Below the pieces are notes generated by a model. That model saw only the letters and a list, made by a program, of their open reading frames with translations. It was not told where the DNA came from and made no database searches. Below, piece by piece: positions 1 to 48,228 of a stretch of 48,228 bases of DNA. The position numbers were made by a program, and so were the translations under genes. The stretch covers positions 1 to 48,228 of IMG/VR virus record IMGVR_UViG_3300026519_000642. One strand, written 5' to 3'. This DNA is from a virus. Positions within the stretch are counted from its first letter, which is position 1. Every line of letters starts with the position of its first letter.

Positions 1-60
1 TTCATACCCAGTGTTTGGTTCAAATTCTATTTCTTCAATAGCTAATATTTTTTCTTTCAT
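1..60 (-). CDS. Start of a membrane protein gene, cut by the window edge
   Basis: The first 20 codons of a minus-strand gene (MKEKILAIEEIEFEPN at the N-terminus) run off the left edge with no stop. The ATG overlaps the stop of the upstream 58-aa HTH gene in an ATGA arrangement, so the two are probably translationally coupled. If the molecule is circular, the frame continues without a stop into the minus-strand frame beginning at 48228 and gives a 191-aa protein with two hydrophobic segments. The function is not recognised. Confidence 0.6.
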   Translation of the reverse strand, partial: MKEKILAIEEIEFEPNTGYE

Positions 61-233
61 GATGCACTCCATTTTTTAAACTCTGCGTGTGTTGGGACAC
101 TCAGCATTTCATTTTCTATGTATTTACGCAAATATGTTAGTGAAACGCCGAGTCTTGCTGCGGTTCTACTTCTGTTAAATCTGTTTTTCACTAACTCTAA
201 ATGAATATCATTTTTGTTGGTTAATTCTCTCAT
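57..233 (-). CDS. Small Fis-type helix-turn-helix protein (58 aa)
   Basis: A 58-aa frame starts at the ATG at 233 and ends at TGA 57-59. Residues 12-42 (LVKNRFNRSRTAARLGVSL, then a short basic helix) have the spacing of a Fis/NtrC C-terminal helix-turn-helix: a first helix, the alanine-rich AARLGVS turn and a recognition helix. Such proteins bind DNA as dimers, but its site here is unknown. It lies between the 85-aa gene at 253-510 and the membrane protein gene, with a 19-base gap and an ATGA overlap respectively, so all three are likely one leftward transcript from the promoter at 538-565. Confidence 0.6.
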   Translation of the reverse strand: MRELTNKNDIHLELVKNRFNRSRTAARLGVSLTYLRKYIENEMLSVPTHAEFKKWSAS

Positions 234-252
234 TTTATTTCTCCAAAATTAT

Positions 253-510
253 TTATCTGTATTTAAATGGTTCTGCCTTCACTCCTGCAAATTCACTAAC
301 ACCCATCACCCATATATAACGGGAAAACGATTTTAAGTGAATTTTTTCAGCGTATTCCCTCGCAGCTTTTTCCGTTTTAAATGTTTCTGGTATTTCGTCC
401 CTGCCGATTACAGGGATATAACCAGCATTTGTTTTTTTTCCCCAGGATTTTGTTGCTAAAATTTTGTTAAGCTCTTCTTTTTGATGTGCGTTCAATTCTT
501 TCATTTTCAT
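253..510 (-). CDS. Conserved-looking small protein of unknown function (85 aa)
   Basis: This 85-aa soluble, basic, alpha/beta-looking protein is not recognised. It has no signal peptide or membrane segment. The start at 510 has a good ribosome site (GGAG) a few bases upstream and is the first gene after the strong leftward promoter at 538-565, so it heads the leftward cargo transcript that crosses the window ends. A helix near residues 45-56 (KTEKAAREYAEKIHL) is followed by a short hydrophobic strand (YIWVMGVS). No catalytic motif is visible. Confidence 0.65.
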   Translation of the reverse strand: MKMKELNAHQKEELNKILATKSWGKKTNAGYIPVIGRDEIPETFKTEKAAREYAEKIHLKSFSRYIWVMGVSEFAGVKAEPFKYR

Positions 511-517
511 TCTCCGG

Positions 518-585
518 TTGTTTACAAGTTGTATAGAATTATACTATAAAAAAATAAATAGTCAAGACTTTTTGTTTACTATTTT
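518..585 (-). promoter_or_regulatory. Leftward promoter/operator, copy A of a 68-bp inverted repeat
   Basis: On the minus strand, TTGACT (560-565) and a perfect TATAAT (538-543) are separated by 16 bases. A near-palindrome, TATACAACTTGTAAA (521-535), lies immediately downstream and would cover the transcription start, as a repressor site does. The whole 68 bp is repeated without mismatch in inverse orientation at 1308-1375. Related operators occur at 851-872 and 25975-25996. It fires leftward into 253-510. Confidence 0.85.
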
Positions 586-588
586 ATA

Positions 589-849
589 TTAAAATCCTGC
601 TCTCTCTGAAATTCTAACCCAACTATCTCTAATGCGCCCTTTTGACGCAGCAATTTTTGACGACAGTAAAATCTCATCCGGGTTAATATCTAAATAGTCA
701 GCAATAAACAGCGCGTTCTCCTCATTTAATGCGCCTTTTTTTCTCATTATTGAAACCGCACTTCTTGTTACGCCGAGAATTTGCGCCGTTTTATAGTCGC
801 TGCCAGTTTTATTTTTCATTAAATCCAGGTAAAAGGTGATCGTGTTCAT
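589..849 (-). CDS. Cro/CI-like HTH regulator of the DUF3693 type
   Basis: An 86-aa DNA-binding protein. An N-terminal helix-turn-helix (residues 18-38; TAQILGVTRSAVSIMRKKGA) is followed by NPDEILLSSKIAASKGRIRDSWVRIS, the arrangement of the DUF3693 phage regulators (N-terminal HTH, then a short helical tail with a conserved Trp). The ATG at 849 is preferred over an upstream TTG at 861. Upstream, 851-872 is a variant of the operator in both outward promoters (17 of 22 positions match), so it probably controls itself and those promoters. Whether it represses or activates cannot be read from sequence. It lies inside the segment bounded by the 68-bp inverted repeat. Confidence 0.75.
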   Translation of the reverse strand: MNTITFYLDLMKNKTGSDYKTAQILGVTRSAVSIMRKKGALNEENALFIADYLDINPDEILLSSKIAASKGRIRDSWVRISERAGF

Positions 850-894
850 GTTTCTATACAATAGTTAAACAAAAACTAAACTATAGACTTGTTA
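850..894. promoter_or_regulatory. Divergent control region with a variant operator
   Basis: This 45-base gap separates the DUF3693 regulator (leftward) from the 72-aa gene (rightward). Bases 851-872 match the operator of copies A and B at 17 of 22 positions; the differences are one end base and four central bases. Possible -10 elements (TATAG) are present on both strands, but no convincing -35 is seen. It fits a site for autoregulation. Confidence 0.55.
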
Positions 895-1113
895 ATGTAT
901 AAAACTACGTTATACTTCAATTCAACGTTAAACAACAAAACAACAGTCGAGAAAATGAGACAAACACTTGAATATTTCGGCATCGTTAAATCACAAAAAC
1001 AAATAGATATGGAAAGCAGAATTATTTTTTTGAAATGCTCACAAATCAATAATTTAGTTTGCGCTCAATTAAGTGGCCGCATGAGCGAACGCATGAAAAT
1101 GAAATTAGGGTAA
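895..1113 (+). CDS. Unknown protein (72 aa)
   Basis: A 72-aa basic protein of unknown function, transcribed divergently from the DUF3693 regulator. The ATG at 895 was chosen over a TTG at 889; no clear ribosome site is seen. It contains a helix with VEKMRQTLEYFGIVKS and a short hydrophobic strand (RIIFLKCS), and ends in a Met/Lys-rich helix (GRMSERMKMKLG). The size and position, facing a repressor-like gene, recall a Cro-like or anti-repressor partner, but no helix-turn-helix is clear. It is followed after five bases by the next gene, probably on the same transcript. Confidence 0.5.
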   Translation: MYKTTLYFNSTLNNKTTVEKMRQTLEYFGIVKSQKQIDMESRIIFLKCSQINNLVCAQLSGRMSERMKMKLG

Positions 1114-1118
1114 TAAAA

Positions 1119-1331
1119 ATGGAATACAAAAACAGCATTCAAAAAATTGATGATGAATTTAAAAAAATGGATAGTGTCATTAACAAATTAAATTCGTTTA
1201 TTGAAAACGAAACCACAAGAATTAAAAATGAAATGCTGGCTAGTAAAGCCAGGATGAAAAAATCAAATGAACAAAAGGAAGTGCTTTTAAGAAGATCAAC
1301 TGATTTTAAAATAGTAAACAAAAAGTCTTGA
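1119..1331 (+). CDS. Small coiled-coil protein (70 aa)
   Basis: A 70-aa, highly charged, almost entirely helical protein with heptad spacing (IQKIDDEFKKMDSVINKLNS, then FIENETTRIKNEM). It is unlikely to be an enzyme; a partner-binding or regulatory role is possible but unproven. The ATG at 1119 follows the previous stop by five bases. Its 3' end lies inside copy B of the 68-bp repeat, and its stop codon is part of that promoter's -35 box, so the promoter is embedded in the coding end. Confidence 0.5.
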   Translation: MEYKNSIQKIDDEFKKMDSVINKLNSFIENETTRIKNEMLASKARMKKSNEQKEVLLRRSTDFKIVNKKS

Positions 1332-1375
1332 CTATTTATTTTTTTATAGTATAATTCTATACAACTTGTAAACAA
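1308..1375 (+). promoter_or_regulatory. Rightward promoter/operator, copy B of the 68-bp inverted repeat
   Basis: TTGACT (1328-1333), 16 bases, TATAAT (1350-1355), then the near-palindrome TATACAACTTGTAAA (1358-1372). All 68 bp equal the reverse complement of 518-585. It fires rightward into the 200-aa gene at 1389 and probably into the helicase cassette behind it. An A-rich stretch upstream of -35 looks like an UP element and recurs, slightly changed, upstream of the promoter at 8859. Confidence 0.85.
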
Positions 1376-1388
1376 ATAGAGAAGCAAA

Positions 1389-1991
1389 ATGACAATTACA
1401 AAAATATTCGAAGTTGACACTTATTATTCTTCTATCGAAGATCAATTAAAGCCAATTGTTGAAAAGGGAAGCGTGTTGATTCCGGTTTTCTCAACAGCAA
1501 AATACAACACAATAAAAGAGGATGGCCGTAGTTTTGGTTATCCAGGCGATTACGGAAAATTTGTAACACTGAAATATGAAGAATTTGTAGGTGTCATCGC
1601 TGATGATATTTTTGCTTTTTTAGAGTTAAACAAACAGAAAATAAAAGAAGCAAAAGCTTTAGATTTTGATTTTGAAGATCATTTTGATTTAGGCAATAGA
1701 GTTGAAAAACCGGATAATTACAAAGTGGTTGTTGATAAAAAAAATGATTGGATTGTTCAAGTCGGAGAAAGTTATATTTTCAGATCTATTTGCAAGTTGG
1801 AAGAAGAAGAATATTTTGCTGAAATTAACTTTGATACAGAAGAATTTTCTTCTTCAAATGAAGTTGTAGAAAAAATAATAGCGGCTCAGAAATTTAGAAA
1901 CTCAATAATAAATGAAGCAAATAAAGCATTAATAGATGCAAAAGAGCTTATTAGTATTTTACAAAAAAGCATTACTGATGAGAATAATTGA
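1389..1991 (+). CDS. Acidic protein of unknown function (200 aa)
   Basis: A 200-aa acidic soluble protein, not recognised. The N-terminal half has mixed alpha/beta character; residues 75-110 are rich in Lys, Glu and Asp (LDFDFEDHFDLGNRVEKPD), and the C-terminal 40 residues form a predicted helix. No signal peptide or catalytic motif is seen. It is the first gene after the copy B promoter, and its leader is only about 30 bases from the operator, so expression should depend strongly on whatever binds there. Strong acidity is shared by many phage inhibitor proteins, but that alone does not assign a function. Confidence 0.65.
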   Translation: MTITKIFEVDTYYSSIEDQLKPIVEKGSVLIPVFSTAKYNTIKEDGRSFGYPGDYGKFVTLKYEEFVGVIADDIFAFLELNKQKIKEAKALDFDFEDHFDLGNRVEKPDNYKVVVDKKNDWIVQVGESYIFRSICKLEEEEYFAEINFDTEEFSSSNEVVEKIIAAQKFRNSIINEANKALIDAKELISILQKSITDENN

Positions 1992-2014
1992 CAATAAATA
2001 ATCAAGAAAAATAA

Positions 2015-3010
2015 ATGCATTCTCAACATCTAACTGGCTCAGAAAAGCAAACGTTATGGGCTGATAAAATCAGAGCAGATAAATTTGCATTGATTGAAAA
2101 GGCCTATAACGAGAATCTTGACAATATTGATATGGATGCCTACTGGGGTAACGCAATGTCACTAGATGACAAACGCATCGGCCACGCCATTACCTTGCTC
2201 AAAAAACAGACATCAGCATCCTGGTGGATTGACAACCGCGATAGAAAAATAAGCAATATTTTGGTTGAATTGTTTATCCAGCAGCCAAAACAACCAAACA
2301 GAATAGATGATTGTCAGCTTGAAATACAGGCAGCGATTGAGGCCACTGTCAGACCAGAATCACCAGAAACAGAAACCGTTGCCGAAATCAGGCCGCTTTC
2401 TGACAGAATAACTGTTCATTTCCATGAGAAATTAGAAAAATTCAGACTGATTATGCGCAAACATGGGTTCACATGGTCAGAGTTTTATTGGGAAAGTCAA
2501 CTCAACGCCAGAAATGGCAGCGTTCAGAATCGCGCAGCCGAAATTGGTCATACATTACTCGCTAACGGATTCATCATTCGTATTTACAATGAATCTATTC
2601 GTCAGGCAGCTATCAGTGGAACATATCAAGAAGAACAAACCCGCTGGATCAGTGTTTATACGACAGGCAGTAATAAGGGGAATATGTGCATCTCATGGAG
2701 CATAGACGAAGATTATTATCGCGCTGCAAAATCACTACCTACTGCAAAATATGTAAAACCTCATATCGCTGTTGATATTGAGCATTTTGAAGATATTCTC
2801 GATTTTGCTGAAATAAACGGATTTTCAATCAGCGATGCTGCACAGAACGCTATCGATGCTGCAAAACAAATCAAAGAAAAATCATTGGTTGTACATATAG
2901 AGCCTGTAGAGCCTGTAGAGACTGAACAGCGCATAAAGATGAGCGACAAACCTGAAAAATTAGCCGTTCCTGATGACGTTGATATTAATGATGAATTACT
3001 CGATGAATGA
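2015..3010 (+). CDS. Helicase-associated protein with N-terminal LTGSEKQ motif (331 aa)
   Basis: A 331-aa protein. The N-terminus (LTGSEKQTLWADKIRADKF) resembles a short conserved motif that I associate with phage and plasmid proteins encoded next to helicases; it is followed by a helical region with two Trp pairs (SASWWIDN). Residues 140-250 form a mixed domain with FHEKLEKFRLIMRKHGFTW. The C-terminal 40 residues are acidic and probably disordered. Its stop overlaps the start of the SNF2-type helicase gene, so the two are translationally coupled and likely work together, perhaps with this protein as a DNA- or partner-binding subunit. That role is inferred from position only. Base composition is noticeably less AT-rich than the preceding genes, suggesting a separate origin. 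Confidence 0.6.
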   Translation: MHSQHLTGSEKQTLWADKIRADKFALIEKAYNENLDNIDMDAYWGNAMSLDDKRIGHAITLLKKQTSASWWIDNRDRKISNILVELFIQQPKQPNRIDDCQLEIQAAIEATVRPESPETETVAEIRPLSDRITVHFHEKLEKFRLIMRKHGFTWSEFYWESQLNARNGSVQNRAAEIGHTLLANGFIIRIYNESIRQAAISGTYQEEQTRWISVYTTGSNKGNMCISWSIDEDYYRAAKSLPTAKYVKPHIAVDIEHFEDILDFAEINGFSISDAAQNAIDAAKQIKEKSLVVHIEPVEPVETEQRIKMSDKPEKLAVPDDVDINDELLDE

Positions 3011-4454
3011 GTCTATTACAAAATTTAATGCGACAACGACGCTATTACCACATCAACAAGAGGCTGTTGCAAAACTGTTACCCACTCGTGTTGGCGCTTT
3101 ATTTATGGACATGGGCACTGGAAAGAGCCGCACAGCTATTGAACTGGCACGCATTAGACAAGAAAAAATAGACCGTGTAATCTGGTTATGCCCGGTTTCG
3201 CTGAAACAAACCATCAGACATGAAATCATTACACATACAGATTGCAATGATGATGATATTGTCGTTTTCGATAACAAAACCAACACACGAAACATACGAC
3301 AAGCAATCTGGTACATCATCGGCATAGAGTCTATCTCATCAAGCAGCCGCGTTGCATTGACAACGAATCATATTATTACCGAAAAATCTCTGGTCATTGT
3401 AGATGAATCGAGCTATATCAAAGGGCATCGATCCATGCGTACCCAGCGTATAACGCATTATGCTAAACGCGCTCGGTATCGAATGATTTTAACTGGGACA
3501 CCCATCAGCCAGGGTGTCGTTGATCTCTACGCACAAATGCGGTTTTTGTCACCAAAAATATTAGGCTATCGGTCATTTTATTCATTTGCCAATAACCATT
3601 TGGAATACTCTGCACGTCATAAAGGGCTAATTGTAGATAGTCACAATACAGAATGGATAGCCGCCAAAATACACCCATACATTTACCAGGTCACTAAGGA
3701 CGAATGCCTGAATCTGCCTGATAAACTCTATGAAAGTCGCTATTTTGAACTGAGCAGAGAGCAGCAAGACTACTATGATGAGATAAAAAAAGAACTGCTG
3801 CTAGAAATAGATATTGCAGACTTTACCAGCTATCTCATATTCCAGTTATTTACCGCATTGCAACAGATTAGCTGTGGATTTTTAAACCGAATCCGCACAG
3901 ATTACGCTGGGAATACAACTATTGAATTGATTGAAATGCGCAATGAACGACTGGAAATACTAATGGAAACTATTGACAGTATTCCGGCAACAGAAAAAAT
4001 AATCATCTGGGCAAAATATCGCTATGACATCCAGCAGATACACAAGACCTTGGTTGACGAATACGGCGAGGAATACTGCGCCCTGTTCTATGGCGATTTG
4101 AACGAAAAGCGCCGGGCGATTGAAATAGAAAATTTCCGACAATCGGCCAGATTCTTTATCGCCACACCCAGCTGCGGCGGATACGGATTGACACTCAACG
4201 AGGCGCGTACCGTTATTTTCTATAATAATGGATTCAAATATTCAGAACGCATCCAGGCAGAAGACCGCTGTCACCGCATTGGCCAAGAACATCGCGTAAC
4301 CTACATTGATATATGGAGCGATGCAGGCATTGATGGGAAAATCGAGCTGGCACTTGATAGTAAAAGCGATGCGGTGAGAGCATTTAAAGAAGAAGTCGAT
4401 AAAATCAAAGCCACAAATAAAGAAAATTTAAAAGAAATGATAAAAAAACTGTAA
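3003..4454 (+). CDS. SNF2/DEAD-like helicase (483 aa)
   Basis: A superfamily 2 ATPase of the SNF2 type that should translocate on double-stranded DNA using ATP. Visible motifs are the Q-like LLPHQQEAV (14-22), Walker A MDMGTGKSRT (35-44), motif Ia WLCPVS (61-66), motif II DESSYIKG (134-141), motif III LTGTPISQ (163-170), and in the second RecA-like lobe motif V-like YGLTLNEA and motif VI RCHRIGQ (422-428). All active-site elements look intact. The ATG at 3003 overlaps the upstream stop; an in-frame ATG at 2973 is less likely. Compact SNF2 helicases are common in phages, where roles in replication restart, recombination or DNA modification are proposed. It is followed by a promoter and then the IbrA/GNAT/IbrB genes. 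Confidence 0.9.
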   Translation: MNESITKFNATTTLLPHQQEAVAKLLPTRVGALFMDMGTGKSRTAIELARIRQEKIDRVIWLCPVSLKQTIRHEIITHTDCNDDDIVVFDNKTNTRNIRQAIWYIIGIESISSSSRVALTTNHIITEKSLVIVDESSYIKGHRSMRTQRITHYAKRARYRMILTGTPISQGVVDLYAQMRFLSPKILGYRSFYSFANNHLEYSARHKGLIVDSHNTEWIAAKIHPYIYQVTKDECLNLPDKLYESRYFELSREQQDYYDEIKKELLLEIDIADFTSYLIFQLFTALQQISCGFLNRIRTDYAGNTTIELIEMRNERLEILMETIDSIPATEKIIIWAKYRYDIQQIHKTLVDEYGEEYCALFYGDLNEKRRAIEIENFRQSARFFIATPSCGGYGLTLNEARTVIFYNNGFKYSERIQAEDRCHRIGQEHRVTYIDIWSDAGIDGKIELALDSKSDAVRAFKEEVDKIKATNKENLKEMIKKL

Positions 4455-4460
4455 AAAAAC

Positions 4461-4489
4461 TTGCAGATAAGGAAATAATTTCCTACAAT
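4461..4489 (+). promoter_or_regulatory. Promoter with a palindromic operator in its spacer
   Basis: TTGCAG (4461-4466), 17 bases, TACAAT (4484-4489). The spacer contains the perfect palindrome GGAAATAATTTCC (4471-4483), ending next to the -10 box, where a bound repressor would block polymerase. It would drive the interrupted gene at 4564 and the genes from 5111 onward. A second GC-rich imperfect repeat (CCCCTAGGATGGG) lies in the leader at 4516-4528. Confidence 0.6.
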
Positions 4490-4563
4490 AACCACAACGG
4501 ATTAGGAAATAGCCCCTAGGATGGGAGGCAACAACCATTAACACAGATTAAGAGGTCATCAAA

Positions 4564-5070
4564 ATGAACTACATAGAAGAACTGACAAAAATACATATTT
4601 CAATCATGCAATTCAGAAAAAAACTGGATGGCATAGATTCTGTTATAGAGCAGGAAGCTATGGAAATTTTAAAATAGGCAAACAAAGTTGTAGCGCCATG
4701 CCTCAAGTCACACGGTGAATATAATTATTTATTTCGTGCAGCTTGTGATAAATATCATGAGATATACAAGGATTTCTGTGACAGGATGGATGGCAATGGC
4801 GAATACACAGAGGATGAAACTGTCCATATTGAAACTTGTTTAGACAATATGGATGTTAGCGTGACCGTTGTTGAGCGAGGAATAGACTATGTCACTAGCG
4901 AAGACTGTCGTGGAAAATTCATTATGAGCGCGACAAGCAGAGATTTTAATCAAGATGCAAAATTATTGGATGTAACTCTAAATGAGGCATTTGAAATAAT
5001 AAAATCTCATCGAGTTAGTGAGTTTAAAGTTATTCCTTATATGGCTAATGAATTTGCTGGTGATGAGTAA
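4564..5070 (+). pseudogene. Gene interrupted by an in-frame amber codon
   Basis: From ATG 4564 the frame reads 37 codons, meets TAG at 4675-4677, then stays open in the same frame to TGA at 5068-5070 (168 positions in all). Both parts look coding: a helical N-terminus (MNYIEELTKIHISIMQFRKK), then LFRAACDKYHEIYKDFCDRM and a well-formed acidic C-terminal half with no second defect. A one-base C-to-T change of a Gln codon would explain it. TAG ends other genes here normally, so general recoding is unlikely. Translation may restart at ATG 4786, giving a 94-aa protein. The family is not recognised. The start has a ribosome site (AGAGG) upstream. Confidence 0.65.
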
Positions 5071-5110
5071 TGACAAAATGCCGCAAGGACGCGGCAATCT
5101 ATAAAAAGCT

Positions 5111-6424
5111 ATGTCAAAAATATATATCAAAAAAAACGTCTTACAGGCCATGCAAAAACGCTTGGAATACATCTTTAACGAATTTGACAACATTTATGTT
5201 GCATTCTCAGGCGGAAAGGATTCCGGTTTACTGCTAAATCTCACGCTCAAATACATGCGTGAGAACAACATCTCCCGCAAAATCGGAGTGATGCACATGG
5301 ACTACGAAGCTCAGTACACTGTCACAAACGAATACGTTGACCTTACCTTGTCATCAAATCATGATCTGATAGAGCCGTTTTGGCTATGCCTGCCTATGTC
5401 TGTGCCTTGTACCACATCCATGCATCAATCCGCATGGATACCCTGGAATCCAGAAGAAAAAGACATCTGGGTTAGAGACATGCCAAATCATGACTACGTG
5501 ATAAACCTGGAAAATCATCATTTTGACTGGTACGAACAGGGCATGATTGATTACAACGTTCAAAACAAATTCTTAAAATGGTATCACCAGCGGCAAGGTG
5601 GCGGAAAGACCTGCTGTCTGGTCGGTATTCGTACCCAAGAGAGTTTGCACCGATTTACCGCTATCGTGAATAAGCAGGATATGCACGATGGCAAAATCTG
5701 GACAACCAATGCATGGAAAAACATGTGCGCGGCCTATCCACTCTACGACTGGGAAGTGGATGACATTTGGACAGCCAATGCCAAGTTTGGTTTTGACTAT
5801 AACAAAATCTATGACTTGATGCACTATGCAGGCATAAAACCACATAATATGCGGGTGGCCAGTCCGTTTCTTGGAACCGCTCAAGAGTCATTAAACCAGT
5901 ACCGGATTATTGAGCCAAAAACGTGGGGTAGACTCATTGGCCGTGTCAATGGCGCAAACTTCACCGCGATTTATGGTGGCACAAAAGCTATGGCTTTTAA
6001 AAAAATAACATTGCCAAAAGATCACACATGGAAAAGTTATCTTGAGTTCCTGTTGAACACACTGCCTGAAGACACTCGTAACAAATACCTGGAAAAATTT
6101 AATTCCAGCATTAAATACTGGACAGAAAAAGGTGGAGCAGTTGATGTTGAAACAGTCAAAGAACTTCGCGCGGTGAATGCTCAGTTAGAATACCTTGGTA
6201 AACCACAAAATAATCGAAACTATAAAACGGAAAAAGGATTTGTCCGGTTTAAAGAATACCCGGACGATATGGAAATAGATGATTTCCAGTCTGTTCCATC
6301 ATACAAACGCATGTGCATCTGCATCATGAAAAACGATTATGCATGTCAATATATGGGATTCAAATTGACCAAGGCCGACATGCAACGGCGCAAAGCGGCC
6401 ATTGCCAAATATAAAGACATATAG
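5111..6424 (+). CDS. ibrA: IbrA-like PAPS-reductase-fold protein (437 aa)
   Basis: A member of the adenine-nucleotide alpha-hydrolase/PAPS-reductase fold, with the P-loop-like SGGKDSG at residues 33-39 (YVAFSGGKDSGLLL), a following HMDYEAQY strand, and the large C-terminal extension typical of DUF3440/IbrA proteins. Family members bind ATP or PAPS and typically adenylate a substrate or act on sulfur; the exact reaction of IbrA proteins is not established. In E. coli, IbrA and IbrB together stimulate expression of immunoglobulin-binding eib genes. Here the IbrB-type gene is two genes downstream, with a GNAT-like gene between. The gap to the next gene is only nine bases, so they form an operon. 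The many Trp and Cys residues in the C-terminal part may bind metal. Confidence 0.85.
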   Translation: MSKIYIKKNVLQAMQKRLEYIFNEFDNIYVAFSGGKDSGLLLNLTLKYMRENNISRKIGVMHMDYEAQYTVTNEYVDLTLSSNHDLIEPFWLCLPMSVPCTTSMHQSAWIPWNPEEKDIWVRDMPNHDYVINLENHHFDWYEQGMIDYNVQNKFLKWYHQRQGGGKTCCLVGIRTQESLHRFTAIVNKQDMHDGKIWTTNAWKNMCAAYPLYDWEVDDIWTANAKFGFDYNKIYDLMHYAGIKPHNMRVASPFLGTAQESLNQYRIIEPKTWGRLIGRVNGANFTAIYGGTKAMAFKKITLPKDHTWKSYLEFLLNTLPEDTRNKYLEKFNSSIKYWTEKGGAVDVETVKELRAVNAQLEYLGKPQNNRNYKTEKGFVRFKEYPDDMEIDDFQSVPSYKRMCICIMKNDYACQYMGFKLTKADMQRRKAAIAKYKDI

Positions 6425-6433
6425 AGATGAACC

Positions 6434-6844
6434 ATGATTAAACGTTTTGAGCAAGGCAATAAAAAAACAGATAACAAATTATACTGCTTGATCGGCAAAC
6501 CGGCAATTGATCCTAAAATTCACAATGAACTGGGTGTTGCATTAACAGGTATAGATGATGATATATGGTATCTATGGCTGGATGAAATGGGAACATTATT
6601 TGGTTTCTGTCAGATGCGTATATTGAAAAATAAAAAAGCACATATCAGGTTCTTATATGCCGATAAATTGGGAATAAAAATACGTACAGAACTGATTGAA
6701 TGGGCACTGACTGATGCCAGAAAAAATGACTGTACATTGATATATACAAATGACCGTGAAACCGCAGGGATTTGGAAATTATTTAACTTTAAAACAAGAG
6801 AGAAAAAGCGCGGTTCATTTGTGCGCTGGGAGAAAACACTATGA
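6434..6844 (+). CDS. GNAT-like acyltransferase (136 aa)
   Basis: A 136-aa protein with the outline of a small GNAT N-acyltransferase: a central strand pair (DIWYLWLDEMGTLFGFCQMRI), a strand (AHIRFLYADK) at the position of the acetyl-CoA loop strand, a helix, then a strand (DCTLIYTNDRETAGIWKLFNF) that matches the GNAT motif B. The usual QxxGxG/A loop is not clear (DKLGIKIRTELIEWAL fills that place), so assignment is by fold pattern. It sits between ibrA-like and ibrB-like genes, overlapping the latter by four bases (ATGA). GNAT proteins in phages can modify DNA bases (Mom of phage Mu) or proteins; the substrate here is unknown. Confidence 0.65.
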   Translation: MIKRFEQGNKKTDNKLYCLIGKPAIDPKIHNELGVALTGIDDDIWYLWLDEMGTLFGFCQMRILKNKKAHIRFLYADKLGIKIRTELIEWALTDARKNDCTLIYTNDRETAGIWKLFNFKTREKKRGSFVRWEKTL

Positions 6845-7374
6845 CCAGTCCAGTCTATAACGTTAGGCCAGTACATTTGGAAAAAGTACGTGCCAATGCA
6901 TATAACCCCAATGCAGTCGCACCACCAGAAATGAAACTGCTGGAAAAATCCATCTGGGAAGATGGCTATACTATGCCCATCGTCTGCTACTACATCGAAG
7001 ATGTAGACATCTACGAGATTGTTGATGGTTTCCATCGCTATACCATCATGAAAACATGCAAGAAAATCCGTGACCGTGAAAATGGCATGTTGCCGGTTGT
7101 CGTGATAGATAAGGACATAAACAACCGCATGGCCAGCACCATCCGTCACAACCGAGCCAGAGGCACACACTCCATTGATCTAATGGTAAACATTGTGTCC
7201 GAACTCACTGAATCAGGCATGTCTGACGAATGGATATGCAAAAACATCGGCATGGATGCTGACGAAATACTCAGGTTAAAGCAAATCAGCGGCCTAGCTG
7301 CATTATTCAAAGATAACAGCTTTTCAAAAGCATGGGTAAAAAACACAGAAGAAGAGGATTTTTATAATGATTAA
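6841..7374 (+). CDS. ibrB: IbrB-like ParB/sulfiredoxin-fold protein (177 aa)
   Basis: A ParB N-terminal-domain protein: VRANAYNPNAVAPPEMKLLEKSI (written here only as a region, residues 17-39), then the strand IYEIVDGFHRYTIM with the conserved G-H-R box at VDGFHRYT (61-68), and an RHNRARGTHS segment near residue 110. This layout matches IbrB-type proteins, which carry the ParB-like nucleotide-binding fold without a partition role. Some members of the fold are CTPases or nucleases, but the activity of IbrB is not known. It overlaps both neighbours by four to eight bases, so it is co-translated with the GNAT-like and 177-aa genes. The C-terminal helix bundle may be a DNA-binding tail. Confidence 0.85.
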   Translation: MTSPVYNVRPVHLEKVRANAYNPNAVAPPEMKLLEKSIWEDGYTMPIVCYYIEDVDIYEIVDGFHRYTIMKTCKKIRDRENGMLPVVVIDKDINNRMASTIRHNRARGTHSIDLMVNIVSELTESGMSDEWICKNIGMDADEILRLKQISGLAALFKDNSFSKAWVKNTEEEDFYND

Positions 7375-7900
7375 TATAGCAGTAGGTAAGCCCTATCCAT
7401 TGCCAATCAACGCCAGCACAGACGAAGGAGGAGCGGCAGTTCAATTTTTAACAAAGTCAGGCAATACCCTGCAAATCGTATTGCCTGGAATGAACAAATC
7501 TGAAGAACAGGCGTTGAAAAAAGGAAAAATGAAAGCCGGATTTCTCTATAAAAATGGCGACATGCTATGGCTATTTAGACTATACGACAGAAAAAACAAA
7601 CCACTGCTCACTCTAGATGCTCCGTTTGATATAAGAATACTGCCGCTTGAACAGCAAGCGTTGCACTCTATTACTAACGATCAGCAGAGGCTTGTTATTG
7701 ATGTTCATGGAATTGATGAAAACCGGATTGTGAGAACACTAAGAGCAATTACATTGCCCAATGAACTGACAATTTTATTTTTATCCTCTGTTCAAAAACA
7801 ACTGACTAGCAACAAACATAATGTCGCTATGCCATTTTGGATAAAACAACATCCTGAATCATTAACAAAAAAGACAAAAATGTTCACGCTAGGTCTATGA
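7367..7900 (+). CDS. Unknown protein linked to the IbrA/IbrB operon (177 aa)
   Basis: A 177-aa, mostly beta-strand protein with no recognised family. Residues 1-75 are strand-rich (GGAAVQFLTKSGNTLQIVL; GFLYKNGDMLWLFRLYD); later residues include FDIRILPLE and LVIDVHGID. No signal peptide or membrane segment. Its start lies eight bases before the stop of the IbrB-like gene and its stop overlaps the start of the HTH gene at 7897, so it belongs to the same tightly packed operon. Its job is probably tied to the IbrA/GNAT/IbrB proteins, but that rests on position only. Confidence 0.65.
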   Translation: MINIAVGKPYPLPINASTDEGGAAVQFLTKSGNTLQIVLPGMNKSEEQALKKGKMKAGFLYKNGDMLWLFRLYDRKNKPLLTLDAPFDIRILPLEQQALHSITNDQQRLVIDVHGIDENRIVRTLRAITLPNELTILFLSSVQKQLTSNKHNVAMPFWIKQHPESLTKKTKMFTLGL

Positions 7901-8109
7901 AACCCGATTCAACAAAACACAACCCAGACCCAGAATATTTGCGTGAACTGGTAAAAAAAACAGGGCTTAGTCAACGCAAAATTGCCAGAATTATAGGTGT
8001 AAATGAGCGGTTATTTAGAATGTATCTGGCAAACAGGAGTGCAAGTACAGCACATGATGCGCCTTATACTGTGCAGTTTACATTAGAATGTTTATCAGAT
8101 GAATCATAG
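7897..8109 (+). CDS. Small HTH protein closing the IbrA/IbrB operon (70 aa)
   Basis: A 70-aa DNA-binding protein with a Cro/C1-type helix-turn-helix at residues 16-42 (LVKKTGLSQRKIARIIGVNE, then a recognition helix with RLFRMYLANR). It overlaps the previous gene in ATGA fashion and is the last gene of the operon. A regulator translated last is often autoregulatory; a candidate site is the palindrome GGAAATAATTTCC in the operon promoter, but that pairing is a guess. Confidence 0.7.
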   Translation: MKPDSTKHNPDPEYLRELVKKTGLSQRKIARIIGVNERLFRMYLANRSASTAHDAPYTVQFTLECLSDES

Positions 8110-8153
8110 ACTAATCCAACAATTTAAGTTTATTTTAATCTACAAACAGTAAC

Positions 8154-8192
8154 ATTCAACAGTTTTTAACTAAATGCCTGTAACTGTTGAAT
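8154..8192. repeat. 11-bp perfect inverted repeat before a small HTH-like gene
   Basis: ATTCAACAGTT (8154-8164) and its exact reverse complement AACTGTTGAAT (8182-8192) are separated by 17 bases. The second arm ends four bases before the ATG at 8196. It could be an operator or, as RNA, a hairpin hiding the translation start; no normal ribosome site is visible there. No T-run follows, so it is not a standard terminator. Confidence 0.6.
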
Positions 8193-8195
8193 TAC

Positions 8196-8432
8196 ATGGA
8201 AAAATGGAAAAAAGAGCTGATTAAATATCAGAATGATAATAATTTAAACAGGGAAGAAATTATTTATTTGATTAACAAAAACGGTGGTGAAATAGATAGG
8301 GCTGGATATAGCCACTGGATGAATGATGGAGAACGGCACAGGAGGCCATCTATCAAAAACTGTAAAGCAATTGAAAAACTTCTTTATCCTAATTTGTACT
8401 TTTACAGTGAAAATAAAAAGCCGCCAAAATGA
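8196..8432 (+). CDS. Small HTH-like regulator (78 aa)
   Basis: A 78-aa basic protein: LNREEIIYLINKNGGEIDRA followed by GYSHWMNDGERHRRPSIKNC and AIEKLLYPNLYF. The pattern of a short helix, turn, recognition-like helix with WMNDG and a scaffold helix suggests a phage helix-turn-helix regulator, although no named family is recognised. ATG 8196 was chosen over TTG 8187 because the latter lies in the inverted repeat. A short hairpin (AGCCG/CGGCT, 8419-8436) overlaps its end, just before the lipoprotein gene. Confidence 0.55.
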   Translation: MEKWKKELIKYQNDNNLNREEIIYLINKNGGEIDRAGYSHWMNDGERHRRPSIKNCKAIEKLLYPNLYFYSENKKPPK

Positions 8433-8454
8433 CGGCTCTCTACGGACAAACAAA

Positions 8455-8829
8455 ATGAAGAAAATGCTTAGGGCACTTCCAATTTTTATATTAGTCGCTT
8501 GCTCGAATAATGTCAAAAATAATATTAAAGATGATTTTCAAATAACGCATTATTTAGAACTGAAAAAAAATAGAATCATTGCATACAACAAAAACAACAT
8601 CACTATTATTCTAAATAAAAAAAACGAATCTCAGTATGTTGTTAATGCCGTCAACCATAAGCATTCGCCGTTATGTTTTTATATTTCAGTGAATGTAATC
8701 AATGCAGATTATATGCAAAGTGATAAATTTTTGTTCCAAGCAAACGAGATGGCTGAGGTTGGAAACATTGACATTCGCAATAGTAAATACAGCGCATTGT
8801 TCTCTGTTAATAAAATCAATAAATGCTAA
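8455..8829 (+). CDS. Small lipoprotein (124 aa)
   Basis: A 124-aa protein with a lipoprotein signal: MKKMLRALPIFILVACSNN, a Lys/Arg start, a short hydrophobic core and a lipobox-like LVAC with the lipid-bearing Cys at residue 16. The mature part is Asn/Lys-rich and mainly beta strand. It would be anchored in the inner or outer membrane of a Gram-negative host. Phage lipoproteins made in the lysogen can block superinfection or change the surface, but nothing here proves that. The start at 8455 places the signal at the N-terminus; the frame extends upstream, but that part lies over the previous gene. Confidence 0.7.
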   Translation: MKKMLRALPIFILVACSNNVKNNIKDDFQITHYLELKKNRIIAYNKNNITIILNKKNESQYVVNAVNHKHSPLCFYISVNVINADYMQSDKFLFQANEMAEVGNIDIRNSKYSALFSVNKINKC

Positions 8830-8858
8830 AAGTAATATAAAATAGTAAATAAAAAAAC

Positions 8859-8886
8859 TTGACTTTACTCCGCAGCGGTGTATAAT
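8859..8886 (+). promoter_or_regulatory. Promoter with CCGC-A-GCGG palindrome in its spacer
   Basis: TTGACT (8859-8864), 16 bases, TATAAT (8881-8886). The spacer ends CTCCGCAGCGGTG, an almost complete copy of the palindrome CACCGCAGCGGTG in the promoter at 9967. The A-rich sequence upstream (AAAATAGTAAATAAAAAAAC) strongly resembles that upstream of the 68-bp repeat promoters. It drives the 168-aa gene at 8945. Confidence 0.8.
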
Positions 8887-8892
8887 ATGACT

Positions 8893-8915
8893 TAACGGTT
8901 AAGCAATAACCGTTA
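8893..8915. promoter_or_regulatory. Inverted repeat just downstream of a promoter
   Basis: TAACGGTTA (8893-8901) and TAACCGTTA (8907-8915) form a perfect 9-bp inverted repeat with a 5-base centre at the predicted transcription start of the promoter at 8859. It may be a second operator or a 5' hairpin stabilising the transcript. It is absent from the sister promoter at 9967. Confidence 0.6.
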
Positions 8916-8944
8916 GTTTTCAAGTTAATTTTTGAGGTGAAATT

Positions 8945-9451
8945 ATGAAAGTTGAATTGTTAAGAGCAGAGTTATTAACCGCTGAAACAGTAAAGGCGTT
9001 TTACAAATGCGAAAAAGGAGAGTTCTCAATTGAATCTGACAATGAAGAACTGCAAGAATTTGTAGAGAGCGAACTGGTTGCTGGTGAATCGGAATGTACT
9101 GATTATGATTTTTATATCAATATTATGGATTCACGCACAGATATTGAAAACACAAGTTTAACAGTGAGCGAAGAATTTTTAAATTCACTATCTGTTACTG
9201 ATGTGCAAATTTTTAAATATGAACACAGATTTTCAGCCAACTTTGCGTTGAACGATAGACTGTTAATTCAATTGGGTACAGACGGAAAGTGGTACATACC
9301 AGAATCATGCGAGCAATGCTGGAATCATAAAGGATGCCAGGATTTATTCTGTACAGCAGCCGCCACTATCGCTGAAGAAATTGCAGAGAAACTTGAGCTT
9401 CCTACAACTCTTGAAGAAATAGAAGAGCAATATACACCAGATTTTTATTAA
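8945..9451 (+). CDS. Acidic protein of unknown function (168 aa)
   Basis: A 168-aa, very acidic soluble protein. Residues 25-55 are dense in Glu and Asp (EFSIESDNEELQEFVESELV), the middle is strand-rich, and residues 119-135 hold a Cys cluster (ESCEQCWNHKGCQDLFC) that could bind zinc. The start follows a good ribosome site (GAGGTG, 8934-8939). It is a single-gene unit with its own regulated promoter and a terminator right behind it. Strong acidity plus tight control is compatible with a host-takeover or anti-defence protein, but no family is recognised. Confidence 0.75.
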   Translation: MKVELLRAELLTAETVKAFYKCEKGEFSIESDNEELQEFVESELVAGESECTDYDFYINIMDSRTDIENTSLTVSEEFLNSLSVTDVQIFKYEHRFSANFALNDRLLIQLGTDGKWYIPESCEQCWNHKGCQDLFCTAAATIAEEIAEKLELPTTLEEIEEQYTPDFY

Positions 9452-9459
9452 TATATATA

Positions 9460-9487
9460 AAAGCCCGGATTAAAAAATCCGGGCTTT
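9460..9487 (+). terminator. Rho-independent terminator-like hairpin
   Basis: A 12-bp stem, AAAGCCCGGATT (9460-9471) with AATCCGGGCTTT (9476-9487), and a 4-base A loop. It lies 8 bases after the stop of the 168-aa gene. The trailing T-run is short (CTTTGCT), so termination may be partial. Confidence 0.8.
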
Positions 9488-9533
9488 GCTACCTGTACGG
9501 CAGTGAGTTAAATTTAGCACAGCGAGGTGATAA

Positions 9534-9743
9534 GTGCAATTCATACCAACAAACGATGTGTTTCATCATTTAACACACCTGTTATTGATTCATAAAGACC
9601 ACGATTTGATAACCGATATGTTCAGTTCGCAAGGCATTGATGTAAGTCGCTCAAAAATCAAGGCGTGGTCAACAAAAACAGGTATCCAGCGTCCTGGGTA
9701 TCGTGAAATGCCCAGGGAGGTGCTGGATACGTTTATTGATTAA
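9534..9743 (+). CDS. DUF1456 (YehS-like) domain protein (69 aa)
   Basis: A 69-aa protein matching one DUF1456 repeat as found twice in E. coli YehS: a helix (VFHHLTHLLLIHKDHDLITDMF), the GIDVSRSKIKAWS segment, then RPGYREMPREVLDTFID. The function of DUF1456 is unknown; the G-VSR-I-AW pattern suggests a helix-turn-helix-like fold. The start is GTG 9534, with AGCGAGGTG just upstream. The usual family member has two copies of the domain; only one is present. It lies between a terminator and another HTH gene in the accessory block. Confidence 0.7.
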   Translation: MQFIPTNDVFHHLTHLLLIHKDHDLITDMFSSQGIDVSRSKIKAWSTKTGIQRPGYREMPREVLDTFID

Positions 9744-9771
9744 TGCTACAAACGAAAATTGGTGACATTTG

Positions 9772-9993
9772 ATGACGAGTGAAGACGCAAAAAGAATTAG
9801 AGAAGAGTTTGGCATGACTCGCACTGCTTTTGCGCGTGATGTACTGAAAGTGCCTTACTCTACGGTGGAAAAGTGGGAAAGAGGGGATTGTGGCATTGGA
9901 TCGTCTGGTGTATCGCTGTATCAAGCGGTCGTGTTTATAAAAAACCAAAAAAAGCTGGATGAGTGGTTGACAACACACCGCAGCGGTGTATAA
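9772..9993 (+). CDS. XRE-type HTH regulator (73 aa)
   Basis: A 73-aa protein with a clear XRE-family helix-turn-helix: SEDAKRIREEFGMTRTAFAR, DVLKVPYSTVEKWERGD, and a scaffold helix to the C-terminus. The PYSTVEKWERGDCGIGSSG segment is characteristic of MqsA/HigA-like and phage antirepressor-linked regulators. The ATG at 9772 is preferred to TTG 9769. The next promoter (9967-9994) lies in the last codons of this gene, and its CACCGCAGCGGTG palindrome encodes the last residues, so this protein is a good candidate for binding that sequence. Confidence 0.8.
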   Translation: MTSEDAKRIREEFGMTRTAFARDVLKVPYSTVEKWERGDCGIGSSGVSLYQAVVFIKNQKKLDEWLTTHRSGV

Positions 9994-9994
9994 T
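9967..9994 (+). promoter_or_regulatory. Promoter with perfect CACCGC-A-GCGGTG operator
   Basis: TTGACA (9967-9972), 16 bases, TATAAT (9989-9994). The palindrome CACCGCAGCGGTG (9976-9988) fills the spacer up to the -10 box. The leader of the following gene (AGTTAATTTTTGAGGTGAAA before ATGAAAG) is the same as that of the gene at 8945, so the two units share a regulatory module. Confidence 0.85.
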
Positions 9995-10048
9995 AGAAAT
10001 TAAGAAATCTTGAATGGCCCGGTTTCAGTTAATTTTTGAGGTGAAATT

Positions 10049-10345
10049 ATGAAAGCAAAAAAGATGAAGCAAACTGTTTATGACAAAAAACAATTATTAA
10101 TACTTTTAATCTGCATTTCAAGCGCAAATGCTAACGATAAGATTTTAATAAAAGCCCCTGGCTCATATTCATTTGGTGGGGTGAATGAATATATTTCCTA
10201 CAGTCAGGTAATAGGAAACTGTTTTAAAAAAAATGGTATTGTTTTGATTGATTTTAAAAAAACAACTGAAATTGTAAACAATGCAAAAACTAATGTGATT
10301 AGTTGCAATTATATAGTACGCCAATATATTCAAAATGAGGATTAG
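10049..10345 (+). CDS. Small secreted protein (98 aa)
   Basis: A 98-aa protein with an N-terminal basic stretch (MKAKKMKQTVYDKK), a hydrophobic core (QLLILLICISS) and an ANA-ND cleavage site near residue 31, so it probably reaches the periplasm. The mature part is about 67 residues, with two Cys (IGNCFKK, VISCNY) able to pair. The family is not recognised. It is the first gene after the promoter with the perfect CACCGCAGCGGTG operator and shares that leader with the gene at 8945. Confidence 0.7.
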   Translation: MKAKKMKQTVYDKKQLLILLICISSANANDKILIKAPGSYSFGGVNEYISYSQVIGNCFKKNGIVLIDFKKTTEIVNNAKTNVISCNYIVRQYIQNED

Positions 10346-10348
10346 ATA

Positions 10349-10453
10349 ATGACTGAAAATATAGAAAAATTATTAGAGGAAAAAGAAAATATTACCAATA
10401 AATTATCTGAAATTAATCAAAAAATATATGAAATATTGGTTAGAAACCCATAA
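10349..10453 (+). CDS. Small coiled-coil peptide (34 aa)
   Basis: A 34-aa frame (MTENIEKLLEEKENITNKLS at the start) begins three bases after the previous stop, with GAGGATTAGATA before the ATG; a nearly identical spacing sequence precedes the gene at 10719. It is strongly helical with heptad spacing. It overlaps the following gene by 26 bases in another frame, which favours a true small gene. Confidence 0.45.
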   Translation: MTENIEKLLEEKENITNKLSEINQKIYEILVRNP

Positions 10454-10658
10454 ATCTAACTATGGTATTGAGCCAGGGGTAATTGTTAGAACTAATGATG
10501 TAAAAAAAGCAATAATCGTTTCAGTTGAAGGTCGTGAACGTATTGGTAGTAAACCTTGGATTACTGTTAGAACTCAAAATAAAGACGGGAATTATAGTAA
10601 GCGTGTTACGAATCAATATTCTTATTGGGAATTACTAAATGATGACAATAATGAATAA
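10428..10658 (+). CDS. Small protein, probably SH3-like beta barrel (76 aa)
   Basis: A 76-aa strand-rich protein: EPGVIVRTNDVKKAIIVSVE, then PWITVRTQNKDGNYSKRV, ending YSYWELL. The order of short strands with a Gly/Arg turn resembles small SH3-like barrels, a guess only. It overlaps the preceding peptide gene, so coupled translation is likely. Two later in-frame starts are absent, so ATG 10428 is the only choice. Confidence 0.5.
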   Translation: MKYWLETHKSNYGIEPGVIVRTNDVKKAIIVSVEGRERIGSKPWITVRTQNKDGNYSKRVTNQYSYWELLNDDNNE

Positions 10659-10719
10659 TTTAAAAATGCCAATTCAACCTGTTTATTTAGATAATAACGT
10701 AGTAATGAGGATTAAATAA
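10651..10719 (+). CDS. Short reading frame (22 aa), possibly a remnant
   Basis: ATG 10651 to TAA 10717-10719 encodes 22 residues (MNNLKMPIQPVYLDNNVVMR at the start). The KMPIQPV-DN--V-R pattern resembles the N-terminus of a longer conserved phage protein family that I know only loosely, so this may be a truncated copy. It overlaps both neighbours by a few bases. Confidence 0.25.
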   Translation: MNNLKMPIQPVYLDNNVVMRIK

Positions 10720-10952
10720 TGAGCAAAGATGAAAAAAGCAGTTATTACGATGCTGGAGGCATTGAAACACTGGATGTAATAAAGGCGAAATTAACGCCTG
10801 AACAATATCATGGGTATTTACTCGGCAATGCTATTAAATATCAGTTGAGAATGATGCACAAAACGACAGATAATCCTTTAAGAGACGCTGAAAAGGCATC
10901 TAATTATGCTGGTTGGTTACGAAATGAGTTGGCGTCATTAAATAACAATTAA
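10719..10952 (+). CDS. DUF3310 family protein (77 aa)
   Basis: A 77-aa member of the DUF3310 family of phage proteins, with the typical YYDAGGIETLDVIKAKLTPE, QYHGYLLGNAIKYQLRMMHK and a closing helix with RDAEKASNYAGWL. Members are often encoded near phage nucleotide metabolism or replication genes and are sometimes labelled nucleotide-kinase-like, but no activity is established. The ATG at 10719 follows GAGGATTAAATA. It is the last gene of the accessory block before the connector gene at 11058. Confidence 0.8.
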   Translation: MSKDEKSSYYDAGGIETLDVIKAKLTPEQYHGYLLGNAIKYQLRMMHKTTDNPLRDAEKASNYAGWLRNELASLNNN

Positions 10953-11057
10953 TAATTGCTATCAACACATAACACTAACATTTTGACTAAACACATATTA
11001 TTTGTTAAATATGTTATATAATTATTAATATAGTTATATAACAGTTATTAATGAATA
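10953..11057 (+). promoter_or_regulatory. AT-rich leader before the tail operon
   Basis: This gap is almost pure A+T and carries GTTATATAA twice (11011-11019 and 11034-11042). TTGACT at 10982-10987 with TAAATA 17 bases on is a possible promoter; TATAAT-like boxes downstream have no good -35 at the right distance. It probably drives the connector and tail genes, perhaps with a phage activator. Confidence 0.4.
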
Positions 11058-11483
11058 ATGGCCTATTCGACAGATGACGATTTATTAGTATTCCGGCGAG
11101 ATATTTTGGAGCTTGGCGTTGACTCATGGGATGATCAACATGACGAGGCCGAACTAATTATTAATCGTGATTTGCAGTCGGCTTGGTATGTTGAAATAGC
11201 AAAGGAAATTGGCGTTTCAAGCGCGTTTGATGCGTCATTATTAGATGCTTCTCAATTACTTAGATTGTCAGTTTATAAAACCCTTGAGTTAGCTTATCTC
11301 GTACTTGACCATGAGTATGAAAGCGATCCTTTTTTTAAAAATCGCGGCACGTTTAAAGAGCTTTACGATGAGGAGCTTCAAAAGCTGATTGTTTCAGGTG
11401 TTCGTTACGACTGGAACAAAGACGGCTCTTTTTCAAGTGTCGAATCATTAACGAAATCACCACGCAGACTAAGCAGAATATAA
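11058..11483 (+). CDS. Head-tail connector / head completion protein (141 aa)
   Basis: A 141-aa helical protein: YSTDDDLLVFRRDILELGVD, a WDDQHDEAELIINRDL helix, and KNRGTFKELYDEELQKL. Size, helicity and position (first gene of the neck-tail block, followed by HK97-gp10-like and terminator-like genes) match the adaptor ring proteins that attach beneath the portal (gp6/gp15 type). The family is assigned by gene order and general resemblance rather than a diagnostic motif. Its stop overlaps the next start by one base. Confidence 0.65.
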   Translation: MAYSTDDDLLVFRRDILELGVDSWDDQHDEAELIINRDLQSAWYVEIAKEIGVSSAFDASLLDASQLLRLSVYKTLELAYLVLDHEYESDPFFKNRGTFKELYDEELQKLIVSGVRYDWNKDGSFSSVESLTKSPRRLSRI

Positions 11484-11920
11484 TGCCTGAAACCGTTGAA
11501 GTGATTCGTAATTTTGATCTGGTTGAAGAAATTGGCGATGCCATTGACTCAATTGACTATGACGAATTAATGCTAAGAGGCATTCAGATTATTAAGGACA
11601 AGACGGAATCTGGTGTTGATTATCAAAACAGGCCATTCAGGAAATATTCTAAAGACTACGAAGAAACACGGTTACAAAAACAATTACCTATTAATAAAGT
11701 GGATTTGTTTTTCACGGGTAACATGATGTCAGCTATAACGGCTGATAGTGATAACGATGGAGCCGTTATTAAATTTTTAAATAAGCATGATAGCGGTAAA
11801 GCATTTTCACATATTAGAGGAAGTGGTAGTTTACCCGTTAGAGATTTTTTCTTTTTCGATGATGATGACATGGATGAATTGTTAGATATGGCAATGTCGT
11901 TTGTTGATGATGAATTATGA
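11483..11920 (+). CDS. Neck/tail completion protein, HK97-gp10 or Mu-gpG-like (145 aa)
   Basis: A 145-aa protein with GIQIIKDKTESGVDYQNRPF, RKYSKDYEETRLQK, VDLFFTGNMMSAI and KHDSGKAFSHIRGSGSLPVR. This order (helix; G-DY-G/N-PF-YS--Y; DL--TG-M; then R-F) is typical of phage virion morphogenesis/minor tail proteins that join head and tail. The C-terminus is strongly acidic (FDDDDMDELLDMAMSFVDDE). It overlaps the next gene by four bases (ATGA). Confidence 0.75.
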   Translation: MPETVEVIRNFDLVEEIGDAIDSIDYDELMLRGIQIIKDKTESGVDYQNRPFRKYSKDYEETRLQKQLPINKVDLFFTGNMMSAITADSDNDGAVIKFLNKHDSGKAFSHIRGSGSLPVRDFFFFDDDDMDELLDMAMSFVDDEL

Positions 11921-12357
11921 TTGATTATTTAAGTGCCGAATTTTTAATTATTGAACGTCTGGAAAATACCATTTCCGGTATTAAAATTTTATCAACGGCT
12001 GAATTAGCCAGTGTTTCTGATCGTAGTCAAATAACGCCAGCAATTCATGTTATTTATGCAGGTGATAAGGTCGAATCCGAGGGTGGTCAGATGCGAAGCC
12101 ATATTTTTATCAGGCAAAAATGGCTTGTTGTTTTAGCTGTGCGTGATATTAGAGACATTAGGAATGGCGCGACAAAAAACTCAATGGCTGGAGAAATATT
12201 GCTTCAAATGCATACATTTTTAGCAGGTTATCAATTATCAAAAGATCACGGTTTTTTAAGGCGCGAGCCTGGGCCATCACCAAGATATTTAAAAAATTTC
12301 GTGCGCTTTCCATTAATGTTTTCAACAAAAATCGAAATGAAAGGATTTTTAAATTAA
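11917..12357 (+). CDS. Tail terminator-like protein (146 aa)
   Basis: A 146-aa alpha/beta protein: FLIIERLENTISGIKILSTA, ITPAIHVIYAGDKV, IRQKWLVVLAVRDIRD, then MAGEILLQMHTFLAGYQL and FVRFPLMFSTKIEMKGFL. A helix followed by antiparallel strands and a late helix matches the tail-terminator fold (lambda gpU / Mu gp37 type), which stops tail tube growth and binds the neck. The gene order, just before the major tail protein, supports this. Confidence 0.7.
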   Translation: MIDYLSAEFLIIERLENTISGIKILSTAELASVSDRSQITPAIHVIYAGDKVESEGGQMRSHIFIRQKWLVVLAVRDIRDIRNGATKNSMAGEILLQMHTFLAGYQLSKDHGFLRREPGPSPRYLKNFVRFPLMFSTKIEMKGFLN

Positions 12358-12437
12358 TTTTTTAACAATGTCATTTAATTGACTAAACTGAATGTCCTGT
12401 CGTGAGATAGCGCGTTCCCAATGACGGAGTATTTATT

Positions 12438-13424
12438 ATGAGTTCTAACGAAAATTCACGCATTGATTATGAGTCTGGCGTGACACCTTATCCCATGTCT
12501 GCATTGACTGATTCAGGAGATCGAAAAACATTTAATTCAAGTGCAAGTTTATTTTCTGAGAGTTCTGGTAATTCGCCGGACGTTAGGCCAAATGGGTTAT
12601 TAACGGGTGGGGCTGTTATCCAGGCTGTTTCTAATGCAGATGATTCAATTGATGTTGAGTCATTAACGTGTTATTTGGCTGGTGTTAAAACGTCTGTTTC
12701 GGCTGGCACTGATGTTTCAATATCTCGGGCTGGAACAAATGTTTCTAAAGTCAGCTCAATAACGATTAACAGTGCGGGAGCTATTGCTGTTGTTGCCGGT
12801 ACTGTTGGCACGAATGCAACGTTTAGCGAAACTAGAGGAGCGGCAGGTGGTCCTCCTTATATTCCGGCTGGCAGTATTGAAATAGCACAAGTTAGAACCA
12901 CTACAAGTTCAGCCGCACCCATTACGGCGGCTGAAATATTTGATGTGCCAGGAACTCATACCGAGCGATCTGATTTTCCTGTTTTTACCAAAGATAATAC
13001 AGCCGGAACGGTTACATTCGATACAGCATTACCGGCTATTCATACGGGTGATGTGTCAAAGGCTGTTTATGCGAGCTATGCTGAGCCGGTTTTTACTGAA
13101 CAACCGTTTGCCAATGATTTTGTTCCCGCCGAAACAACACATAGCACCAGTTCAACACAGGTTTATGGTGCAACGATAGGCTCCAGTTCTCAATCGTTGA
13201 ATCAGGCGACATTCACGGCCATTTTGAACGATGGCATAACAGATTCAATTTTGAGTAAAGCGAATGAAACACTATGGTTCAGATATTATCAGGATAAATT
13301 CAAAACAGCTCATATTTTGACACAAGGGAAATTAGGTGTTTCAAGAACATTTGGCGCGGCAGACAATCCACAAGTGAGCTGTACTATTTCGCCTAGCGTT
13401 GCCAGCGTGAACAAAGCCTCGTAA
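12438..13424 (+). CDS. Major tail (tube) protein (328 aa)
   Basis: A 328-aa Ser/Thr/Ala-rich, strand-rich protein with few charged runs, as in siphovirus tail tube subunits. It has a flexible-looking N-terminus, a region of alternating short strands (SAGTDVSISRAGTNVSKVSS) that may be an inserted Ig-like or decoration segment, and a C-terminal segment (ILTQGKLGVSRTFGAADNPQ). It follows the tail terminator and precedes the assembly chaperone and tape measure, the usual position for the tube gene. A leader of about 80 bases with GGAG upstream of ATG 12438 fits high expression. Confidence 0.8.
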   Translation: MSSNENSRIDYESGVTPYPMSALTDSGDRKTFNSSASLFSESSGNSPDVRPNGLLTGGAVIQAVSNADDSIDVESLTCYLAGVKTSVSAGTDVSISRAGTNVSKVSSITINSAGAIAVVAGTVGTNATFSETRGAAGGPPYIPAGSIEIAQVRTTTSSAAPITAAEIFDVPGTHTERSDFPVFTKDNTAGTVTFDTALPAIHTGDVSKAVYASYAEPVFTEQPFANDFVPAETTHSTSSTQVYGATIGSSSQSLNQATFTAILNDGITDSILSKANETLWFRYYQDKFKTAHILTQGKLGVSRTFGAADNPQVSCTISPSVASVNKAS

Positions 13425-13585
13425 TGTACATTTACACACTAGGCGAAGGTGGCGTTTTTAAATCAGATAAGTTTTATGAAGATATTGATTTTTTAGAATG
13501 TATTTATGTGGGTGTCGGAACTATGAAAGAATTTGTAGGCGGCGAATGGGCTGAAGTACCCTTTTATTCAGAAGAAGAAAAATAA
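13424..13585 (+). CDS. Small acidic tail-region protein (53 aa)
   Basis: A 53-aa acidic protein (MYIYTLGEGGVFKSDKFYED at the start) whose ATG overlaps the previous TAA by one base and whose stop abuts the chaperone start at 13586. The family is unknown. Tight packing between the tube and chaperone genes suggests it is real and used in tail assembly. Confidence 0.6.
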   Translation: MYIYTLGEGGVFKSDKFYEDIDFLECIYVGVGTMKEFVGGEWAEVPFYSEEEK

Positions 13586-14056
13586 ATGACATTTGATAAA
13601 AACGCATTTATGCGGCAAACATTTAAACCGCGAACCGAGTTGGTTGATGTTCCAGCATTAAAAGCTTGGTTTTCGTCTGAAAATGACGATGAAAAAACAG
13701 TGCCAAAATGGGAAGTGCGGGGGCAGACGGCCAGCGAAATTGCAAAATCATTTGATTCTGCAAGCAAGGTAAAAAATCTGGATGCGATTGTAAAAGCAAT
13801 CAGCTCATCATCCATTCAAGTCGATGAGCTTAGAAAAGCAATTGGAATTTCTGATGATGTGCCAGAGGATATAATAAAACGGCTTGAGCAACTTGTCGCT
13901 TGTAGCGTTGACCCGGTTGTTGATATGCCGTTAGCGGTTAAATTAGCTGAAACATTCCCGATTGAGTTTTATCAGCTAACAAACAAAATTGTTGAATTAA
14001 CCGGCATGGGAATGGATTTCCAAAAGCCCAAGCCCTCTGGAAAGATTGCAGCGTAA
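13586..14056 (+). CDS. Tail assembly chaperone, unshifted form (156 aa)
   Basis: A 156-aa product, the G-like form of the tail assembly chaperone that coats and folds the tape measure. It begins MTFDKNAFMRQTFKPRTELV and has helices rich in Lys and Glu; AETFPIEFYQLTNKIVELTG near the end is typical of the family. Its last codons hold a candidate -1 slippage site (14038-14044), after which a second open frame runs to 14205. Position between tube and tape measure is diagnostic. Confidence 0.85.
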   Translation: MTFDKNAFMRQTFKPRTELVDVPALKAWFSSENDDEKTVPKWEVRGQTASEIAKSFDSASKVKNLDAIVKAISSSSIQVDELRKAIGISDDVPEDIIKRLEQLVACSVDPVVDMPLAVKLAETFPIEFYQLTNKIVELTGMGMDFQKPKPSGKIAA

Positions 14057-14205
14057 GAAATAAGATGGTTTTATGTGATGTCAGGGGCAAGTTTCTTTTC
14101 GAGACTTGCCCTTCTTTATTTCCAGAGGGCGAATTGATGGAGACGGAGGTTTTATTGTGGGAGATTTATTATCGAGACAAAAACGACAGGATAAACAATG
14201 GCTGA
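13586..14205 (+). CDS. Tail assembly chaperone, -1 frameshifted G-T form (about 206 aa)
   Basis: From the candidate site T GGA AAG (14038-14044) the -1 frame stays open for 53 codons to TGA 14203-14205, adding MVLCDVRGKFLFETCPSLFP and MEVLLW-like sequence (actual region: ETEVLLWEIYYRDKND). This second frame has the F--CP-LFP--E---LLW--YY pattern of chaperone T domains, which contact the tape measure. Its stop lies eight bases after the tape-measure ATG. By analogy with lambda, a small fraction of ribosomes would shift. The slippage position is inferred; the second coding frame is directly visible. Confidence 0.8.
14038..14044 (+). promoter_or_regulatory. Candidate -1 ribosomal slippage site TGGAAAG
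   Basis: In the zero frame the codons read GGA AAG with T before them, differing from the lambda G-T site (G GGA AAG) only at the first base. After a -1 slip AAG is re-read as AAA; GGA would be re-read as TGG, which is a poorer match. An alternative is the CAA AAG pair at 14024-14029. Both allow entry to the open -1 frame. Confidence 0.55.
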
Positions 14206-16906
14206 TTTAGAACGTACTGTCGAGATTATTTTCAAATCAATTGACCAAACCGGGACCGGGTTAACGTCTGTTTCATCAAAATTAAATGATTTTGAACGCA
14301 GTGTCGGCAATATCTCCGCGCCATTGGCCAGCCTTGCAGGAGATATTGTTAAAACAGAAACGGCAATTTTATCACTTGCAGCAGCTTATGGTGGTTATGC
14401 GGTAACACAAGCAGCAAAGTTTGAAACTGCTCAGATTGATTTGCAAAAAGTTCTTGGTAATGGTGAATCAATTGATAATTATACGCAGACAGTCAAAAAT
14501 TTGTCTGAAACGTATGGCATAACATCAACCAACATTCTTCAAGGGATTGCTAATTTCAAACAAGCTGGTTTTTCTGCAGATGAGGCGGCTAAATTACAAA
14601 AAAATGCTCTTGATTTAGTTATTTCTGGAGATTTGGAAGCCGGGCAAGCATCAGAGCAACTGGTTAGAATTTTAAAAGGGCAGAATGCAGCATTTAGTGA
14701 TGCTTCGCGATTCATTGAGGCAATGAACAATGTATCAAATCAATACGGTACAAGTCTGGGCGAATTATCTAACGGCATGTCTGCAATTTCACCCATTCTC
14801 AAAACAATGGGTTTTTCGTTTGAGCAGGGCGTTGGCGCAATTACGCCCATTATTGAAAGTTTTGGCTCAGGTACAGAGGCCGCAAATGCTTTAAAAGTTG
14901 GATTGCTTCGGTTAATTGATGATTCAAAGCCGGTTCAGGATGCACTAAAAGCGATTGGTGTTTCTCAAAAAGATGCGAATGGCGAATTGAGATCAGCGCG
15001 AGAAATTTATCTTGATGTGGGTGAGGCATTCAAAGGACTGACAAAAGAACAAAAGGCTTTTTTCTCAGGACAACTTTTTGGTAAAGAACAATCCGTCCGA
15101 TTGGTTTCGTTGTTCAATAATATGGATACGGCGGCCAGCGCAACCAGCGAGGCATTAAAACAAACGGGCAGTGTTGCTAATGAAGTTTCATTACGTTTGG
15201 ATTCGGCTGAAAAGCAAGTTGATAAATTCAAAGTTACGTTTGAAAATTTGGCGATTGCGGTCGGTGGCCAGGTTTTAGATAATTTTAAAGGCATCGCGGG
15301 CGGTGCAACAGAAATTAATAAATCATTTGAGCAAGTGGTTAATAACGGTGGTTTGGCTCCGTTATTCAACGCATTAAAACCGCTATTGTCTGATTTTGAG
15401 GAAACATTAAGGGGCATTGCAAAAGCATTGCCGGATGCATTCAAAGGTGTTGATTTTGACTGGTTGATTGCTTCATTTAGAAATTTAGGCGGGGAAATTG
15501 GTGATATATTCGGCGGGTTAGATTTAACCGATGCGGATGATTTAGAAAAAGCTCTCCAGGGAATTATTGATTTTATTTCGTTATTGACGAATGCAACTGC
15601 TGGAGTTGTTCAAGGGTTTAGCCCGTTTATTGATGGCATCAAGGCGCTTTTGTCAAGCTTGGGCAATGGTGATTCTGAATTTGTTAGTTTTGTTGGAAAT
15701 GTTTCAGGACTGGGCGCGGCGGTAAATCAAGTATTGCCGTTACTTAAATTTTTGGGCGATGCACTTGGCGCATTGGCTGACGTATTGATTGTTGTAACGG
15801 GGGCCAGAGCGTTTGGCAGTCTGTCGCCTGCTGTTTTAAGTGCCGCGAAAAGTTTTGGCGCATTTTTACCTGTTGCGGCGGCGGCGGTTTCTGCATTTAA
15901 AGCGATTCAGTTTGCAATTGATGAAAATGTTAAGGCTTATCAAGAGTATAAAGACCGAACGGATTTGTCAGGAACGATTGCAAATACTAATGAAAATCTC
16001 GAAAAACAACGAGCAAAATTAAAAGAAATTTCTGATGAAACCGGCGTTACTGTTACCAGTATTGATGAGCTAGAAAAGGCAATGAAAAGCGGCGCGATTG
16101 TTGCCGATGATTCGGCTCTTGGTTATTCGTCTGCCGGGGATGCTATTGATGAACTTGGCAATCAATCAGAAAAATTAGGTGATAGTACCGTTGATGCATC
16201 AAAAGCATTAAAACTACTGGGACTGAATGCAAATGGTGTTAAAGATGAAATAGCGGATGTTTCACAAGAAACATCAAGCGCGGCTGAATCAGAAGATGAA
16301 TGGATAAAAACCATTGAAAATGGGCAAACTGTTTACACGCATAAAACACGAGCATTAGCAGAATCAAAAAGTACAATTCGAGATGTTGTTAAAGCAACAA
16401 ATGAACTTTCTGAGGCTGAAAAAATAGCTGTTTCTCATGCTAATGACATGGAAAAAACGCTTGCAAAACTTGCGAGTAATGAAAAAATTAAAGCTATTGA
16501 ATTTAGCGCAAAAATACAAGTTGCAAGTATTGAAGCTGATGCAAAAAAAGTTACTCAAGCGTTTAAATCAATAAGTGAGGAGATTGTTAGTACAAACTCT
16601 TTAATAGATAGTCTAACATCACAACTTGGTAATAATAATTTATCAACATTTGATAAATTTAAAATTGATGATCAGATTAATGCTGCAAATAAACGTGCAG
16701 ATGAAATATTAAGACAGCAAGATCGGCTAAATGAAGCTGAAATTAGATTAAAAAATGCACGAGCAAAACAGATAGAAGATGGTGGTTCTGTTATTAAAGT
16801 TTATGCTGATAATCTGGCTCCAGAATTGCAAGCATTGCTTGAAAGTTTGGTTAATAATATACGCATTCAAGCAATAATAGAGGGTACAAATTTTATAACG
16901 GGATAG
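14198..16906 (+). CDS. Tape measure protein (902 aa)
   Basis: A 902-aa protein that sets tail length and passes through the tail tube on DNA entry. Residues 50-240 match the TP901-type core (AAKFETAQIDLQKVLGN; YGITSTNILQGIANFKQAGF; YGTSLGELSNGMSAISPILK; GAITPIIESFGSGTEAANAL). Hydrophobic helices near residues 440-580 (LADVLIVVTGARAF; FLPVAAAAVSAFKAIQF) may enter the host membrane. The C-terminal third is a long charged coiled coil. No peptidase or lysozyme domain is seen. It is the longest gene in the window, as expected, and starts inside the frameshifted chaperone frame. Confidence 0.95.
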   Translation: MADLERTVEIIFKSIDQTGTGLTSVSSKLNDFERSVGNISAPLASLAGDIVKTETAILSLAAAYGGYAVTQAAKFETAQIDLQKVLGNGESIDNYTQTVKNLSETYGITSTNILQGIANFKQAGFSADEAAKLQKNALDLVISGDLEAGQASEQLVRILKGQNAAFSDASRFIEAMNNVSNQYGTSLGELSNGMSAISPILKTMGFSFEQGVGAITPIIESFGSGTEAANALKVGLLRLIDDSKPVQDALKAIGVSQKDANGELRSAREIYLDVGEAFKGLTKEQKAFFSGQLFGKEQSVRLVSLFNNMDTAASATSEALKQTGSVANEVSLRLDSAEKQVDKFKVTFENLAIAVGGQVLDNFKGIAGGATEINKSFEQVVNNGGLAPLFNALKPLLSDFEETLRGIAKALPDAFKGVDFDWLIASFRNLGGEIGDIFGGLDLTDADDLEKALQGIIDFISLLTNATAGVVQGFSPFIDGIKALLSSLGNGDSEFVSFVGNVSGLGAAVNQVLPLLKFLGDALGALADVLIVVTGARAFGSLSPAVLSAAKSFGAFLPVAAAAVSAFKAIQFAIDENVKAYQEYKDRTDLSGTIANTNENLEKQRAKLKEISDETGVTVTSIDELEKAMKSGAIVADDSALGYSSAGDAIDELGNQSEKLGDSTVDASKALKLLGLNANGVKDEIADVSQETSSAAESEDEWIKTIENGQTVYTHKTRALAESKSTIRDVVKATNELSEAEKIAVSHANDMEKTLAKLASNEKIKAIEFSAKIQVASIEADAKKVTQAFKSISEEIVSTNSLIDSLTSQLGNNNLSTFDKFKIDDQINAANKRADEILRQQDRLNEAEIRLKNARAKQIEDGGSVIKVYADNLAPELQALLESLVNNIRIQAIIEGTNFITG

Positions 16907-16910
16907 AGTT

Positions 16911-17264
16911 ATGATGCTAAGCATTTATACGCCATATTTTGATCTCGATGGCGTTGTACAAACAGAATATGACATTGTTGATAGCACACTAGGAAATGAA
17001 TCAAGACGAGGAAATAGAACAGCAACAATAGATGGCGGTGCTATTTATACAGATTTAGGTTTTTCAGAATCAGATAAAACGTTTTCTTTTTCACTAAAAA
17101 AAATTGATAAAAAACAAATTGCAAATTTAAAACGATTTTTGCGCGAATATAGAGAAGTTTTTTTAACAATATCTGGCGGTGTTTATAATGGTGTTATTGT
17201 TAATCTCAATACTAGCGTAATTCCAATAAAATTTGATTTTCTTGTAATAAAAAAAGTGGCTTAA
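16911..17264 (+). CDS. Minor tail protein (117 aa)
   Basis: A 117-aa strand-rich protein (RTATIDGGAIYTDLGFSESD; TFSFSLKKIDKKQIANLKRF; YREVFLTISGGVYNGVIVNL). It follows the tape measure by four bases, the place of distal-tail or tip proteins. The start may be ATG 16911 or 16914. The GFSESDKTFSFSL segment is typical of tail proteins that complete the tube end, but no named family is certain. Confidence 0.6.
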   Translation: MMLSIYTPYFDLDGVVQTEYDIVDSTLGNESRRGNRTATIDGGAIYTDLGFSESDKTFSFSLKKIDKKQIANLKRFLREYREVFLTISGGVYNGVIVNLNTSVIPIKFDFLVIKKVA

Positions 17265-17265
17265 T

Positions 17266-19263
17266 GTGTCAATTGCTAGAATATTAAGCAATCAAGGAAA
17301 TGGGCTTTATTCAATAGAGATTATTAAAAATAATGTTTATATAATTGCCAAGAAAAATAGACTTGAAATCACAAAATCTGAACTTTATCAAACGCAACTT
17401 ATTTTAGAAAATAAGCTTGATAGTTTAAATTTATTGCTCAAAACAATAAATTCATTATTAAATCAGGCAATACTTACTGATATAGAAGATTTAATTAGTA
17501 AACGAGTTTCACAAAGAAATATCATTTTGAATGATATTGTTAATCAAAAAGAAAAATTAGAACGTCATTATTTTAGACAATCAGAAGTTGAGTCTGAGCT
17601 TAATCTCATCAATAATTACGAACAAGAAACAATATTGGCAGAAGCTTGGTGTGTAGACTACACACTTAACATGAGTGATTATGTTGAAGTTGCAAATATA
17701 AGAGATGAACCGAATGGTCCTATAAATTTATTACCCGTTTTTGATTCAAATATTGAAAATCTTAAAACAAAAATAACGAAAGCAGGAAGGTTATATAACT
17801 CACTCGGTAATCCAAAGAATTTGCCAAAAATATCTCAAGTTGAACATGTATTAAATTCTAAACCTTGGTCAATTTTGTACAACTTGATATTAATGCCGGT
17901 AGCACAGCGGTGGAGACCTATGTTCAGAATAGGAAAAATAACTTATTTTAACAGTCAAAAATCAAAATGTAACATAACATATCAAAATGAACCGCAATTT
18001 AGTAGTGTTTTGCCGTTTCCGAAGGGGTTTGATTTCGTAGGTGGTAATAGTAGATATAATATTCAAATAAATGTTGCAGAAACGAATGTTAAAATTGATT
18101 ACATGGGATGTTCTGGTTCTGTTTTTTCAATTAATGACAGAGTAGTTGTTGAGTATAAAAAAAGAAATTTAGATGTGCCGGTTGTAATCGGTTTCGCAGA
18201 CAATCCAAGAAGATGTAAGTCAATAATATTAGCGTACATTAAAAATAATAAACTTGTTTGGCAAGAAATAACAAAAATTGGTCAATTTTTACCTGGGACT
18301 GTTAGCCATGAATTAAATGAAACAAGCTCATCGATATTAAACAATACAGAAACACATTCAAAAAGAATGGGGTATTGTTATAGAATTTCAGTTAACGATG
18401 TAACAAAAAAAGAAATTATTGATGTTTATACATATAAAAAAGACAGTATTTTAAAAAATGGTATTGAATTAATTGGTCCATCATTTTTTAATAATTTAAA
18501 AATAAATATAGCATTTCCCGACGAACAACCTGAATTTAAAATAGCGTTTAATAATATCATTGGATTATTTTATGATGGTGAATTTGTATGGTCTGTTTGT
18601 TTTACTAATCATATAAGAAGGGAAAAACCTTACGCTAAAAAATACGAATTTTATAATACAGGAACATTACAGCAGGATTACTTGTGGTGGGGATTTGGTG
18701 AATATACAGGATTAAGATTATTAAAGTTTGATCCAGAAACATTAGAGCATCAGGGTAATTTTTTTGATGTTCCATTGGCTCCAATAATAAAAGCAGAATA
18801 TGCAGGAAATTTGTCATCTGGAACATCATTAGGAATAAAATTTTTTTATTTTAATGACTATAATTTTGATTTCAATTTGGATTATAGTAAGCCCGGACAA
18901 AACGGCGGTCTTTTAACTAAAACGTCCGCAGCACATGGCGGTGCTAATTCTACTAAAGATGTAAGCAAGTTATTTGGATTTGATTATTCTAATGATTATT
19001 TATCAATGTGCTTTTCAACTCGACCGAGCAATGTTTTTGATCAGCCAACTTTGGCACTACATGAGATGGTTATTGATATTAAAGAACAAAAAGCTATTAG
19101 TCATAAATGGAAAATATCAAGTTCAATCTCACCATCAAATGATATATTTGGAAATTTTTTCCCATCAGAAAAATCAACTGATTCAAATAGCAGTGTTGGT
19201 GAGTTAACTATTGCCGGAATACTGTCAGCGATAGAGGAGCAAACTGATTTTATTTATATATGA
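17266..19263 (+). CDS. Tail tip/hub protein (665 aa)
   Basis: A 665-aa protein starting at GTG 17266. Residues 35-130 form a helical, probably coiled-coil, region (ESELNLINNYEQETILAEAW), then a long strand-rich part containing a barrel-like stretch (ITYQNEPQFSSVLPFP to VPVVIGFADNPRRCKSIILA) that resembles the OB-fold of hub proteins. The rest is rich in Asn, Ser and aromatic residues. It begins one base after the previous stop and overlaps the next start. It is probably the tip complex scaffold; the family assignment is by place and composition. Confidence 0.55.
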   Translation: MSIARILSNQGNGLYSIEIIKNNVYIIAKKNRLEITKSELYQTQLILENKLDSLNLLLKTINSLLNQAILTDIEDLISKRVSQRNIILNDIVNQKEKLERHYFRQSEVESELNLINNYEQETILAEAWCVDYTLNMSDYVEVANIRDEPNGPINLLPVFDSNIENLKTKITKAGRLYNSLGNPKNLPKISQVEHVLNSKPWSILYNLILMPVAQRWRPMFRIGKITYFNSQKSKCNITYQNEPQFSSVLPFPKGFDFVGGNSRYNIQINVAETNVKIDYMGCSGSVFSINDRVVVEYKKRNLDVPVVIGFADNPRRCKSIILAYIKNNKLVWQEITKIGQFLPGTVSHELNETSSSILNNTETHSKRMGYCYRISVNDVTKKEIIDVYTYKKDSILKNGIELIGPSFFNNLKINIAFPDEQPEFKIAFNNIIGLFYDGEFVWSVCFTNHIRREKPYAKKYEFYNTGTLQQDYLWWGFGEYTGLRLLKFDPETLEHQGNFFDVPLAPIIKAEYAGNLSSGTSLGIKFFYFNDYNFDFNLDYSKPGQNGGLLTKTSAAHGGANSTKDVSKLFGFDYSNDYLSMCFSTRPSNVFDQPTLALHEMVIDIKEQKAISHKWKISSSISPSNDIFGNFFPSEKSTDSNSSVGELTIAGILSAIEEQTDFIYI

Positions 19264-19631
19264 TAGATTTATCAAAATACACATGTGTAATAAATAATAA
19301 AATTTATATAGCGTATTTATCACATTTAGAAGATTACTCAGATTTCACTAAAATTGGATACACTGGTGAACAATCAAGAGGTGGAAACAATCTTAGATTA
19401 TATTCATTTGATATTTTTTTAAGCGATGAATCTAAGGAATTAATTGTTGATAATTTGAAAGATTATGGAATATCAACAATGACAGCTATTGATGATAATA
19501 CAATATTGTTAGCTACAGGCTCTATACCAAGCTCATTTTCTCCAATTTTGCAAATTATCAACGTAATCGATAAAACTGTAACAGTTTATCCATTAGATAC
19601 TAGCGTACAAGAAATAATTGATTTATTATAA
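19260..19631 (+). CDS. Tail tip-associated protein (123 aa)
   Basis: A 123-aa protein with short alternating strands (YTCVINNKIYIAYLSHLEDY; MTAIDDNTILLATGSIPSSF; IINVIDKTVTVYPLDTSVQE), which looks like one or two beta-propeller blades or a companion domain of the preceding 665-aa protein. The ATG overlaps that gene's stop. Not recognised as a named family. Confidence 0.5.
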   Translation: MIDLSKYTCVINNKIYIAYLSHLEDYSDFTKIGYTGEQSRGGNNLRLYSFDIFLSDESKELIVDNLKDYGISTMTAIDDNTILLATGSIPSSFSPILQIINVIDKTVTVYPLDTSVQEIIDLL

Positions 19632-19639
19632 ATTACTTT

Positions 19640-21709
19640 ATGACAGCACATAAAGCTTGGCGTTTACGAATACAAGATGAAAATAACATATCATCTAAAA
19701 ACACACCTGCATTATCTGAAATTAAAATGTTTCGCGCAGGAACGTCTATTAATGTTGCTACATCTTCATATAGTACATTTTACGCTAGTCATCAATCATT
19801 GCCAGTATCAAATGCATTTGATGGAAACGTCAATACATTCTGGTATGGCTCTGCGTTTCAACCAACACAAATAACAATCGGTATATTACTAACCGGCGCA
19901 AATGAGGATATTGATAGATATTCTCTTTCTTTATATAACTCAGCTAGTGGCAATTCTTATGCTCCAAAAGATTGGTTTTTAGAATGGTCTGACGATACAA
20001 CAAATGGGTTTAATGGAACATGGACTGTTGTAGATACGCATACTAATGTTACAAACTGGACTGCTTACGAAGAAAGAACATTTACAATACCTGTTGTTTT
20101 TAATCCAGAACTTGCAGCTATTGAGCAAAGTAATGATGAATTTTATGCGTATAGTCCATTACCGCCAATTTTAGGAAATATCACATCCCAGGAATTTTAT
20201 ACTGATAATTTTTATGCTGCACCAAAAATTTTATCGCATACACATTGGCGAATACTTGTTACTGACGATAATGATGTAATTACTGCATTTAATTTTTGTA
20301 TCGCAGAATTATTCTTTTATCAGGAAAACGATGAAATCGATTATGCGGAAGGAACAATATACGGAACACACTACCCAAATTTTTTTGGCAAACCAGTGGA
20401 TCAAATATTTGATCGAAACATTGCGACAACAACATTATGGGGTAGCGACACAGGGTCTCCAAAAATTGTTACAAAGCAATTTACAAGTGGAAAGGCAATT
20501 ACAACCATTGAAATGATAGCAACCGATAATGCTTCATGGTTAAAATTTATGCCTAAGAATTTTAGTATTGAATATGCAGATAGTGGCTCTGGTCCGTGGT
20601 CTGTATTATTAAATGTTACTGGAGAAACGAACTGGTTAGTTGGGGAAAAAAGAAAATGGACGGTTCTACAGCCAATTTTAGGATTAAACGCTACTGAGCA
20701 ACAAACAGATAAGTCACTTTTTTTTGAATTTCCTGGATCACACAATGCTTGGAGAATACGGCCAATATCATTTAAACAAGGATTTAGTGCTGCAACAATA
20801 CAGGAAGTTGAATTTATTCGTAAAATAGATAGTAGTGATATAACTGGGCCTGGATTTCTGCACTATTTTGGTACGATTGCAAATGCAGAAAATGCATTTG
20901 ATGACAATATATCAACTATAGTTCAGTTAAATTTAGGCGATAAAATAGGATTACAAATAGGAAATAATGAATCTTATGAAGTCAGAGTAGTAACGATAAC
21001 ACCGGACTCATCTAGTTTTGTTATTGATAGCTTTGCTTTAGAATATTCTGATAACACGAACTCAAATATAACATCTGGAGATTGGGTTTTAGTTCGTGTT
21101 TTTGACAATCTTTCTGATAGCTGGCAAGCAGGTGTACAAAGAAAATTTGATTTAGAAGTACAAAATATCTATGGTGATTTTTTGTATTTCGAAAATCAAG
21201 ACGTATTTTATAGTAAACAAAGTGTTTTTTTAACTGTAAAAGAAGATTCAAAAAATACAGTCTATGCAGTTTTGAAAGGCGCGACATTATCTGATTCAGA
21301 TATAAAAATTTATCATTTTGAAGAGTTTAGAGATGAAAAATCAATTAGTACAATTAAAGTTAGCCTGGCTGTCGATTCTAAAACATTATTTAATTATTTA
21401 ATTGACAGCGGAAAAATCAGTCTAGTTTTTAACGATTCTATACAATCTGTTGATTATGATATTAAAATTGTAGATTCTGGATTTGTTTATGCAACAAAAA
21501 AAATAATTGCAGGGCAAAATGTCAATGTAGTTGATATTGTAAATATATTTTCTATGTCATACTCGAATAAAAAACATGAGATACATTGCACTATTGATAG
21601 AAGATTAAATCCTGGTGATCGCGTAAGAATATTTGATGTTGATTACTCTATTAATAGCATTACATTGTATGGATTAAAAAAAATGAATCTAAGTTTGATA
21701 GAAATTTAG
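19640..21709 (+). CDS. Tail tip protein with three discoidin-like domains (689 aa)
   Basis: A 689-aa protein with three copies of a roughly 150-residue domain. Each starts HxAWRxR or HTHWRI (residues 3-8, 200-205, 370-375), has an ALSEIKMF / CIAELFFY / TIQEVEFI strand, a NAFDGNVNTFW / DQIFDRNIATTTLW / NAFDDNISTIV loop, and a W(S/L)LEYSD then NW or SW near the end. This is the layout of F5/8 type C (discoidin) jelly-roll domains, which bind sugars or lipids. The C-terminal 170 residues form a different strand-rich domain. It probably contacts surface polysaccharide. It is followed by the 209-aa gene. Confidence 0.7.
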   Translation: MTAHKAWRLRIQDENNISSKNTPALSEIKMFRAGTSINVATSSYSTFYASHQSLPVSNAFDGNVNTFWYGSAFQPTQITIGILLTGANEDIDRYSLSLYNSASGNSYAPKDWFLEWSDDTTNGFNGTWTVVDTHTNVTNWTAYEERTFTIPVVFNPELAAIEQSNDEFYAYSPLPPILGNITSQEFYTDNFYAAPKILSHTHWRILVTDDNDVITAFNFCIAELFFYQENDEIDYAEGTIYGTHYPNFFGKPVDQIFDRNIATTTLWGSDTGSPKIVTKQFTSGKAITTIEMIATDNASWLKFMPKNFSIEYADSGSGPWSVLLNVTGETNWLVGEKRKWTVLQPILGLNATEQQTDKSLFFEFPGSHNAWRIRPISFKQGFSAATIQEVEFIRKIDSSDITGPGFLHYFGTIANAENAFDDNISTIVQLNLGDKIGLQIGNNESYEVRVVTITPDSSSFVIDSFALEYSDNTNSNITSGDWVLVRVFDNLSDSWQAGVQRKFDLEVQNIYGDFLYFENQDVFYSKQSVFLTVKEDSKNTVYAVLKGATLSDSDIKIYHFEEFRDEKSISTIKVSLAVDSKTLFNYLIDSGKISLVFNDSIQSVDYDIKIVDSGFVYATKKIIAGQNVNVVDIVNIFSMSYSNKKHEIHCTIDRRLNPGDRVRIFDVDYSINSITLYGLKKMNLSLIEI

Positions 21710-21713
21710 TGAT

Positions 21714-22343
21714 ATGACTATAGGATCCTTTGTAACGTCAGAAAACAATAATGATGTTTTTTATTCCAATGGCGGTATATTAAATACAAAAGAATTGTTT
21801 TCTGACGTTGTTTTTACACCTGTCGTAGCAGCAATAGAAAAAGCAACTGAATTGACATATCGTGTTTTTGTCACAGTATCAAGTAATTCTATTGCATTAA
21901 CCAAATTAAAATCATCTCTTTTAACAGTAAAAATAAATGAGAATAGATTGATAACTATTGATGTTTATTTCCCTGTCACAAGAAAAATATTCGAAATTTT
22001 ACGAATTGTAGAAAAAGAGAACGGAAATATTAATATAAACTATGAAAATTATTTTTCAATTTCAGGACTTACAAATATAATTTTCAATAGTTTTAGAGGG
22101 TCAAGAAATTGGTCTGGCAAGTTAACTGCTGAATTGCAATTGCATCAAAAACAAACAATACTAAATATTGAATTATTGCCAGCAAGTTTTAAAAGTAATT
22201 CGTTGTATAGAGGTTTTTTGGCTCCAAAAATTGAAACTGGTGACTATGTTTTTGAAAATGAAAAAAAATATATTGTTGAAAGAGTCACCCAATCAATTTC
22301 ACCAGATATTTTTCAAATGTCATTAAAAATAAGTGACATTTAA
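21714..22343 (+). CDS. Tail tip protein (209 aa)
   Basis: A 209-aa strand-rich protein (LTYRVFVTVSSNSIALTKLK; NRLITIDVYFPVTRKIFEIL; FRGSRNWSGKLTAELQLHQK). It is the last gene of the tail operon and its stop overlaps that of the convergent AP2-type gene by four bases. The family is not recognised. It could be a receptor-binding or terminal tip subunit; order alone supports this. Confidence 0.5.
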   Translation: MTIGSFVTSENNNDVFYSNGGILNTKELFSDVVFTPVVAAIEKATELTYRVFVTVSSNSIALTKLKSSLLTVKINENRLITIDVYFPVTRKIFEILRIVEKENGNININYENYFSISGLTNIIFNSFRGSRNWSGKLTAELQLHQKQTILNIELLPASFKSNSLYRGFLAPKIETGDYVFENEKKYIVERVTQSISPDIFQMSLKISDI

Positions 22344-22825
22344 TTAGTATTCCTCCAGTTGCCATATTTTTTATAATCAAACAAATGAAGTGAATTGTTA
22401 TCTACATGTTTTTCCCAATCTTTCCTGAATTTTATTGCGGTTTTAAACGCTAACGCGGCCAGATTCACGCTAAACTCTTCAATCCTTCCAAACGGAAAAG
22501 CTTGCGTGTGTTTTTTTCCTTTATAGTCAATCCAGCTGACTGCATAGACCAGGTAGGTTAGTCCCCTTTTTTTGTAATGCCGCTGTGTTTGGCAGACGCC
22601 TAGAACGCCAGTTGATCTATTGTTTTTTGCATGTTCAATCATCCTTTTTTTTGGCAAAACAAGCATCATTTGGTCGCGGTAATTTTGCGCTGCCTTTAAC
22701 GCCTTTTTTTTGCTGCCCCATAATTTGTAAGAGAAATACCGGCTTTTTTCAGTGCCTTTTCTAACAATTCTGACTTGAAACCCGTTTTTGTCTGGCTGTG
22801 TGATGTTTTTTAATGATTGATTCAT
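22340..22825 (-). CDS. AP2-domain DNA-binding protein (161 aa)
   Basis: A 161-aa basic protein with two AP2-like DNA-binding repeats: GFQVRIVRKGTEKSRYFSYK with LWGSKKKALKAAQNYRD, and a second starting RSTGVLGVCQTQRHYKKRG with TYLVYAVSWIDYKGKKHTQ and LAALAFKTAIKFRKDWE. AP2 domains in phages occur in integrase- or homing-nuclease-linked proteins and bind DNA. The ATG at 22825 overlaps the integrase stop (TAATG), so it is translated with the integrase and may assist recombination, possibly as a directionality or accessory factor. That role is inferred. Confidence 0.7.
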   Translation of the reverse strand: MNQSLKNITQPDKNGFQVRIVRKGTEKSRYFSYKLWGSKKKALKAAQNYRDQMMLVLPKKRMIEHAKNNRSTGVLGVCQTQRHYKKRGLTYLVYAVSWIDYKGKKHTQAFPFGRIEEFSVNLAALAFKTAIKFRKDWEKHVDNNSLHLFDYKKYGNWRNTN

Positions 22826-23841
22826 TAAATATCTAAATCCCCTGGGTCCAGGTTTGCATAGCGTTTTAATGTGTTCCATGAACTATGCAGTGTGACTTGT
22901 TGCACCTCGACAATACTTAATCCGCGTTCAAATAATCGGCTAGTGGCCTCGTGTCGTAAATCGTGCATCCTTAAATCTTTAATATTGAGTAGTCGGCATG
23001 CGTTTGTAAAATAAGTGCTGATGGTTCTGGCATTGTAAGGAAATATTTTTTTATCAATTTTAGGTTGTTTAATGACTATTTTATAAGCACTTTTTGACAA
23101 TTTAAAGCGTTTTTTAATGCCTTTTTTCCTTGGGTCTTTCATGTTTTTTAACAGGCATGTTTTATTATCGTGGTTAATGTCGTTCCATTCAAGCCTCATA
23201 ATTTCACTCTCGCGCCTGGCTGAATAAATGGCAAACCACATAATGTGCAGCATTGGAATTGTTTTTTGTGTGTCATAAAAATAGCGTGATAATTGCCAAA
23301 GCTCCTCTTTTGTCGGTCGTCTGTCTCGATGACTTGATTTTGCAATCAGCCCTTCTGTTCTTAGAATTTCTCGCGCTTTGTCGAAAATGGTTAAATCTAC
23401 GCTAATATCTAAAATTCCTGACATGGTTTTAATCACGCCATTTAGCCAGATCAAATCATTGGTAGCTGTTTGCGGCTGGCACTCTGTATTTCTAATTCTG
23501 ATGTGGCGTATTAAATCCCTCTCATTTAATTTGTTAACATCTATTTTTGCAATATCGCGGGTCATTAATTTATTAAGATCAAAGTTTTTTGATCGGCCGC
23601 TAGGCGAGAATTCTTTTAAATACGAAGCTATGACTTTTTTTATTGGCAAGTAGTCTTTTTTTTTGTAAATAGTTTGCTCTTGTAATTCAAGCTCGCGTCG
23701 AATCGCCCAGTCTTTTGCTAGTTTGCGCTTACTAAAACTTTTTTTCTCTCTGTGTACGATTTGACTGTGCTTTCTAATTTTTATTGATGCGTCATAAATA
23801 ATGCTACCATCTGCCTTTAGTCTTTTTGTTATAGATGCCAT
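22825..23841 (-). CDS. int: Tyrosine integrase, DusA-type (338 aa)
   Basis: A 338-aa tyrosine recombinase. Catalytic residues are visible: R210 (SARRESEI), a candidate K near 232-235, H293 and R296 (HDLRHE), H319 (TLHSSW) and nucleophile Y328 (LKRYANL). The N-terminal 60 residues are a basic arm-binding region (MASITKRLKADGSIIYDASI), followed by a core-binding helical domain. Next to the gene is an attP that contains the start of dusA, which indicates integration into the tRNA-dihydrouridine synthase gene of the host. The length is a little below the 380-400 aa typical of the family. It has the convergent tail gene downstream, and is followed by the AP2 protein. Confidence 0.95.
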   Translation of the reverse strand: MASITKRLKADGSIIYDASIKIRKHSQIVHREKKSFSKRKLAKDWAIRRELELQEQTIYKKKDYLPIKKVIASYLKEFSPSGRSKNFDLNKLMTRDIAKIDVNKLNERDLIRHIRIRNTECQPQTATNDLIWLNGVIKTMSGILDISVDLTIFDKAREILRTEGLIAKSSHRDRRPTKEELWQLSRYFYDTQKTIPMLHIMWFAIYSARRESEIMRLEWNDINHDNKTCLLKNMKDPRKKGIKKRFKLSKSAYKIVIKQPKIDKKIFPYNARTISTYFTNACRLLNIKDLRMHDLRHEATSRLFERGLSIVEVQQVTLHSSWNTLKRYANLDPGDLDI

Positions 23842-23860
23842 GATTTTTCCTTATTATTTT

Positions 23861-24049
23861 TGTCCCCATGTAAATCATGGGGCCAGTATGGGTACTAATT
23901 GACAAATAATAAACAAAAATAAACATACAAACAACAGTAAAAGCATGAATAAAGTTAAAAGATTGTTTTCCGTAGCACCAATGCTCGATTGGACGGATTG
24001 CTTATAATTTTCAAATGGTTAGGCCATTCATGGGCCGTATATGGGGACA
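23861..24049. other. attP region for integration into dusA
   Basis: Between the integrase and the 24068 gene lies a segment with the dusA start at 23945-24007, flanked by inverted arm-like repeats: TGTCCCCAT (23861-23869) and ATGGGGACA (24041-24049). CCCCATG-TAAAT-CATGGGG (23864-23882) is a local palindrome, and GGGCC or GGG motifs recur (23881-23892, 24033-24036). Such arm repeats on both sides of a crossover site are typical of lambda-like attP sites. The crossover should fall within the dusA-matching bases. An intact attP means that this is a phage, not an integrated, form. Confidence 0.8.
23945..24007 (+). other. dusA 5' end carried by the phage (restores the host gene)
   Basis: ATG 23945 begins a 20-codon frame: MNKVKRLFSVAPMLDWTDCL, then TAA. 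FSVAPMLDWTD equals the strictly conserved start of bacterial DusA. After integration the phage copy of this start would be joined to the rest of host dusA, giving it a phage-supplied start codon and leader. TTGACA at 23899-23904 is a possible -35, though no good -10 follows. Beyond the match, the phage frame ends at once, as expected if the crossover lies just before. Confidence 0.85.
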
Positions 24050-24067
24050 TGTGCTATTCTTTTATTT

Positions 24068-24331
24068 ATGCAATTGCCACCAAAAAATATTTTCAAAGGT
24101 AAAAAACTGACTCGGTATGAAAGACATTTGTTATTTTTTTTCAAAAAAAGTAGTGATGGCAAATGGTGTAAATCTGATGATGCTTTAAACGAAATAGAAT
24201 ATTTTTATAACAAGGCAAATTATTTTTACAAAATAGTTAACGATCTTTCTGAGCTGTTAGCAACTGAGAAAGAAAAAAATAATCATCTTGTTGATGTTAT
24301 AAAGCAATTCGAGAAAATTAATTGTGAATAA
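24068..24331 (+). CDS. Small helical protein (87 aa)
   Basis: An 87-aa basic helical protein (LTRYERHLLFFFKKSSDGKW; a C-terminal coiled coil from NEIEYFYNKANYFYKIVNDL). An upstream in-frame ATG at 24041 lies within the attP arm repeat, so ATG 24068 is chosen. It overlaps the lipoprotein gene by eight bases. Not recognised. Confidence 0.55.
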   Translation: MQLPPKNIFKGKKLTRYERHLLFFFKKSSDGKWCKSDDALNEIEYFYNKANYFYKIVNDLSELLATEKEKNNHLVDVIKQFEKINCE

Positions 24332-24767
24332 ATTTTTAATTTTTGTTTCATTGTTGCTTGGAGGGTGTGCCACATTTGATACGCCTGTAAAGCCGATAGC
24401 CCAAGACGAGACAGCCTGTGTGTATATCGCAAATCTTGGGGAGATTTTATCTACATACGCTGTTTACAATCGCCAGGCGGACTATGGCGGTACTATAGGA
24501 TACCAAAACGCGGAGATTGGTGGAAATACAGAGATTAAAAATGAATTTATAGCATTGCAAGATCGTCTAGGCCAGCAAGCGGCAACAATCAACAATGTGG
24601 TTAAGTCAATTGTTGTCATGCATAACAAAAATTGTGAACAGTACAATACTGATCGTGCATGGGATTCAATGGATAAATTAATTAAAGGATTAGAAAAAGT
24701 TTATGGAAAAGTTTTTATTAAATACGGTGCGTCTGAAAATCGAGTGGCTCCCGTTGTTGTTGATTAA
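24324..24767 (+). CDS. Lipoprotein (147 aa)
   Basis: A 147-aa protein with a lipoprotein signal MNKFLIFVSLLLGGCATFDT: short basic start, hydrophobic core and lipobox LLGGC with Cys 15. The start is GTG 24324, inside the preceding frame. The mature part is a helical protein with two further Cys and coiled-coil-like segments (ALQDRLGQQAATINNVVKSI). It sits next to attP and integrase, a common place for genes expressed in the lysogen, so surface modification or superinfection exclusion is possible; neither is shown. Confidence 0.7.
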   Translation: MNKFLIFVSLLLGGCATFDTPVKPIAQDETACVYIANLGEILSTYAVYNRQADYGGTIGYQNAEIGGNTEIKNEFIALQDRLGQQAATINNVVKSIVVMHNKNCEQYNTDRAWDSMDKLIKGLEKVYGKVFIKYGASENRVAPVVVD

Positions 24768-24808
24768 TTGCTAGTATTTCTCTATTTATATCAACCATAC
24801 TGGATTTT

Positions 24809-25309
24809 TTATTTTGCATTTTTAATTTCCTCATCTGTGTATTTCTCCGTGTTTTCACTGTTCCACAAGCGCATTTCATAGGCATCAGGATTTCCATTCA
24901 TGTGCTCTGATTTGGAATATTTCTCCGCGTTTTTTATATTCCAACAGCGCATTTTATACTCAGTTGGATCAGCTTTTTGATGTTCTTCCTTGGAATATTT
25001 CTCCTCGTTTTTTATGTTCCACCAGCGCATATCATCCGCAGTTGGACCAGCTTTTTGATGTTCTTCCTTGGAATATTTCTCAGCGTTTTCTTCATTCCAC
25101 CAGCGCATACCATACGCAGTTGGGACAGCCTTTTGATGTTCTTCCTTGGAATATTTCTCCTCGTTTTTTATGTTCCACCAGCGCATATCATCCGCAGTTG
25201 GACCAGCTTTTTGATGTTCTTCCTTGGAATATTTCTCCTCGTTTTCACTGTTCCACAAGCGCATTTCATCCGCAGTTGTATTAGTTTTTTTATGTTCTGA
25301 TTTAGTCAT
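24809..25309 (-). CDS. Trp-rich tandem-repeat protein (166 aa)
   Basis: A 166-aa protein built from a 26-residue unit repeated five times between partial end units. The consensus is EKYSKEEHQKAGPTADDMRW followed by WNIKNE. Units 2 and 4 are identical; units 3, 5 and 6 have a few changes. It has a very regular Glu/Lys pattern, with one Trp-Trp or aromatic pair per unit, no signal peptide and no catalytic motif. A one-repeat paralogue with nearly the same N- and C-termini is encoded at 28173-28283. Its start overlaps the stop of the HTH gene at 25306 (ATGA). Repeat-scaffold or multivalent binding protein; function unknown. Confidence 0.85.
   Translation of the reverse strand: MTKSEHKKTNTTADEMRLWNSENEEKYSKEEHQKAGPTADDMRWWNIKNEEKYSKEEHQKAVPTAYGMRWWNEENAEKYSKEEHQKAGPTADDMRWWNIKNEEKYSKEEHQKADPTEYKMRCWNIKNAEKYSKSEHMNGNPDAYEMRLWNSENTEKYTDEEIKNAK
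24840..25240 (-). repeat. Tandem 78-bp coding repeats
   Basis: The gene at 24809-25309 carries a 78-bp unit (26 codons) in tandem, five complete copies plus partial end copies. Identity between copies is high at the DNA level, including the exact repeat of the unit encoding KEEHQKAGPTADDMRWWN. Such arrays expand and contract by slippage and unequal recombination. They encode protein in one frame and lack spacer-repeat alternation, so this is not a CRISPR array. Confidence 0.9.
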
Positions 25310-25530
25310 TTTTTTCTCTCCGGTTGTTTCAATTTCTTATGAAATACATACAATTTATTTTCATAAATAACAAATTTCACTTTTTTTTCAAAAAATAGCT
25401 CGCCATCTTTTACGATGCTTATTTTTTCCCATTGATGAATTTGTTGCTTTGATACTCCTTCAAGCCTGGCAAATTCAATTTTGAATCTAAAGTGTTTTTT
25501 TATGTATTCACTGAGCTTTTCTATTTTCAT
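25306..25530 (-). CDS. Small HTH-type phage regulator (74 aa)
   Basis: A 74-aa basic protein of a kind common in phages: LSEYIKKHFRFKIEFARLEG, then VSKQQIHQWEK and a strand pair VKFVIYENKLYVFHKKLKQ. The helix-turn-helix (residues 17-38) suggests DNA binding, and the strand pair resembles a short beta hairpin. It overlaps the repeat-protein gene in ATGA fashion, so the two are produced together. It is third after the operator-bearing promoter at 25975-26023. Confidence 0.65.
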   Translation of the reverse strand: MKIEKLSEYIKKHFRFKIEFARLEGVSKQQIHQWEKISIVKDGELFFEKKVKFVIYENKLYVFHKKLKQPERKK

Positions 25531-25545
25531 TGTTAGTTATTTTAT

Positions 25546-25962
25546 TCACAGTAATTCATTGTTTTTATAAATATTTACAACAATTTCGCGAGTTCTTAAA
25601 TCAGCAACAGTGTATTTTTTAATTGCTTGTTTTCTACCTAACACGCTACCTGCGCCATGTGAACATGAGCAGAAAGATTCCTTATTTCCCTTACCTTTTA
25701 CAATAAAAGACTTCGCAACCATCGAGCCTGGAATAATACCTAAATCAACACCAACAGCAGCTGGCATTATTGCGCCTTTGCTTGGTATTACGCTTCCAAT
25801 AGCTGCACCTATGCCCCAGTGAACATCAGGCATTACTGCAATATGCTTATGAATAAAAGGAAGTTTCGACATATTCTCGAGCTGTAAGAGAGCGTTATCA
25901 TCTATCTGGTCAGTCCAAACTTTGACTAGCATATCTTTTTTAATCATTTTCATTACTGGCAT
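25546..25962 (-). CDS. rtcB: Internally deleted RtcB-like RNA ligase (138 aa)
   Basis: RtcB is a 400-480 aa GTP- and Mn-dependent RNA ligase. This 138-aa frame joins the N-terminal motif region (MPDVHWGIGAAIGSVIPSKG and PAAVGVDLG, residues 44-75) directly to the C-terminal motif region (IPGSMVAKSF; SFCSCSHGAG, residues 76-105) and then ends early. The metal-binding Cys after GVD-G and roughly 240 middle residues with other metal-binding His residues are missing; the HGAG motif, which contains the guanylated His, is kept. The junction is in frame and no stop or frameshift is seen. It may be a decayed gene or a small derivative with another role, such as an inhibitor of the host RtcB. The start is ATG 25962, after the promoter at 25995-26023. 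Confidence 0.8.
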   Translation of the reverse strand: MPVMKMIKKDMLVKVWTDQIDDNALLQLENMSKLPFIHKHIAVMPDVHWGIGAAIGSVIPSKGAIMPAAVGVDLGIIPGSMVAKSFIVKGKGNKESFCSCSHGAGSVLGRKQAIKKYTVADLRTREIVVNIYKNNELL

Positions 25963-25974
25963 GTCATTCTCAGG

Positions 25975-26023
25975 CTGTTTACAAGCTGTATAGAATTTTA
26001 AACTAAAAAAACATTGTAGTCAA
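25975..26023 (-). promoter_or_regulatory. Leftward promoter with the dispersed operator, copy C
   Basis: On the minus strand, TTGACT (26018-26023), 17 bases, TAAAAT (25995-26000), then the operator TATACAGCTTGTAAA (25978-25992), which matches those at copies A and B (20 of 22 positions in the wider 25975-25996 site). The -35 overlaps the end of the HNH gene. It drives the RtcB fragment, HTH and repeat-protein genes, about 25 kb from the other copies. Confidence 0.75.
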
Positions 26024-26622
26024 CTACTTTTATTTACTTTTTGTATTTCATTCATAGTTATTTCTAATTTAACTAACGCTTTCACTGATGGTTTTATCGG
26101 TTCTGCAATTTCAGAATATCTGTATTGATTCAATTTTAGGTTTTCTGTTTTTTTTATGCACTCAAGGTTTTCAATAGCGCAGTTTTGTTTATCGCCGTCT
26201 TTGAATGTAATAATTGAGTCATCTGGGATAGGTCCATAATGACTTTCATAAACCAATCGGTGCTTGAGTTTAAATTTATTTTTGCCGGGTTCTGTTTTTA
26301 TGTATACATAGCCCTCAGAATCTATGCGTTCAAAACCAACTGGTTTAACGTTTTTTGGAACATGACCTTTTTTAAAACTTGTCCTGTTTGCTCCAACATC
26401 CATTTTTTTGCCTTTGTTGTGAGGAAGGTGGTTTTTTTTAAAATAGCCTGTTCTTCCCGTTAGCCAGCTGTTTCGTTGACATAATCCAGCTATTGCGTTT
26501 TGTGTAAATTCAGTATTAAATTTTTTATTTAGTAGTTGTGTGAGTTCTTTTCGAGGCTTTTTACAATTTTCTTTAATCCAATTTAATTGTTCCTCTGTGT
26601 ATTCGTTTTCTACGCCTTTCAT
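26020..26622 (-). CDS. HNH homing-type endonuclease (200 aa)
   Basis: A 200-aa protein with two basic GHVP-like loops (FKKNHLPHNKGKK and SFKKGHVPKNVK, residues 61-92) and an HNH core: HRLVYESHYGPIPDD with H121, then ITFKDGDKQNCAIENL with N147. The usual middle His of the H-N-H box appears as Phe140 here, so activity may be changed. Such enzymes nick or cut DNA and are often mobile. The C-terminal 40 residues are a helical extension. It lies in the early operon, overlaps the 74-aa gene by four bases, and the copy C promoter overlaps its end. Confidence 0.75.
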   Translation of the reverse strand: MKGVENEYTEEQLNWIKENCKKPRKELTQLLNKKFNTEFTQNAIAGLCQRNSWLTGRTGYFKKNHLPHNKGKKMDVGANRTSFKKGHVPKNVKPVGFERIDSEGYVYIKTEPGKNKFKLKHRLVYESHYGPIPDDSIITFKDGDKQNCAIENLECIKKTENLKLNQYRYSEIAEPIKPSVKALVKLEITMNEIQKVNKSS

Positions 26623-26843
26623 TTTAGTATTTTTGGCAGTTCTTTTTGTTCTGGGATGTCGTGTATTTGCACTTGAGCGTCTAATACTAATTGAGCATTT
26701 GAAATAACCTGACGTGCAACATCTGTGATGTTTCTTGTTCTTATACTTTCCATTTCTAATTTATCCGGTGTTATTTTTTCATCACTCAATCGTTCAATTT
26801 GTGCAAATAAATGATTGTTTAAATCAGTCAGTGTGTTTTTCAT
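26619..26843 (-). CDS. Small helical early protein (74 aa)
   Basis: A 74-aa helical protein (LNNHLFAQIERLSDEKITPD; IRTRNITDVARQVISNAQLV). Similar small genes occur just before HNH genes in other phages; function unknown. Its start lies 20 bases inside the methyltransferase-like gene and its stop overlaps the HNH start. Confidence 0.6.
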   Translation of the reverse strand: MKNTLTDLNNHLFAQIERLSDEKITPDKLEMESIRTRNITDVARQVISNAQLVLDAQVQIHDIPEQKELPKILK

Positions 26844-27276
26844 GTTTTTTTACCTTATGCTGTGGATGTTTTTTAAATATGTCAAAAAAGTTTTTGCATT
26901 CTATTTTTTCGCATAGTTGCCTGGCAATAATAATTTGGCTTAATTTTTTTGTGTCCACTATTTCTGAATTTAGTTTGTCGATAAAAAATTTATAAATTTT
27001 CATTCTTGCTTCAACGACTAAATTATCATCCAGTTCAATTGCATAGAATTTGAATAAACAATCAGCAAATGCTTTTTCTTTGTCGTTATCATATTTTTCT
27101 AATAGTGCATTGTAAATTCTTTCTATAATAACAATCAACATTTCCCCGTTTCCGCATGAAGGCTCAAAAAATAAGGTATTTTCGTCTTTAAATACATTTT
27201 GATCTAGCATATCCAGCATTTCATTTGTTACCCAGCGCGGCGTAAATATTTGCGCTTCTTTTAGATTTTTCTTCAT
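26824..27276 (-). CDS. Short N6-methyltransferase-like protein, catalytic motif not seen (150 aa)
   Basis: A 150-aa protein with a Rossmann-like start: FTPRWVTNEMLDML (residues 11-24), FFEPSCGNGEMLIVI (SAM-binding motif I, 40-55) and FYAIELDDNLVVEARMKIY (motif II, 93-111). The N6-adenine methyltransferase catalytic motif (N/D-P-P-Y/F) is not visible; the protein ends in a Lys/His-rich tail (FKKHPQHKVKKHEKH). Full enzymes of this kind are several hundred residues, so it is either truncated or a small SAM-binding relative. It is in the early operon between the PrtN-like gene and the 74-aa gene. Confidence 0.7.
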   Translation of the reverse strand: MKKNLKEAQIFTPRWVTNEMLDMLDQNVFKDENTLFFEPSCGNGEMLIVIIERIYNALLEKYDNDKEKAFADCLFKFYAIELDDNLVVEARMKIYKFFIDKLNSEIVDTKKLSQIIIARQLCEKIECKNFFDIFKKHPQHKVKKHEKHTD

Positions 27277-27277
27277 T

Positions 27278-27511
27278 TTATCCGTGCCTCATTCCACGCC
27301 TTTTTTCTAAATAATCGCCAAAATCATAAACATCAACTAGCCACGGTGATTTGTTGCTGTCAACTACTTTAAATATATTGAATGGAACATCGCCAGACGA
27401 TGCTTTTCTGATTGTATATTCATCAGCCCAGCCTAGATATTTTTTAGCTATTGTTGTTAGTTGTGGGTATCTTGTTTGAAATTCATTTTTTAAATCATCG
27501 CCTGCTGACAT
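27278..27511 (-). CDS. PrtN-like (pyocin activator family) protein (77 aa)
   Basis: A 77-aa DNA-binding protein with the pyocin-activator layout: YPQLTTIAKKYLGWADEYTI, RKASSGDVPFNIFKVVDSNK, then SPWLVDVYDFGDYLEKRR. PrtN itself activates bacteriocin/phage late genes in Pseudomonas; phage relatives are regulators. The start at 27511 is chosen because AGAGAGG lies six bases upstream, rather than ATG 27538. It may switch on late phage genes from its place in the early operon. Confidence 0.7.
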   Translation of the reverse strand: MSAGDDLKNEFQTRYPQLTTIAKKYLGWADEYTIRKASSGDVPFNIFKVVDSNKSPWLVDVYDFGDYLEKRRGMRHG

Positions 27512-27521
27512 GATTGCCTCT

Positions 27522-27713
27522 CTAGTAAATACGTTCAATTGCTGTTTTGTTTGATAGCTCTAATTTTGCTTTTAGAATAAATGCAAATTCAAACCATCCG
27601 CGCGGTTTATTTTTTGGTTTGTATATGTCTTTTTCCATTTTTAATTCCATTTTTATTATTTCGAGCAGTTCTTTATGTGTTTCCATCATCATTTTTGCTG
27701 TTTCAATGTTCAT
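27522..27713 (-). CDS. Small helical protein (63 aa)
   Basis: A 63-aa helical protein (MNIETAKMMMETHKELLEII, then KPRGWFEFAFILKAKLELSN). ATG 27713 lies 11 bases after the SSB stop. The frame extends further upstream, but only over SSB in another frame. Function unknown. Confidence 0.55.
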   Translation of the reverse strand: MNIETAKMMMETHKELLEIIKMELKMEKDIYKPKNKPRGWFEFAFILKAKLELSNKTAIERIY

Positions 27714-27723
27714 TTTTATTTGC

Positions 27724-28167
27724 CTAAAATGGTATGTCGTCATCAAAATGCTCGGGTGGCGTATTGTTTGAATCAACGCTGTTTTGTTGTTGGATTTGAT
27801 CTGCTGATTGTTTGTTTGGTTCTTCATTTCGTCCACCTAGCATTTGCATTTGTTCAGCAATGATTTCAGTGGACCAACGATCTTGTCCTGATTGATCTTG
27901 CCATTTTCGTGTTTGTATTCTGCCCTCGATATAAACTTTACTGCCTTTTTTTAGATATTCGCCTGCAACTTCTGCAAGTTTTCTAAAAAAAACAATTCGA
28001 TGCCATTCTGTTTTTTCTTTTTTTTCGCCAGATTGTTTGTCTTTCCATTTCGTTGTTGTTGCCAGTCTGATGTTGGTTATAGCATCGCCGCTTGGCATAT
28101 AACGAACGTCTGGGTTATCACCTAAATTTCCTATTAACATCACTTTATTTAGCATTTCATTATCCAC
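27724..28167 (-). CDS. ssb: Single-stranded DNA-binding protein (147 aa)
   Basis: A 147-aa SSB. The OB-fold is clear: [84 protein letters not shown] Gln/Asn-rich linker ends in the acidic tip DDDIPF that recruits partner proteins. It coats single-stranded DNA in replication and in RecT-type recombination. It lies between the one-repeat gene and the 63-aa gene in the early operon. Confidence 0.95.
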
Positions 28168-28172
28168 TTATT

Positions 28173-28283
28173 TTATTCTGCATTTTCAATTTCATCATCT
28201 GTGTATTTCTCCGCGTTTTTTATGTTCCACAAGCGCATTTCATCCGCAGTTGGATTAGTTTTTTTATGTTCTGATTTAGTCAT
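28173..28283 (-). CDS. One-repeat paralogue of the Trp-rich repeat protein (36 aa)
   Basis: A 36-aa frame, MTKSEHKKTNPTADEMRLWN then IKNAEKYTDDEIENAE, equals the N-terminal and C-terminal parts of the 166-aa protein at 24809-25309 fused around a single unit. A ribosome site (GGGAGA) precedes it. The 166-aa gene can be derived from this one by expansion of one unit. It is between exonuclease and SSB in the early operon, so it is probably expressed early. Confidence 0.75.
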   Translation of the reverse strand: MTKSEHKKTNPTADEMRLWNIKNAEKYTDDEIENAE

Positions 28284-28299
28284 TTTTGTTTCTCCCGGC

Positions 28300-29124
28300 T
28301 TATGCAGCCTTTTTAATTTCTATTTTGTTTTTAAGATCGTTGACAATATTGTTTGCTCGTTCAATAACTAAAGCTGCTCGTTTTTTTAATAATTTAATGT
28401 GGATGTCAACTGGATTAACTTCAACATGTACCAAACTATAATCATCAAATAAGGTATCGTTGTGGCTGAACCAGTGCCATTTTTTTGCGCCTGTAACAGC
28501 TATGCCGGTCATACATTGCCAATAGTAATTTGGGTATTCTTTTAACAGGTCATCTTGTGTTTGAATGTAATTCAAATTGAAAAAATGAACTTTTCTTGTT
28601 GGCCTTTTAACTTCTAATCCTTCTGATGGTAAAAACAAATCATCAAACAGCATGCCGTCAGGTGTGGCTCCAATGTTTTCTATTTTGAAAAATTGTTGAT
28701 TTTCTAGTGTTAAATCAAATTCAACATTCAAATATTTTTCAGCCGCATTTACTGCATCATATTCTGTTAGTACGCCATTTTTCATTGCATCCGATTGGTA
28801 ATTTTCTTCGTCTTCACCTTCTTTTGTGAAGTAAGCCTGTGCAATTTCCATTGCATACGATTCCATTCCTTTTGTTAATTGAAATGGTTTTTTGTGTTCA
28901 ATGAGTTTTAAAATATCATCGCGCTGTTTGGCTGTGATTGTTTTGAACTGTTTTTTTAATGTCCGTATGTCGATAACACCTTTTTTCACTTCTTCATAAA
29001 CATCTTGCCATTGCAGGAATGGCTCAAATTCTAACGGCTGTAATTCTTTTTCATATCCAGCCATAATTCTGTGCGCATTTGATGCGGTGACTAGAAATTT
29101 TCTTTCTTCGCTTAAATTATTCAT
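28300..29124 (-). CDS. YqaJ-type recombination exonuclease (274 aa)
   Basis: A 274-aa nuclease of the YqaJ/lambda-exonuclease family. Motifs: SNAHRIMAG near the N-terminus, GATPDGML with the acidic Asp, GLEVKRP with the E-x-K, and YYWQCMTGIAVTGAKKWHWF, the late Gln motif. It degrades one strand of double-stranded DNA ends to give 3' tails for RecT. An N-terminal insertion (residues 20-100) is helical. The start overlaps the RecT stop by eight bases, so they work as a pair. Confidence 0.9.
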   Translation of the reverse strand: MNNLSEERKFLVTASNAHRIMAGYEKELQPLEFEPFLQWQDVYEEVKKGVIDIRTLKKQFKTITAKQRDDILKLIEHKKPFQLTKGMESYAMEIAQAYFTKEGEDEENYQSDAMKNGVLTEYDAVNAAEKYLNVEFDLTLENQQFFKIENIGATPDGMLFDDLFLPSEGLEVKRPTRKVHFFNLNYIQTQDDLLKEYPNYYWQCMTGIAVTGAKKWHWFSHNDTLFDDYSLVHVEVNPVDIHIKLLKKRAALVIERANNIVNDLKNKIEIKKAA

Positions 29125-30043
29125 CTGTCACACCATCTTCAACGACTTCCGAGGCTGTGCTTTCAATGATGGATAGATTCATAATGGATTCTATCTGTGA
29201 TGGTTTTAATTCAGCTTTTTTACTAATTGACGCAATCAACTGAGAAACAGTAAATCTCTTTTTTTCGATAACTTGTTGCCATTGCGGTAACAATTCATTG
29301 AATCTGTCATCGCTCATAATCTCTTTTTTTGGCTCCGCGTTTTGTTGATTTATTGATTCGTATTTATTGCTGATTTCAACGGCTTCATTAATTGATGAGG
29401 AAACATCAATCGGCATTTTGCTAATAACATATTTAATCGCTTTGGCCCTCAGCATTTGCAGCAACCAATTTTTGTAGGGTGAAAAATCAGAATTTGCTCC
29501 TGGCGATCCTGCTATGATTTTGTATAGCATTCCAGCCTCGACATATTCTGTTGTTTCTAATTCTGTTTCAATTTCTTTAATTGAAACAATCATCCCAACC
29601 AGATTATCTTTTAACCATTTGTCGTTATAAAGTTCTCTGTCGATATTTGGCTGAAAATCAATTTTCACATTATGACCGTATCCCTCTATTGTGAAATGGT
29701 CAATGGTTGTTACCGGATCAGCCATAACGCTATAACCATCGCGTTTTGCCATCATTTGCCAACCTTTATATCCGATATCAAGCTGGGCTTTTCCTTTGTA
29801 TGTGACAACATAGCCTTGGCCAGCTCTCAGTGGCAACCCTAAGCTTGCAGCTTCTAATGCACAATGTAAGAGGCTTTCAGGCTCTGCTTTTTTTAATTGA
29901 TCGTTTGTTGCAAGCGCAATGGCAGCTTGCTTGAACGCCCCAATTTCTTTTTGTGTATTTAGTAGTGACAAGATAGTGTCTTTAATTGATGGAGATTCAA
30001 TTAATTCCATCATTGTTTCTTGTCGTTTTTCTAATTGATTCAT
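29117..30043 (-). CDS. recT: RecT-type single-strand annealing protein (308 aa)
   Basis: A 308-aa RecT family protein: AIALATNDQLKKAEPESLLH, CALEAASLGLPLRAGQGYVV, YKGKAQLDIGYKGWQMMAKR, LVGMIVSIKEIETE and MLRAKAIKYVISKMP. The pattern of the conserved SL-LNL-like and GYKG segments is typical. It anneals single-stranded DNA produced by the YqaJ nuclease during phage recombination and replication. The C-terminal 50 residues form a likely partner-binding helix. It overlaps the 45-aa gene at its start and the nuclease at its end. Confidence 0.95.
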   Translation of the reverse strand: MNQLEKRQETMMELIESPSIKDTILSLLNTQKEIGAFKQAAIALATNDQLKKAEPESLLHCALEAASLGLPLRAGQGYVVTYKGKAQLDIGYKGWQMMAKRDGYSVMADPVTTIDHFTIEGYGHNVKIDFQPNIDRELYNDKWLKDNLVGMIVSIKEIETELETTEYVEAGMLYKIIAGSPGANSDFSPYKNWLLQMLRAKAIKYVISKMPIDVSSSINEAVEISNKYESINQQNAEPKKEIMSDDRFNELLPQWQQVIEKKRFTVSQLIASISKKAELKPSQIESIMNLSIIESTASEVVEDGVTDE

Positions 30044-30177
30044 TTTAAATCCTCATCATCTTCATCTAAATATTCAGGTAATGGCCTACCTTCTGTTTTG
30101 AGTTTGTTTAAGCAATACTCCCTGTATTCCTGCTGGTCAAATTTATTTAATTGATCAAATGTTTCCTCTTTTAGCAT
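30040..30177 (-). CDS. Small acidic protein (45 aa)
   Basis: A 45-aa acidic helical protein (MLKEETFDQLNKFDQQEYRE at the start, DEDDEDL at the end). Its stop overlaps the RecT start, so it is coupled to RecT, with GGAG upstream of its own start. Function unknown; too short for the usual gene thresholds. Confidence 0.6.
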   Translation of the reverse strand: MLKEETFDQLNKFDQQEYREYCLNKLKTEGRPLPEYLDEDDEDLK

Positions 30178-30187
30178 TTTGTTTCTC

Positions 30188-30349
30188 CTATTTTTCGTTA
30201 ATAATCAGTTCCTTTTCAATTTCTATTTTGTATTGATAATCATATCCATAGATATAACTATTAAAGCTAAATTTTGCCTTGTTTCCTTCTTTGCAGTCGT
30301 AACGACCTAATGCAAAAAGAAGGCAGTTAAAGAAGTATTTTATTTTCAT
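30188..30349 (-). CDS. Small protein (53 aa)
   Basis: A 53-aa protein (MKIKYFFNCLLFALGRYDCK, then a strand-rich aromatic part). The N-terminus is weakly hydrophobic, possibly membrane-associated. Its ATG overlaps the previous stop by three bases. Unknown. Confidence 0.5.
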   Translation of the reverse strand: MKIKYFFNCLLFALGRYDCKEGNKAKFSFNSYIYGYDYQYKIEIEKELIINEK

Positions 30350-30429
30350 CTATACCACCACCCATCAAGTCCTAAGTAGCTAAAAAAAAGTCCTAGTAAA
30401 AACATTAAGATGACAATTATTTTTTCCAT
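30346..30429 (-). CDS. Tiny membrane protein (27 aa)
   Basis: A 27-aa peptide, MEKIIVILMFLLGLFFSYLG and GLDGWWYR-like end (ends LDGWWYR), one transmembrane helix. It overlaps both neighbours. Phage early operons often carry such small membrane peptides, for example as superinfection or host-killing factors, but no family is known. Confidence 0.45.
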   Translation of the reverse strand: MEKIIVILMFLLGLFFSYLGLDGWWYR

Positions 30430-30677
30430 CATGCGTATTCCTTGTGTTGCTGCATTGACGGCAACAAATCCTTTTCTATGGCCCTGAGCTGCTCAGAGCT
30501 TAGTAAATCTATAATGTCAGTTTCGCCATAGCATACTGACCAAATATCGACATCCTCATCAATGTTTTCTTGCCACAAGCCTCCCTTTTGCGCCTCAGTG
30601 ATGCTGTAAGTCACATCAACATAAATGTCGTTTGTTTTGCCTTCAACTTCTATTGTTAGTGTGTAGCCTGTTTGCAT
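30429..30677 (-). CDS. Early protein of unknown function (82 aa)
   Basis: An 82-aa protein (MQTGYTLTIEVEGKTNDIYV, then YSITEAQKGGLWQENIDEDV and LSSEQLRAIEKDLLPSMQQH). First gene after the leftward promoter at 30712-30740; ATG 30677 is preferred to the upstream TTG, which lies in the -35 box. It has strand-rich N-terminal and helical C-terminal halves. Not recognised. Confidence 0.65.
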   Translation of the reverse strand: MQTGYTLTIEVEGKTNDIYVDVTYSITEAQKGGLWQENIDEDVDIWSVCYGETDIIDLLSSEQLRAIEKDLLPSMQQHKEYA

Positions 30678-30711
30678 AATATTTACCGTGCTGTTTCTTA
30701 ATGTTGTATAT

Positions 30712-30740
30712 ATATTAGCATTGCTGATAAATAAAGTCAA
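30712..30740 (-). promoter_or_regulatory. Leftward early promoter (PL-like) with operators
   Basis: On the minus strand TTGACT (30735-30740), 17 bases, TAATAT (30712-30717). The spacer contains AGCAATGCT, a 9-bp site with AGCA-A-TGCT symmetry, and a further TTAGCA half site lies at 30750-30755. The same symmetrical site is in the opposing promoter at 31679-31708, so CI and/or Cro probably bind both. Confidence 0.85.
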
Positions 30741-30784
30741 TAAAAAATATTAGCAGTTTTGATTTTTTTTATCGAAAGCACAAA

Positions 30785-30806
30785 AAAACCGCAATTAAGC
30801 GGTTTT
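30785..30806 (-). terminator. Terminator after the CI gene
   Basis: AAAACCGC (30785-30792) and GCGGTTTT (30799-30806) form an 8-bp stem with a 6-base loop. Read on the minus strand it is followed by a T-run, so it should end CI transcription; some T residues also flank the plus-strand side. Confidence 0.8.
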
Positions 30807-30828
30807 ATTCTTCGTTTTTGTGTGTTTT

Positions 30829-31623
30829 TTAAATTTCGCCGGCTTGCCAAACAACCTGGCCGATCACATCAATATTTTCTCTAAATTCTGTATCAGTGGC
30901 AATTTCTTCTGGAAATATAGTGTTGTCTGATTTCATGATAATACCACCATCAAATCTATTATATAGTCGTTTTATTTTCAGCTCTTTTTTGTATTTTATG
31001 CAATATATTTTGCCGTCATTTATTTCAATTTCTCCTTTGTTTATTAAAAGAAGTGCTCCGTCTTTAATGGTTTCTCTCATTGAATCGCCAGAAAATTCAA
31101 TACAAACCAGATTTGATTTTTTAAACCCTTTCTTCTTTAACCAGTCTGATTTAAAAGCAAAACTCCCGGCTTTATTATTATTAATCACAATTTCTCCATT
31201 TTCTTTAGATAGTGAAATAACTACCCTGGGAACAATGGCATAGGCACCATTAGGTAAATATTCTGCATTGTCCCATTCAACTATACTTTGTGTTTTTAAA
31301 TCATCCGTTGACATCTCTTTTATAGTTATTTTTCCTTTTATGTCTTTATTAATAAACGAATCTAATTCTGGCTTTATTTGGCCGGGATTACAGCCAAGGA
31401 ATTTGGAAAATTTTAAAATTGTGCTGTCATTAAGTGCGACCTTGCCGTTTAAATATTGACTAATGGCCCCTTGTGTTTCAAATCCCAATTGTTCTGCGGC
31501 CCTTTCTTGTGTTAATTTTTTGCCTTTTTGCCTCCATTCTTGCTTTTTTTTATTCCATATTTTTTTGAGATTATCAGCATATTTTTTTTGCGCGATGGTT
31601 AGCGGTGTTCTCTGTATTTTCAT
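30829..31623 (-). CDS. CI-type repressor with S24 peptidase domain (264 aa)
   Basis: A 264-aa repressor. Residues 36-63 form the HTH (KLTQERAAEQLGFETQGAIS, then QYLNG). The C-terminal S24 domain shows an AG cleavage site (KAGSFAF, Ala152-Gly153), the nucleophile Ser181 (SGDSM) and Lys218 (KIKRL), 37 residues apart as in LexA and CI. It should keep the prophage silent and self-cleave when RecA is activated by DNA damage. Its transcript is predicted to start at or within a few bases of its ATG (31623). Confidence 0.95.
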   Translation of the reverse strand: MKIQRTPLTIAQKKYADNLKKIWNKKKQEWRQKGKKLTQERAAEQLGFETQGAISQYLNGKVALNDSTILKFSKFLGCNPGQIKPELDSFINKDIKGKITIKEMSTDDLKTQSIVEWDNAEYLPNGAYAIVPRVVISLSKENGEIVINNNKAGSFAFKSDWLKKKGFKKSNLVCIEFSGDSMRETIKDGALLLINKGEIEINDGKIYCIKYKKELKIKRLYNRFDGGIIMKSDNTIFPEEIATDTEFRENIDVIGQVVWQAGEI

Positions 31624-31631
31624 AGTATAAA

Positions 31632-31659
31632 TTATTAGCCAAACTATTAAAAGTCACAA
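31632..31659 (-). promoter_or_regulatory. Possible promoter for the CI gene (PRM-like)
   Basis: On the minus strand TTGTGA (31654-31659), 16 bases, TAATAA (31632-31637). The start would be about 31625, only two bases before the ATG, so the message would be nearly leaderless, as is lambda cI from PRM. Both boxes are imperfect, consistent with a promoter that needs an activator such as CI. Confidence 0.5.
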
Positions 31660-31678
31660 ATAGCACATGAAATTATTT

Positions 31679-31708
31679 TTGACATTTATTAATCAGCAGT
31701 GCTAATAT
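31679..31708 (+). promoter_or_regulatory. Rightward early promoter (PR-like) with operator
   Basis: TTGACA (31679-31684), 18 bases, TAATAT (31703-31708). The spacer ends ATCAGCAGTGC, with AGCA-G-TGCT over 31694-31702, the same site as at the leftward promoter. The start of the Cro gene (31715) falls at the predicted transcription start, and no ribosome site is seen, so the mRNA may be leaderless. Confidence 0.85.
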
Positions 31709-31714
31709 AAAGTC

Positions 31715-31933
31715 ATGAACTTAGAAGAATTTGTAAAAAAACATAAAACACAGAGCAATGCTGCTAAACAATTAGGTGTTAGCCAGGCAATGATTTCAAG
31801 CTGGTTGACTAACCGCTATGAGATAACAGCCAACACAGCATTGTTTTTAGAGGATCGTTCAAACGGTGAAATATCGCGGTTTGATTTGTTGCCCGATGTT
31901 TTTCAAATAAATTCAACAGTTGTTAATGAATAA
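31715..31933 (+). CDS. Cro-like regulator (72 aa)
   Basis: A 72-aa HTH protein of the YdaS/Cro type: MNLEEFVKKHKTQSNAAKQL, then GVSQAMISSWLTNRYEITAN and a helix with FLEDRSNG. It is divergent from CI across the PR-like operator and should favour lytic growth. With no leader or ribosome site, it may be translated from a leaderless message. A strong terminator lies 31 bases after its stop, so genes beyond may need antitermination. Confidence 0.85.
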   Translation: MNLEEFVKKHKTQSNAAKQLGVSQAMISSWLTNRYEITANTALFLEDRSNGEISRFDLLPDVFQINSTVVNE

Positions 31934-31964
31934 ACAAGTTGCTTTCCTCCGAAGCTACCACTCC

Positions 31965-31989
31965 CCCCGCCCAGAGCGGGGTTTTTTTT
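31965..31989 (+). terminator. Strong terminator after Cro
   Basis: CCCCGC (31965-31970), loop CCAGA, GCGGGG (31976-31981), then eight T. A textbook rho-independent terminator in an otherwise AT-rich gap. It lies where lambda tR1 does; no N-like gene was recognised. Confidence 0.95.
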
Positions 31990-32057
31990 GATTAAAATTT
32001 GTAATTATTTACTTACGCTAAATAAATACTATTAGATTATTTTTAAAAATCACTTAA

Positions 32058-32870
32058 ATGTTTACATTTTTTAATGATGACGAAGAAGCAAAACTAAATG
32101 GTTTACCGCTCATGGCTCAGATTATTTATATGAGAGGAATTAGGCGATTTATGGATGGTGAAAACGCCATAACAGGAATAAAACGAAAAATCAGTTACCA
32201 ATCATTAATTGAGACGGTTTATGTTGAGCCGAAGCAGGGTAGAGCACATGAACCAAGGCCAACAATAAAAAAAATGAGAAATATTATAAAAATCCTTTCA
32301 GAACAAGGGCTTATACAGACAATTGAGAAAGATAGGCAACTTGTTTTTTTCTGCCCATTAGCAACAACGAATAATTACGTCCAAAAAAAAGAGGGCAGAG
32401 CAGGGGCAGAGCAGGGGCAGACCAAACATGGCAGGCTCAATGCCACGGATAACAAGGCTTTGACAGAAAAGCATGGCATAGGAATGGCAGACAACAGTCA
32501 GCCGAAGAAGGGCATACATCAGATAGTCAAATTATCAAATATTAAAAAAGAAAATTATAAAAGAAAAAGTGGCGAAGTTTCGGTCCCGGATTTTATCGAC
32601 AAACAACTTTGGGAAGAATGGCTAAATTTTCGTAAAGAAAACAAACTAGCCAATACAGTCTATGAATTAAAAACACTCATTGAAAATTTGAAGGGTTGTG
32701 AGAATGAAAATATTTCTGCAAATGACGCAATCAAAATTGCATTACAACAAAAATGGAAATCAGTTAAGTCCGACTGGGTAATCAGCTACCAACGATCACA
32801 AAACAAACAGCACAGGGTAATAAATCATGGCATCACAAGAGAAGAACTCGAATCAACAGATTTCTTTTAA
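32058..32870 (+). CDS. O-like replication initiator (270 aa)
   Basis: A 270-aa protein with an N-terminal winged-helix-like domain (residues 12-110; YMRGIRRFMDGENAITGIKR and TIKKMRNIIKILSEQGLIQT), a polar linker encoded by the GC-rich repeats, and a C-terminal domain (LWEEWLNFRKENKLANTVYE; WKSVKSDWV) of the kind found in phage replication initiators. It should bind the origin inside its own gene and recruit the P-like protein. The next gene overlaps it by 44 bases. Confidence 0.8.
   Translation: MFTFFNDDEEAKLNGLPLMAQIIYMRGIRRFMDGENAITGIKRKISYQSLIETVYVEPKQGRAHEPRPTIKKMRNIIKILSEQGLIQTIEKDRQLVFFCPLATTNNYVQKKEGRAGAEQGQTKHGRLNATDNKALTEKHGIGMADNSQPKKGIHQIVKLSNIKKENYKRKSGEVSVPDFIDKQLWEEWLNFRKENKLANTVYELKTLIENLKGCENENISANDAIKIALQQKWKSVKSDWVISYQRSQNKQHRVINHGITREELESTDFF
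32393..32423 (+). repeat. Direct repeats inside the O-like gene, candidate origin
   Basis: GGGCAGAGCAG occurs at 32393-32403 and 32404-32414, followed by a partial third copy at 32415-32421. These are in the linker-coding middle of the O-like gene, as lambda iterons are in gene O. A GC-rich stretch to about 32520 is followed by an A/T-only stretch (about 32526-32566), which suits DNA unwinding. Confidence 0.6.
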
Positions 32871-33336
32871 TCGTAAAGTTAACAATCTTGCTGAATTGGT
32901 TGCAACGGTTGTGACGGTTATGAAAGCCGATTACATTTCTGAATTTAATCGACAATTCAAATCACCAGAGGATTTAAGAGACTTTAAAAATCGACTTTAT
33001 ACAAAAATCAGGAAATTTGATCATAAAGCGATTATTGATGGCTATGAAAGATATGCTGCTGAAAATCCTAATTTTATGCCTGGCGTACAAAAGCTTGTTT
33101 TTTATATGAAAATCGAAAACGATAAAATATTACGCAAACAACAAGAGCAACTGAAAGCGATTGAAAAAAAATCAGAGAAAAAAATAACACGTCATATCAA
33201 TCTAGCAGAAATGCTGAAAAAAAAGCGTAAAAGCGATAGCTGGATGACAACAAAAGACATGGTTAGCGAATTAAATACCCTTATTTCAAAAAATATTGCA
33301 CATGGAACGGCAAAAACAAAAAAGATTAGCGGTTAG
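32827..33336 (+). CDS. P-like helicase loader (169 aa)
   Basis: A 169-aa basic helical protein: ELVATVVTVMKADYISEFNR, KNRLYTKIRKFDHKAIIDGY, ENPNFMPGVQKLVFYMKIEN. NPNFMP-V-KLV is typical of phage P/gp14-type loaders that bring the host DnaB helicase to the origin. The start overlaps the O-like gene by 44 bases. The Lys-rich C-terminus is probably disordered. Confidence 0.75.
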   Translation: MASQEKNSNQQISFNRKVNNLAELVATVVTVMKADYISEFNRQFKSPEDLRDFKNRLYTKIRKFDHKAIIDGYERYAAENPNFMPGVQKLVFYMKIENDKILRKQQEQLKAIEKKSEKKITRHINLAEMLKKKRKSDSWMTTKDMVSELNTLISKNIAHGTAKTKKISG

Positions 33337-33391
33337 TAGGGTTAGAAATTATCGTCGCTTAAATCGACTGTAATTAGATTAAATTAGCGCA

Positions 33392-33640
33392 ATGACAAAC
33401 CGAATTGAAAATATAGTTTTAAATGTTTTTGATGACGATTTTTTGTCACACGATGAATTAGTAAATATAACGGCACTTAATGGCTTTGTTGTTTGCCTAG
33501 CCGTCGATGAACTGATTAGGAAATTAAAAGTTTTTAAATTTTGTGGGAAATATAAACGCATTGCCTGCGCGAATGATGATGAAATAAAAATTTCAATGCA
33601 ATTATTTGTTTATTGCTATATTTTTAATCATTATGAGTAA
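33392..33640 (+). CDS. Small winged-helix-like protein (82 aa)
   Basis: An 82-aa protein (MTNRIENIVLNVFDDDFLSH, ELVNITALNGFVVCLAVDEL, IRKLKVFKFCGKYKRI). The helix, turn and strand pair with a basic wing suggests a small DNA-binding fold. Its stop overlaps the next ATG. Unknown function. Confidence 0.55.
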   Translation: MTNRIENIVLNVFDDDFLSHDELVNITALNGFVVCLAVDELIRKLKVFKFCGKYKRIACANDDEIKISMQLFVYCYIFNHYE

Positions 33641-33917
33641 ATTATTTATTTTTGTTAAAAATAAGGTTATTGATTTTTATAATCAAAACAGTATTAAAAA
33701 TAATAATCATTTATTGAAGCAAGTTGATTTTCTTAAATCAGAAATGACGAGATTAACTTACAATAAAATATTATTAACAACAGCTCATAAAGAGTATAAA
33801 AATAAATCATTATTAGTGGTAAGACGGTTAAAAACCGTTATATTTATTTTAATATTATTATTATCTCTTTCATTTTTATTTAATTATTTATTGGTTATTA
33901 GGCTTAATAATGGGTAA
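33633..33917 (+). CDS. Membrane protein with C-terminal anchor (94 aa)
   Basis: A 94-aa protein with a helical N-terminal half (MSKLFIFVKNKVIDFYNQNS and LLKQVDFLKSEMTRL) and one C-terminal transmembrane helix (VIFILILLLSLSFLFNYLLV, residues 70-89). The upstream TTG start is rejected in favour of ATG 33633, which overlaps the previous stop. A spanin- or holin-like part is conceivable, since the endolysin lies 0.8 kb downstream, but this is not shown. Confidence 0.55.
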   Translation: MSKLFIFVKNKVIDFYNQNSIKNNNHLLKQVDFLKSEMTRLTYNKILLTTAHKEYKNKSLLVVRRLKTVIFILILLLSLSFLFNYLLVIRLNNG

Positions 33918-34215
33918 TAAATGGCCGTTTATTGATGGACAAGAAAAACATAAACGATTTATTGATGATTTAACTGATAAAATCGTTAATTCTAATATTG
34001 ATGATTTTAATTATCATGTTTTGGCAATAGACCAGGACACTATCAACTGTGGTTTGTTTTATGTTTTTGATGAGTTTTACAATGTCAATGTGTCGATTGA
34101 TTTAACTAGCATTGATAAATGGGATGTCGGTTTTTATGACCGTAATGTTAATTATTTTTCAGATATTTTTATTGAAAGAATAAAAATTAATAAATCGTTA
34201 AATACAGTTAATTAG
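33910..34215 (+). CDS. Unknown protein (101 aa)
   Basis: A 101-aa acidic protein (MGNKWPFIDGQEKHKRFIDD; NYHVLAIDQDTINCGLFYVF). It has an overlapping start with the previous gene and abuts the next at its stop. The family is not recognised; it lies in the replication region and is probably early. Confidence 0.5.
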   Translation: MGNKWPFIDGQEKHKRFIDDLTDKIVNSNIDDFNYHVLAIDQDTINCGLFYVFDEFYNVNVSIDLTSIDKWDVGFYDRNVNYFSDIFIERIKINKSLNTVN

Positions 34216-34217
34216 TG

Positions 34218-34409
34218 ATGTCATTACAACCGTTTTTTGAAGATAAAAAGTGGCTCATAAATAAGTTTAGAGAATATAAAAATCAGAGACCATCTGATAA
34301 TCAAATTAGTGCATTCAATGAAAAAGTATGTGTCATTATGATGAGTGATAATATTGATGAGGATTATGCAAGAAATAAGGCATATAACGCATTATTTGAA
34401 AATGAATGA
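34218..34409 (+). CDS. Small helical protein (63 aa)
   Basis: A 63-aa helical protein (LQPFFEDKKWLINKFREYKN; YARNKAYNALFENE). ATG 34218 is chosen, with a GTG at 34215 as the alternative. Its stop overlaps the RusA ATG. Unknown. Confidence 0.5.
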   Translation: MSLQPFFEDKKWLINKFREYKNQRPSDNQISAFNEKVCVIMMSDNIDEDYARNKAYNALFENE

Positions 34410-34752
34410 TTGAACAAAAAATAAATATTAAACCATTATCTGTTAATGATGCGTGGAAAGGAAAACGATATAAAACTGAAAAATATAAAAATTATGAAAA
34501 TGTTTTATTTAATTATTATTTAAAAAAAAAAATAGGAATGTAAAATTTATTAATTGCCGGTTAAAAATTACATTTGAATTTGGGTTTAGCAGCAAGGCGT
34601 CTGACTACGATAATCCTATAAAAATTTTACAAGATATTTTGCAGAAAAAATATGGTTTTAATGATAGCTATATTTATGAAGCGAATATAAAAAAAACAAT
34701 CGTAAAAAAAGGTAATGAATTTGTTTATTTTAAAATTGAAAAATTGTGCTGA
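34406..34752 (+). pseudogene. rusA: RusA-type Holliday junction nuclease, frame broken at A11
   Basis: ATG 34406 opens MIEQKINIKPLSVNDAWKGK and RYKTEKYKNYENVLFNYYLK, then stops at 34541-34543 after a run of eleven A (34522-34532). Reading from the run in the -1 frame gives LKITFEFGFSSKASDYDNPI, KILQDILQKKYGFNDSYIYE and a Lys-rich end to TGA 34750-34752. D-YDN--K--QD is the RusA metal motif. Joined, the product is about 115 aa, the normal length (120 aa). Either slippage on the A-run yields the protein, or one A is missing from the sequence. RusA resolves recombination intermediates. Confidence 0.8.
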
Positions 34753-35147
34753 AAATTTATTTCAATATTGATGAGTTTTGCATTACAAAAGGGATGATTC
34801 CGCAAGAAATAGCGAATAAAATTCTTTATCACATATCAATTATTAATCCAATTAGAGTTGAATTAGGCCATCCAATTTATGTATCTAAAAACTCGGGATA
34901 CAGGCCAAAATGGTATGAATTAAGCCGTGGTCGTTCTGGCAATAGTGAGCACTGCTATGTTAATAAAGGGGCTGCTGATTATACATGCAGAAAATCAGAC
35001 ATTAGAATGTTATTACATGAATTGTTAAATTCTGAGTATATGCGTGTTTGTTATTATCCTAATGATAATTTTATTCATTGCGATTTAAAAGGTAGTATAA
35101 AACAGTATTACATTGATTATGGTAATGGGTGGTATCTGCAAAAATAA
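34746..35147 (+). CDS. M15-type peptidase, likely endolysin (133 aa)
   Basis: A 133-aa zinc peptidase of the M15_3 type, from GTG 34746. Zinc ligands are H69 (GNSEHC), D78 (KGAADYT) and H111 (FIHCDL). The SGYRP and RGRSGNSEHC segments are typical. It has no signal peptide, so it needs a holin to reach the wall. It should cut peptide cross-links in peptidoglycan during lysis. The start overlaps the RusA end by seven bases. Confidence 0.85.
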   Translation: MLKIYFNIDEFCITKGMIPQEIANKILYHISIINPIRVELGHPIYVSKNSGYRPKWYELSRGRSGNSEHCYVNKGAADYTCRKSDIRMLLHELLNSEYMRVCYYPNDNFIHCDLKGSIKQYYIDYGNGWYLQK

Positions 35148-35252
35148 TTATTTTGAATTTTGTTTATAAAATATATAATGTAAGTAATTAATATTATTAA
35201 TTAAAAATATTAATCGTCGAGATGACGTTTTTTTCCTAAAACTGGAGTTATT
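35148..35252 (+). promoter_or_regulatory. AT-rich leader before the fibre genes
   Basis: TATAAT-like boxes (about 35173) with TTGAAT about 15-17 bases upstream may be a late promoter. CGTC-GAGAT-GACG at 35216-35228 followed by seven T resembles a short terminator, so the leader may be attenuated. Confidence 0.4.
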
Positions 35253-35627
35253 ATGGCTGTAACATATTCATCTGCAACAAAAGACGCTCGCATGACCGCT
35301 GTTCGTGATCAAATTGATTCGGGTGGTGCAGGAACCATTCAAATTGGCACAGCAGGCATGGGAACTATTTTGGCTGAAATAGTATTAGATGCAACAAGTG
35401 GAACTGTGTCAGGCGGTGTTTTAACACTCTCATCATTTCCGAAATCTGATTCTAGTGCAAATGCAACCGGAACGGCAGCAGAAGCTAAAGTTATCAATGG
35501 TTCATCTGCCGATGTAATAACCGGGTTAACTGTTGGAACATCTGGTTCTGATATAAATTTAGATTCTGTTGCAATTACATCAGGACAAACAGTAACGCTA
35601 AACAGCGCAACTATTACACATTTCTGA
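35253..35627 (+). CDS. Ser/Thr-rich structural protein (124 aa)
   Basis: A 124-aa Gly/Ser/Thr/Ala-rich protein (SGGAGTIQIGTAGMGTILAE; SGTVSGGVLTLSSFPKSDSS). Short strands with few charged residues are typical of virion decoration or fibre parts. Its start has a GGAG ribosome site. The family is not certain. Confidence 0.55.
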   Translation: MAVTYSSATKDARMTAVRDQIDSGGAGTIQIGTAGMGTILAEIVLDATSGTVSGGVLTLSSFPKSDSSANATGTAAEAKVINGSSADVITGLTVGTSGSDINLDSVAITSGQTVTLNSATITHF

Positions 35628-35938
35628 TGGCTGAAATTTTAGTCAAAGCCGGGGTTCAAATTAATGCGTATGAGCCAGGGGATATTATTGTGGTTCGAGA
35701 AGATGGGTTTAAATGGGGCAAAAGTGAACTTGATAAAAGTTTGTTTAATGTCATTAAATTTCCAGGAGAACCAGTTGAAAAATATCAGGGTTTTGTTGAA
35801 GAATTAAAAAAGTTTCCTGATTTATCTTCTGTGCCAATTCATCTTAAACATTTATTTTTATCTGATGCTGTTATTAATGCAGAAACAGTTAAACCGCGTA
35901 AATATCAGATTGTAAATAATACAGTAGTGAGTAAATAG
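35627..35938 (+). CDS. Unknown structural-region protein (103 aa)
   Basis: A 103-aa alpha/beta protein (LVKAGVQINAYEPGDIIVVR; EDGFKWGKSELDKSLFNVIK; FVEELKKFPDLSSVPIHLKH). It starts on the previous stop (TGATG), so translation is coupled. Not recognised. Confidence 0.5.
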   Translation: MAEILVKAGVQINAYEPGDIIVVREDGFKWGKSELDKSLFNVIKFPGEPVEKYQGFVEELKKFPDLSSVPIHLKHLFLSDAVINAETVKPRKYQIVNNTVVSK

Positions 35939-35940
35939 AC

Positions 35941-36207
35941 ATGCCTGTTAAATTAGATAATCCGATTGTCGTTTCTGACGCAACAGACATAGACGTAACA
36001 TCATTTACGTTTGATGTTGATACAAACACAATTTTTATAGGATTTAATACTGTTGCTGATGATGGCACGATAACATCAAAAGATAGTGAAATATTAACAG
36101 GAAATGAAGCATTATCGATGATAAGTAGTATTGATGCAGCCGCCCTTAAAAATGCTCTCTATGACGCTATTTTAGCAAAAAGATCATTAACAGGCACTAT
36201 CGTATAA
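35941..36207 (+). CDS. Unknown structural-region protein (88 aa)
   Basis: An 88-aa strand-rich protein (LDNPIVVSDATDIDVTSFTF; DVDTNTIFIGFNTVADDGTI) with a helical end (AALKNALYDAILAKRS). Two bases after the previous stop, five before the fibre gene. Not recognised. Confidence 0.5.
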   Translation: MPVKLDNPIVVSDATDIDVTSFTFDVDTNTIFIGFNTVADDGTITSKDSEILTGNEALSMISSIDAAALKNALYDAILAKRSLTGTIV

Positions 36208-36211
36208 TTTT

Positions 36212-38077
36212 ATGCCTGCGGTAATAACAAAAACTATCAAACCTGCTGGCGGCGGTGATTTTACGTCTATAGCTGCGTTCATTGCTGCTATACCGGCTGA
36301 TATGGTAGCTGTTGATGAAAAATGGGTGGGCGAGTGTTCAGGAGGTGGTGAGACCATAACATCTACGACTGACCTAACTGGCATAACAACGAGCAGGGTA
36401 ACGGACAATATTGTCGTTATACGCGCAGCATCAGGCAGTGAAGCAATGCCGGATGGAACCGGGTACTTCATTACTTGTAATTCAAACTATCGCTATTGTC
36501 TGCGCGTAAGGGCGGTTGATTGTGACGTAGAAGGACTGGGCGCAAAATCTAACGCATCCTCAAACGTGACTGGGTTTGGCGGAAATATTACTGCGTCATT
36601 TAAACCCCGGTTTTATGATTGCGTAGCTATTGACTGTAGAAATGGGAATACGTCAATATACGCAAAAGGATTTGAGTCAAAACGCCACTCATTTTATAAT
36701 TGTATTGCTATCAATTGCACATTTGGATTTTCCACATCAAATGACTGGTACGGAATAAACACACACAACTGCATAGCTAAAGATTGCCCTACAGGGTTTT
36801 TAGTCAAGAACGGGGCAAGCTCTGGCAGTCAATCATCAGAGTTAATAAACTGCGTAGCTTACAACTGCACAACACCATGGACTATAGGCAGCGGTCTTTC
36901 TAGCGCATCAACAAACAATGCAGCGTCAGACGCAGCAACAAATACACCGCCAGGATCATCTCCACTTACAACTAACGTAACGTCTAGTGATTTCGTAGAC
37001 GTTGCTAACAATGATTTTCATTTAACAGCAGCGTCAATACTTAAGGATTCAGGTAGCAATACTGGCTACTCTCCAGATTTTGATGGAGTTGCTAGAGATG
37101 CGACGTACGACATCGGGCCTTTTGAATTTGTTGGAGGTGGTAGCGTAGGCGTTTCAGGAGATTTATCTGGTATTGAATCAAATACTGATTCATTTTTATC
37201 GTCAGGAAATTTATCTAGTGGTATTTCTGGTAATTTATCAGCAACAGAAACAAGTAGTGATTTATTTTCTGTTATTGGCACACTATTAATTTCTGGAGAT
37301 TTATCTGCACTAGAGCTAAATGATTCATTTAATGCGTCTGGTGCGGCGGATACAACTGGAAATTTAGCCACTTCTGAATTATCGACTGATTTACTTAATA
37401 GCACTGGATTTATTGCAAATGCTGGCAGCTTGTCTGCTTCAGAAACAGGGACAGATTCATTTTTGGCAGATGCTAATGTAATTATTTCTGGTGATGTTGT
37501 TGTTAATGAGCCTGCAACAGATACAGCATTAATAACAGGTTCAAATTCGGTTCTCGGTAGTTTATCAATAACTGAAAATTCAACTGATTTGTTGTCGTCT
37601 GTTGGCCAGTTATTAATCAATGGAAGTTTCGGTGCAACTGAATTAAATAGCGATAGTTTTTTAGTCACTGGAAATATTTTAATTGAAGGTGATTTTTTAA
37701 CAACCGAGCAATCAACTGATTCGCTTTTATCAAACGGCAGTGCGGCAACACTTGGAACGTTAAACGTTAGTGAATCAAATAATGATTCATTGTCTGCAAC
37801 CGGAACGGTCATTACTAATGGCAACGTTGATGTAATTGAAAATAGTTCAGATGTTTTTGTTTCGTCAGGTGAAAACAAAATACAGGGTGTTTTTCTTTCT
37901 ACAGAAGCCTGGCTAGATTTATTTCAAATAAACGGTGTTATTGCAACCGGCGGTCAGGTCAATATAACAGAGACGGAAACGGATTTATTTGCAGCAGGAA
38001 TCATTCAGCTTCAAGCAGTTGATTTTAAAAATGCTATTTTTGTAAATAGTGTTAATACAACATTTTATAATCGATGA
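36212..38077 (+). CDS. Tail appendage: beta-helix domain plus short repeats (621 aa)
   Basis: A 621-aa appendage. Residues 5-305 form a parallel beta-helix like that of pectate lyases: GGGDFTSIAAFIAAI, many NC or DC turns (FYDCVAIDCRNGN; FYNCIAINCTFGF; INTHNCIAKDCPTGF; LINCVAYNCTTP) and a closing DGVARDATYDIGPFEF. Residues 310-610 are about eleven units of 24-27 residues with G-L---E---D-F---G (for example GDLSATESS-like and LNISENSTDLLSSVG-like; one is GSLSITENSTDLLSSVGQLL). It probably binds or cleaves a surface polysaccharide; no catalytic residues are clear. It overlaps the next gene by four bases. Confidence 0.7.
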   Translation: MPAVITKTIKPAGGGDFTSIAAFIAAIPADMVAVDEKWVGECSGGGETITSTTDLTGITTSRVTDNIVVIRAASGSEAMPDGTGYFITCNSNYRYCLRVRAVDCDVEGLGAKSNASSNVTGFGGNITASFKPRFYDCVAIDCRNGNTSIYAKGFESKRHSFYNCIAINCTFGFSTSNDWYGINTHNCIAKDCPTGFLVKNGASSGSQSSELINCVAYNCTTPWTIGSGLSSASTNNAASDAATNTPPGSSPLTTNVTSSDFVDVANNDFHLTAASILKDSGSNTGYSPDFDGVARDATYDIGPFEFVGGGSVGVSGDLSGIESNTDSFLSSGNLSSGISGNLSATETSSDLFSVIGTLLISGDLSALELNDSFNASGAADTTGNLATSELSTDLLNSTGFIANAGSLSASETGTDSFLADANVIISGDVVVNEPATDTALITGSNSVLGSLSITENSTDLLSSVGQLLINGSFGATELNSDSFLVTGNILIEGDFLTTEQSTDSLLSNGSAATLGTLNVSESNNDSLSATGTVITNGNVDVIENSSDVFVSSGENKIQGVFLSTEAWLDLFQINGVIATGGQVNITETETDLFAAGIIQLQAVDFKNAIFVNSVNTTFYNR

Positions 38078-38583
38078 CTATTAATTTTAATAAAGGTTGT
38101 GCGCCGTTTGTATTTAAGTGCTCCCATGATAAAGACAGCAAGGTTTTTTATACGATGGCGTATAGACCGTATAGCTGGCAAGCTGATAAATCTTATGTCA
38201 AAAATATTGATATTGTTATTCCTAGCGTTTCAAATGGCATGGCTTATGTTGTTGATTCTGGCGGCGTATCAGGATCAACAGAACCCGCGTGGATAGCTCA
38301 AGAAAACGAAGTAACAACCGATAATGAAGTGATTTTTAAAGCGGTTGAATACGATTTTTTATTAAATTATAACGACGCAATAACAGTTAGTAACTGGAGC
38401 GGCGAAACAGGTGTTTCTTTTGATAATGAAAAAATATTATCAGGTTGCGTTACAACAGCGAGGTTGGTTTCTGTTCCTGACATCAAAAAAACAACAATCG
38501 TGAATCATATTACTGTCATTAGAAATAATGGCAGTATTGAAGAATTTGACAGAAGTATCATTTTGAAAATTAAGCAAACGTAA
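38074..38583 (+). CDS. Fibre-associated protein with GSTEPAW motif (169 aa)
   Basis: A 169-aa strand-rich protein. YRPYSWQADKSYVKNIDIVI and YVVDSGGVSGSTEPAWIAQE are typical of a small module found in phage tail fibres (W-A---Y---D-V-P then G-SG-TEPAW). The start overlaps the fibre gene. It should be a virion component near the fibre. Confidence 0.65.
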   Translation: MTINFNKGCAPFVFKCSHDKDSKVFYTMAYRPYSWQADKSYVKNIDIVIPSVSNGMAYVVDSGGVSGSTEPAWIAQENEVTTDNEVIFKAVEYDFLLNYNDAITVSNWSGETGVSFDNEKILSGCVTTARLVSVPDIKKTTIVNHITVIRNNGSIEEFDRSIILKIKQT

Positions 38584-38602
38584 TAATAGTATTATTCTGT
38601 AA

Positions 38603-38626
38603 TTGAAATAGTATTAATAATGTCAA
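38603..38626 (+). promoter_or_regulatory. Possible late promoter element
   Basis: TTGAAA (38603-38608), followed by TAGTATTAATAATG, nearly repeats the sequence before the scaffold gene (44338-44360). No strong -10 follows, so this may be an activator-dependent site or a partial copy. Confidence 0.35.
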
Positions 38627-38647
38627 ATCTTTTAAAAAAAATACATT

Positions 38648-38953
38648 ATGAAATTTTTTCAATTACTACTATGTTTGCAAATTTCAGGATGCTCTAGTTT
38701 TTTATCAAATAGCAATGGCTATCATGATGTTATTAAAAACAAAGACTCTGTTCAAGCATCGACAGATAAAACTCTAAAAGAAATTAATTGGTGTGAGGAT
38801 CAAAACGGTTCAATTGTTTTTAATGAAAAAATAGCAACAAATGGATATTGTGTTATTGAGTCTAATTATAAAAAAACATTTTTAGAGTTTCTTAATAATG
38901 CAACAAAATTAGGAATCAATATTTTGTATCCTAATCGAAATATTGGGCTGTAA
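38648..38953 (+). CDS. Small lipoprotein (101 aa)
   Basis: A 101-aa lipoprotein with MKFFQLLLCLQISGCSSFLS: lipobox ISGC, Cys 15. The mature part has two Cys (EINWCEDQ, NGYCVIES), probably disulfide-linked. It lies between fibre and terminase genes with DUF1353 next. It may be an outer-membrane spanin-like factor, but no partner is clear. Confidence 0.6.
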   Translation: MKFFQLLLCLQISGCSSFLSNSNGYHDVIKNKDSVQASTDKTLKEINWCEDQNGSIVFNEKIATNGYCVIESNYKKTFLEFLNNATKLGINILYPNRNIGL

Positions 38954-38955
38954 AA

Positions 38956-39330
38956 ATGGCAGTTCAATTAATTAGCGGCCCATTGCGAACAGAACGTTTA
39001 TCAGATGGCAGAAGGCTTTTACTTAGAGAATTAATAGTCGATGTTGACAATAAAAGATACGTTGTTCCAAAAGGATTTATTACTGACTATTCCAGTATCC
39101 CTTTAATTTTTGGTTGGCTTGTTCGTTGGTCAAAAGTAGACATTGCGGGTGTATTACATGATTATTTGTACACCGTTCAAAACCTAACAAGATCAGAGGC
39201 AGATAAAATATGGCGTGAGGTTGCTAAAGCGGGTGATCATGCTGCTAATTCATTTCAGTCATGGACTGGCTGGCTTGGTCTTAGAATAGGCGGATGGTTT
39301 GCTTGGAATAAGCAGCATGAGAAAGCTTAA
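38956..39330 (+). CDS. DUF1353 family protein (124 aa)
   Basis: A 124-aa member of DUF1353: ERLSDGRRLLLRELIVDVDN, KRYVVPKGFITDYSSIPLIF, VRWSKVDIAGVLHDYLYTVQ, TRSEADKIWREV. These proteins occur widely in tailed phages next to lysis or tail genes; the biochemical role is unknown. The HDYLYT motif looks like a metal or catalytic box. It overlaps the next gene by 14 bases. Confidence 0.85.
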   Translation: MAVQLISGPLRTERLSDGRRLLLRELIVDVDNKRYVVPKGFITDYSSIPLIFGWLVRWSKVDIAGVLHDYLYTVQNLTRSEADKIWREVAKAGDHAANSFQSWTGWLGLRIGGWFAWNKQHEKA

Positions 39331-39529
39331 AGTTAAATTGAAACGGCAAGGAACGAAATTTGAAATTATTGATGGTTTAGGAATGCCTTTTTTTGCGTAT
39401 GATTGTATGTCTGTCAGTCCGGTCGATCATCAAGGGTTTGCAGTTGTAGAGATCAGGCTTGAGGTGATTAATAAAAATGAGTGGAAGCACTTTATTAAAA
39501 AAAGGACAGTTTTTGAAAATGGAAATTGA
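39317..39529 (+). CDS. Small basic protein (70 aa)
   Basis: A 70-aa basic strand-rich protein (MRKLKVKLKRQGTKFEIIDG; CMSVSPVDHQGFAVVEIRLE). ATG 39317 was chosen over 39299, which lies deeper in DUF1353. It overlaps the next gene. Unknown. Confidence 0.5.
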   Translation: MRKLKVKLKRQGTKFEIIDGLGMPFFAYDCMSVSPVDHQGFAVVEIRLEVINKNEWKHFIKKRTVFENGN

Positions 39530-40232
39530 AAAAACAAGTGTTTATGATTTTTTGGCACAGAAAAAGCCAAAATTAACTTCATTTTTTGCAATATTAATTA
39601 TTGTTCCATCGTTGCTTAATGCGTTTAGTGATATTTGGGTAGCATGGAATGATTTGCCAATCGGTGAAAAAGAAAAAATAAATAATAAACTATTTAAAAG
39701 CCACTGGCGAGAAAGCCCGGTCCATTCAAAAAAAATTATTGTTGAAGTGCAAAAAATAGCGGTTCCAATTACCGTCGATATTTACAGAAATGGCGATATT
39801 TTTATCGATTACGGACAATCAACACAGTGGTTCCCATTTAAACAAATGAACATACCGTTAGCGAAATTTAGTTTAATTAATAGCGCGATGGCTGATGAAG
39901 TCGAGACAAAAGAAATGGTCGAGTCAACGCCGACCGTTCCGATTAATGTCGTTAATGAAAAAATAGAGGACAACAACGTTATTCGGCTTAAAACATTTGG
40001 CGATGGCAGTATTGAAAAACAGGTTATTCACATGAACACGGGGAAAATAACCAGTTATGAGGCACTGCCTGCAAAATCAAAAGATCCTGAAATTGAAAAT
40101 AAAAATGAATCAATTGAGGTTGTTAAAATCCCAAAAGATAAAGAAAAAGAAGTGAAAGTGTTTAAAATTAATGCAAAAAACAGCGACTTGCCTGAAATTA
40201 TTGATGAAATTAAGCATTTAGATGACAAATAG
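39519..40232 (+). CDS. Single-pass membrane protein (237 aa)
   Basis: A 237-aa protein with one transmembrane helix near residues 17-39 (KLTSFFAILIIVPSLLNAFS), then a mixed domain (WRESPVHSKKIIVEVQKIAV; DIYRNGDIFIDYGQSTQWFP) and a charged C-terminus. The short N-terminal cytoplasmic part and location before the terminase genes suggest a lysis or host-takeover role, not proved. ATG 39519 overlaps the previous stop; an earlier ATG at 39477 is possible. Confidence 0.55.
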   Translation: MEIEKTSVYDFLAQKKPKLTSFFAILIIVPSLLNAFSDIWVAWNDLPIGEKEKINNKLFKSHWRESPVHSKKIIVEVQKIAVPITVDIYRNGDIFIDYGQSTQWFPFKQMNIPLAKFSLINSAMADEVETKEMVESTPTVPINVVNEKIEDNNVIRLKTFGDGSIEKQVIHMNTGKITSYEALPAKSKDPEIENKNESIEVVKIPKDKEKEVKVFKINAKNSDLPEIIDEIKHLDDK

Positions 40233-40243
40233 TAAAAAATTAA

Positions 40244-40618
40244 ATGGCTAAACGTGGACCACCAAAAACAGTTATCGATTGGCAAACCGTTGATGCTATG
40301 TTGAAAATACAATGTACTGGCGAGGAAATAGCCTCAGTTTTAGACATTGACTACGATACACTTCAAAACGCTTGCAAACGCGATCATAAAATGAAGTTTT
40401 CGGAGTATTCAGCTAAAAAAAGGCTTGGAGGCCGCGCCTCGCTTAGAAGAATGCAGTGGAAAAAAGCTGAAAGCGGAGATTCAACACTTTTAATTTGGCT
40501 TGGTAAAAATATCTTAAATCAGTCAGATAAAACAAATTTGGGCGACGAAGAAGCGCAGCCGATAAACATTAAAGTTGATGTCATTAATGCATCCAAACCT
40601 AAATTATCCTCAAGCTAA
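40244..40618 (+). CDS. terS: Terminase small subunit (124 aa)
   Basis: A 124-aa DNA-binding protein: MAKRGPPKTVIDWQTVDAML and the HTH KIQCTGEEIASVLDIDYDTL, followed by RRMQWKKAESGDSTLLIWLG, the oligomerisation helix pair, and a flexible tail. It recognises the packaging site and stimulates the large subunit, whose gene starts inside this one. Confidence 0.85.
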   Translation: MAKRGPPKTVIDWQTVDAMLKIQCTGEEIASVLDIDYDTLQNACKRDHKMKFSEYSAKKRLGGRASLRRMQWKKAESGDSTLLIWLGKNILNQSDKTNLGDEEAQPINIKVDVINASKPKLSSS

Positions 40619-41834
40619 TTTTCTAAATTTAGATCATAAATACAGGGCATTTGTAGGCGGGTTAGGCAGCGGAAAAACATGGGTTGGATGTACCGCGCAA
40701 ATCCACCATGTTTTACAAAATCCAGGTATTCCACAAGGCTATTTTGCGCCAACTTATTCATTAATTCGTGATATTTTCTATCCAACCATTGAAGAAGTTG
40801 CGTATCAATATGGCGTTAAAACAACTGTTAAAACAGGTGATAAAGAAATAGATTTTTATTATTCTGGCAAATGGTATGGGACTACAATTTGCAGAACAAT
40901 GGACCGCCCGGAAACGATTGTTGGTTTTAAAATTGGTCATGCAATGGTTGATGAAATTGATGTCATGGCAACTGATAAGGCCGAAATTTCATGGCGTAAA
41001 ATTATTGGTCGGTTACGCTATCAAAAAGACGGGGTTAAAAACGGCGTGGATGTAACAACAACGCCTGAGGGGTTTAAATTCACATATAACCGTTTTGCCA
41101 AAGAGCCTACAGAATCGTATGGAATATTACAGGCGTCAACGTATGATAATGAACTAAATTTACCACCTGATTACATTCAAACATTAAAAGAGTCATACCC
41201 AAGCCAGGTTATTGAAGCATACATAAATGGTCAGTTTGTTAACCTCGTTAGTGGTACGGTTTATCATGCATACAATGATGATTGTAAATGCAAAATTGTT
41301 CATCAAAAAAACGAACCGATTCATGTTGGAATGGATTTTAACGTTAGAAATATGTCAGCAATCATTAACGTGCAGCGTGATGGCATTTGTTATGCCGTAG
41401 ATGAATTAGTTGGCGTGTTAGATACGCCAACCATGATCGATTTATTAAAAGACAGGTTTTACGGATGCTCTATTATTGTGAGACCCGATGCCAGCGGTAA
41501 AAATGTTAGTAGCAAAGGCGCGGCTGTTAGCGACATCAGGCAATTACAACAAGCAGGTTTCTGGGTTGATGCGCCCAATCAAAATCCAAGAATTAAAGAC
41601 AGGATAAATTCTGTTAATGCAGCTTTTGAAAAAGGACAGCTAAAAGTAAATGCTGAAAAATGTCCAAACCTTGATTTATCGCTTCAGCAACAAATTTATG
41701 ATAAAAATGGAATGCCTGAAAAACGGCTAGATAATAGTATTGACGATATTAACGATGCATTTGGTTATAATGTTCATGGGTTATATCCGCTAGACAAATT
41801 ATTAAAATTAAATAATAAAGGAAACTGGAAATGA
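40587..41834 (+). CDS. terL: Terminase large subunit (415 aa)
   Basis: A 415-aa packaging motor. Walker A FVGGLGSGKT (22-31), Walker B with catalytic Glu in HAMVDEIDVM, coupling motif TTTPEG, and a C-terminal nuclease domain with MDFNVRNMSA and RPDASGKN carrying metal-binding Asp residues. The start may be ATG 40587 or 40578. It overlaps the small subunit gene. This size matches the pac/T4-like short terminases. Confidence 0.95.
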   Translation: MHPNLNYPQANFLNLDHKYRAFVGGLGSGKTWVGCTAQIHHVLQNPGIPQGYFAPTYSLIRDIFYPTIEEVAYQYGVKTTVKTGDKEIDFYYSGKWYGTTICRTMDRPETIVGFKIGHAMVDEIDVMATDKAEISWRKIIGRLRYQKDGVKNGVDVTTTPEGFKFTYNRFAKEPTESYGILQASTYDNELNLPPDYIQTLKESYPSQVIEAYINGQFVNLVSGTVYHAYNDDCKCKIVHQKNEPIHVGMDFNVRNMSAIINVQRDGICYAVDELVGVLDTPTMIDLLKDRFYGCSIIVRPDASGKNVSSKGAAVSDIRQLQQAGFWVDAPNQNPRIKDRINSVNAAFEKGQLKVNAEKCPNLDLSLQQQIYDKNGMPEKRLDNSIDDINDAFGYNVHGLYPLDKLLKLNNKGNWK

Positions 41835-41837
41835 TTC

Positions 41838-41957
41838 ATGATTGTGAAATTAAAAAAAGTAGCATTAAATATTGTAGCTATTGCTAGATTGGTTATTATA
41901 TTTTTATGTATTATGATGGTTATTAATTTTATTATTGAGATTATTGCGTGGACATAG
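41838..41957 (+). CDS. Tiny membrane protein (39 aa)
   Basis: A 39-aa peptide with one transmembrane helix (MIVKLKKVALNIVAIARLVI, then IFLCIMMVINFIIEII). It starts four bases after the large terminase stop and overlaps the portal start by ten bases. It may be a holin-like or packaging-associated peptide; not recognised. Confidence 0.4.
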   Translation: MIVKLKKVALNIVAIARLVIIFLCIMMVINFIIEIIAWT

Positions 41958-43345
41958 ATGAATTAAAACAAACACATGATGATTATAAAAATAATGTTAA
42001 TTCATGGTTATTATATAAAGCCGCGTTTAGTGGAACACGCGCATTAATACAATCAGGTTTTGTTTTAAAAAAACATGATCGTGAGTCAGCAACAAATCAT
42101 ACTCGAAGAAAAGAAAAAGCCTATGGTTATAATTTCACAAAAAGATTAATTGGCTTAATTAATTCTTTATTATCTCAAAAAAAATCAGTCAGCAATTATG
42201 GAAAATTGGGTAATGATGATTTGTTTAAATTGTTCATTAAGAACTGTGATTATGAAGGCAGCGATTTTGAGCGGTGGCTAATTAATCAGCAATTATCATC
42301 ATTCATTTTCGGTCATGTTGGTGTTTTGATTGATAAACCAAAAATTGAAAATGATCATATCGTTGAAAGAACGATTGCTGATAATGTTGGCCAAGAAATA
42401 TATCCGTATTTAAGCCAATATTCTGCTCTTAATATTTTGGATTGGAAAACAAACCGTGAAAATGGTCGGCTGGTTTTAACTTATCTTAAATTGCTAGATG
42501 ACGATGGGAATTATCGATTGTATTGGCAGGATAGATGGCAGGTTTGGCAAATAGAAGATGATAATGCGGTTTTAAAGGATGAAGGAGATAGTTTTTTAGG
42601 CGTTATTCCGTTTGTTTGGTTAACGCATGGCTCGTTAGAAAATAAATTTATTGGCGTTAGTTTAGCAGCAGAAATCAGCCTAATTGATATATCAGTTATT
42701 GAAAACTTGAGCCAAGGCGAGGAGGTTATTGACTTAACAGCTTTCCCAATGATGCGAAAACCAATGCTTATGCCTGGCGATCATGATGAGGATATTGTTG
42801 GGGCAAGTGGTGTTTTAGAGTTTGATCCAAATAATCCAAACAGTAAACCAGACTGGCTTCAATCTCAGGCGCGAGAACCTATTTCGGCTATTTTGGATTG
42901 GATTGATTCAAAAGTTATTGAAATGGCAAGAATGTTTAACGCGAGTGCTTTTTTTAGTCAATCAAAAGCAGCTATTTCAGGCGAATCAAGAAAACGTGAA
43001 TTTCAGTTAATGAACAGTGCGCTTGCTAATGAATCACGCAATCTTGAACAGTTTCAACGACAAATCATATATTTTTGGCTGCTTTGGGAGCAAAAAGAAG
43101 AATTGATGAAAGATGTCGTGATAACCAGACCGACTGATTTTGATATTTCAGACAAAACAGAAGAATTGGATAATTTAGTTACCTCAAAAGTCACGGTTAA
43201 TTCAAAAACATTTCATGAAGAAGTGGATAAGAAAATTGCAAAAATTGCTTTGCCTGATTTGGCACTAAAAGAAAGAAATGTCATTAATGATGAAATAGCA
43301 CAGGTTCGTGATGTTCCTATCGTTAAAGCGGATGGAAAAAGTTAG
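41948..43345 (+). CDS. Portal protein (465 aa)
   Basis: A 465-aa portal of the SPP1-gp6/DUF4055-like type, from GTG 41948. It has KRLIGLINSLLSQKK, SFIFGHVGVLIDKP (wing), NILDWKTNRENGRLVLTYLK, GVIPFVWLTHG, EISLIDISVIENLSQ (long helix), and a crown-forming C-terminal part. Twelve copies form the ring at one capsid vertex through which DNA is packed. It is between terminase and head morphogenesis genes, as usual. Confidence 0.9.
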   Translation: MDIDELKQTHDDYKNNVNSWLLYKAAFSGTRALIQSGFVLKKHDRESATNHTRRKEKAYGYNFTKRLIGLINSLLSQKKSVSNYGKLGNDDLFKLFIKNCDYEGSDFERWLINQQLSSFIFGHVGVLIDKPKIENDHIVERTIADNVGQEIYPYLSQYSALNILDWKTNRENGRLVLTYLKLLDDDGNYRLYWQDRWQVWQIEDDNAVLKDEGDSFLGVIPFVWLTHGSLENKFIGVSLAAEISLIDISVIENLSQGEEVIDLTAFPMMRKPMLMPGDHDEDIVGASGVLEFDPNNPNSKPDWLQSQAREPISAILDWIDSKVIEMARMFNASAFFSQSKAAISGESRKREFQLMNSALANESRNLEQFQRQIIYFWLLWEQKEELMKDVVITRPTDFDISDKTEELDNLVTSKVTVNSKTFHEEVDKKIAKIALPDLALKERNVINDEIAQVRDVPIVKADGKS

Positions 43346-43547
43346 TACCTATTTAAACTTGGACAAAGCAAAAAGTGGCGATCTTTTCTTATTGCGCGAT
43401 AAAAGAATTTTTGAATTTCAATTTATTGCAAGTAAATCATTTTCTATTCTGTTTGGTTCAATTGATAGAAAAAGCACTTATCTACTTGAAGATGAATGGC
43501 GCGGCGCAAAACTTTTAGATAAAAACAATGACACCGACAGAAGTTGA
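43332..43547 (+). CDS. Small head-region protein (71 aa)
   Basis: A 71-aa protein (MEKVSTYLNLDKAKSGDLFL; FEFQFIASKSFSILFGSIDR). ATG 43332 was chosen, overlapping the portal stop; it also overlaps the next gene by 20 bases. Strand-rich, unknown. Confidence 0.5.
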   Translation: MEKVSTYLNLDKAKSGDLFLLRDKRIFEFQFIASKSFSILFGSIDRKSTYLLEDEWRGAKLLDKNNDTDRS

Positions 43548-44301
43548 AAAAGCACTGGATGATTTGATTGATAGCCACAGTGCTGAAATTCAAAACGAGA
43601 TAGAAAAAATTGAATCTTTGGCACTTGCTCAGGTGGATACGATTACTGTCAACAGCAATGGTGATATTGTCGCTCCAAGTCGATCAATGCCGGAGGCTAA
43701 AGCGGCATCAAAAATTATTGTTCGAGATGTTGATTTGAGGTTTGAGAGTGTTACTAACCAGGTTATTCAGGATTTTGCATTGATAGAAGCGATTGTTGCG
43801 ACTGTTTACAACACAGAAATAAATGATACCAATTTAAGATCATTGATTGCTATTTCTAAAACAACATTTAACGATTATAAAAGCATTAGTAAAGATACTG
43901 CTAATAGGTTGAATAAAGCGATTATTGATTTTTCTGTGGCGGGTATGTCACGCGATGATTTAAAAACAGAAATAAAAGGAATATTGACGGGAAGCTCTGA
44001 TGTAAAAGGTGTTCCCATGTCGGTTCGCGCTAATCAATTCACACAAGATTCGATCATGAGATACCACAACGCTGCAAATTTAGCGGTTGCTGAGCAGGTT
44101 GGCGTTAAAAAATTCAAATACTACGGGAATATTATGGCAACCACTCGACCATTTTGTGTTAGCCATGTTGGTGAAATAAAAACAAAAGAAGCTTGGGAAA
44201 ACATTGGTCGTAATCAAAGCTGGAAGGGAAAAGCATCAAGCAATATATTTATTGATGTTGGTGGATATAATTGTCGCCATCATTTAACACCTGTTTTTTG
44301 A
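43528..44301 (+). CDS. Mu-gpF-like head morphogenesis protein (257 aa)
   Basis: A 257-aa minor head protein with the C-terminal MuF motif: ATTRPFCVSHVGEIKTKEAW, then NIFIDVGGYNCRHHLTPVF. These proteins bind inside the capsid next to the portal and may be injected. The N-terminal half is helical. It follows portal and precedes scaffold. Confidence 0.9.
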   Translation: MTPTEVEKALDDLIDSHSAEIQNEIEKIESLALAQVDTITVNSNGDIVAPSRSMPEAKAASKIIVRDVDLRFESVTNQVIQDFALIEAIVATVYNTEINDTNLRSLIAISKTTFNDYKSISKDTANRLNKAIIDFSVAGMSRDDLKTEIKGILTGSSDVKGVPMSVRANQFTQDSIMRYHNAANLAVAEQVGVKKFKYYGNIMATTRPFCVSHVGEIKTKEAWENIGRNQSWKGKASSNIFIDVGGYNCRHHLTPVF

Positions 44302-44337
44302 GTATTAAAAAGTTAGTTAATCATTATTATGTCATTA

Positions 44338-44366
44338 TTGAAATAAGTTATTAATAATGATATATA
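44338..44366 (+). promoter_or_regulatory. Candidate late promoter before scaffold and capsid
   Basis: TTGAAA (44338-44343), 17 bases, TATATA (44361-44366), with TATAAT two bases later. The A/T stretch ATTGAAATA-GT-ATTAATAATG is shared with 38602-38622. It would boost scaffold and capsid expression. Confidence 0.5.
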
Positions 44367-44408
44367 ATATTATTATTAAATAGAAATTTAATTTTATAAC
44401 AGGAAAAT

Positions 44409-45155
44409 ATGAGCACTGAATTTGATAGTTTGTTTGAGACAGAAGGCTTAAACGAAAATGAAAAAACTTTATTTGAAAGTTTAACAGATGAGCAAAAAGC
44501 AATTATCGCTAAAAGAGCCAGCGATAAAACACAAAATTTGGTTAAAAACCGGGATGCTATTTTAGAAGAAAAGCGTCTTGAAGAAGAACGTAGAAAAGCT
44601 GCCGAGGAAAAAATCAGATTGGCAGAAGAGCAAGCGAAGAAAATTAAAGCTGATCTTGAAGCGGCAGAGCTTGAAAAAGAGCTTGAAGCGGCAAAGAAAG
44701 GCGAGGATTCAAAAAAGCTTTTAGAGCTACAAAATCAAGCATTTGAAAAGGAAAAGCAAGAGCTTTTGAATCGACAAAAGGAAATTGAAGAACGTGCAAG
44801 CGCACTTTTAAAAGAAAAGGTTGATTTAACATTATCTAACGCACTGAGCCAGCTTAATATCACGAAGGACGGGTTTAATGGCGTTAAAACATTAATGAAA
44901 TCCAGGATGGAGGTTAATGATGATAATGAAATATTTTTGGAAGGCGCACCGCTTGACGAATATTTGGCAGCATGGCGAGATAGTGACGAAGGAAAGTTTT
45001 ATATCAAAGCAACGCCATTAAACGGAAGTGGAGCACATTCAGGATCAGGCGGAAAAGGATCGGCAAAAACATGGAAAGAAATGTCTGTTGATGAACGGGC
45101 ATTTATGAGAAAAAATGAACCAGAAAAAGCGGCTGAGTTAAGTAAATCAGCCTAA
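44409..45155 (+). CDS. Scaffolding protein (248 aa)
   Basis: A 248-aa, highly charged protein with a long coiled coil (residues 45-140; RKAAEEKIRLAEEQAKKIKA) and a Gly/Ser-rich hinge before a C-terminal KTWKEMSVDERAFMRK helix. This shape and the place just before the capsid gene mark a capsid scaffold, which guides procapsid assembly and is then removed. No protease domain is seen. Confidence 0.85.
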   Translation: MSTEFDSLFETEGLNENEKTLFESLTDEQKAIIAKRASDKTQNLVKNRDAILEEKRLEEERRKAAEEKIRLAEEQAKKIKADLEAAELEKELEAAKKGEDSKKLLELQNQAFEKEKQELLNRQKEIEERASALLKEKVDLTLSNALSQLNITKDGFNGVKTLMKSRMEVNDDNEIFLEGAPLDEYLAAWRDSDEGKFYIKATPLNGSGAHSGSGGKGSAKTWKEMSVDERAFMRKNEPEKAAELSKSA

Positions 45156-45242
45156 TTTTATATAACAGCCAATTCAGAAGAAACGGCACAGCAGGCAGAA
45201 GCCTTTTAGTAATGAATTTAATTATTTTAAGGAGGCCGTTTC

Positions 45243-46253
45243 ATGGCTAGTACAAGAATTGCGGACATTTATGAGCCGCTGACATTTGCTGAAACAATCA
45301 GTGAGCGAGCAATTGAATTAAATGCGTTTATTTCGTCTGGTGTCGCCGCATTAGACCCATTAATTGATGATCAGGCATCGGTTGGCGGTAGAATTGGTGA
45401 TATTACCGGAAATTCGCCATTGTCTAGTGTTGATCCAAATATTAGCAGTGATGACCCGGCGGTTGTTAGTACCCCTCAAAAGCTGGTGCAATCAACGCAA
45501 AAATGGCGACTAAGCGCACTGAATCAAAGTTGGTCGTCTATGGATTTAGCGCGTGAGCTTGCATCACCTAACCCAGTGGCTGGTATTACTGATAAAATCG
45601 GTCAATATTGGTCAACAGTTTGGGAAAAACGGATTATTGCACAAACAGACGGGGTTATTGCTGATAATGTTGCGAACGATTCATCTGACATGGTTTTGGA
45701 TGTTTCTATTGAAGATGGAACCGCAGCAACAGCAACAAATCTTATTAGTGCAAATTCAGTTTTAGATGCAAAACAGACATTAGGAGATAGAGCTGATGAT
45801 CTTTCTGTTATTGCTATGCATTCAGTGATATTTACTGCATTGCAAAAACAAAATCTGATTCAGTATATTCCAAATGCCAGAGGTGAAATTGAATTTCCAA
45901 GTTATTTAGGATACCGCGTTGTTGTTGATGATTTAATGTCAGTGACGGCTGGAGCAACAAGCGGGTTTAAATACACAACATTGTTATTTGCATCAAATGC
46001 GATTGGTTATGGCAATGGGCGTGTTGATATGCCAACCGAGACAGAACGTAAGCCTGATACTGGTAATGGCGGAGGTCAGGAAATATTTTATTCTCGTGAG
46101 TCAAAAGTTTATCATCCATATGGAGTTAGTTTTGAAAGTGCTTCCGTAGCTTCTATTTCGCCATCCGTTGCCGAACTTAAAAACGCGGCAAATTGGAATA
46201 GAGTGTGGAATAGAAAAAATGTAGGCATAGCTGCTTTGATTACAAACGGGTAA
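45243..46253 (+). CDS. Major capsid protein (336 aa)
   Basis: A 336-aa HK97-fold-type capsid protein: TRIADIYEPLTFAETISERA, VQSTQKWRLSALNQSWSSMD, FPSYLGYRVVVDDLMSVTAG, YKTTLLFASNAIGY-like (actual FKYTTLLFASNAIGYG) and a C-terminal VSFESASVASISPSVAELKN. A very strong ribosome site (AAGGAGG, 45229-45235) fits the most abundant virion protein. It follows the scaffold gene. Confidence 0.9.
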   Translation: MASTRIADIYEPLTFAETISERAIELNAFISSGVAALDPLIDDQASVGGRIGDITGNSPLSSVDPNISSDDPAVVSTPQKLVQSTQKWRLSALNQSWSSMDLARELASPNPVAGITDKIGQYWSTVWEKRIIAQTDGVIADNVANDSSDMVLDVSIEDGTAATATNLISANSVLDAKQTLGDRADDLSVIAMHSVIFTALQKQNLIQYIPNARGEIEFPSYLGYRVVVDDLMSVTAGATSGFKYTTLLFASNAIGYGNGRVDMPTETERKPDTGNGGGQEIFYSRESKVYHPYGVSFESASVASISPSVAELKNAANWNRVWNRKNVGIAALITNG

Positions 46254-46257
46254 AAAA

Positions 46258-46407
46258 ATGGCAGAAACTAAACAGGCTGATGCTTCAACAAAAAAGAAGC
46301 AGTCAGAAAAAAAACAGAAAGAAAACGACGATCAGAAAGAGATTAGTTTAAATGATTTGAACAGGTCAGCACGACAGATTCATGTTAATTTAAACTCAAA
46401 AGAATAG
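46258..46407 (+). CDS. Small Lys-rich protein (49 aa)
   Basis: A 49-aa, very Lys-rich protein (MAETKQADASTKKKQSEKKQ, ending ARQIHVNLNSKE) starting four bases after the capsid stop. It is probably disordered and may bind nucleic acid or the capsid. The late transcript ends just after it. Confidence 0.55.
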   Translation: MAETKQADASTKKKQSEKKQKENDDQKEISLNDLNRSARQIHVNLNSKE

Positions 46408-46427
46408 GGGATAGTGTGTTGTTTTAT

Positions 46428-46498
46428 GAGCCGACTTATTACTAGGCATTACAACCTGTGCTTTGTCTGTCTAGTTTTAAGTCGGCTCGCCTTTTTTT
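46428..46498 (+). terminator. Late terminator with a long nested hairpin
   Basis: GAGCCGACTTA (46428-46438) pairs exactly with TAAGTCGGCTC (46478-46488), followed by GCC and seven T. Inside, ACTAG (46441-46445) pairs with CTAGT (46471-46475). Ends the head operon and lies between convergent genes; on the minus strand it lacks a T-run. Confidence 0.85.
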
Positions 46499-46907
46499 AT
46501 TGCTCAGGTTGTCTTTTGAAAACTAAGAGACCAATGAAAGAGGAAAACAGCAAAATGGCCGATGGCGGTAATGGAACCGGCTTTTGTGGTGTCTCGCTCT
46601 TTGATATTGAATAGGATTCAATATTTGATAAAACCGTTTCAATTCTTGAGTTGAAAACATCATTGATGTTAGTGAAAAACAAATTAACGCTTTCATTTGA
46701 TGAGAAAACGCTGGCATCAAAAAATATAGTATCTTCTGTGCTGAATGTTAATATTTCGTTATTAATATTCAAAGATGATGTGATTTTATTAGACCATGAA
46801 AAATTTGGTGTTGGTAACACTTCATCTTGAAATGGCAAAACTGATGCATTAATGTTTGTGGAAACAAACAGTGATAATGCTAGGCATATAATATTAAAAA
46901 ATTTCAT
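46497..46907 (-). CDS. Exported protein with PEP-CTERM (VPLP-type) sorting tail (136 aa)
   Basis: A 136-aa protein with a signal peptide (MKFFNIICLALSLFVSTNINA, cut near residue 21-22) and a C-terminal sorting tail: VPLP (111-114), a hydrophobic helix (AILLFSSFIGLLVF, 117-130) and Lys-Arg at 131-132. This three-part tail is the PEP-CTERM signal recognised by exosortase EpsH in exopolysaccharide-producing Gram-negative bacteria. The middle is short and Ser/Asn-rich. A phage gene of this kind would put a protein on the host surface or matrix, probably as a lysogenic cargo gene. It is leftward, opposite to the head operon. Confidence 0.8.
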   Translation of the reverse strand: MKFFNIICLALSLFVSTNINASVLPFQDEVLPTPNFSWSNKITSSLNINNEILTFSTEDTIFFDASVFSSNESVNLFFTNINDVFNSRIETVLSNIESYSISKSETPQKPVPLPPSAILLFSSFIGLLVFKRQPEQ

Positions 46908-46984
46908 TTTAGTTACTAATGCTGGTTATTAAAAATTAAATGTTAGCATTAAATAACTATTATTTATGACATTTGTTCGCTATT

Positions 46985-47467
46985 TTAATTAATTCTTCGC
47001 CAAACCCAGGGCGGCATGGGTTGATTGTTATTCCATAACCCTTTTTTATTTCGTTTCGCTCTACGTTCTGAAATGTAATAACGTGCAAATTTTCTGCCCC
47101 TTGCATATCTCGGCTCAACCCACGCAGCCCCGCTTTTAACCATTTCGTTGTTAATATCGGTATTGCCAACAAAAATACGTGCAATCATACGCCCGTAATG
47201 ATCCCTACGTTTTTTTGACACAACTTTTATTACTTTACCAGCAATCAGGCGATATAAAATTTCGGTACTTTCATCACCAAAAGCTTGGTCACTTTCAGGC
47301 GCGTCAATCGCTTCTAAACGTATTGTGTGGTATCGGTTGCTATTGTCCTTTGTGACAATCGTATCACCGTCTTTTATGCGTATGACTCTATGAATTGATG
47401 CTGCATTAGCATGTTTGTAGAATGCGGTTATTATGATGAATGCGAACGCTAATAGTAATATTTTCAT
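46985..47467 (-). CDS. Secreted staphylococcal-nuclease-like thermonuclease (160 aa)
   Basis: A 160-aa nuclease with signal peptide MKILLLAFAFIIITAFYKHA (cut after ANA, residue 22). Active-site residues are D35 (KDGDT), R50 (IRLEAIDAPE), D55, E58 and R93 (YGRMIARI), matching R35, D40, E43 and R87 of the S. aureus enzyme. It should degrade DNA or RNA outside the cytoplasm, for nucleotide supply or against other phage DNA. It overlaps the next gene by four bases. Confidence 0.9.
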   Translation of the reverse strand: MKILLLAFAFIIITAFYKHANAASIHRVIRIKDGDTIVTKDNSNRYHTIRLEAIDAPESDQAFGDESTEILYRLIAGKVIKVVSKKRRDHYGRMIARIFVGNTDINNEMVKSGAAWVEPRYARGRKFARYYISERRAKRNKKGLWNNNQPMPPWVWRRIN

Positions 47468-47660
47468 TGTTCATTATCTATTAAAGTTAAAACAATAAAA
47501 ATTAAAACAGATAGAGCAAAAGCTATATCAACATAATAAACTAATAATTTTAAATCTAGTATTACAGAGTCAACAGAATACAAACCTATTACATCAAGTG
47601 GCAAAACAAAACTAGCCATTATTAGAATTGTGAGAATATTTTTTTTATTTCTTCATTCAT
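47464..47660 (-). pseudogene. Membrane protein, frame broken at a run of eight A
   Basis: ATG 47660 has a good ribosome site (GGAG) and reads MNEEIKK, then stops after 12 codons. Shifting -1 in the A8 run (47639-47646) gives NILTILIMASFVLPLDVIGL, YSVDSVILDLKLLVYYVDIA and FALSVLIFIVLTLIDNEQ to TGA 47464-47466, a 65-aa protein with two membrane helices. Without the shift only a 51-aa piece from ATG 47619 could be made. The same direction of error as in RusA suggests one missing A or slippage. It overlaps the nuclease start. Confidence 0.65.
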
Positions 47661-47662
47661 GT

Positions 47663-47716
47663 CTATTCTCCAGATACCTGTTCGCCATTAATAAAAATTT
47701 CAACTTTCCCATTCAT
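47663..47716 (-). CDS. Possible tiny peptide (17 aa)
   Basis: MNGKVEIFINGEQVSGE, preceded by CAGGAG and overlapping the stop of the 171-codon frame. A short strand-turn-strand peptide; may be real, may be chance. Confidence 0.25.
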   Translation of the reverse strand: MNGKVEIFINGEQVSGE

Positions 47717-48228
47717 TTCTCCTGTTTTTCGTTAAAAATATCAGGGTACTTTGTTATTAATTCTTTGCTTTTTTTCTCCTTCTCCGCTTCGTACTCTTTT
47801 TCTTGCATTAACTGCTTGCTTGAAAAATACAACTCCCAATACCCATTGGCGGAAAAGTAGCCATTTTTTTCTATATCATCTTGAACAACTTTCTTTAATG
47901 TTTCGTTGGTCAAATCAAATTCTTTTAATTTATGATCTGCATGGACCTTCGATAATACATAATCAAATAGCATGAATGGTGAAGCAGCAAAAATAAACAA
48001 AGAAGCAAAAGTTAATCCGATAACGGAAATATAAAATATTGATCTTGTAAGATAATCAAATCCATACGCAAATTCATTTAATTGATCACCGTAGTTAAAT
48101 ATTAATGAATGAAATAAAGCAGCAACCATTAAAACAGTCATTACTGATAAAAATACTTTTAACTTGTAATAATTTTTCAAATCAAAAGCATTGAAACGGA
48201 TACCTATTATGTTTGCTTGATTGTTCAT
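47713..48228 (-). CDS. Membrane protein, main part (continues from the left edge)
   Basis: A 171-codon frame reaches the right edge. It has two hydrophobic segments (VFLSVMTVLMVAALFHSLIF and SIFYISVIGLTFASLFIFAA), a FDLTNETLKKVVQDDIEKNG part and a Glu/Lys-rich C-terminal helix. The ATG at 48228 is exactly at the edge and may be internal: joined in frame to the 20 codons at 60-1 it yields 191 aa. The function is unknown; it may be an inner-membrane exclusion protein encoded in the leftward cargo operon. Confidence 0.6.
   Translation of the reverse strand: MNNQANIIGIRFNAFDLKNYYKLKVFLSVMTVLMVAALFHSLIFNYGDQLNEFAYGFDYLTRSIFYISVIGLTFASLFIFAASPFMLFDYVLSKVHADHKLKEFDLTNETLKKVVQDDIEKNGYFSANGYWELYFSSKQLMQEKEYEAEKEKKSKELITKYPDIFNEKQEK

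Follow-up and report, generated by a model that had tools for sequence, protein, structure and literature searches.

What do the genes between positions 2,015 and 8,109 of this viral DNA do, and do they do it together? In the window (the whole 48,228-nucleotide stretch analysed here), all genes of the cassette lie on the plus strand. gpA (2015..3010; 331 aa; phrog_16123, unknown function), a putative helper of the SNF2 motor, is followed by an SNF2-family DNA translocase (2973..4454; 493 aa) recognised by domain and motif matches. IbrA (5111..6424; 437 aa) joins a PP-loop ATPase of the PAPS-reductase/CysD/FAD-synthase group to a DUF3440 C-terminal part, and the GNAT-fold protein (6434..6844; 136 aa), assigned from its predicted structure, is encoded between IbrA and IbrB (6841..7374; 177 aa), which has a ParB/sulfiredoxin-type domain with a DGFHR motif and a C-terminal helical part. 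An accessory orf (7367..7900; 177 aa; phrog_12389, unknown) and a small helix-turn-helix protein (7897..8109; 70 aa; phrog_3865) complete the cassette. Every gene named in the preliminary description was located at these positions; its seven tightly packed genes became eight ORFs, and a 331-bp break separates the SNF2 gene from the ORF at 4786-5070. The latter is the 3' part of a small reading frame (4564..5070) with an in-frame TAG at 4675-4677; the homologue search with this frame was empty, and it lies outside the conserved module.

The setting of the cassette is less clear-cut than it had appeared. Head genes occupy 40.5-46.3 kb and tail genes 11-21.7 kb, so that the cassette lies between them only if the record represents a permuted genome; a search of the record for an end repeat found none. 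The cassette is indeed less AT-rich than its flanks (G+C 0.38-0.43 at 2-8 kb, 0.28-0.33 on either side, 0.349 over the window), but G+C is equally high in the tail genes at 12-16 kb, and composition alone is therefore weak evidence of acquisition. Acquisition is supported by comparison with an otherwise unrelated phage (L010), which has in common with the window only a 3-kb block running from IbrA through the GNAT gene, IbrB and the accessory orf to the helix-turn-helix gene, indicating that this block moves as a unit. The window phage itself is temperate, with integrase and CI-type repressor genes.

Five core genes, those for gpA, SNF2, IbrA, the GNAT-fold protein and IbrB, form one conserved module. 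IbrB accompanies IbrA in 78 of 79 IbrA loci and, reciprocally, all 74 IbrB relatives have IbrA nearby. Similarly, 76 of 78 window-type SNF2 relatives occur with IbrA and IbrB (one of the two exceptions is truncated), 74 of 80 gpA loci also hold SNF2, IbrA and IbrB, and the window-type GNAT lies between IbrA and IbrB in 6/6 loci and was found nowhere else. In addition, single ORFs fuse gpA to SNF2 (five loci: L422, L425, L429, L432 and L435), IbrA to GNAT (L281), SNF2 to GNAT (L294 and L306) and IbrB to IbrA (L304), so that fusions link every core component and would place GNAT in direct contact with both IbrA and SNF2. The earlier suggestion of one pathway is thus strongly supported by reciprocal co-occurrence, conserved order and fusion. 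Because the genes recur together or fused in many viruses that are not related to one another, and in some bacterial chromosomes, they probably encode one molecular machine, and it is very likely that they act together.

On the other hand, the module is variable in composition. Among 192 non-redundant IbrA loci, SNF2 is present in 105 and GNAT in 35; contig ends cut some of the 87 loci that miss SNF2. The gene is also missing from the L010 record, and DNA translocation is therefore not essential to the core. In Bacteroides chromosomes a GNAT-IbrA-IbrB arrangement without SNF2 lies amid ordinary chromosomal genes. Independent occurrence, which would have spoken against a single pathway, was seen in one direction only: IbrA and IbrB are inseparable, SNF2, gpA and GNAT are missing from many IbrA-IbrB loci, and the window's SNF2, gpA and GNAT subfamilies are hardly ever seen apart from that pair. 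On the IbrA tree, at least 13 changes of the GNAT label were counted, which implies that the association recurs. c3 is present in 42 of the 192 loci and nearly excludes SNF2, a single locus having both, a pattern partly confounded by kinship, as the tree shows only 4 changes in c3. A split or frameshifted IbrA gene in c3-type loci was considered and rejected, the small adjoining ORF encoding a protein of its own, akin to the C-terminal tail of DUF3440. A tally of neighbours against Pfam and PHROGs returned no recurrent outside partner, whether for restriction or for sulfur supply.

The assignment of IbrA was upheld by matches above the curated cut-offs to both PF11922 (DUF3440; 277.8 bits, cut-off 25; 5e-83) and PF01507 (PAPS_reduct; 40.9 bits, cut-off 22.5; 2.8e-10). 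The PP-loop motif S(G/C)GKDS is present in 44 of the 45 sequences of the IbrA alignment (A1), that of the window included, and the family has many invariant polar residues. The catalytic motif of PAPS reductases is ECGxH, and it occurs in 0/45 of the same sequences; the model for IbrA is a PP-loop ATPase that lacks the PAPS-reductase motif. A sequence search of IbrA and the GNAT against solved structures gave weak or chance-like matches only. In structural comparison, the closest match to the PP-loop domain is FAD synthase (Z 15.7, rmsd 3.5, 183 aligned), followed by CysD (Z 15.0, rmsd 3.3, 172 aligned) and APS reductase (Z 14.7, rmsd 4.6, 196 aligned), all of them enzymes that handle adenylated intermediates. 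The cysteines C93 (45/45), C402 (44/45), and C404 and C412 (36/45 each) of the alignment, all four of which are present in 97 of 192 IbrA sequences, could form a redox or sulfur site.

IbrB matches phrog_2159 ('ParB-like') at 3.9e-81, and this match, together with the adjacency to IbrA, confirms its ParB-fold designation. It is strongly conserved, relatives being 68-79% identical. Over approximately residues 7-75, the IbrB profile matches the nucleoid occlusion protein Noc (1.8e-4) and the free serine kinase SerK (0.014; 4e-4 with the SerK model). The motif of canonical ParB partition proteins is GERR, which was found in 0/41 IbrB sequences; unlike these proteins, IbrB has the ParB/sulfiredoxin motif DGxHR (41/41).

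The GNAT match by sequence is weak (0.026), and the fold call stands on the predicted structure (pLDDT 90.6), whose best match is 5jph_A (Z 15.1, rmsd 2.2, 127 aligned). The acetyl-CoA pyrophosphate-binding loop Q/RxxGxG/A is absent from the window protein, and its pattern occurs in 3 of 31 relatives; the subfamily has 19 invariant residues, including H30, D43, K65, H70, R72, D107, R108 and R126. Neither a single-sequence viral search nor tblastn against 50,697 phage records returned a match for the window GNAT, a six-member profile recovered six loci, and a viral structure search, considered for a relationship to the Mom protein of phage Mu, gave only generic GNAT entries among the matches listed. 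The SNF2 call was confirmed by both helicase domains (SNF2-rel_dom, 1.7e-18; Helicase_C, 2.2e-13), with the motifs GTGKS, DES, TGTP and QAEDRCHRIGQ intact. Among DNA-acting systems, its profile matches are to ZorD (1.4e-37) and DpdE (5.5e-25), and it also resembles DrmD. In most gpA relatives the N terminus carries an additional Cys-rich, zinc-ribbon-like stretch, absent from the window gpA.

Based on the results presented above, we infer that the five core genes probably encode one multi-subunit enzyme and that this enzyme may well modify DNA, the most likely of the readings considered; its target and chemistry, the sequence of its steps and its benefit are given here as proposals. IbrB would bind DNA, probably in a nucleotide-dependent manner, and mark or load the site. 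SNF2 and its helper gpA would then translocate along or remodel the duplex and thereby expose the target. IbrA would adenylate this target and so activate it for substitution or sulfur transfer. Where the module includes a GNAT-fold protein, this might add or pass on an acyl-type group. The phage would probably benefit through shielding of its DNA against host nucleases, or through a mark that alters gene expression. A bolder form of this proposal, which we regard as rather doubtful, is that gpA-SNF2-IbrA-GNAT-IbrB represents a motor-driven DNA hypermodification machine of a class not previously described. Here the PP-loop enzyme would activate either a base or the backbone, and the GNAT, not relying on acetyl-CoA in the standard manner, would complete a novel adduct; the c3-type and helicase-less versions would be alternative forms.

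Several observations count against DNA modification: the absence of SNF2 from 87 of 192 IbrA loci and from the L010 record, the SNF2-less Bacteroides arrangement, a GNAT without the standard acetyl-CoA loop, the annotation of the pair as co-activators, the lack of a recurrent restriction or sulfur-supply partner among the neighbours, and the fact that PP-loop enzymes often have tRNA or small molecules as substrates. RNA or protein may be modified instead, or the role may be regulatory. It is unlikely, for example, that the PP-loop ATPase, acyltransferase and motor act on tRNA during infection, with IbrB as a nucleotide-binding partner and not a DNA clamp. The PP-loop enzymes TilS, TtuA and NcsA also appear among the structural matches, NCBIfam gives weak matches to TilS and TtcA, the extreme conservation of IbrB across hosts would suit a universal target, and the Bacteroides version has no SNF2; DNA is instead indicated by a ParB-type protein, an SNF2 motor related to DNA-acting systems and the presence of the module in DNA phages. 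An equally small probability attaches to IbrA and IbrB regulating prophage or host gene expression, with SNF2 remodelling transcription complexes and no chemical modification. The record annotation 'co-activator of prophage gene expression', reused in papers (PMC4490671, PMC8813620), and the small helix-turn-helix gene that travels with the mobile block agree with such a role, but an enzyme-like IbrA with a nearly invariant PP-loop and conserved polar residues does not, and a GNAT fusion would be unusual for a pure regulator.

Improbable to a similar degree is an anti-phage defence or counter-defence module that depletes nucleotides or attacks invader DNA without modifying anything. The likeness of SNF2 to ZorD, DpdE and DrmD, the mobile, accessory location of the cassette in a temperate phage that encodes an integrase and a CI-type repressor, and the ties of ParB/Srx proteins to the nucleases and NTPases of conflict systems (PMC10853773, PMC12839542) favour it; against it, the window's cassette yielded no recognisable nuclease domain, and the PADLOC matches comprise the SNF2 motor and a weak DndC match for IbrA, nothing else. 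That IbrA is a PAPS reductase raising host sulfur assimilation, its neighbours being unrelated passengers, is very hard to credit: PHROG and many phage records give it that name, but the missing ECGxH motif, the obligate IbrB partner and the fusions led us to reject it.

If the product is modified DNA, the complex would bring a new type of chemistry or a novel means of protecting phage DNA; if RNA or protein is marked, an old regulatory label would be explained. IbrA-IbrB genes occur widely in phages and are also present in some chromosomes; with the larger machine, its motor, helper, GNAT and several fusions, what had been a vague 'co-activator' label becomes an enzyme complex open to testing. 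The literature search yielded no description of the module; an earlier in-silico link of IbrA/IbrB with DNA-modification genes may exist, and a 2013 survey of predicted DNA-modification systems is relevant here. As had been remarked, the pair has no settled biochemistry: the literature on IbrA/IbrB, DUF3440, PAPS reductase with ParB, and ybdN/ybdM offers annotation and expression data, and what was found on the pair does not describe gpA, GNAT or fusions.

Phosphorothioation systems bring together a PAPS-reductase-like enzyme, an ATPase and a protein that recognises DNA, in many cases with the ParB-superfamily DndB (PMC12707154, PMC10853773, PMC12839542), and DndC has three 4Fe-4S cysteines along with a cysteine dyad (PMC10853773). 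By analogy, the cassette shares with Dnd/Ssp a PP-loop enzyme, an ATPase and a DNA-binding/ParB-superfamily protein. However, IbrA matches the DndC profile weakly (2.4e-7), a distant relationship only, DndD, DndE, SspB, SspC and cysteine desulfurase were not recognised among the eight cassette proteins, and an SNF2 motor and an added GNAT are present instead. Similarly, the SNF2 matches the DpdE helicase of 7-deazaguanine DNA modification, but the window's cassette has no DpdA transglycosylase or other Dpd protein; it matches ZorD of Zorya type I, but is without a nuclease domain and without ZorA, ZorB or ZorC in the cassette. In a PADLOC scan of the eight proteins, SNF2 alone matched the Zorya, DISARM, Dpd and BREX models. 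A further close counterpart is the IbrA/IbrB pair of phage CHPC877 and others (by annotation, E. coli ybdN/ybdM), in which the same two families are adjacent; known records list this pair as expression co-activators.

The cassette genes, all on the plus strand, lie at the positions given in the preliminary description, which regarded them as one tightly packed pathway: gpA (a putative helper of the SNF2 motor, 2015-3010), SNF2 (2973-4454), IbrA (5111-6424), a GNAT-like gene (6434-6844), IbrB (6841-7374), an accessory ORF (7367-7900) and an HTH gene (7897-8109). The tight packing holds where the genes overlap or nearly do so, but it is interrupted by a 331-bp break downstream of SNF2. In the SNF2-IbrA gap, a frame from 4564 carries an in-frame TAG at 4675-4677, and just its 3' part (4786-5070) is open; the frame 4564-5070 had no relatives among the loci searched, and it may reflect gene decay, an error in the sequence or a pair of short genes.

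Gene fusions give the strongest evidence that the core products work together: each of the window's core genes is fused to another core gene in some locus. A single ORF at locus L281 comprises IbrA (7-411) and GNAT (447-568), loci L294 and L306 carry SNF2-GNAT single ORFs, IbrB (52-211) and IbrA (230-539) share one ORF at L304, and gpA-SNF2 single ORFs occur in five loci. Neighbourhoods were also scored with profiles built in this analysis, each linkage scan taking the best 80 loci and hence sampling relatives near the query. IbrB was present in 78 of 79 viral or phage loci seeded with IbrA, the sole exception being a contig end, and IbrA in all 74 newly fetched loci seeded with IbrB. With window-type SNF2 as the seed, IbrA and IbrB were found in 76/78 newly fetched loci; one of the two others stops 152 bases past SNF2, and the second (L456) is either a true exception or a variant. 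The gpA scan recovered SNF2, IbrA and IbrB in 74/80 loci, and several of the remaining six end just past gpA or SNF2. Window-type GNAT lay between IbrA and IbrB in 6/6 loci, three of which (L010, L011 and L163) were not newly fetched.

SNF2 matches Pfam SNF2-rel_dom (1.7e-18) and phrog_62 (2.7e-101), and its helicase motifs are intact. IbrA matches DUF3440 (5e-83) and retains an intact PP-loop. In a structure search with an AlphaFold2 model built on 45 relatives (pLDDT 85.8), which probed the C-terminal part poorly, residues 1 to about 265 grouped with FAD synthase, CysD and (P)APS reductases (Z 15.7-14.7). The PAPS-reductase ECGxH motif occurs in 0/45 IbrA sequences; in the same relatives C93 is invariant and C402, C404 and C412 are frequent, and all four cysteines are present in 97 of 192 IbrA sequences. 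IbrB, with a DGxHR motif in 41/41 sequences, shares 65-79% identity with relatives from distant hosts and is more conserved than IbrA (41-56%, save the closest relative at 74%). The GNAT-like gene gave no significant family match by sequence, and its predicted structure (31 relatives, pLDDT 90.6) has a complete GNAT fold. The classical acetyl-CoA loop is absent from the window protein, and 19 residues, many of them polar, are invariant across six window-type GNATs despite 36-53% identity, which together suggest a working but unusual active site.

The window, a virus record of 48,228 bases, derives from a temperate phage, with an integrase (22825-23841, minus strand), a CI-type repressor (30829-31623, minus strand), terminase, portal, scaffold and major head protein genes (40.5-46.3 kb) and a tape measure gene (14.2-16.9 kb). 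The host is probably proteobacterial, because the head protein is closest (about 50%) to those of Serratia, Sulfitobacter and Shewanella phages. No close DNA relative of the first 25 kb was found among 50,697 phage records. Two large ORFs, 36212-38077 (621 aa) and 17266-19263 (665 aa), had no PHROG match at E 0.001.

The module is also exchanged and rearranged. A phage with flanks unrelated to the window (L010) shares exactly 5116-8093 (67% DNA identity), which spans IbrA to the HTH gene, and nothing in its 48.6-kb record matches SNF2; therefore, this block is transferred whole and independently of the motor. Among 192 non-redundant IbrA loci, SNF2 occurs in 105, GNAT in 35 and c3, a neighbouring 140-aa protein family (e.g. 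L070:270-692, L106:6398-6790), in 42. GNAT may precede, follow or be fused to IbrA, with at least 13 changes in its presence on a FastTree tree of IbrA sequences. On Bacteroides chromosomes, an operon of three genes, GNAT-IbrA-IbrB, sits among ordinary genes. The c3 gene adjoins IbrA in 74/75 c3 loci and is almost mutually exclusive with SNF2 (both in 1/192); it may replace the motor. In c3-type loci, the DUF3440 C-terminal tail (PSYKxxCxxIxKND) has a relative in a separate 85-93 aa ORF by IbrA (L067:1266-1523, L025:3184-3438, L070:628-906, others), as though duplication had turned the tail domain into a protein of its own, and in several of these loci (L053, L066, L067, L070) an exonuclease-like or Cas4-like gene, c19 (phrog_298, phrog_1706), sits between IbrA and IbrB. 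Elsewhere, SNF2 and a shortened IbrA of about 372 aa are separated by a 290-aa protein that may be an inactive helicase-like subunit (L250, L254, L265, L285, L288, L290, L295, L297, L300), and c4 (phrog_5809; 107 aa; L017:1558-1872 and similar) immediately precedes short-type SNF2 in about 23 viral loci. In Fusobacterium phage phiFN37 (L005), a queuine tRNA-ribosyltransferase homologue and a second ParB-like gene form a pair only a few genes away from IbrA-IbrB-SNF2, an arrangement that may represent two adjacent modification modules.

The module, its fusions, its folds and motifs and its exchange between phages are established by these data. By analogy with phosphorothioation systems, DNA modification is tentatively proposed as the role of the module, at somewhat below an even chance. 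DNA would then be the target, IbrB a nucleotide-dependent loader, SNF2-gpA the motor, IbrA the activating enzyme (by adenylation or sulfur transfer) and GNAT an acyl-type transferase. That the module instead modifies RNA, regulates genes, or serves in defence or counter-defence by non-modifying means is in each case improbable, and about equally so.

The IbrA-IbrB pair is already known by annotation, in E. coli as ybdNM, and public records show phage trios in which a helicase accompanies the pair; a literature search that covered few subscription papers turned up no account of the module as such, its fusions, gpA or GNAT. The module is thus placed with a known sort, the multi-subunit modules resembling nucleic-acid modification systems. 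Dnd membership is not claimed, since the partners DndD and DndE are absent from the window cassette. In phosphorothioation, the partners of a PAPS-reductase-like enzyme are an ATPase and a protein that recognises DNA (PMC12707154), and many such systems have a ParB-superfamily protein, DndB (PMC10853773).

Follow-up and report, generated by a model that had tools for sequence, protein, structure and literature searches.

A probable dusA-specific attachment site in a phage genome with relatives at dusA in methanotroph chromosomes

The dusA stub, the integrase and neighbouring genes

The window, by which we mean the whole 48,228-base stretch of DNA analysed here, makes up the entire virus record. 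It carries terminase, portal, scaffold, major head, tape measure and tail genes and also codes for a Peptidase_S24/HTH repressor and RecT/YqaJ; together, these structural, repressor and RecT/YqaJ genes indicate a temperate tailed phage. A plus-strand frame of 20 codons (23945–24007) translates to MNKVKRLFSVAPMLDWTDCL followed by a stop. The original prediction had read this frame, with its FSVAPMLDWTD, as the N-terminus of DusA, and the reading holds at exactly these coordinates: the stub corresponds to the DusA N-terminus of integrated relatives, and a six-frame search of the window for the pattern [VI]AP[MLI][ML][DE]W gave a single match, compared with none in 300 mononucleotide shuffles. 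The stub consists of a phage ATG, a variable leader, FSVAPMLDWTD and the stop. The codons for VAPMLDWTD (23972–23998, plus strand) form the region common with host dusA and are conserved in the attP, attL and attR of relatives; the crossover between phage and host dusA is proposed to lie somewhere within this core. At the DNA level, a search of the GenBank phage collection with attP matched only a core of 27–32 bp, in Vibrio and Salinivibrio phages. Since attP is unbroken in the middle of the record and its dusA stub ends in a stop, the record represents the unintegrated form.

The stub diverges from the gene of a 338-aa tyrosine recombinase 103 bp away (22825–23841, minus strand), which matches PF00589 Phage_integrase (E 1.4e-17) and is the adjoining integrase that had been predicted. 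HDLRH and a C-terminal RY are invariant in its alignment with relatives. The enzyme is homologous over nearly its full length to the integrases of phages mEp460, BcepMigl and BcepIL02, which are listed as dusA-associated integrases (DAIs; PMC4482086), and this homology together with the PF00589 match places it, on sequence grounds, in the DAI family. It is a distant member, with 36–43% identity to the integrases of named phages; those of Enterobacteria phage mEp460, Marinobacter phage AS1 and Burkholderia phage BcepMigl are homologous to it over 98–99% of the length and yet only 36–42% identical. Identity rises to 40–54% for integrases adjoining dusA in methanotroph genomes. A family-wide integrase search returned many ordinary, distant tyrosine recombinases and only ~8–10 close relatives.

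Across attP from int lies the minus-strand gene of a probable recombination directionality factor (RDF), a PrtN/RdfN homologue (27278–27538; PF11112 PyocinActivator, E 2.2e-10; phrog_1300 excisionase, E 1.4e-12). PrtN homologues are present in 60 of 94 dusA islands (PMC4482086), and RdfN, the PrtN homologue of IMEVchUSA3, is the only element protein besides Int required for excision of that element (PMC8409611); by analogy, the phage homologue probably directs excision. IMEVchUSA3 is a dusA-specific, SGI1-like mobilizable island of Vibrio, whereas the element described here is a phage.

Farrugia et al. described an integrase family that targets the 5′ end of dusA, elements whose sequence replaces that 5′ end, and a frequent PrtN homologue (PMC4482086). 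The window system is a dusA-associated integrase system of this kind: it shares the integrase family, the dusA-matching core, the in-frame replacement start and the PrtN/RdfN homologue, and its integrase gene lies beside the dusA stub of attP, as those of its genomic relatives lie beside dusA. Their elements come mainly from Acinetobacter, Pseudomonas, Escherichia and other proteobacteria, while the close relatives of the window are found mainly in methanotrophs. Our literature search found no paper on prophages at dusA in methanotrophs.

Just past attP, a plus-strand gene (24324–24767) encodes a probable lipoprotein that matches an Rz-like spanin family only very weakly, and the minus-strand gene that follows (24809–25309) encodes 166 residues, mostly ~26-residue repeats, with no convincing family match; the lipobox-like LLGGCATFD of the former and the repeat unit of the latter, which resembles EEHQKAGPTADDMRWWNIKNEEKYSK, were read directly from the sequence. 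A 138-aa RtcB-like protein (25546–25962, minus strand) joins N- and C-terminal RNA ligase parts in one frame. Its end part aligns to positions 320–387 of the Pfam profile, and ~190 residues, starting at the GVDxGCG cysteine region, are absent; RtcB-like matches in other phages span more than 1 kb. Its size could reflect decay, a deletion or a short variant. The 74-aa product of 26619–26843 (minus strand) matches phrog_2044 (E 3.3e-24), whose label, 'RNA polymerase beta subunit', looks doubtful for so short a protein. Farther away, 5111–6424 (plus strand) encodes a 437-aa phosphoadenosine phosphosulfate reductase-like protein (E 7.5e-108).

Repeated motifs around the core

The original prediction placed the stub between two inverted arms. 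An exact inverse-complementary pair does exist, formed by probable arm-type sites TGTCCCCAT (23861–23869, plus strand) and ATGGGGACA (24041–24049, minus strand, 69 bp from the core start), but the arrangement is not one flanking pair. A further probable site, ATGGGGCCA on the plus strand (23877–23885, site on the minus strand), matches at eight of nine positions and lies 16 bp from the first, and a possible third, ATGGGTACT (23888–23896, minus strand), matches at seven of nine and lies 11 bp from the second. Past the core, a weak additional copy at 24030, in which only ATGGG is retained, is consistent with the 11 bp spacing. No shuffle of the window yielded an exact inverse pair within 250 bp. 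Across the window as a whole, TGTCCCCAT with one mismatch allowed is no more frequent than expected by chance, so the significance of the arms lies in their local arrangement and not in the word itself; the inverted-repeat score of the near pair, taken alone, is not significant (p 0.24).

The same layout, with different motifs, is found in relatives. The 16–17 bp spacing of the first two sites recurs, a third site at 11–12 bp is also present in L031, L051 and L098, and most relatives have their far-side site 57–91 bp from the start of the core. L031 carries GTCCGCAT 5 bp from the integrase start with minus-strand copies at 21 and 32, and its far arms are minus-strand copies 58 and 69 bp from the core start; matching sites were identified in L028, L002, L029, L030, L035 (motif TGTCACAT) and L050. 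An inverted repeat immediately before the integrase start reaches p ≤ 0.05 in 38 of 52 loci, and the element's own arm motif recurs past the core at the same threshold in 10 of 16 attPs.

The simplest reading is that the arms are arm-type sites, probably bound by the N-terminal domain of the integrase. Lying just upstream of int, they might instead serve as operators for an int repressor or for the RDF. We consider this unlikely as a replacement for an arm-site role, with which it may coexist, given that copies recur past the core at 57–91 bp from its start, ~11 bp apart where paired. Among 31 elements, moreover, motif similarity follows the identity of integrase residues 1–65 (partial rank correlation 0.35 given the catalytic domain, reached in 0 of 500 permutations) and not that of the catalytic domain (r 0.05, p 0.25), with the weakness that the motifs entering this correlation were picked by hand from the inverted-repeat and recurrence results.

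If the arms are indeed integrase arm sites, a more tentative suggestion follows, which we hold to be possible though somewhat less than probable: dusA elements would combine one frozen core, fixed because it must code for part of DusA, with diversified arms (GTCCCCAT, GTCCGCAT, GTACGCNT, TGTCACAT, GTGCTACA and others) whose spacing stays almost constant while they vary together with the N-terminal domain of the integrase. Such arms might then serve as an identity code that keeps each integrase on its own element despite the common attB, for example in tandem arrays. Were this pattern true, it would explain how integrases with one common chromosomal target keep their elements apart. The main texts of PMC4482086 and PMC8409611 make no mention of arms or inverted repeats, and we found no earlier description of an arm layout whose differing motifs track the integrase N-terminal domain.

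Start codon and leader

As had been claimed, the phage supplies its own start codon and leader (MNKVKRL), with the ATG at 23945 open into the core. This is not peculiar to the window phage; dusA-specific elements have been described as generally bringing a start codon and leader of their own (PMC4482086), and the strategy of carrying the dusA start in attP was described in 2015 and demonstrated experimentally in 2021. In IMEVchUSA3, expression from the element leader was demonstrated by a lacZ fusion (PMC8409611). The leader of that island has the length of the native E. coli DusA start and is 61% identical to it, whereas the leader in the window is short and unlike native starts.

An in-frame ATG open to the core is present in 14 of 15 distinct attP stubs, and the fifteenth (L029) has a GTG in frame instead. 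Shuffled leaders open into the core from an in-frame ATG in 19% of cases and the other two frames do so in 2 of 30; the corresponding binomial p of 1e-9 overstates independence, since the stubs are related. The leaders vary greatly in sequence and length while the frame is kept, a pattern better explained by selection on the frame than by a leader having been copied recently.

Upstream of the ATG, inspection picked out a possible −35 box, TTGACA (23899–23904, plus strand), that lacks a good −10 box; a promoter and terminator consensus scan at attP reported nothing, and no clear Shine-Dalgarno sequence was seen for the leader. The missing strong promoter and Shine-Dalgarno sequence would fit a stub that serves as a recombination core only, with an unselected start codon and leader and with lysogens managing without DusA, and loss of dusA in A. 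baumannii had no phenotype in the arrays tested (PMC4482086). Such a stub would nevertheless be expected to open with an in-frame ATG in about one case in five, the leaders keep the frame despite their wide divergence, and a lacZ fusion showed expression in the related element; we regard a core-only stub as highly unlikely. We favor a stub that also provides a working start, and transcription of dusA may likewise begin in phage DNA.

Integrated relatives and restored empty sites

A search of bacterial genomes for dusA next to a related integrase had been set beforehand as the test of the prediction. With an integrase alignment that included eight viral relatives as the query, the bacterial genome collection yielded 17 loci with a related integrase, in Methylococcaceae and related methanotrophs, Marinobacter and Thiolinea, and the arrangement is present in every one. 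In all 17, dusA starts divergently beside the integrase with an element-derived leader that differs between loci; the core lies 149–342 bp from the integrase start, and the dusA frame runs on for 313–323 codons. The integrase thus adjoins dusA in each genomic relative, the window record itself being unintegrated. Viral contigs have at the same position either a stub that stops soon after the core or, where the contig is an integrated prophage, a full dusA. The nearest integrase joined to a full dusA, on the integrated viral contig L032, is 60% identical to that of the window, and the DusA encoded there shares 66–71% identity with those of methanotrophs. In the viral relative L053, no core could be recognised in 2.5 kb of upstream DNA, and two others (L061 and L103) have too little upstream DNA to judge.

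The predicted insertion in the 5′ end of dusA is borne out in relatives: wherever both ends were found, the 5′ end that dusA has lost lies across the element from the integrase. Four genomes, those of Methylobacter tundripaludum, Methylovulum miyakonense and two Marinobacter, have a second dusA core on the same strand at a distance of 38–76 kb; when the flanks are joined in silico, all four regain a single continuous dusA frame of 337–347 codons. No integrase gene occurs within 3 kb around any of these four displaced stubs; stubs L126 and L131, which adjoin integrase fragments, were excluded as clean attR sites. More than one element could lie within the 76 kb interval in Methylovulum. The displaced M. 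tundripaludum stub, LISDKIKAHHPSRKFC, is similar to native dusA starts of its genus (for example LISKQNKNLHPGRKFC), unlike the sequence to which dusA is now joined, MTDNKNIKASYKPAVSRQSVGIPPARRLC; the element therefore brings a foreign DusA N-terminus and displaces the native one.

Some DAI-family integrases use other targets, namely dusB, dusC, rluA, abgT or a tRNA gene (PMC4482086), but a stub that is merely a chance or decayed capture of dusA in a phage integrating elsewhere is extremely improbable when almost every informative unintegrated relative keeps stub and integrase together at a comparable distance and all genomic relatives lie at dusA.

We are thus highly confident that the region serves as attP for a temperate tailed phage that has a dusA-associated integrase and would integrate at the dusA core, keeping the host frame by means of MNKVKRLFS. 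In the mechanism we propose, the integrase would recombine the VAPMLDWTD codons (~23972–23998) with the matching segment close to the 5′ end of dusA in the host, its N-terminal domain binding the element-specific arms around the core. The body of host dusA would then be fused to the phage start codon and leader MNKVKRLFS in an intact DusA frame, giving a hybrid DusA predicted to begin MNKVKRLFSVAPMLDWTD and to continue with the part encoded by the host gene, and the original dusA 5′ end would remain as a short stub at the other end of the prophage. Excision would be directed by the PrtN/RdfN homologue (27278–27538). We found no lysogen of the window phage; the most likely host is a gammaproteobacterial methanotroph, because the closest integrase relatives come from there. 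A known integration strategy is thereby extended to phages of probable methanotroph hosts, and the integration site and hybrid DusA of such phages are now predictable.

Marinobacter xestospongiae carries the same dusA leader twice (L131:1092 and L120:1501), one copy joined to dusA and the other before a stub with an integrase fragment alongside. The repetition points to a second element or a duplicated one, to an excised circle that was assembled separately, or to some other effect of the assembly.

Follow-up and report, generated by a model that had tools for sequence, protein, structure and literature searches.

A short reverse-strand gene beside the capsid gene of a virus record raises the question of whether a temperate phage can encode a substrate for the exosortase of its host. 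The window analysed here is the whole 48,228-base IMG/VR virus record IMGVR_UViG_3300026519_000642 (GC content 35%, no tRNA genes). The gene lies at 46497-46907 on the reverse strand, which is exactly the ORF, strand and position, between the capsid gene and a secreted nuclease, that the first-pass annotation had given for a phage-encoded PEP-CTERM protein. Its product is a predicted exported protein of 136 residues with a PEP-CTERM-like tail.

The phage and the surroundings of the cargo gene

The window carries a terminase (40575-41834), a portal (41948-43345), a Gp13-like major capsid protein (45243-46253, forward strand; PF20036, 1.4e-5), a tape measure (14198-16906), RecT and YqaJ recombination genes, an S24-type repressor and a tyrosine integrase (22825-23841, reverse strand; PF00589, 1.4e-17), and we therefore assign it to a temperate siphophage. 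The capsid protein shows 75% identity to L001, L002 and L008. A forward-strand attP-like segment at 23945-23998 copies the 5' end of dusA and encodes MNKVKRLFSVAPMLDWTD, the start of DusA, so the dusA site noted in the first-pass annotation was right; with integrase, dusA-type attP, terminase, portal and capsid within the same record, the description of the cargo gene as phage-encoded is also borne out. The nearest known relative, hereafter the sister phage (G003, L218; the 53-kb record IMGVR_UViG_3300027822_000478), matches the window at 75% in the capsid protein, 77% in a 328-residue late protein and 58% in the tape measure.

The cargo gene runs antisense to the late operon, flanked by the capsid gene on one side and an SNase-type nuclease gene on the other. 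Between the capsid operon and the cargo gene, a hairpin with a T-run (GAGCCGACTTA...TAAGTCGGCTC; 46428-46498, forward strand; 11-bp stem, folding z = -5.0, 0 of 200 shuffles) is the predicted terminator of the capsid operon. The cargo gene is preceded on its own strand, across a gap of 77 bases, by the gene for a secreted staphylococcal-nuclease-type nuclease (46985-47467; PF00565, 3e-22), which has a 38% homologue in the sister phage and no close homologue on viral contigs. A 171-residue predicted membrane protein (47713-48228, reverse strand; two hydrophobic stretches by eye, no family match) has its start at the end of the record. The head-completion gene directly follows the capsid gene in the nearest relative and its window counterpart stands at 11058, a displacement which points to insertion of the cargo region there, about 13 kb with the ends of the record joined; this joining would follow from the synteny with the nearest relative.

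Sigma-54 is the usual promoter type of proteobacterial PEP-CTERM genes, for most members though not for all. No -24/-12 site occurs in the 77-bp gap upstream of the cargo gene, and a match with 2 mismatches at 47084-47099 on the reverse strand falls inside the nuclease gene and within chance, so the sigma-54 control of the host seems to be bypassed. Furthermore, neither a sigma-70-like promoter above chance nor a strong Shine-Dalgarno sequence was found for the gene.

Elsewhere, the window contains a SNF2 helicase (2973-4454) and, at 5111-7374, a DUF3440/PAPS-reductase-like protein (5e-83) followed by a small acetyltransferase-like ORF and a ParB-like protein (both by eye), a row that resembles an IbrA/IbrB pair. 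An 86-bp inverted repeat (501-586 and 1307-1392; 94% complementary, 720 bp between) flanks small regulator-like genes, and near-identical promoter-like leaders (8859-8951 and 9967-10055; 37 bp at 81% and 29 bp at 100%) precede two unrelated small genes. Five 78-bp tandem coding repeats (KYSKEEHQKA..DDMRWWNIKNEE) lie at 24825-25298 in a 166-residue ORF, with a diverged copy of the repeat at 28111-28272.

Export signal and tail of the 136-residue protein

Residues 1-21 (MKFFNIICLALSLFVSTNINA; 46845-46907, reverse strand) form a Sec-type signal peptide, by sequence and by a rule-based screen, with Lys-2, a hydrophobic core and an AxA-type cleavage site before Ser; no lipobox occurs at this N terminus. 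The C terminus (PVPLPPSAILLFSSFIGLLVFKRQPEQ) joins VPLPPS to a hydrophobic helix and a Lys-Arg pair. The sorting tail recognized by the custom HMM described below covers residues 111-136 (VPLPPSAILLFSSFIGLLVFKRQPEQ; 46500-46577, reverse strand), and the mean hydropathy of its predicted transmembrane helix, SAILLFSSFIGLLVF, is above the cut-off. The protein thus has both the signal peptide and the C-terminal transmembrane helix of PEP-CTERM proteins. The PEP motif is near-invariant in PEP-CTERM tails; here the proline motif is VPLPP, not PEP, and the basic end consists of K-R only, followed by QPEQ. The 88-residue core is rich in Ser, Asn and Phe, no homologue of the protein was found in viral contigs, genome contigs, phages or plasmids, and AlphaFold2 run on it without an alignment was uninformative (mean pLDDT 39). 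According to PMC1569441, most PEP-CTERM proteins likewise have signal peptides and no homologues outside the tag, with a signal peptide in 97% of members after re-analysis.

Of the two refuting conditions named together in the first-pass annotation, no score to any PEP-CTERM model and hosts without an exosortase, the first applies as far as curated models go: neither the Pfam and NCBIfam libraries, TIGR02595 and TIGR03370 included, nor TIGR03370 searched directly returned a match to the protein even at E ≤ 10. Other viral PEP-CTERM proteins are picked up by the same Pfam and NCBIfam libraries, which makes this tail a true near-miss. A custom HMM was built from 16 tails of the VPLP, VPVP and VPIP types, none of them viral, from TIGR03370-found proteins of exosortase-positive Gammaproteobacteria, and was scored on the C-terminal 45 residues of every six-frame ORF with 60 residues or more in the window and loci L001-L149, 9,382 in all. 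The window tail ranked first (17.7 bits, E = 0.0011), with the next unrelated tail at 8.9 bits, and its 5,000 shuffled versions gave no score above 4.4. The background held 94 loci picked for their ability to encode PVPLPPSA, which made the test harder; a helix and basic end were found in none of these 94 viral stretches. Independently, 6,698 viral ORFs were screened for a signal peptide at one end and a tail of P-x-P, helix and basic residue at the other; 8 had such a tail and 316 a signal-like N terminus, and the 3 ORFs with both are the one in the window and two in the nearest relative. No VPLPPSAxxL tail occurred in 274 genomes, so the exact tail is uncommon; a VPLPPS tail, VPLPPSLWLLFGVLGALAMMRHRAGEA, was found in an exosortase-positive genome (G021, L246). 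The tail of the 136-residue protein is more than chance. As for the full sorting signal that the first-pass annotation had read in it, the custom model and two PEP-CTERM proteins of the sister phage speak for it, and the curated Pfam and NCBIfam PEP-CTERM models against it.

An exosortase (PF09721) is present in 91 of the 274 sampled Gammaproteobacteria, about one third, and none was seen among the window genes examined. The dusA attB pattern, allowing up to 3 mismatches, gave no host match in these 274 genomes; a capsid scan of genomes returned only distant prophages (Halomonas, Robiginitomaculum and others), and no exosortase was found in the Halomonas genome with a related capsid gene. An exosortase-bearing host for this phage is plausible.

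PEP-CTERM genes in the sister phage and on other viral contigs

The strongest support for the claim comes from two PEP-CTERM proteins of the sister phage, which were absent from the evidence of the first-pass annotation. One of them, a 199-residue protein at 9775-10374 of that record, scores 34.0 bits (E 8.5e-9) and ends in TPIPGAVWLMGSGLVGLLGLKRSKAV. The other is a metzincin-like protease (12527-13180, or 12581-13180 from an inner start; ending PLPPSSIMFLSGIVTLLVRRIKK / IPLPPSSIMFLSGIVTLLVRRIKK), in which HELGHILSLDH and NIM fit the metzincin pattern of zinc site and Met-turn and the Pfam M10 match (0.0035) is below the cut-off. Its tail alone reaches only 11.8 bits with the custom model, and it aligns with the window tail (PLPPSSIMFLSGIVTLLVRR versus PLPPSAILLFSSFIGLLVFK; pairwise E 9e-5). 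A homologue of this protease at 36% identity, with HELGHNLGLDH, a VPLPA tail and an RRRR end, is encoded in genome G104, which has two exosortases. Both PEP-CTERM genes lie inside the sister phage among recombination and methylase genes, with YqaJ upstream (47% to that of the window) and a methylase-like gene downstream (68% to window 26824-27276). The phage lineage therefore carries PEP-CTERM genes at different, non-syntenic places, and for at least one of them an exosortase-bearing bacterium has a gene of the same type. After the protease gene, 13177-14055 of the sister phage encodes a secreted alpha/beta hydrolase (PETase-like, 8.6e-11).

Scanning IMG/VR with two tail patterns yielded 52 viral loci with convincing PEP-CTERM tails, 24 of which also hold a homologue of a terminase, portal or capsid protein within the same ≤15 kb, although some records may hold host flanks. 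With the tails removed, the largest homologous group comprises 19 loci, a grouping of 35 loci resting partly on the tails. Members of the 19-locus group have a signal peptide, an FGQxSG start and a VPEPATLALLG tail, and lie near phage portal, capsid and terminase genes. Representatives of four viral PEP-CTERM families gave no tblastn match in 50,697 annotated phages with low-complexity filtering on. PEP-CTERM cargo in phages had been called rarely described; this agrees with the literature searches made, which turned up no paper on phage-encoded PEP-CTERM proteins, and with 52 loci such proteins are not rare on environmental viral contigs. The loci with viral PEP-CTERM proteins are numbered within L153-L214; at L157, L159, L162 and L163, a 102-residue protein with a VPLPA tail and no signal peptide lies beside a phage DNA polymerase.

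Proposed role, alternatives and known systems

We consider it probable that the 136-residue protein is lysogenic-conversion cargo, processed by the exosortase of the host and shown on the surface or in the matrix. The temperate siphophage would carry a small secreted tagged protein as antisense cargo outside the late operon. In the lysogen, the protein would be exported by Sec and lose its signal peptide, and the C-terminal helix would anchor it in the inner membrane with the KR end inside, as predicted from its sequence. The exosortase of the host may then cut at VPLPP, a site suggested by tail similarity and by the model of Haft et al. (PMC1569441), and free the protein to the outer surface or extracellular matrix. 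The displayed protein could alter the lysogen surface through adhesion, matrix binding or masking of phage entry, and the neighbouring secreted nuclease might act together with it. Altered aggregation or surface masking would be the likeliest class of effect, because the PEP-CTERM protein PepA retains exopolysaccharide and promotes flocculation, as described in PMC9850573.

Several observations count against this reading: the lack of a curated-model score, PLP in place of PEP, a basic end of just two residues, an upstream region lacking a sigma-54 site and a core without homologues. The protein might instead be an ordinary bitopic envelope protein, N-out with a C-terminal anchor, such as a protein that assists lysis or excludes superinfection, which would stay in the inner membrane and carry VPLPP incidentally. 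A signal peptide and a single C-terminal helix suit such a topology, as does the missing curated match, and membrane exclusion proteins are often carried by phages. However, the tail stands well apart from the viral background, two PEP-CTERM tails occur in the sister phage, the cargo gene is antisense to the late operon, and candidate lysis genes stand elsewhere (an M15-like endolysin, by eye, at 34746-35147 and a lipoprotein at 38648-38953), and we regard this explanation as unlikely. The marks of a u-spanin or lysis protein are absent as well: there is no lipobox, the gene lies antisense beside the capsid gene, and the candidate endolysin is about 11 kb away.

Less probable still is a decayed remnant of the PEP-CTERM metzincin of the sister phage, with the catalytic HExxH part deleted and the signal peptide, SVNLFF strand region and tail left, an origin that would be compatible with the sorting-tail reading. 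The motifs SVNLFF and PLPPS[AS]I are common to both proteins, and when aligned to a profile of two metzincin sequences the core outscored every one of 150 shuffles at standard gap costs, and with cheap gaps 1 of the 150 did as well. This test was post hoc, however, comparison of the core with the single sister sequence gave no significance (308 of 3,000 shuffles as good), and the two phages show no synteny in the placing of these genes. That the ORF is no gene, with the antisense strand or nothing expressed there, seems very improbable. The antisense frame has the higher codon-usage score (+24.7, versus a positive, modest +12.8) and a strong ribosome-binding site is lacking, but two stops break the antisense frame, and an export signal and a tag at the exact ends of an ORF were seen in 3 of 6,698 ORFs.

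Returning to surface cargo processed by the host exosortase, the tagged proteins of the sister phage suggest that such viruses remodel the surface of the host bacterium. More tentatively, and falling a little short of even chances in our view, temperate phages of exosortase-bearing bacteria may routinely encode their own sorting substrates, tagged proteases among them, and lysogens would then display proteins of the phage's choosing in the biofilm matrix, a previously undescribed class of surface conversion. Biofilm-forming bacteria mark matrix proteins of their own with this tag for delivery to the cell surface, and PEP-CTERM proteins such as PepA hold flocs together (PMC9850573). If phages supply tagged proteins, becoming a lysogen could affect how wastewater and environmental bacteria aggregate, how they turn over their matrix and how susceptible they are to phages, and the tag of a phage would show which exosortase its host possesses.

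Among known systems, dusA-integrating temperate phages and islands (PMC4482086) have a tyrosine integrase adjoining a copy of the dusA 5' end as in the window, and this integration module is the sole common part. Like lysogenic-conversion 'moron' genes, the cargo gene is extra, antisense, outside the late operon and absent from that place in the nearest relative, whereas its lack of a sigma-70-like promoter above chance sets it apart. Floc-associated PepA (NF033554; PMC9850573) is matched by the 199-residue protein of the sister phage and by one viral PEP-CTERM group representative, mainly in the tail and below the family cut-off, and has no match in the 136-residue protein. From the VPLPA-CTERM subclass (TIGR03370) of the PEP-CTERM/EpsH exosortase system, the 136-residue protein differs by PLP+P in place of PEP or VPLPA, by two basic residues, by the absence of a curated score and a sigma-54 promoter, and by being phage-encoded. 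In common with this subclass, as presented by Haft et al. 2006 (PMC1569441), it has a signal peptide, a helix of about 14-17 residues and little homology outside the tag, together with a proline motif and a basic end a few residues from the C terminus in the altered forms just named.
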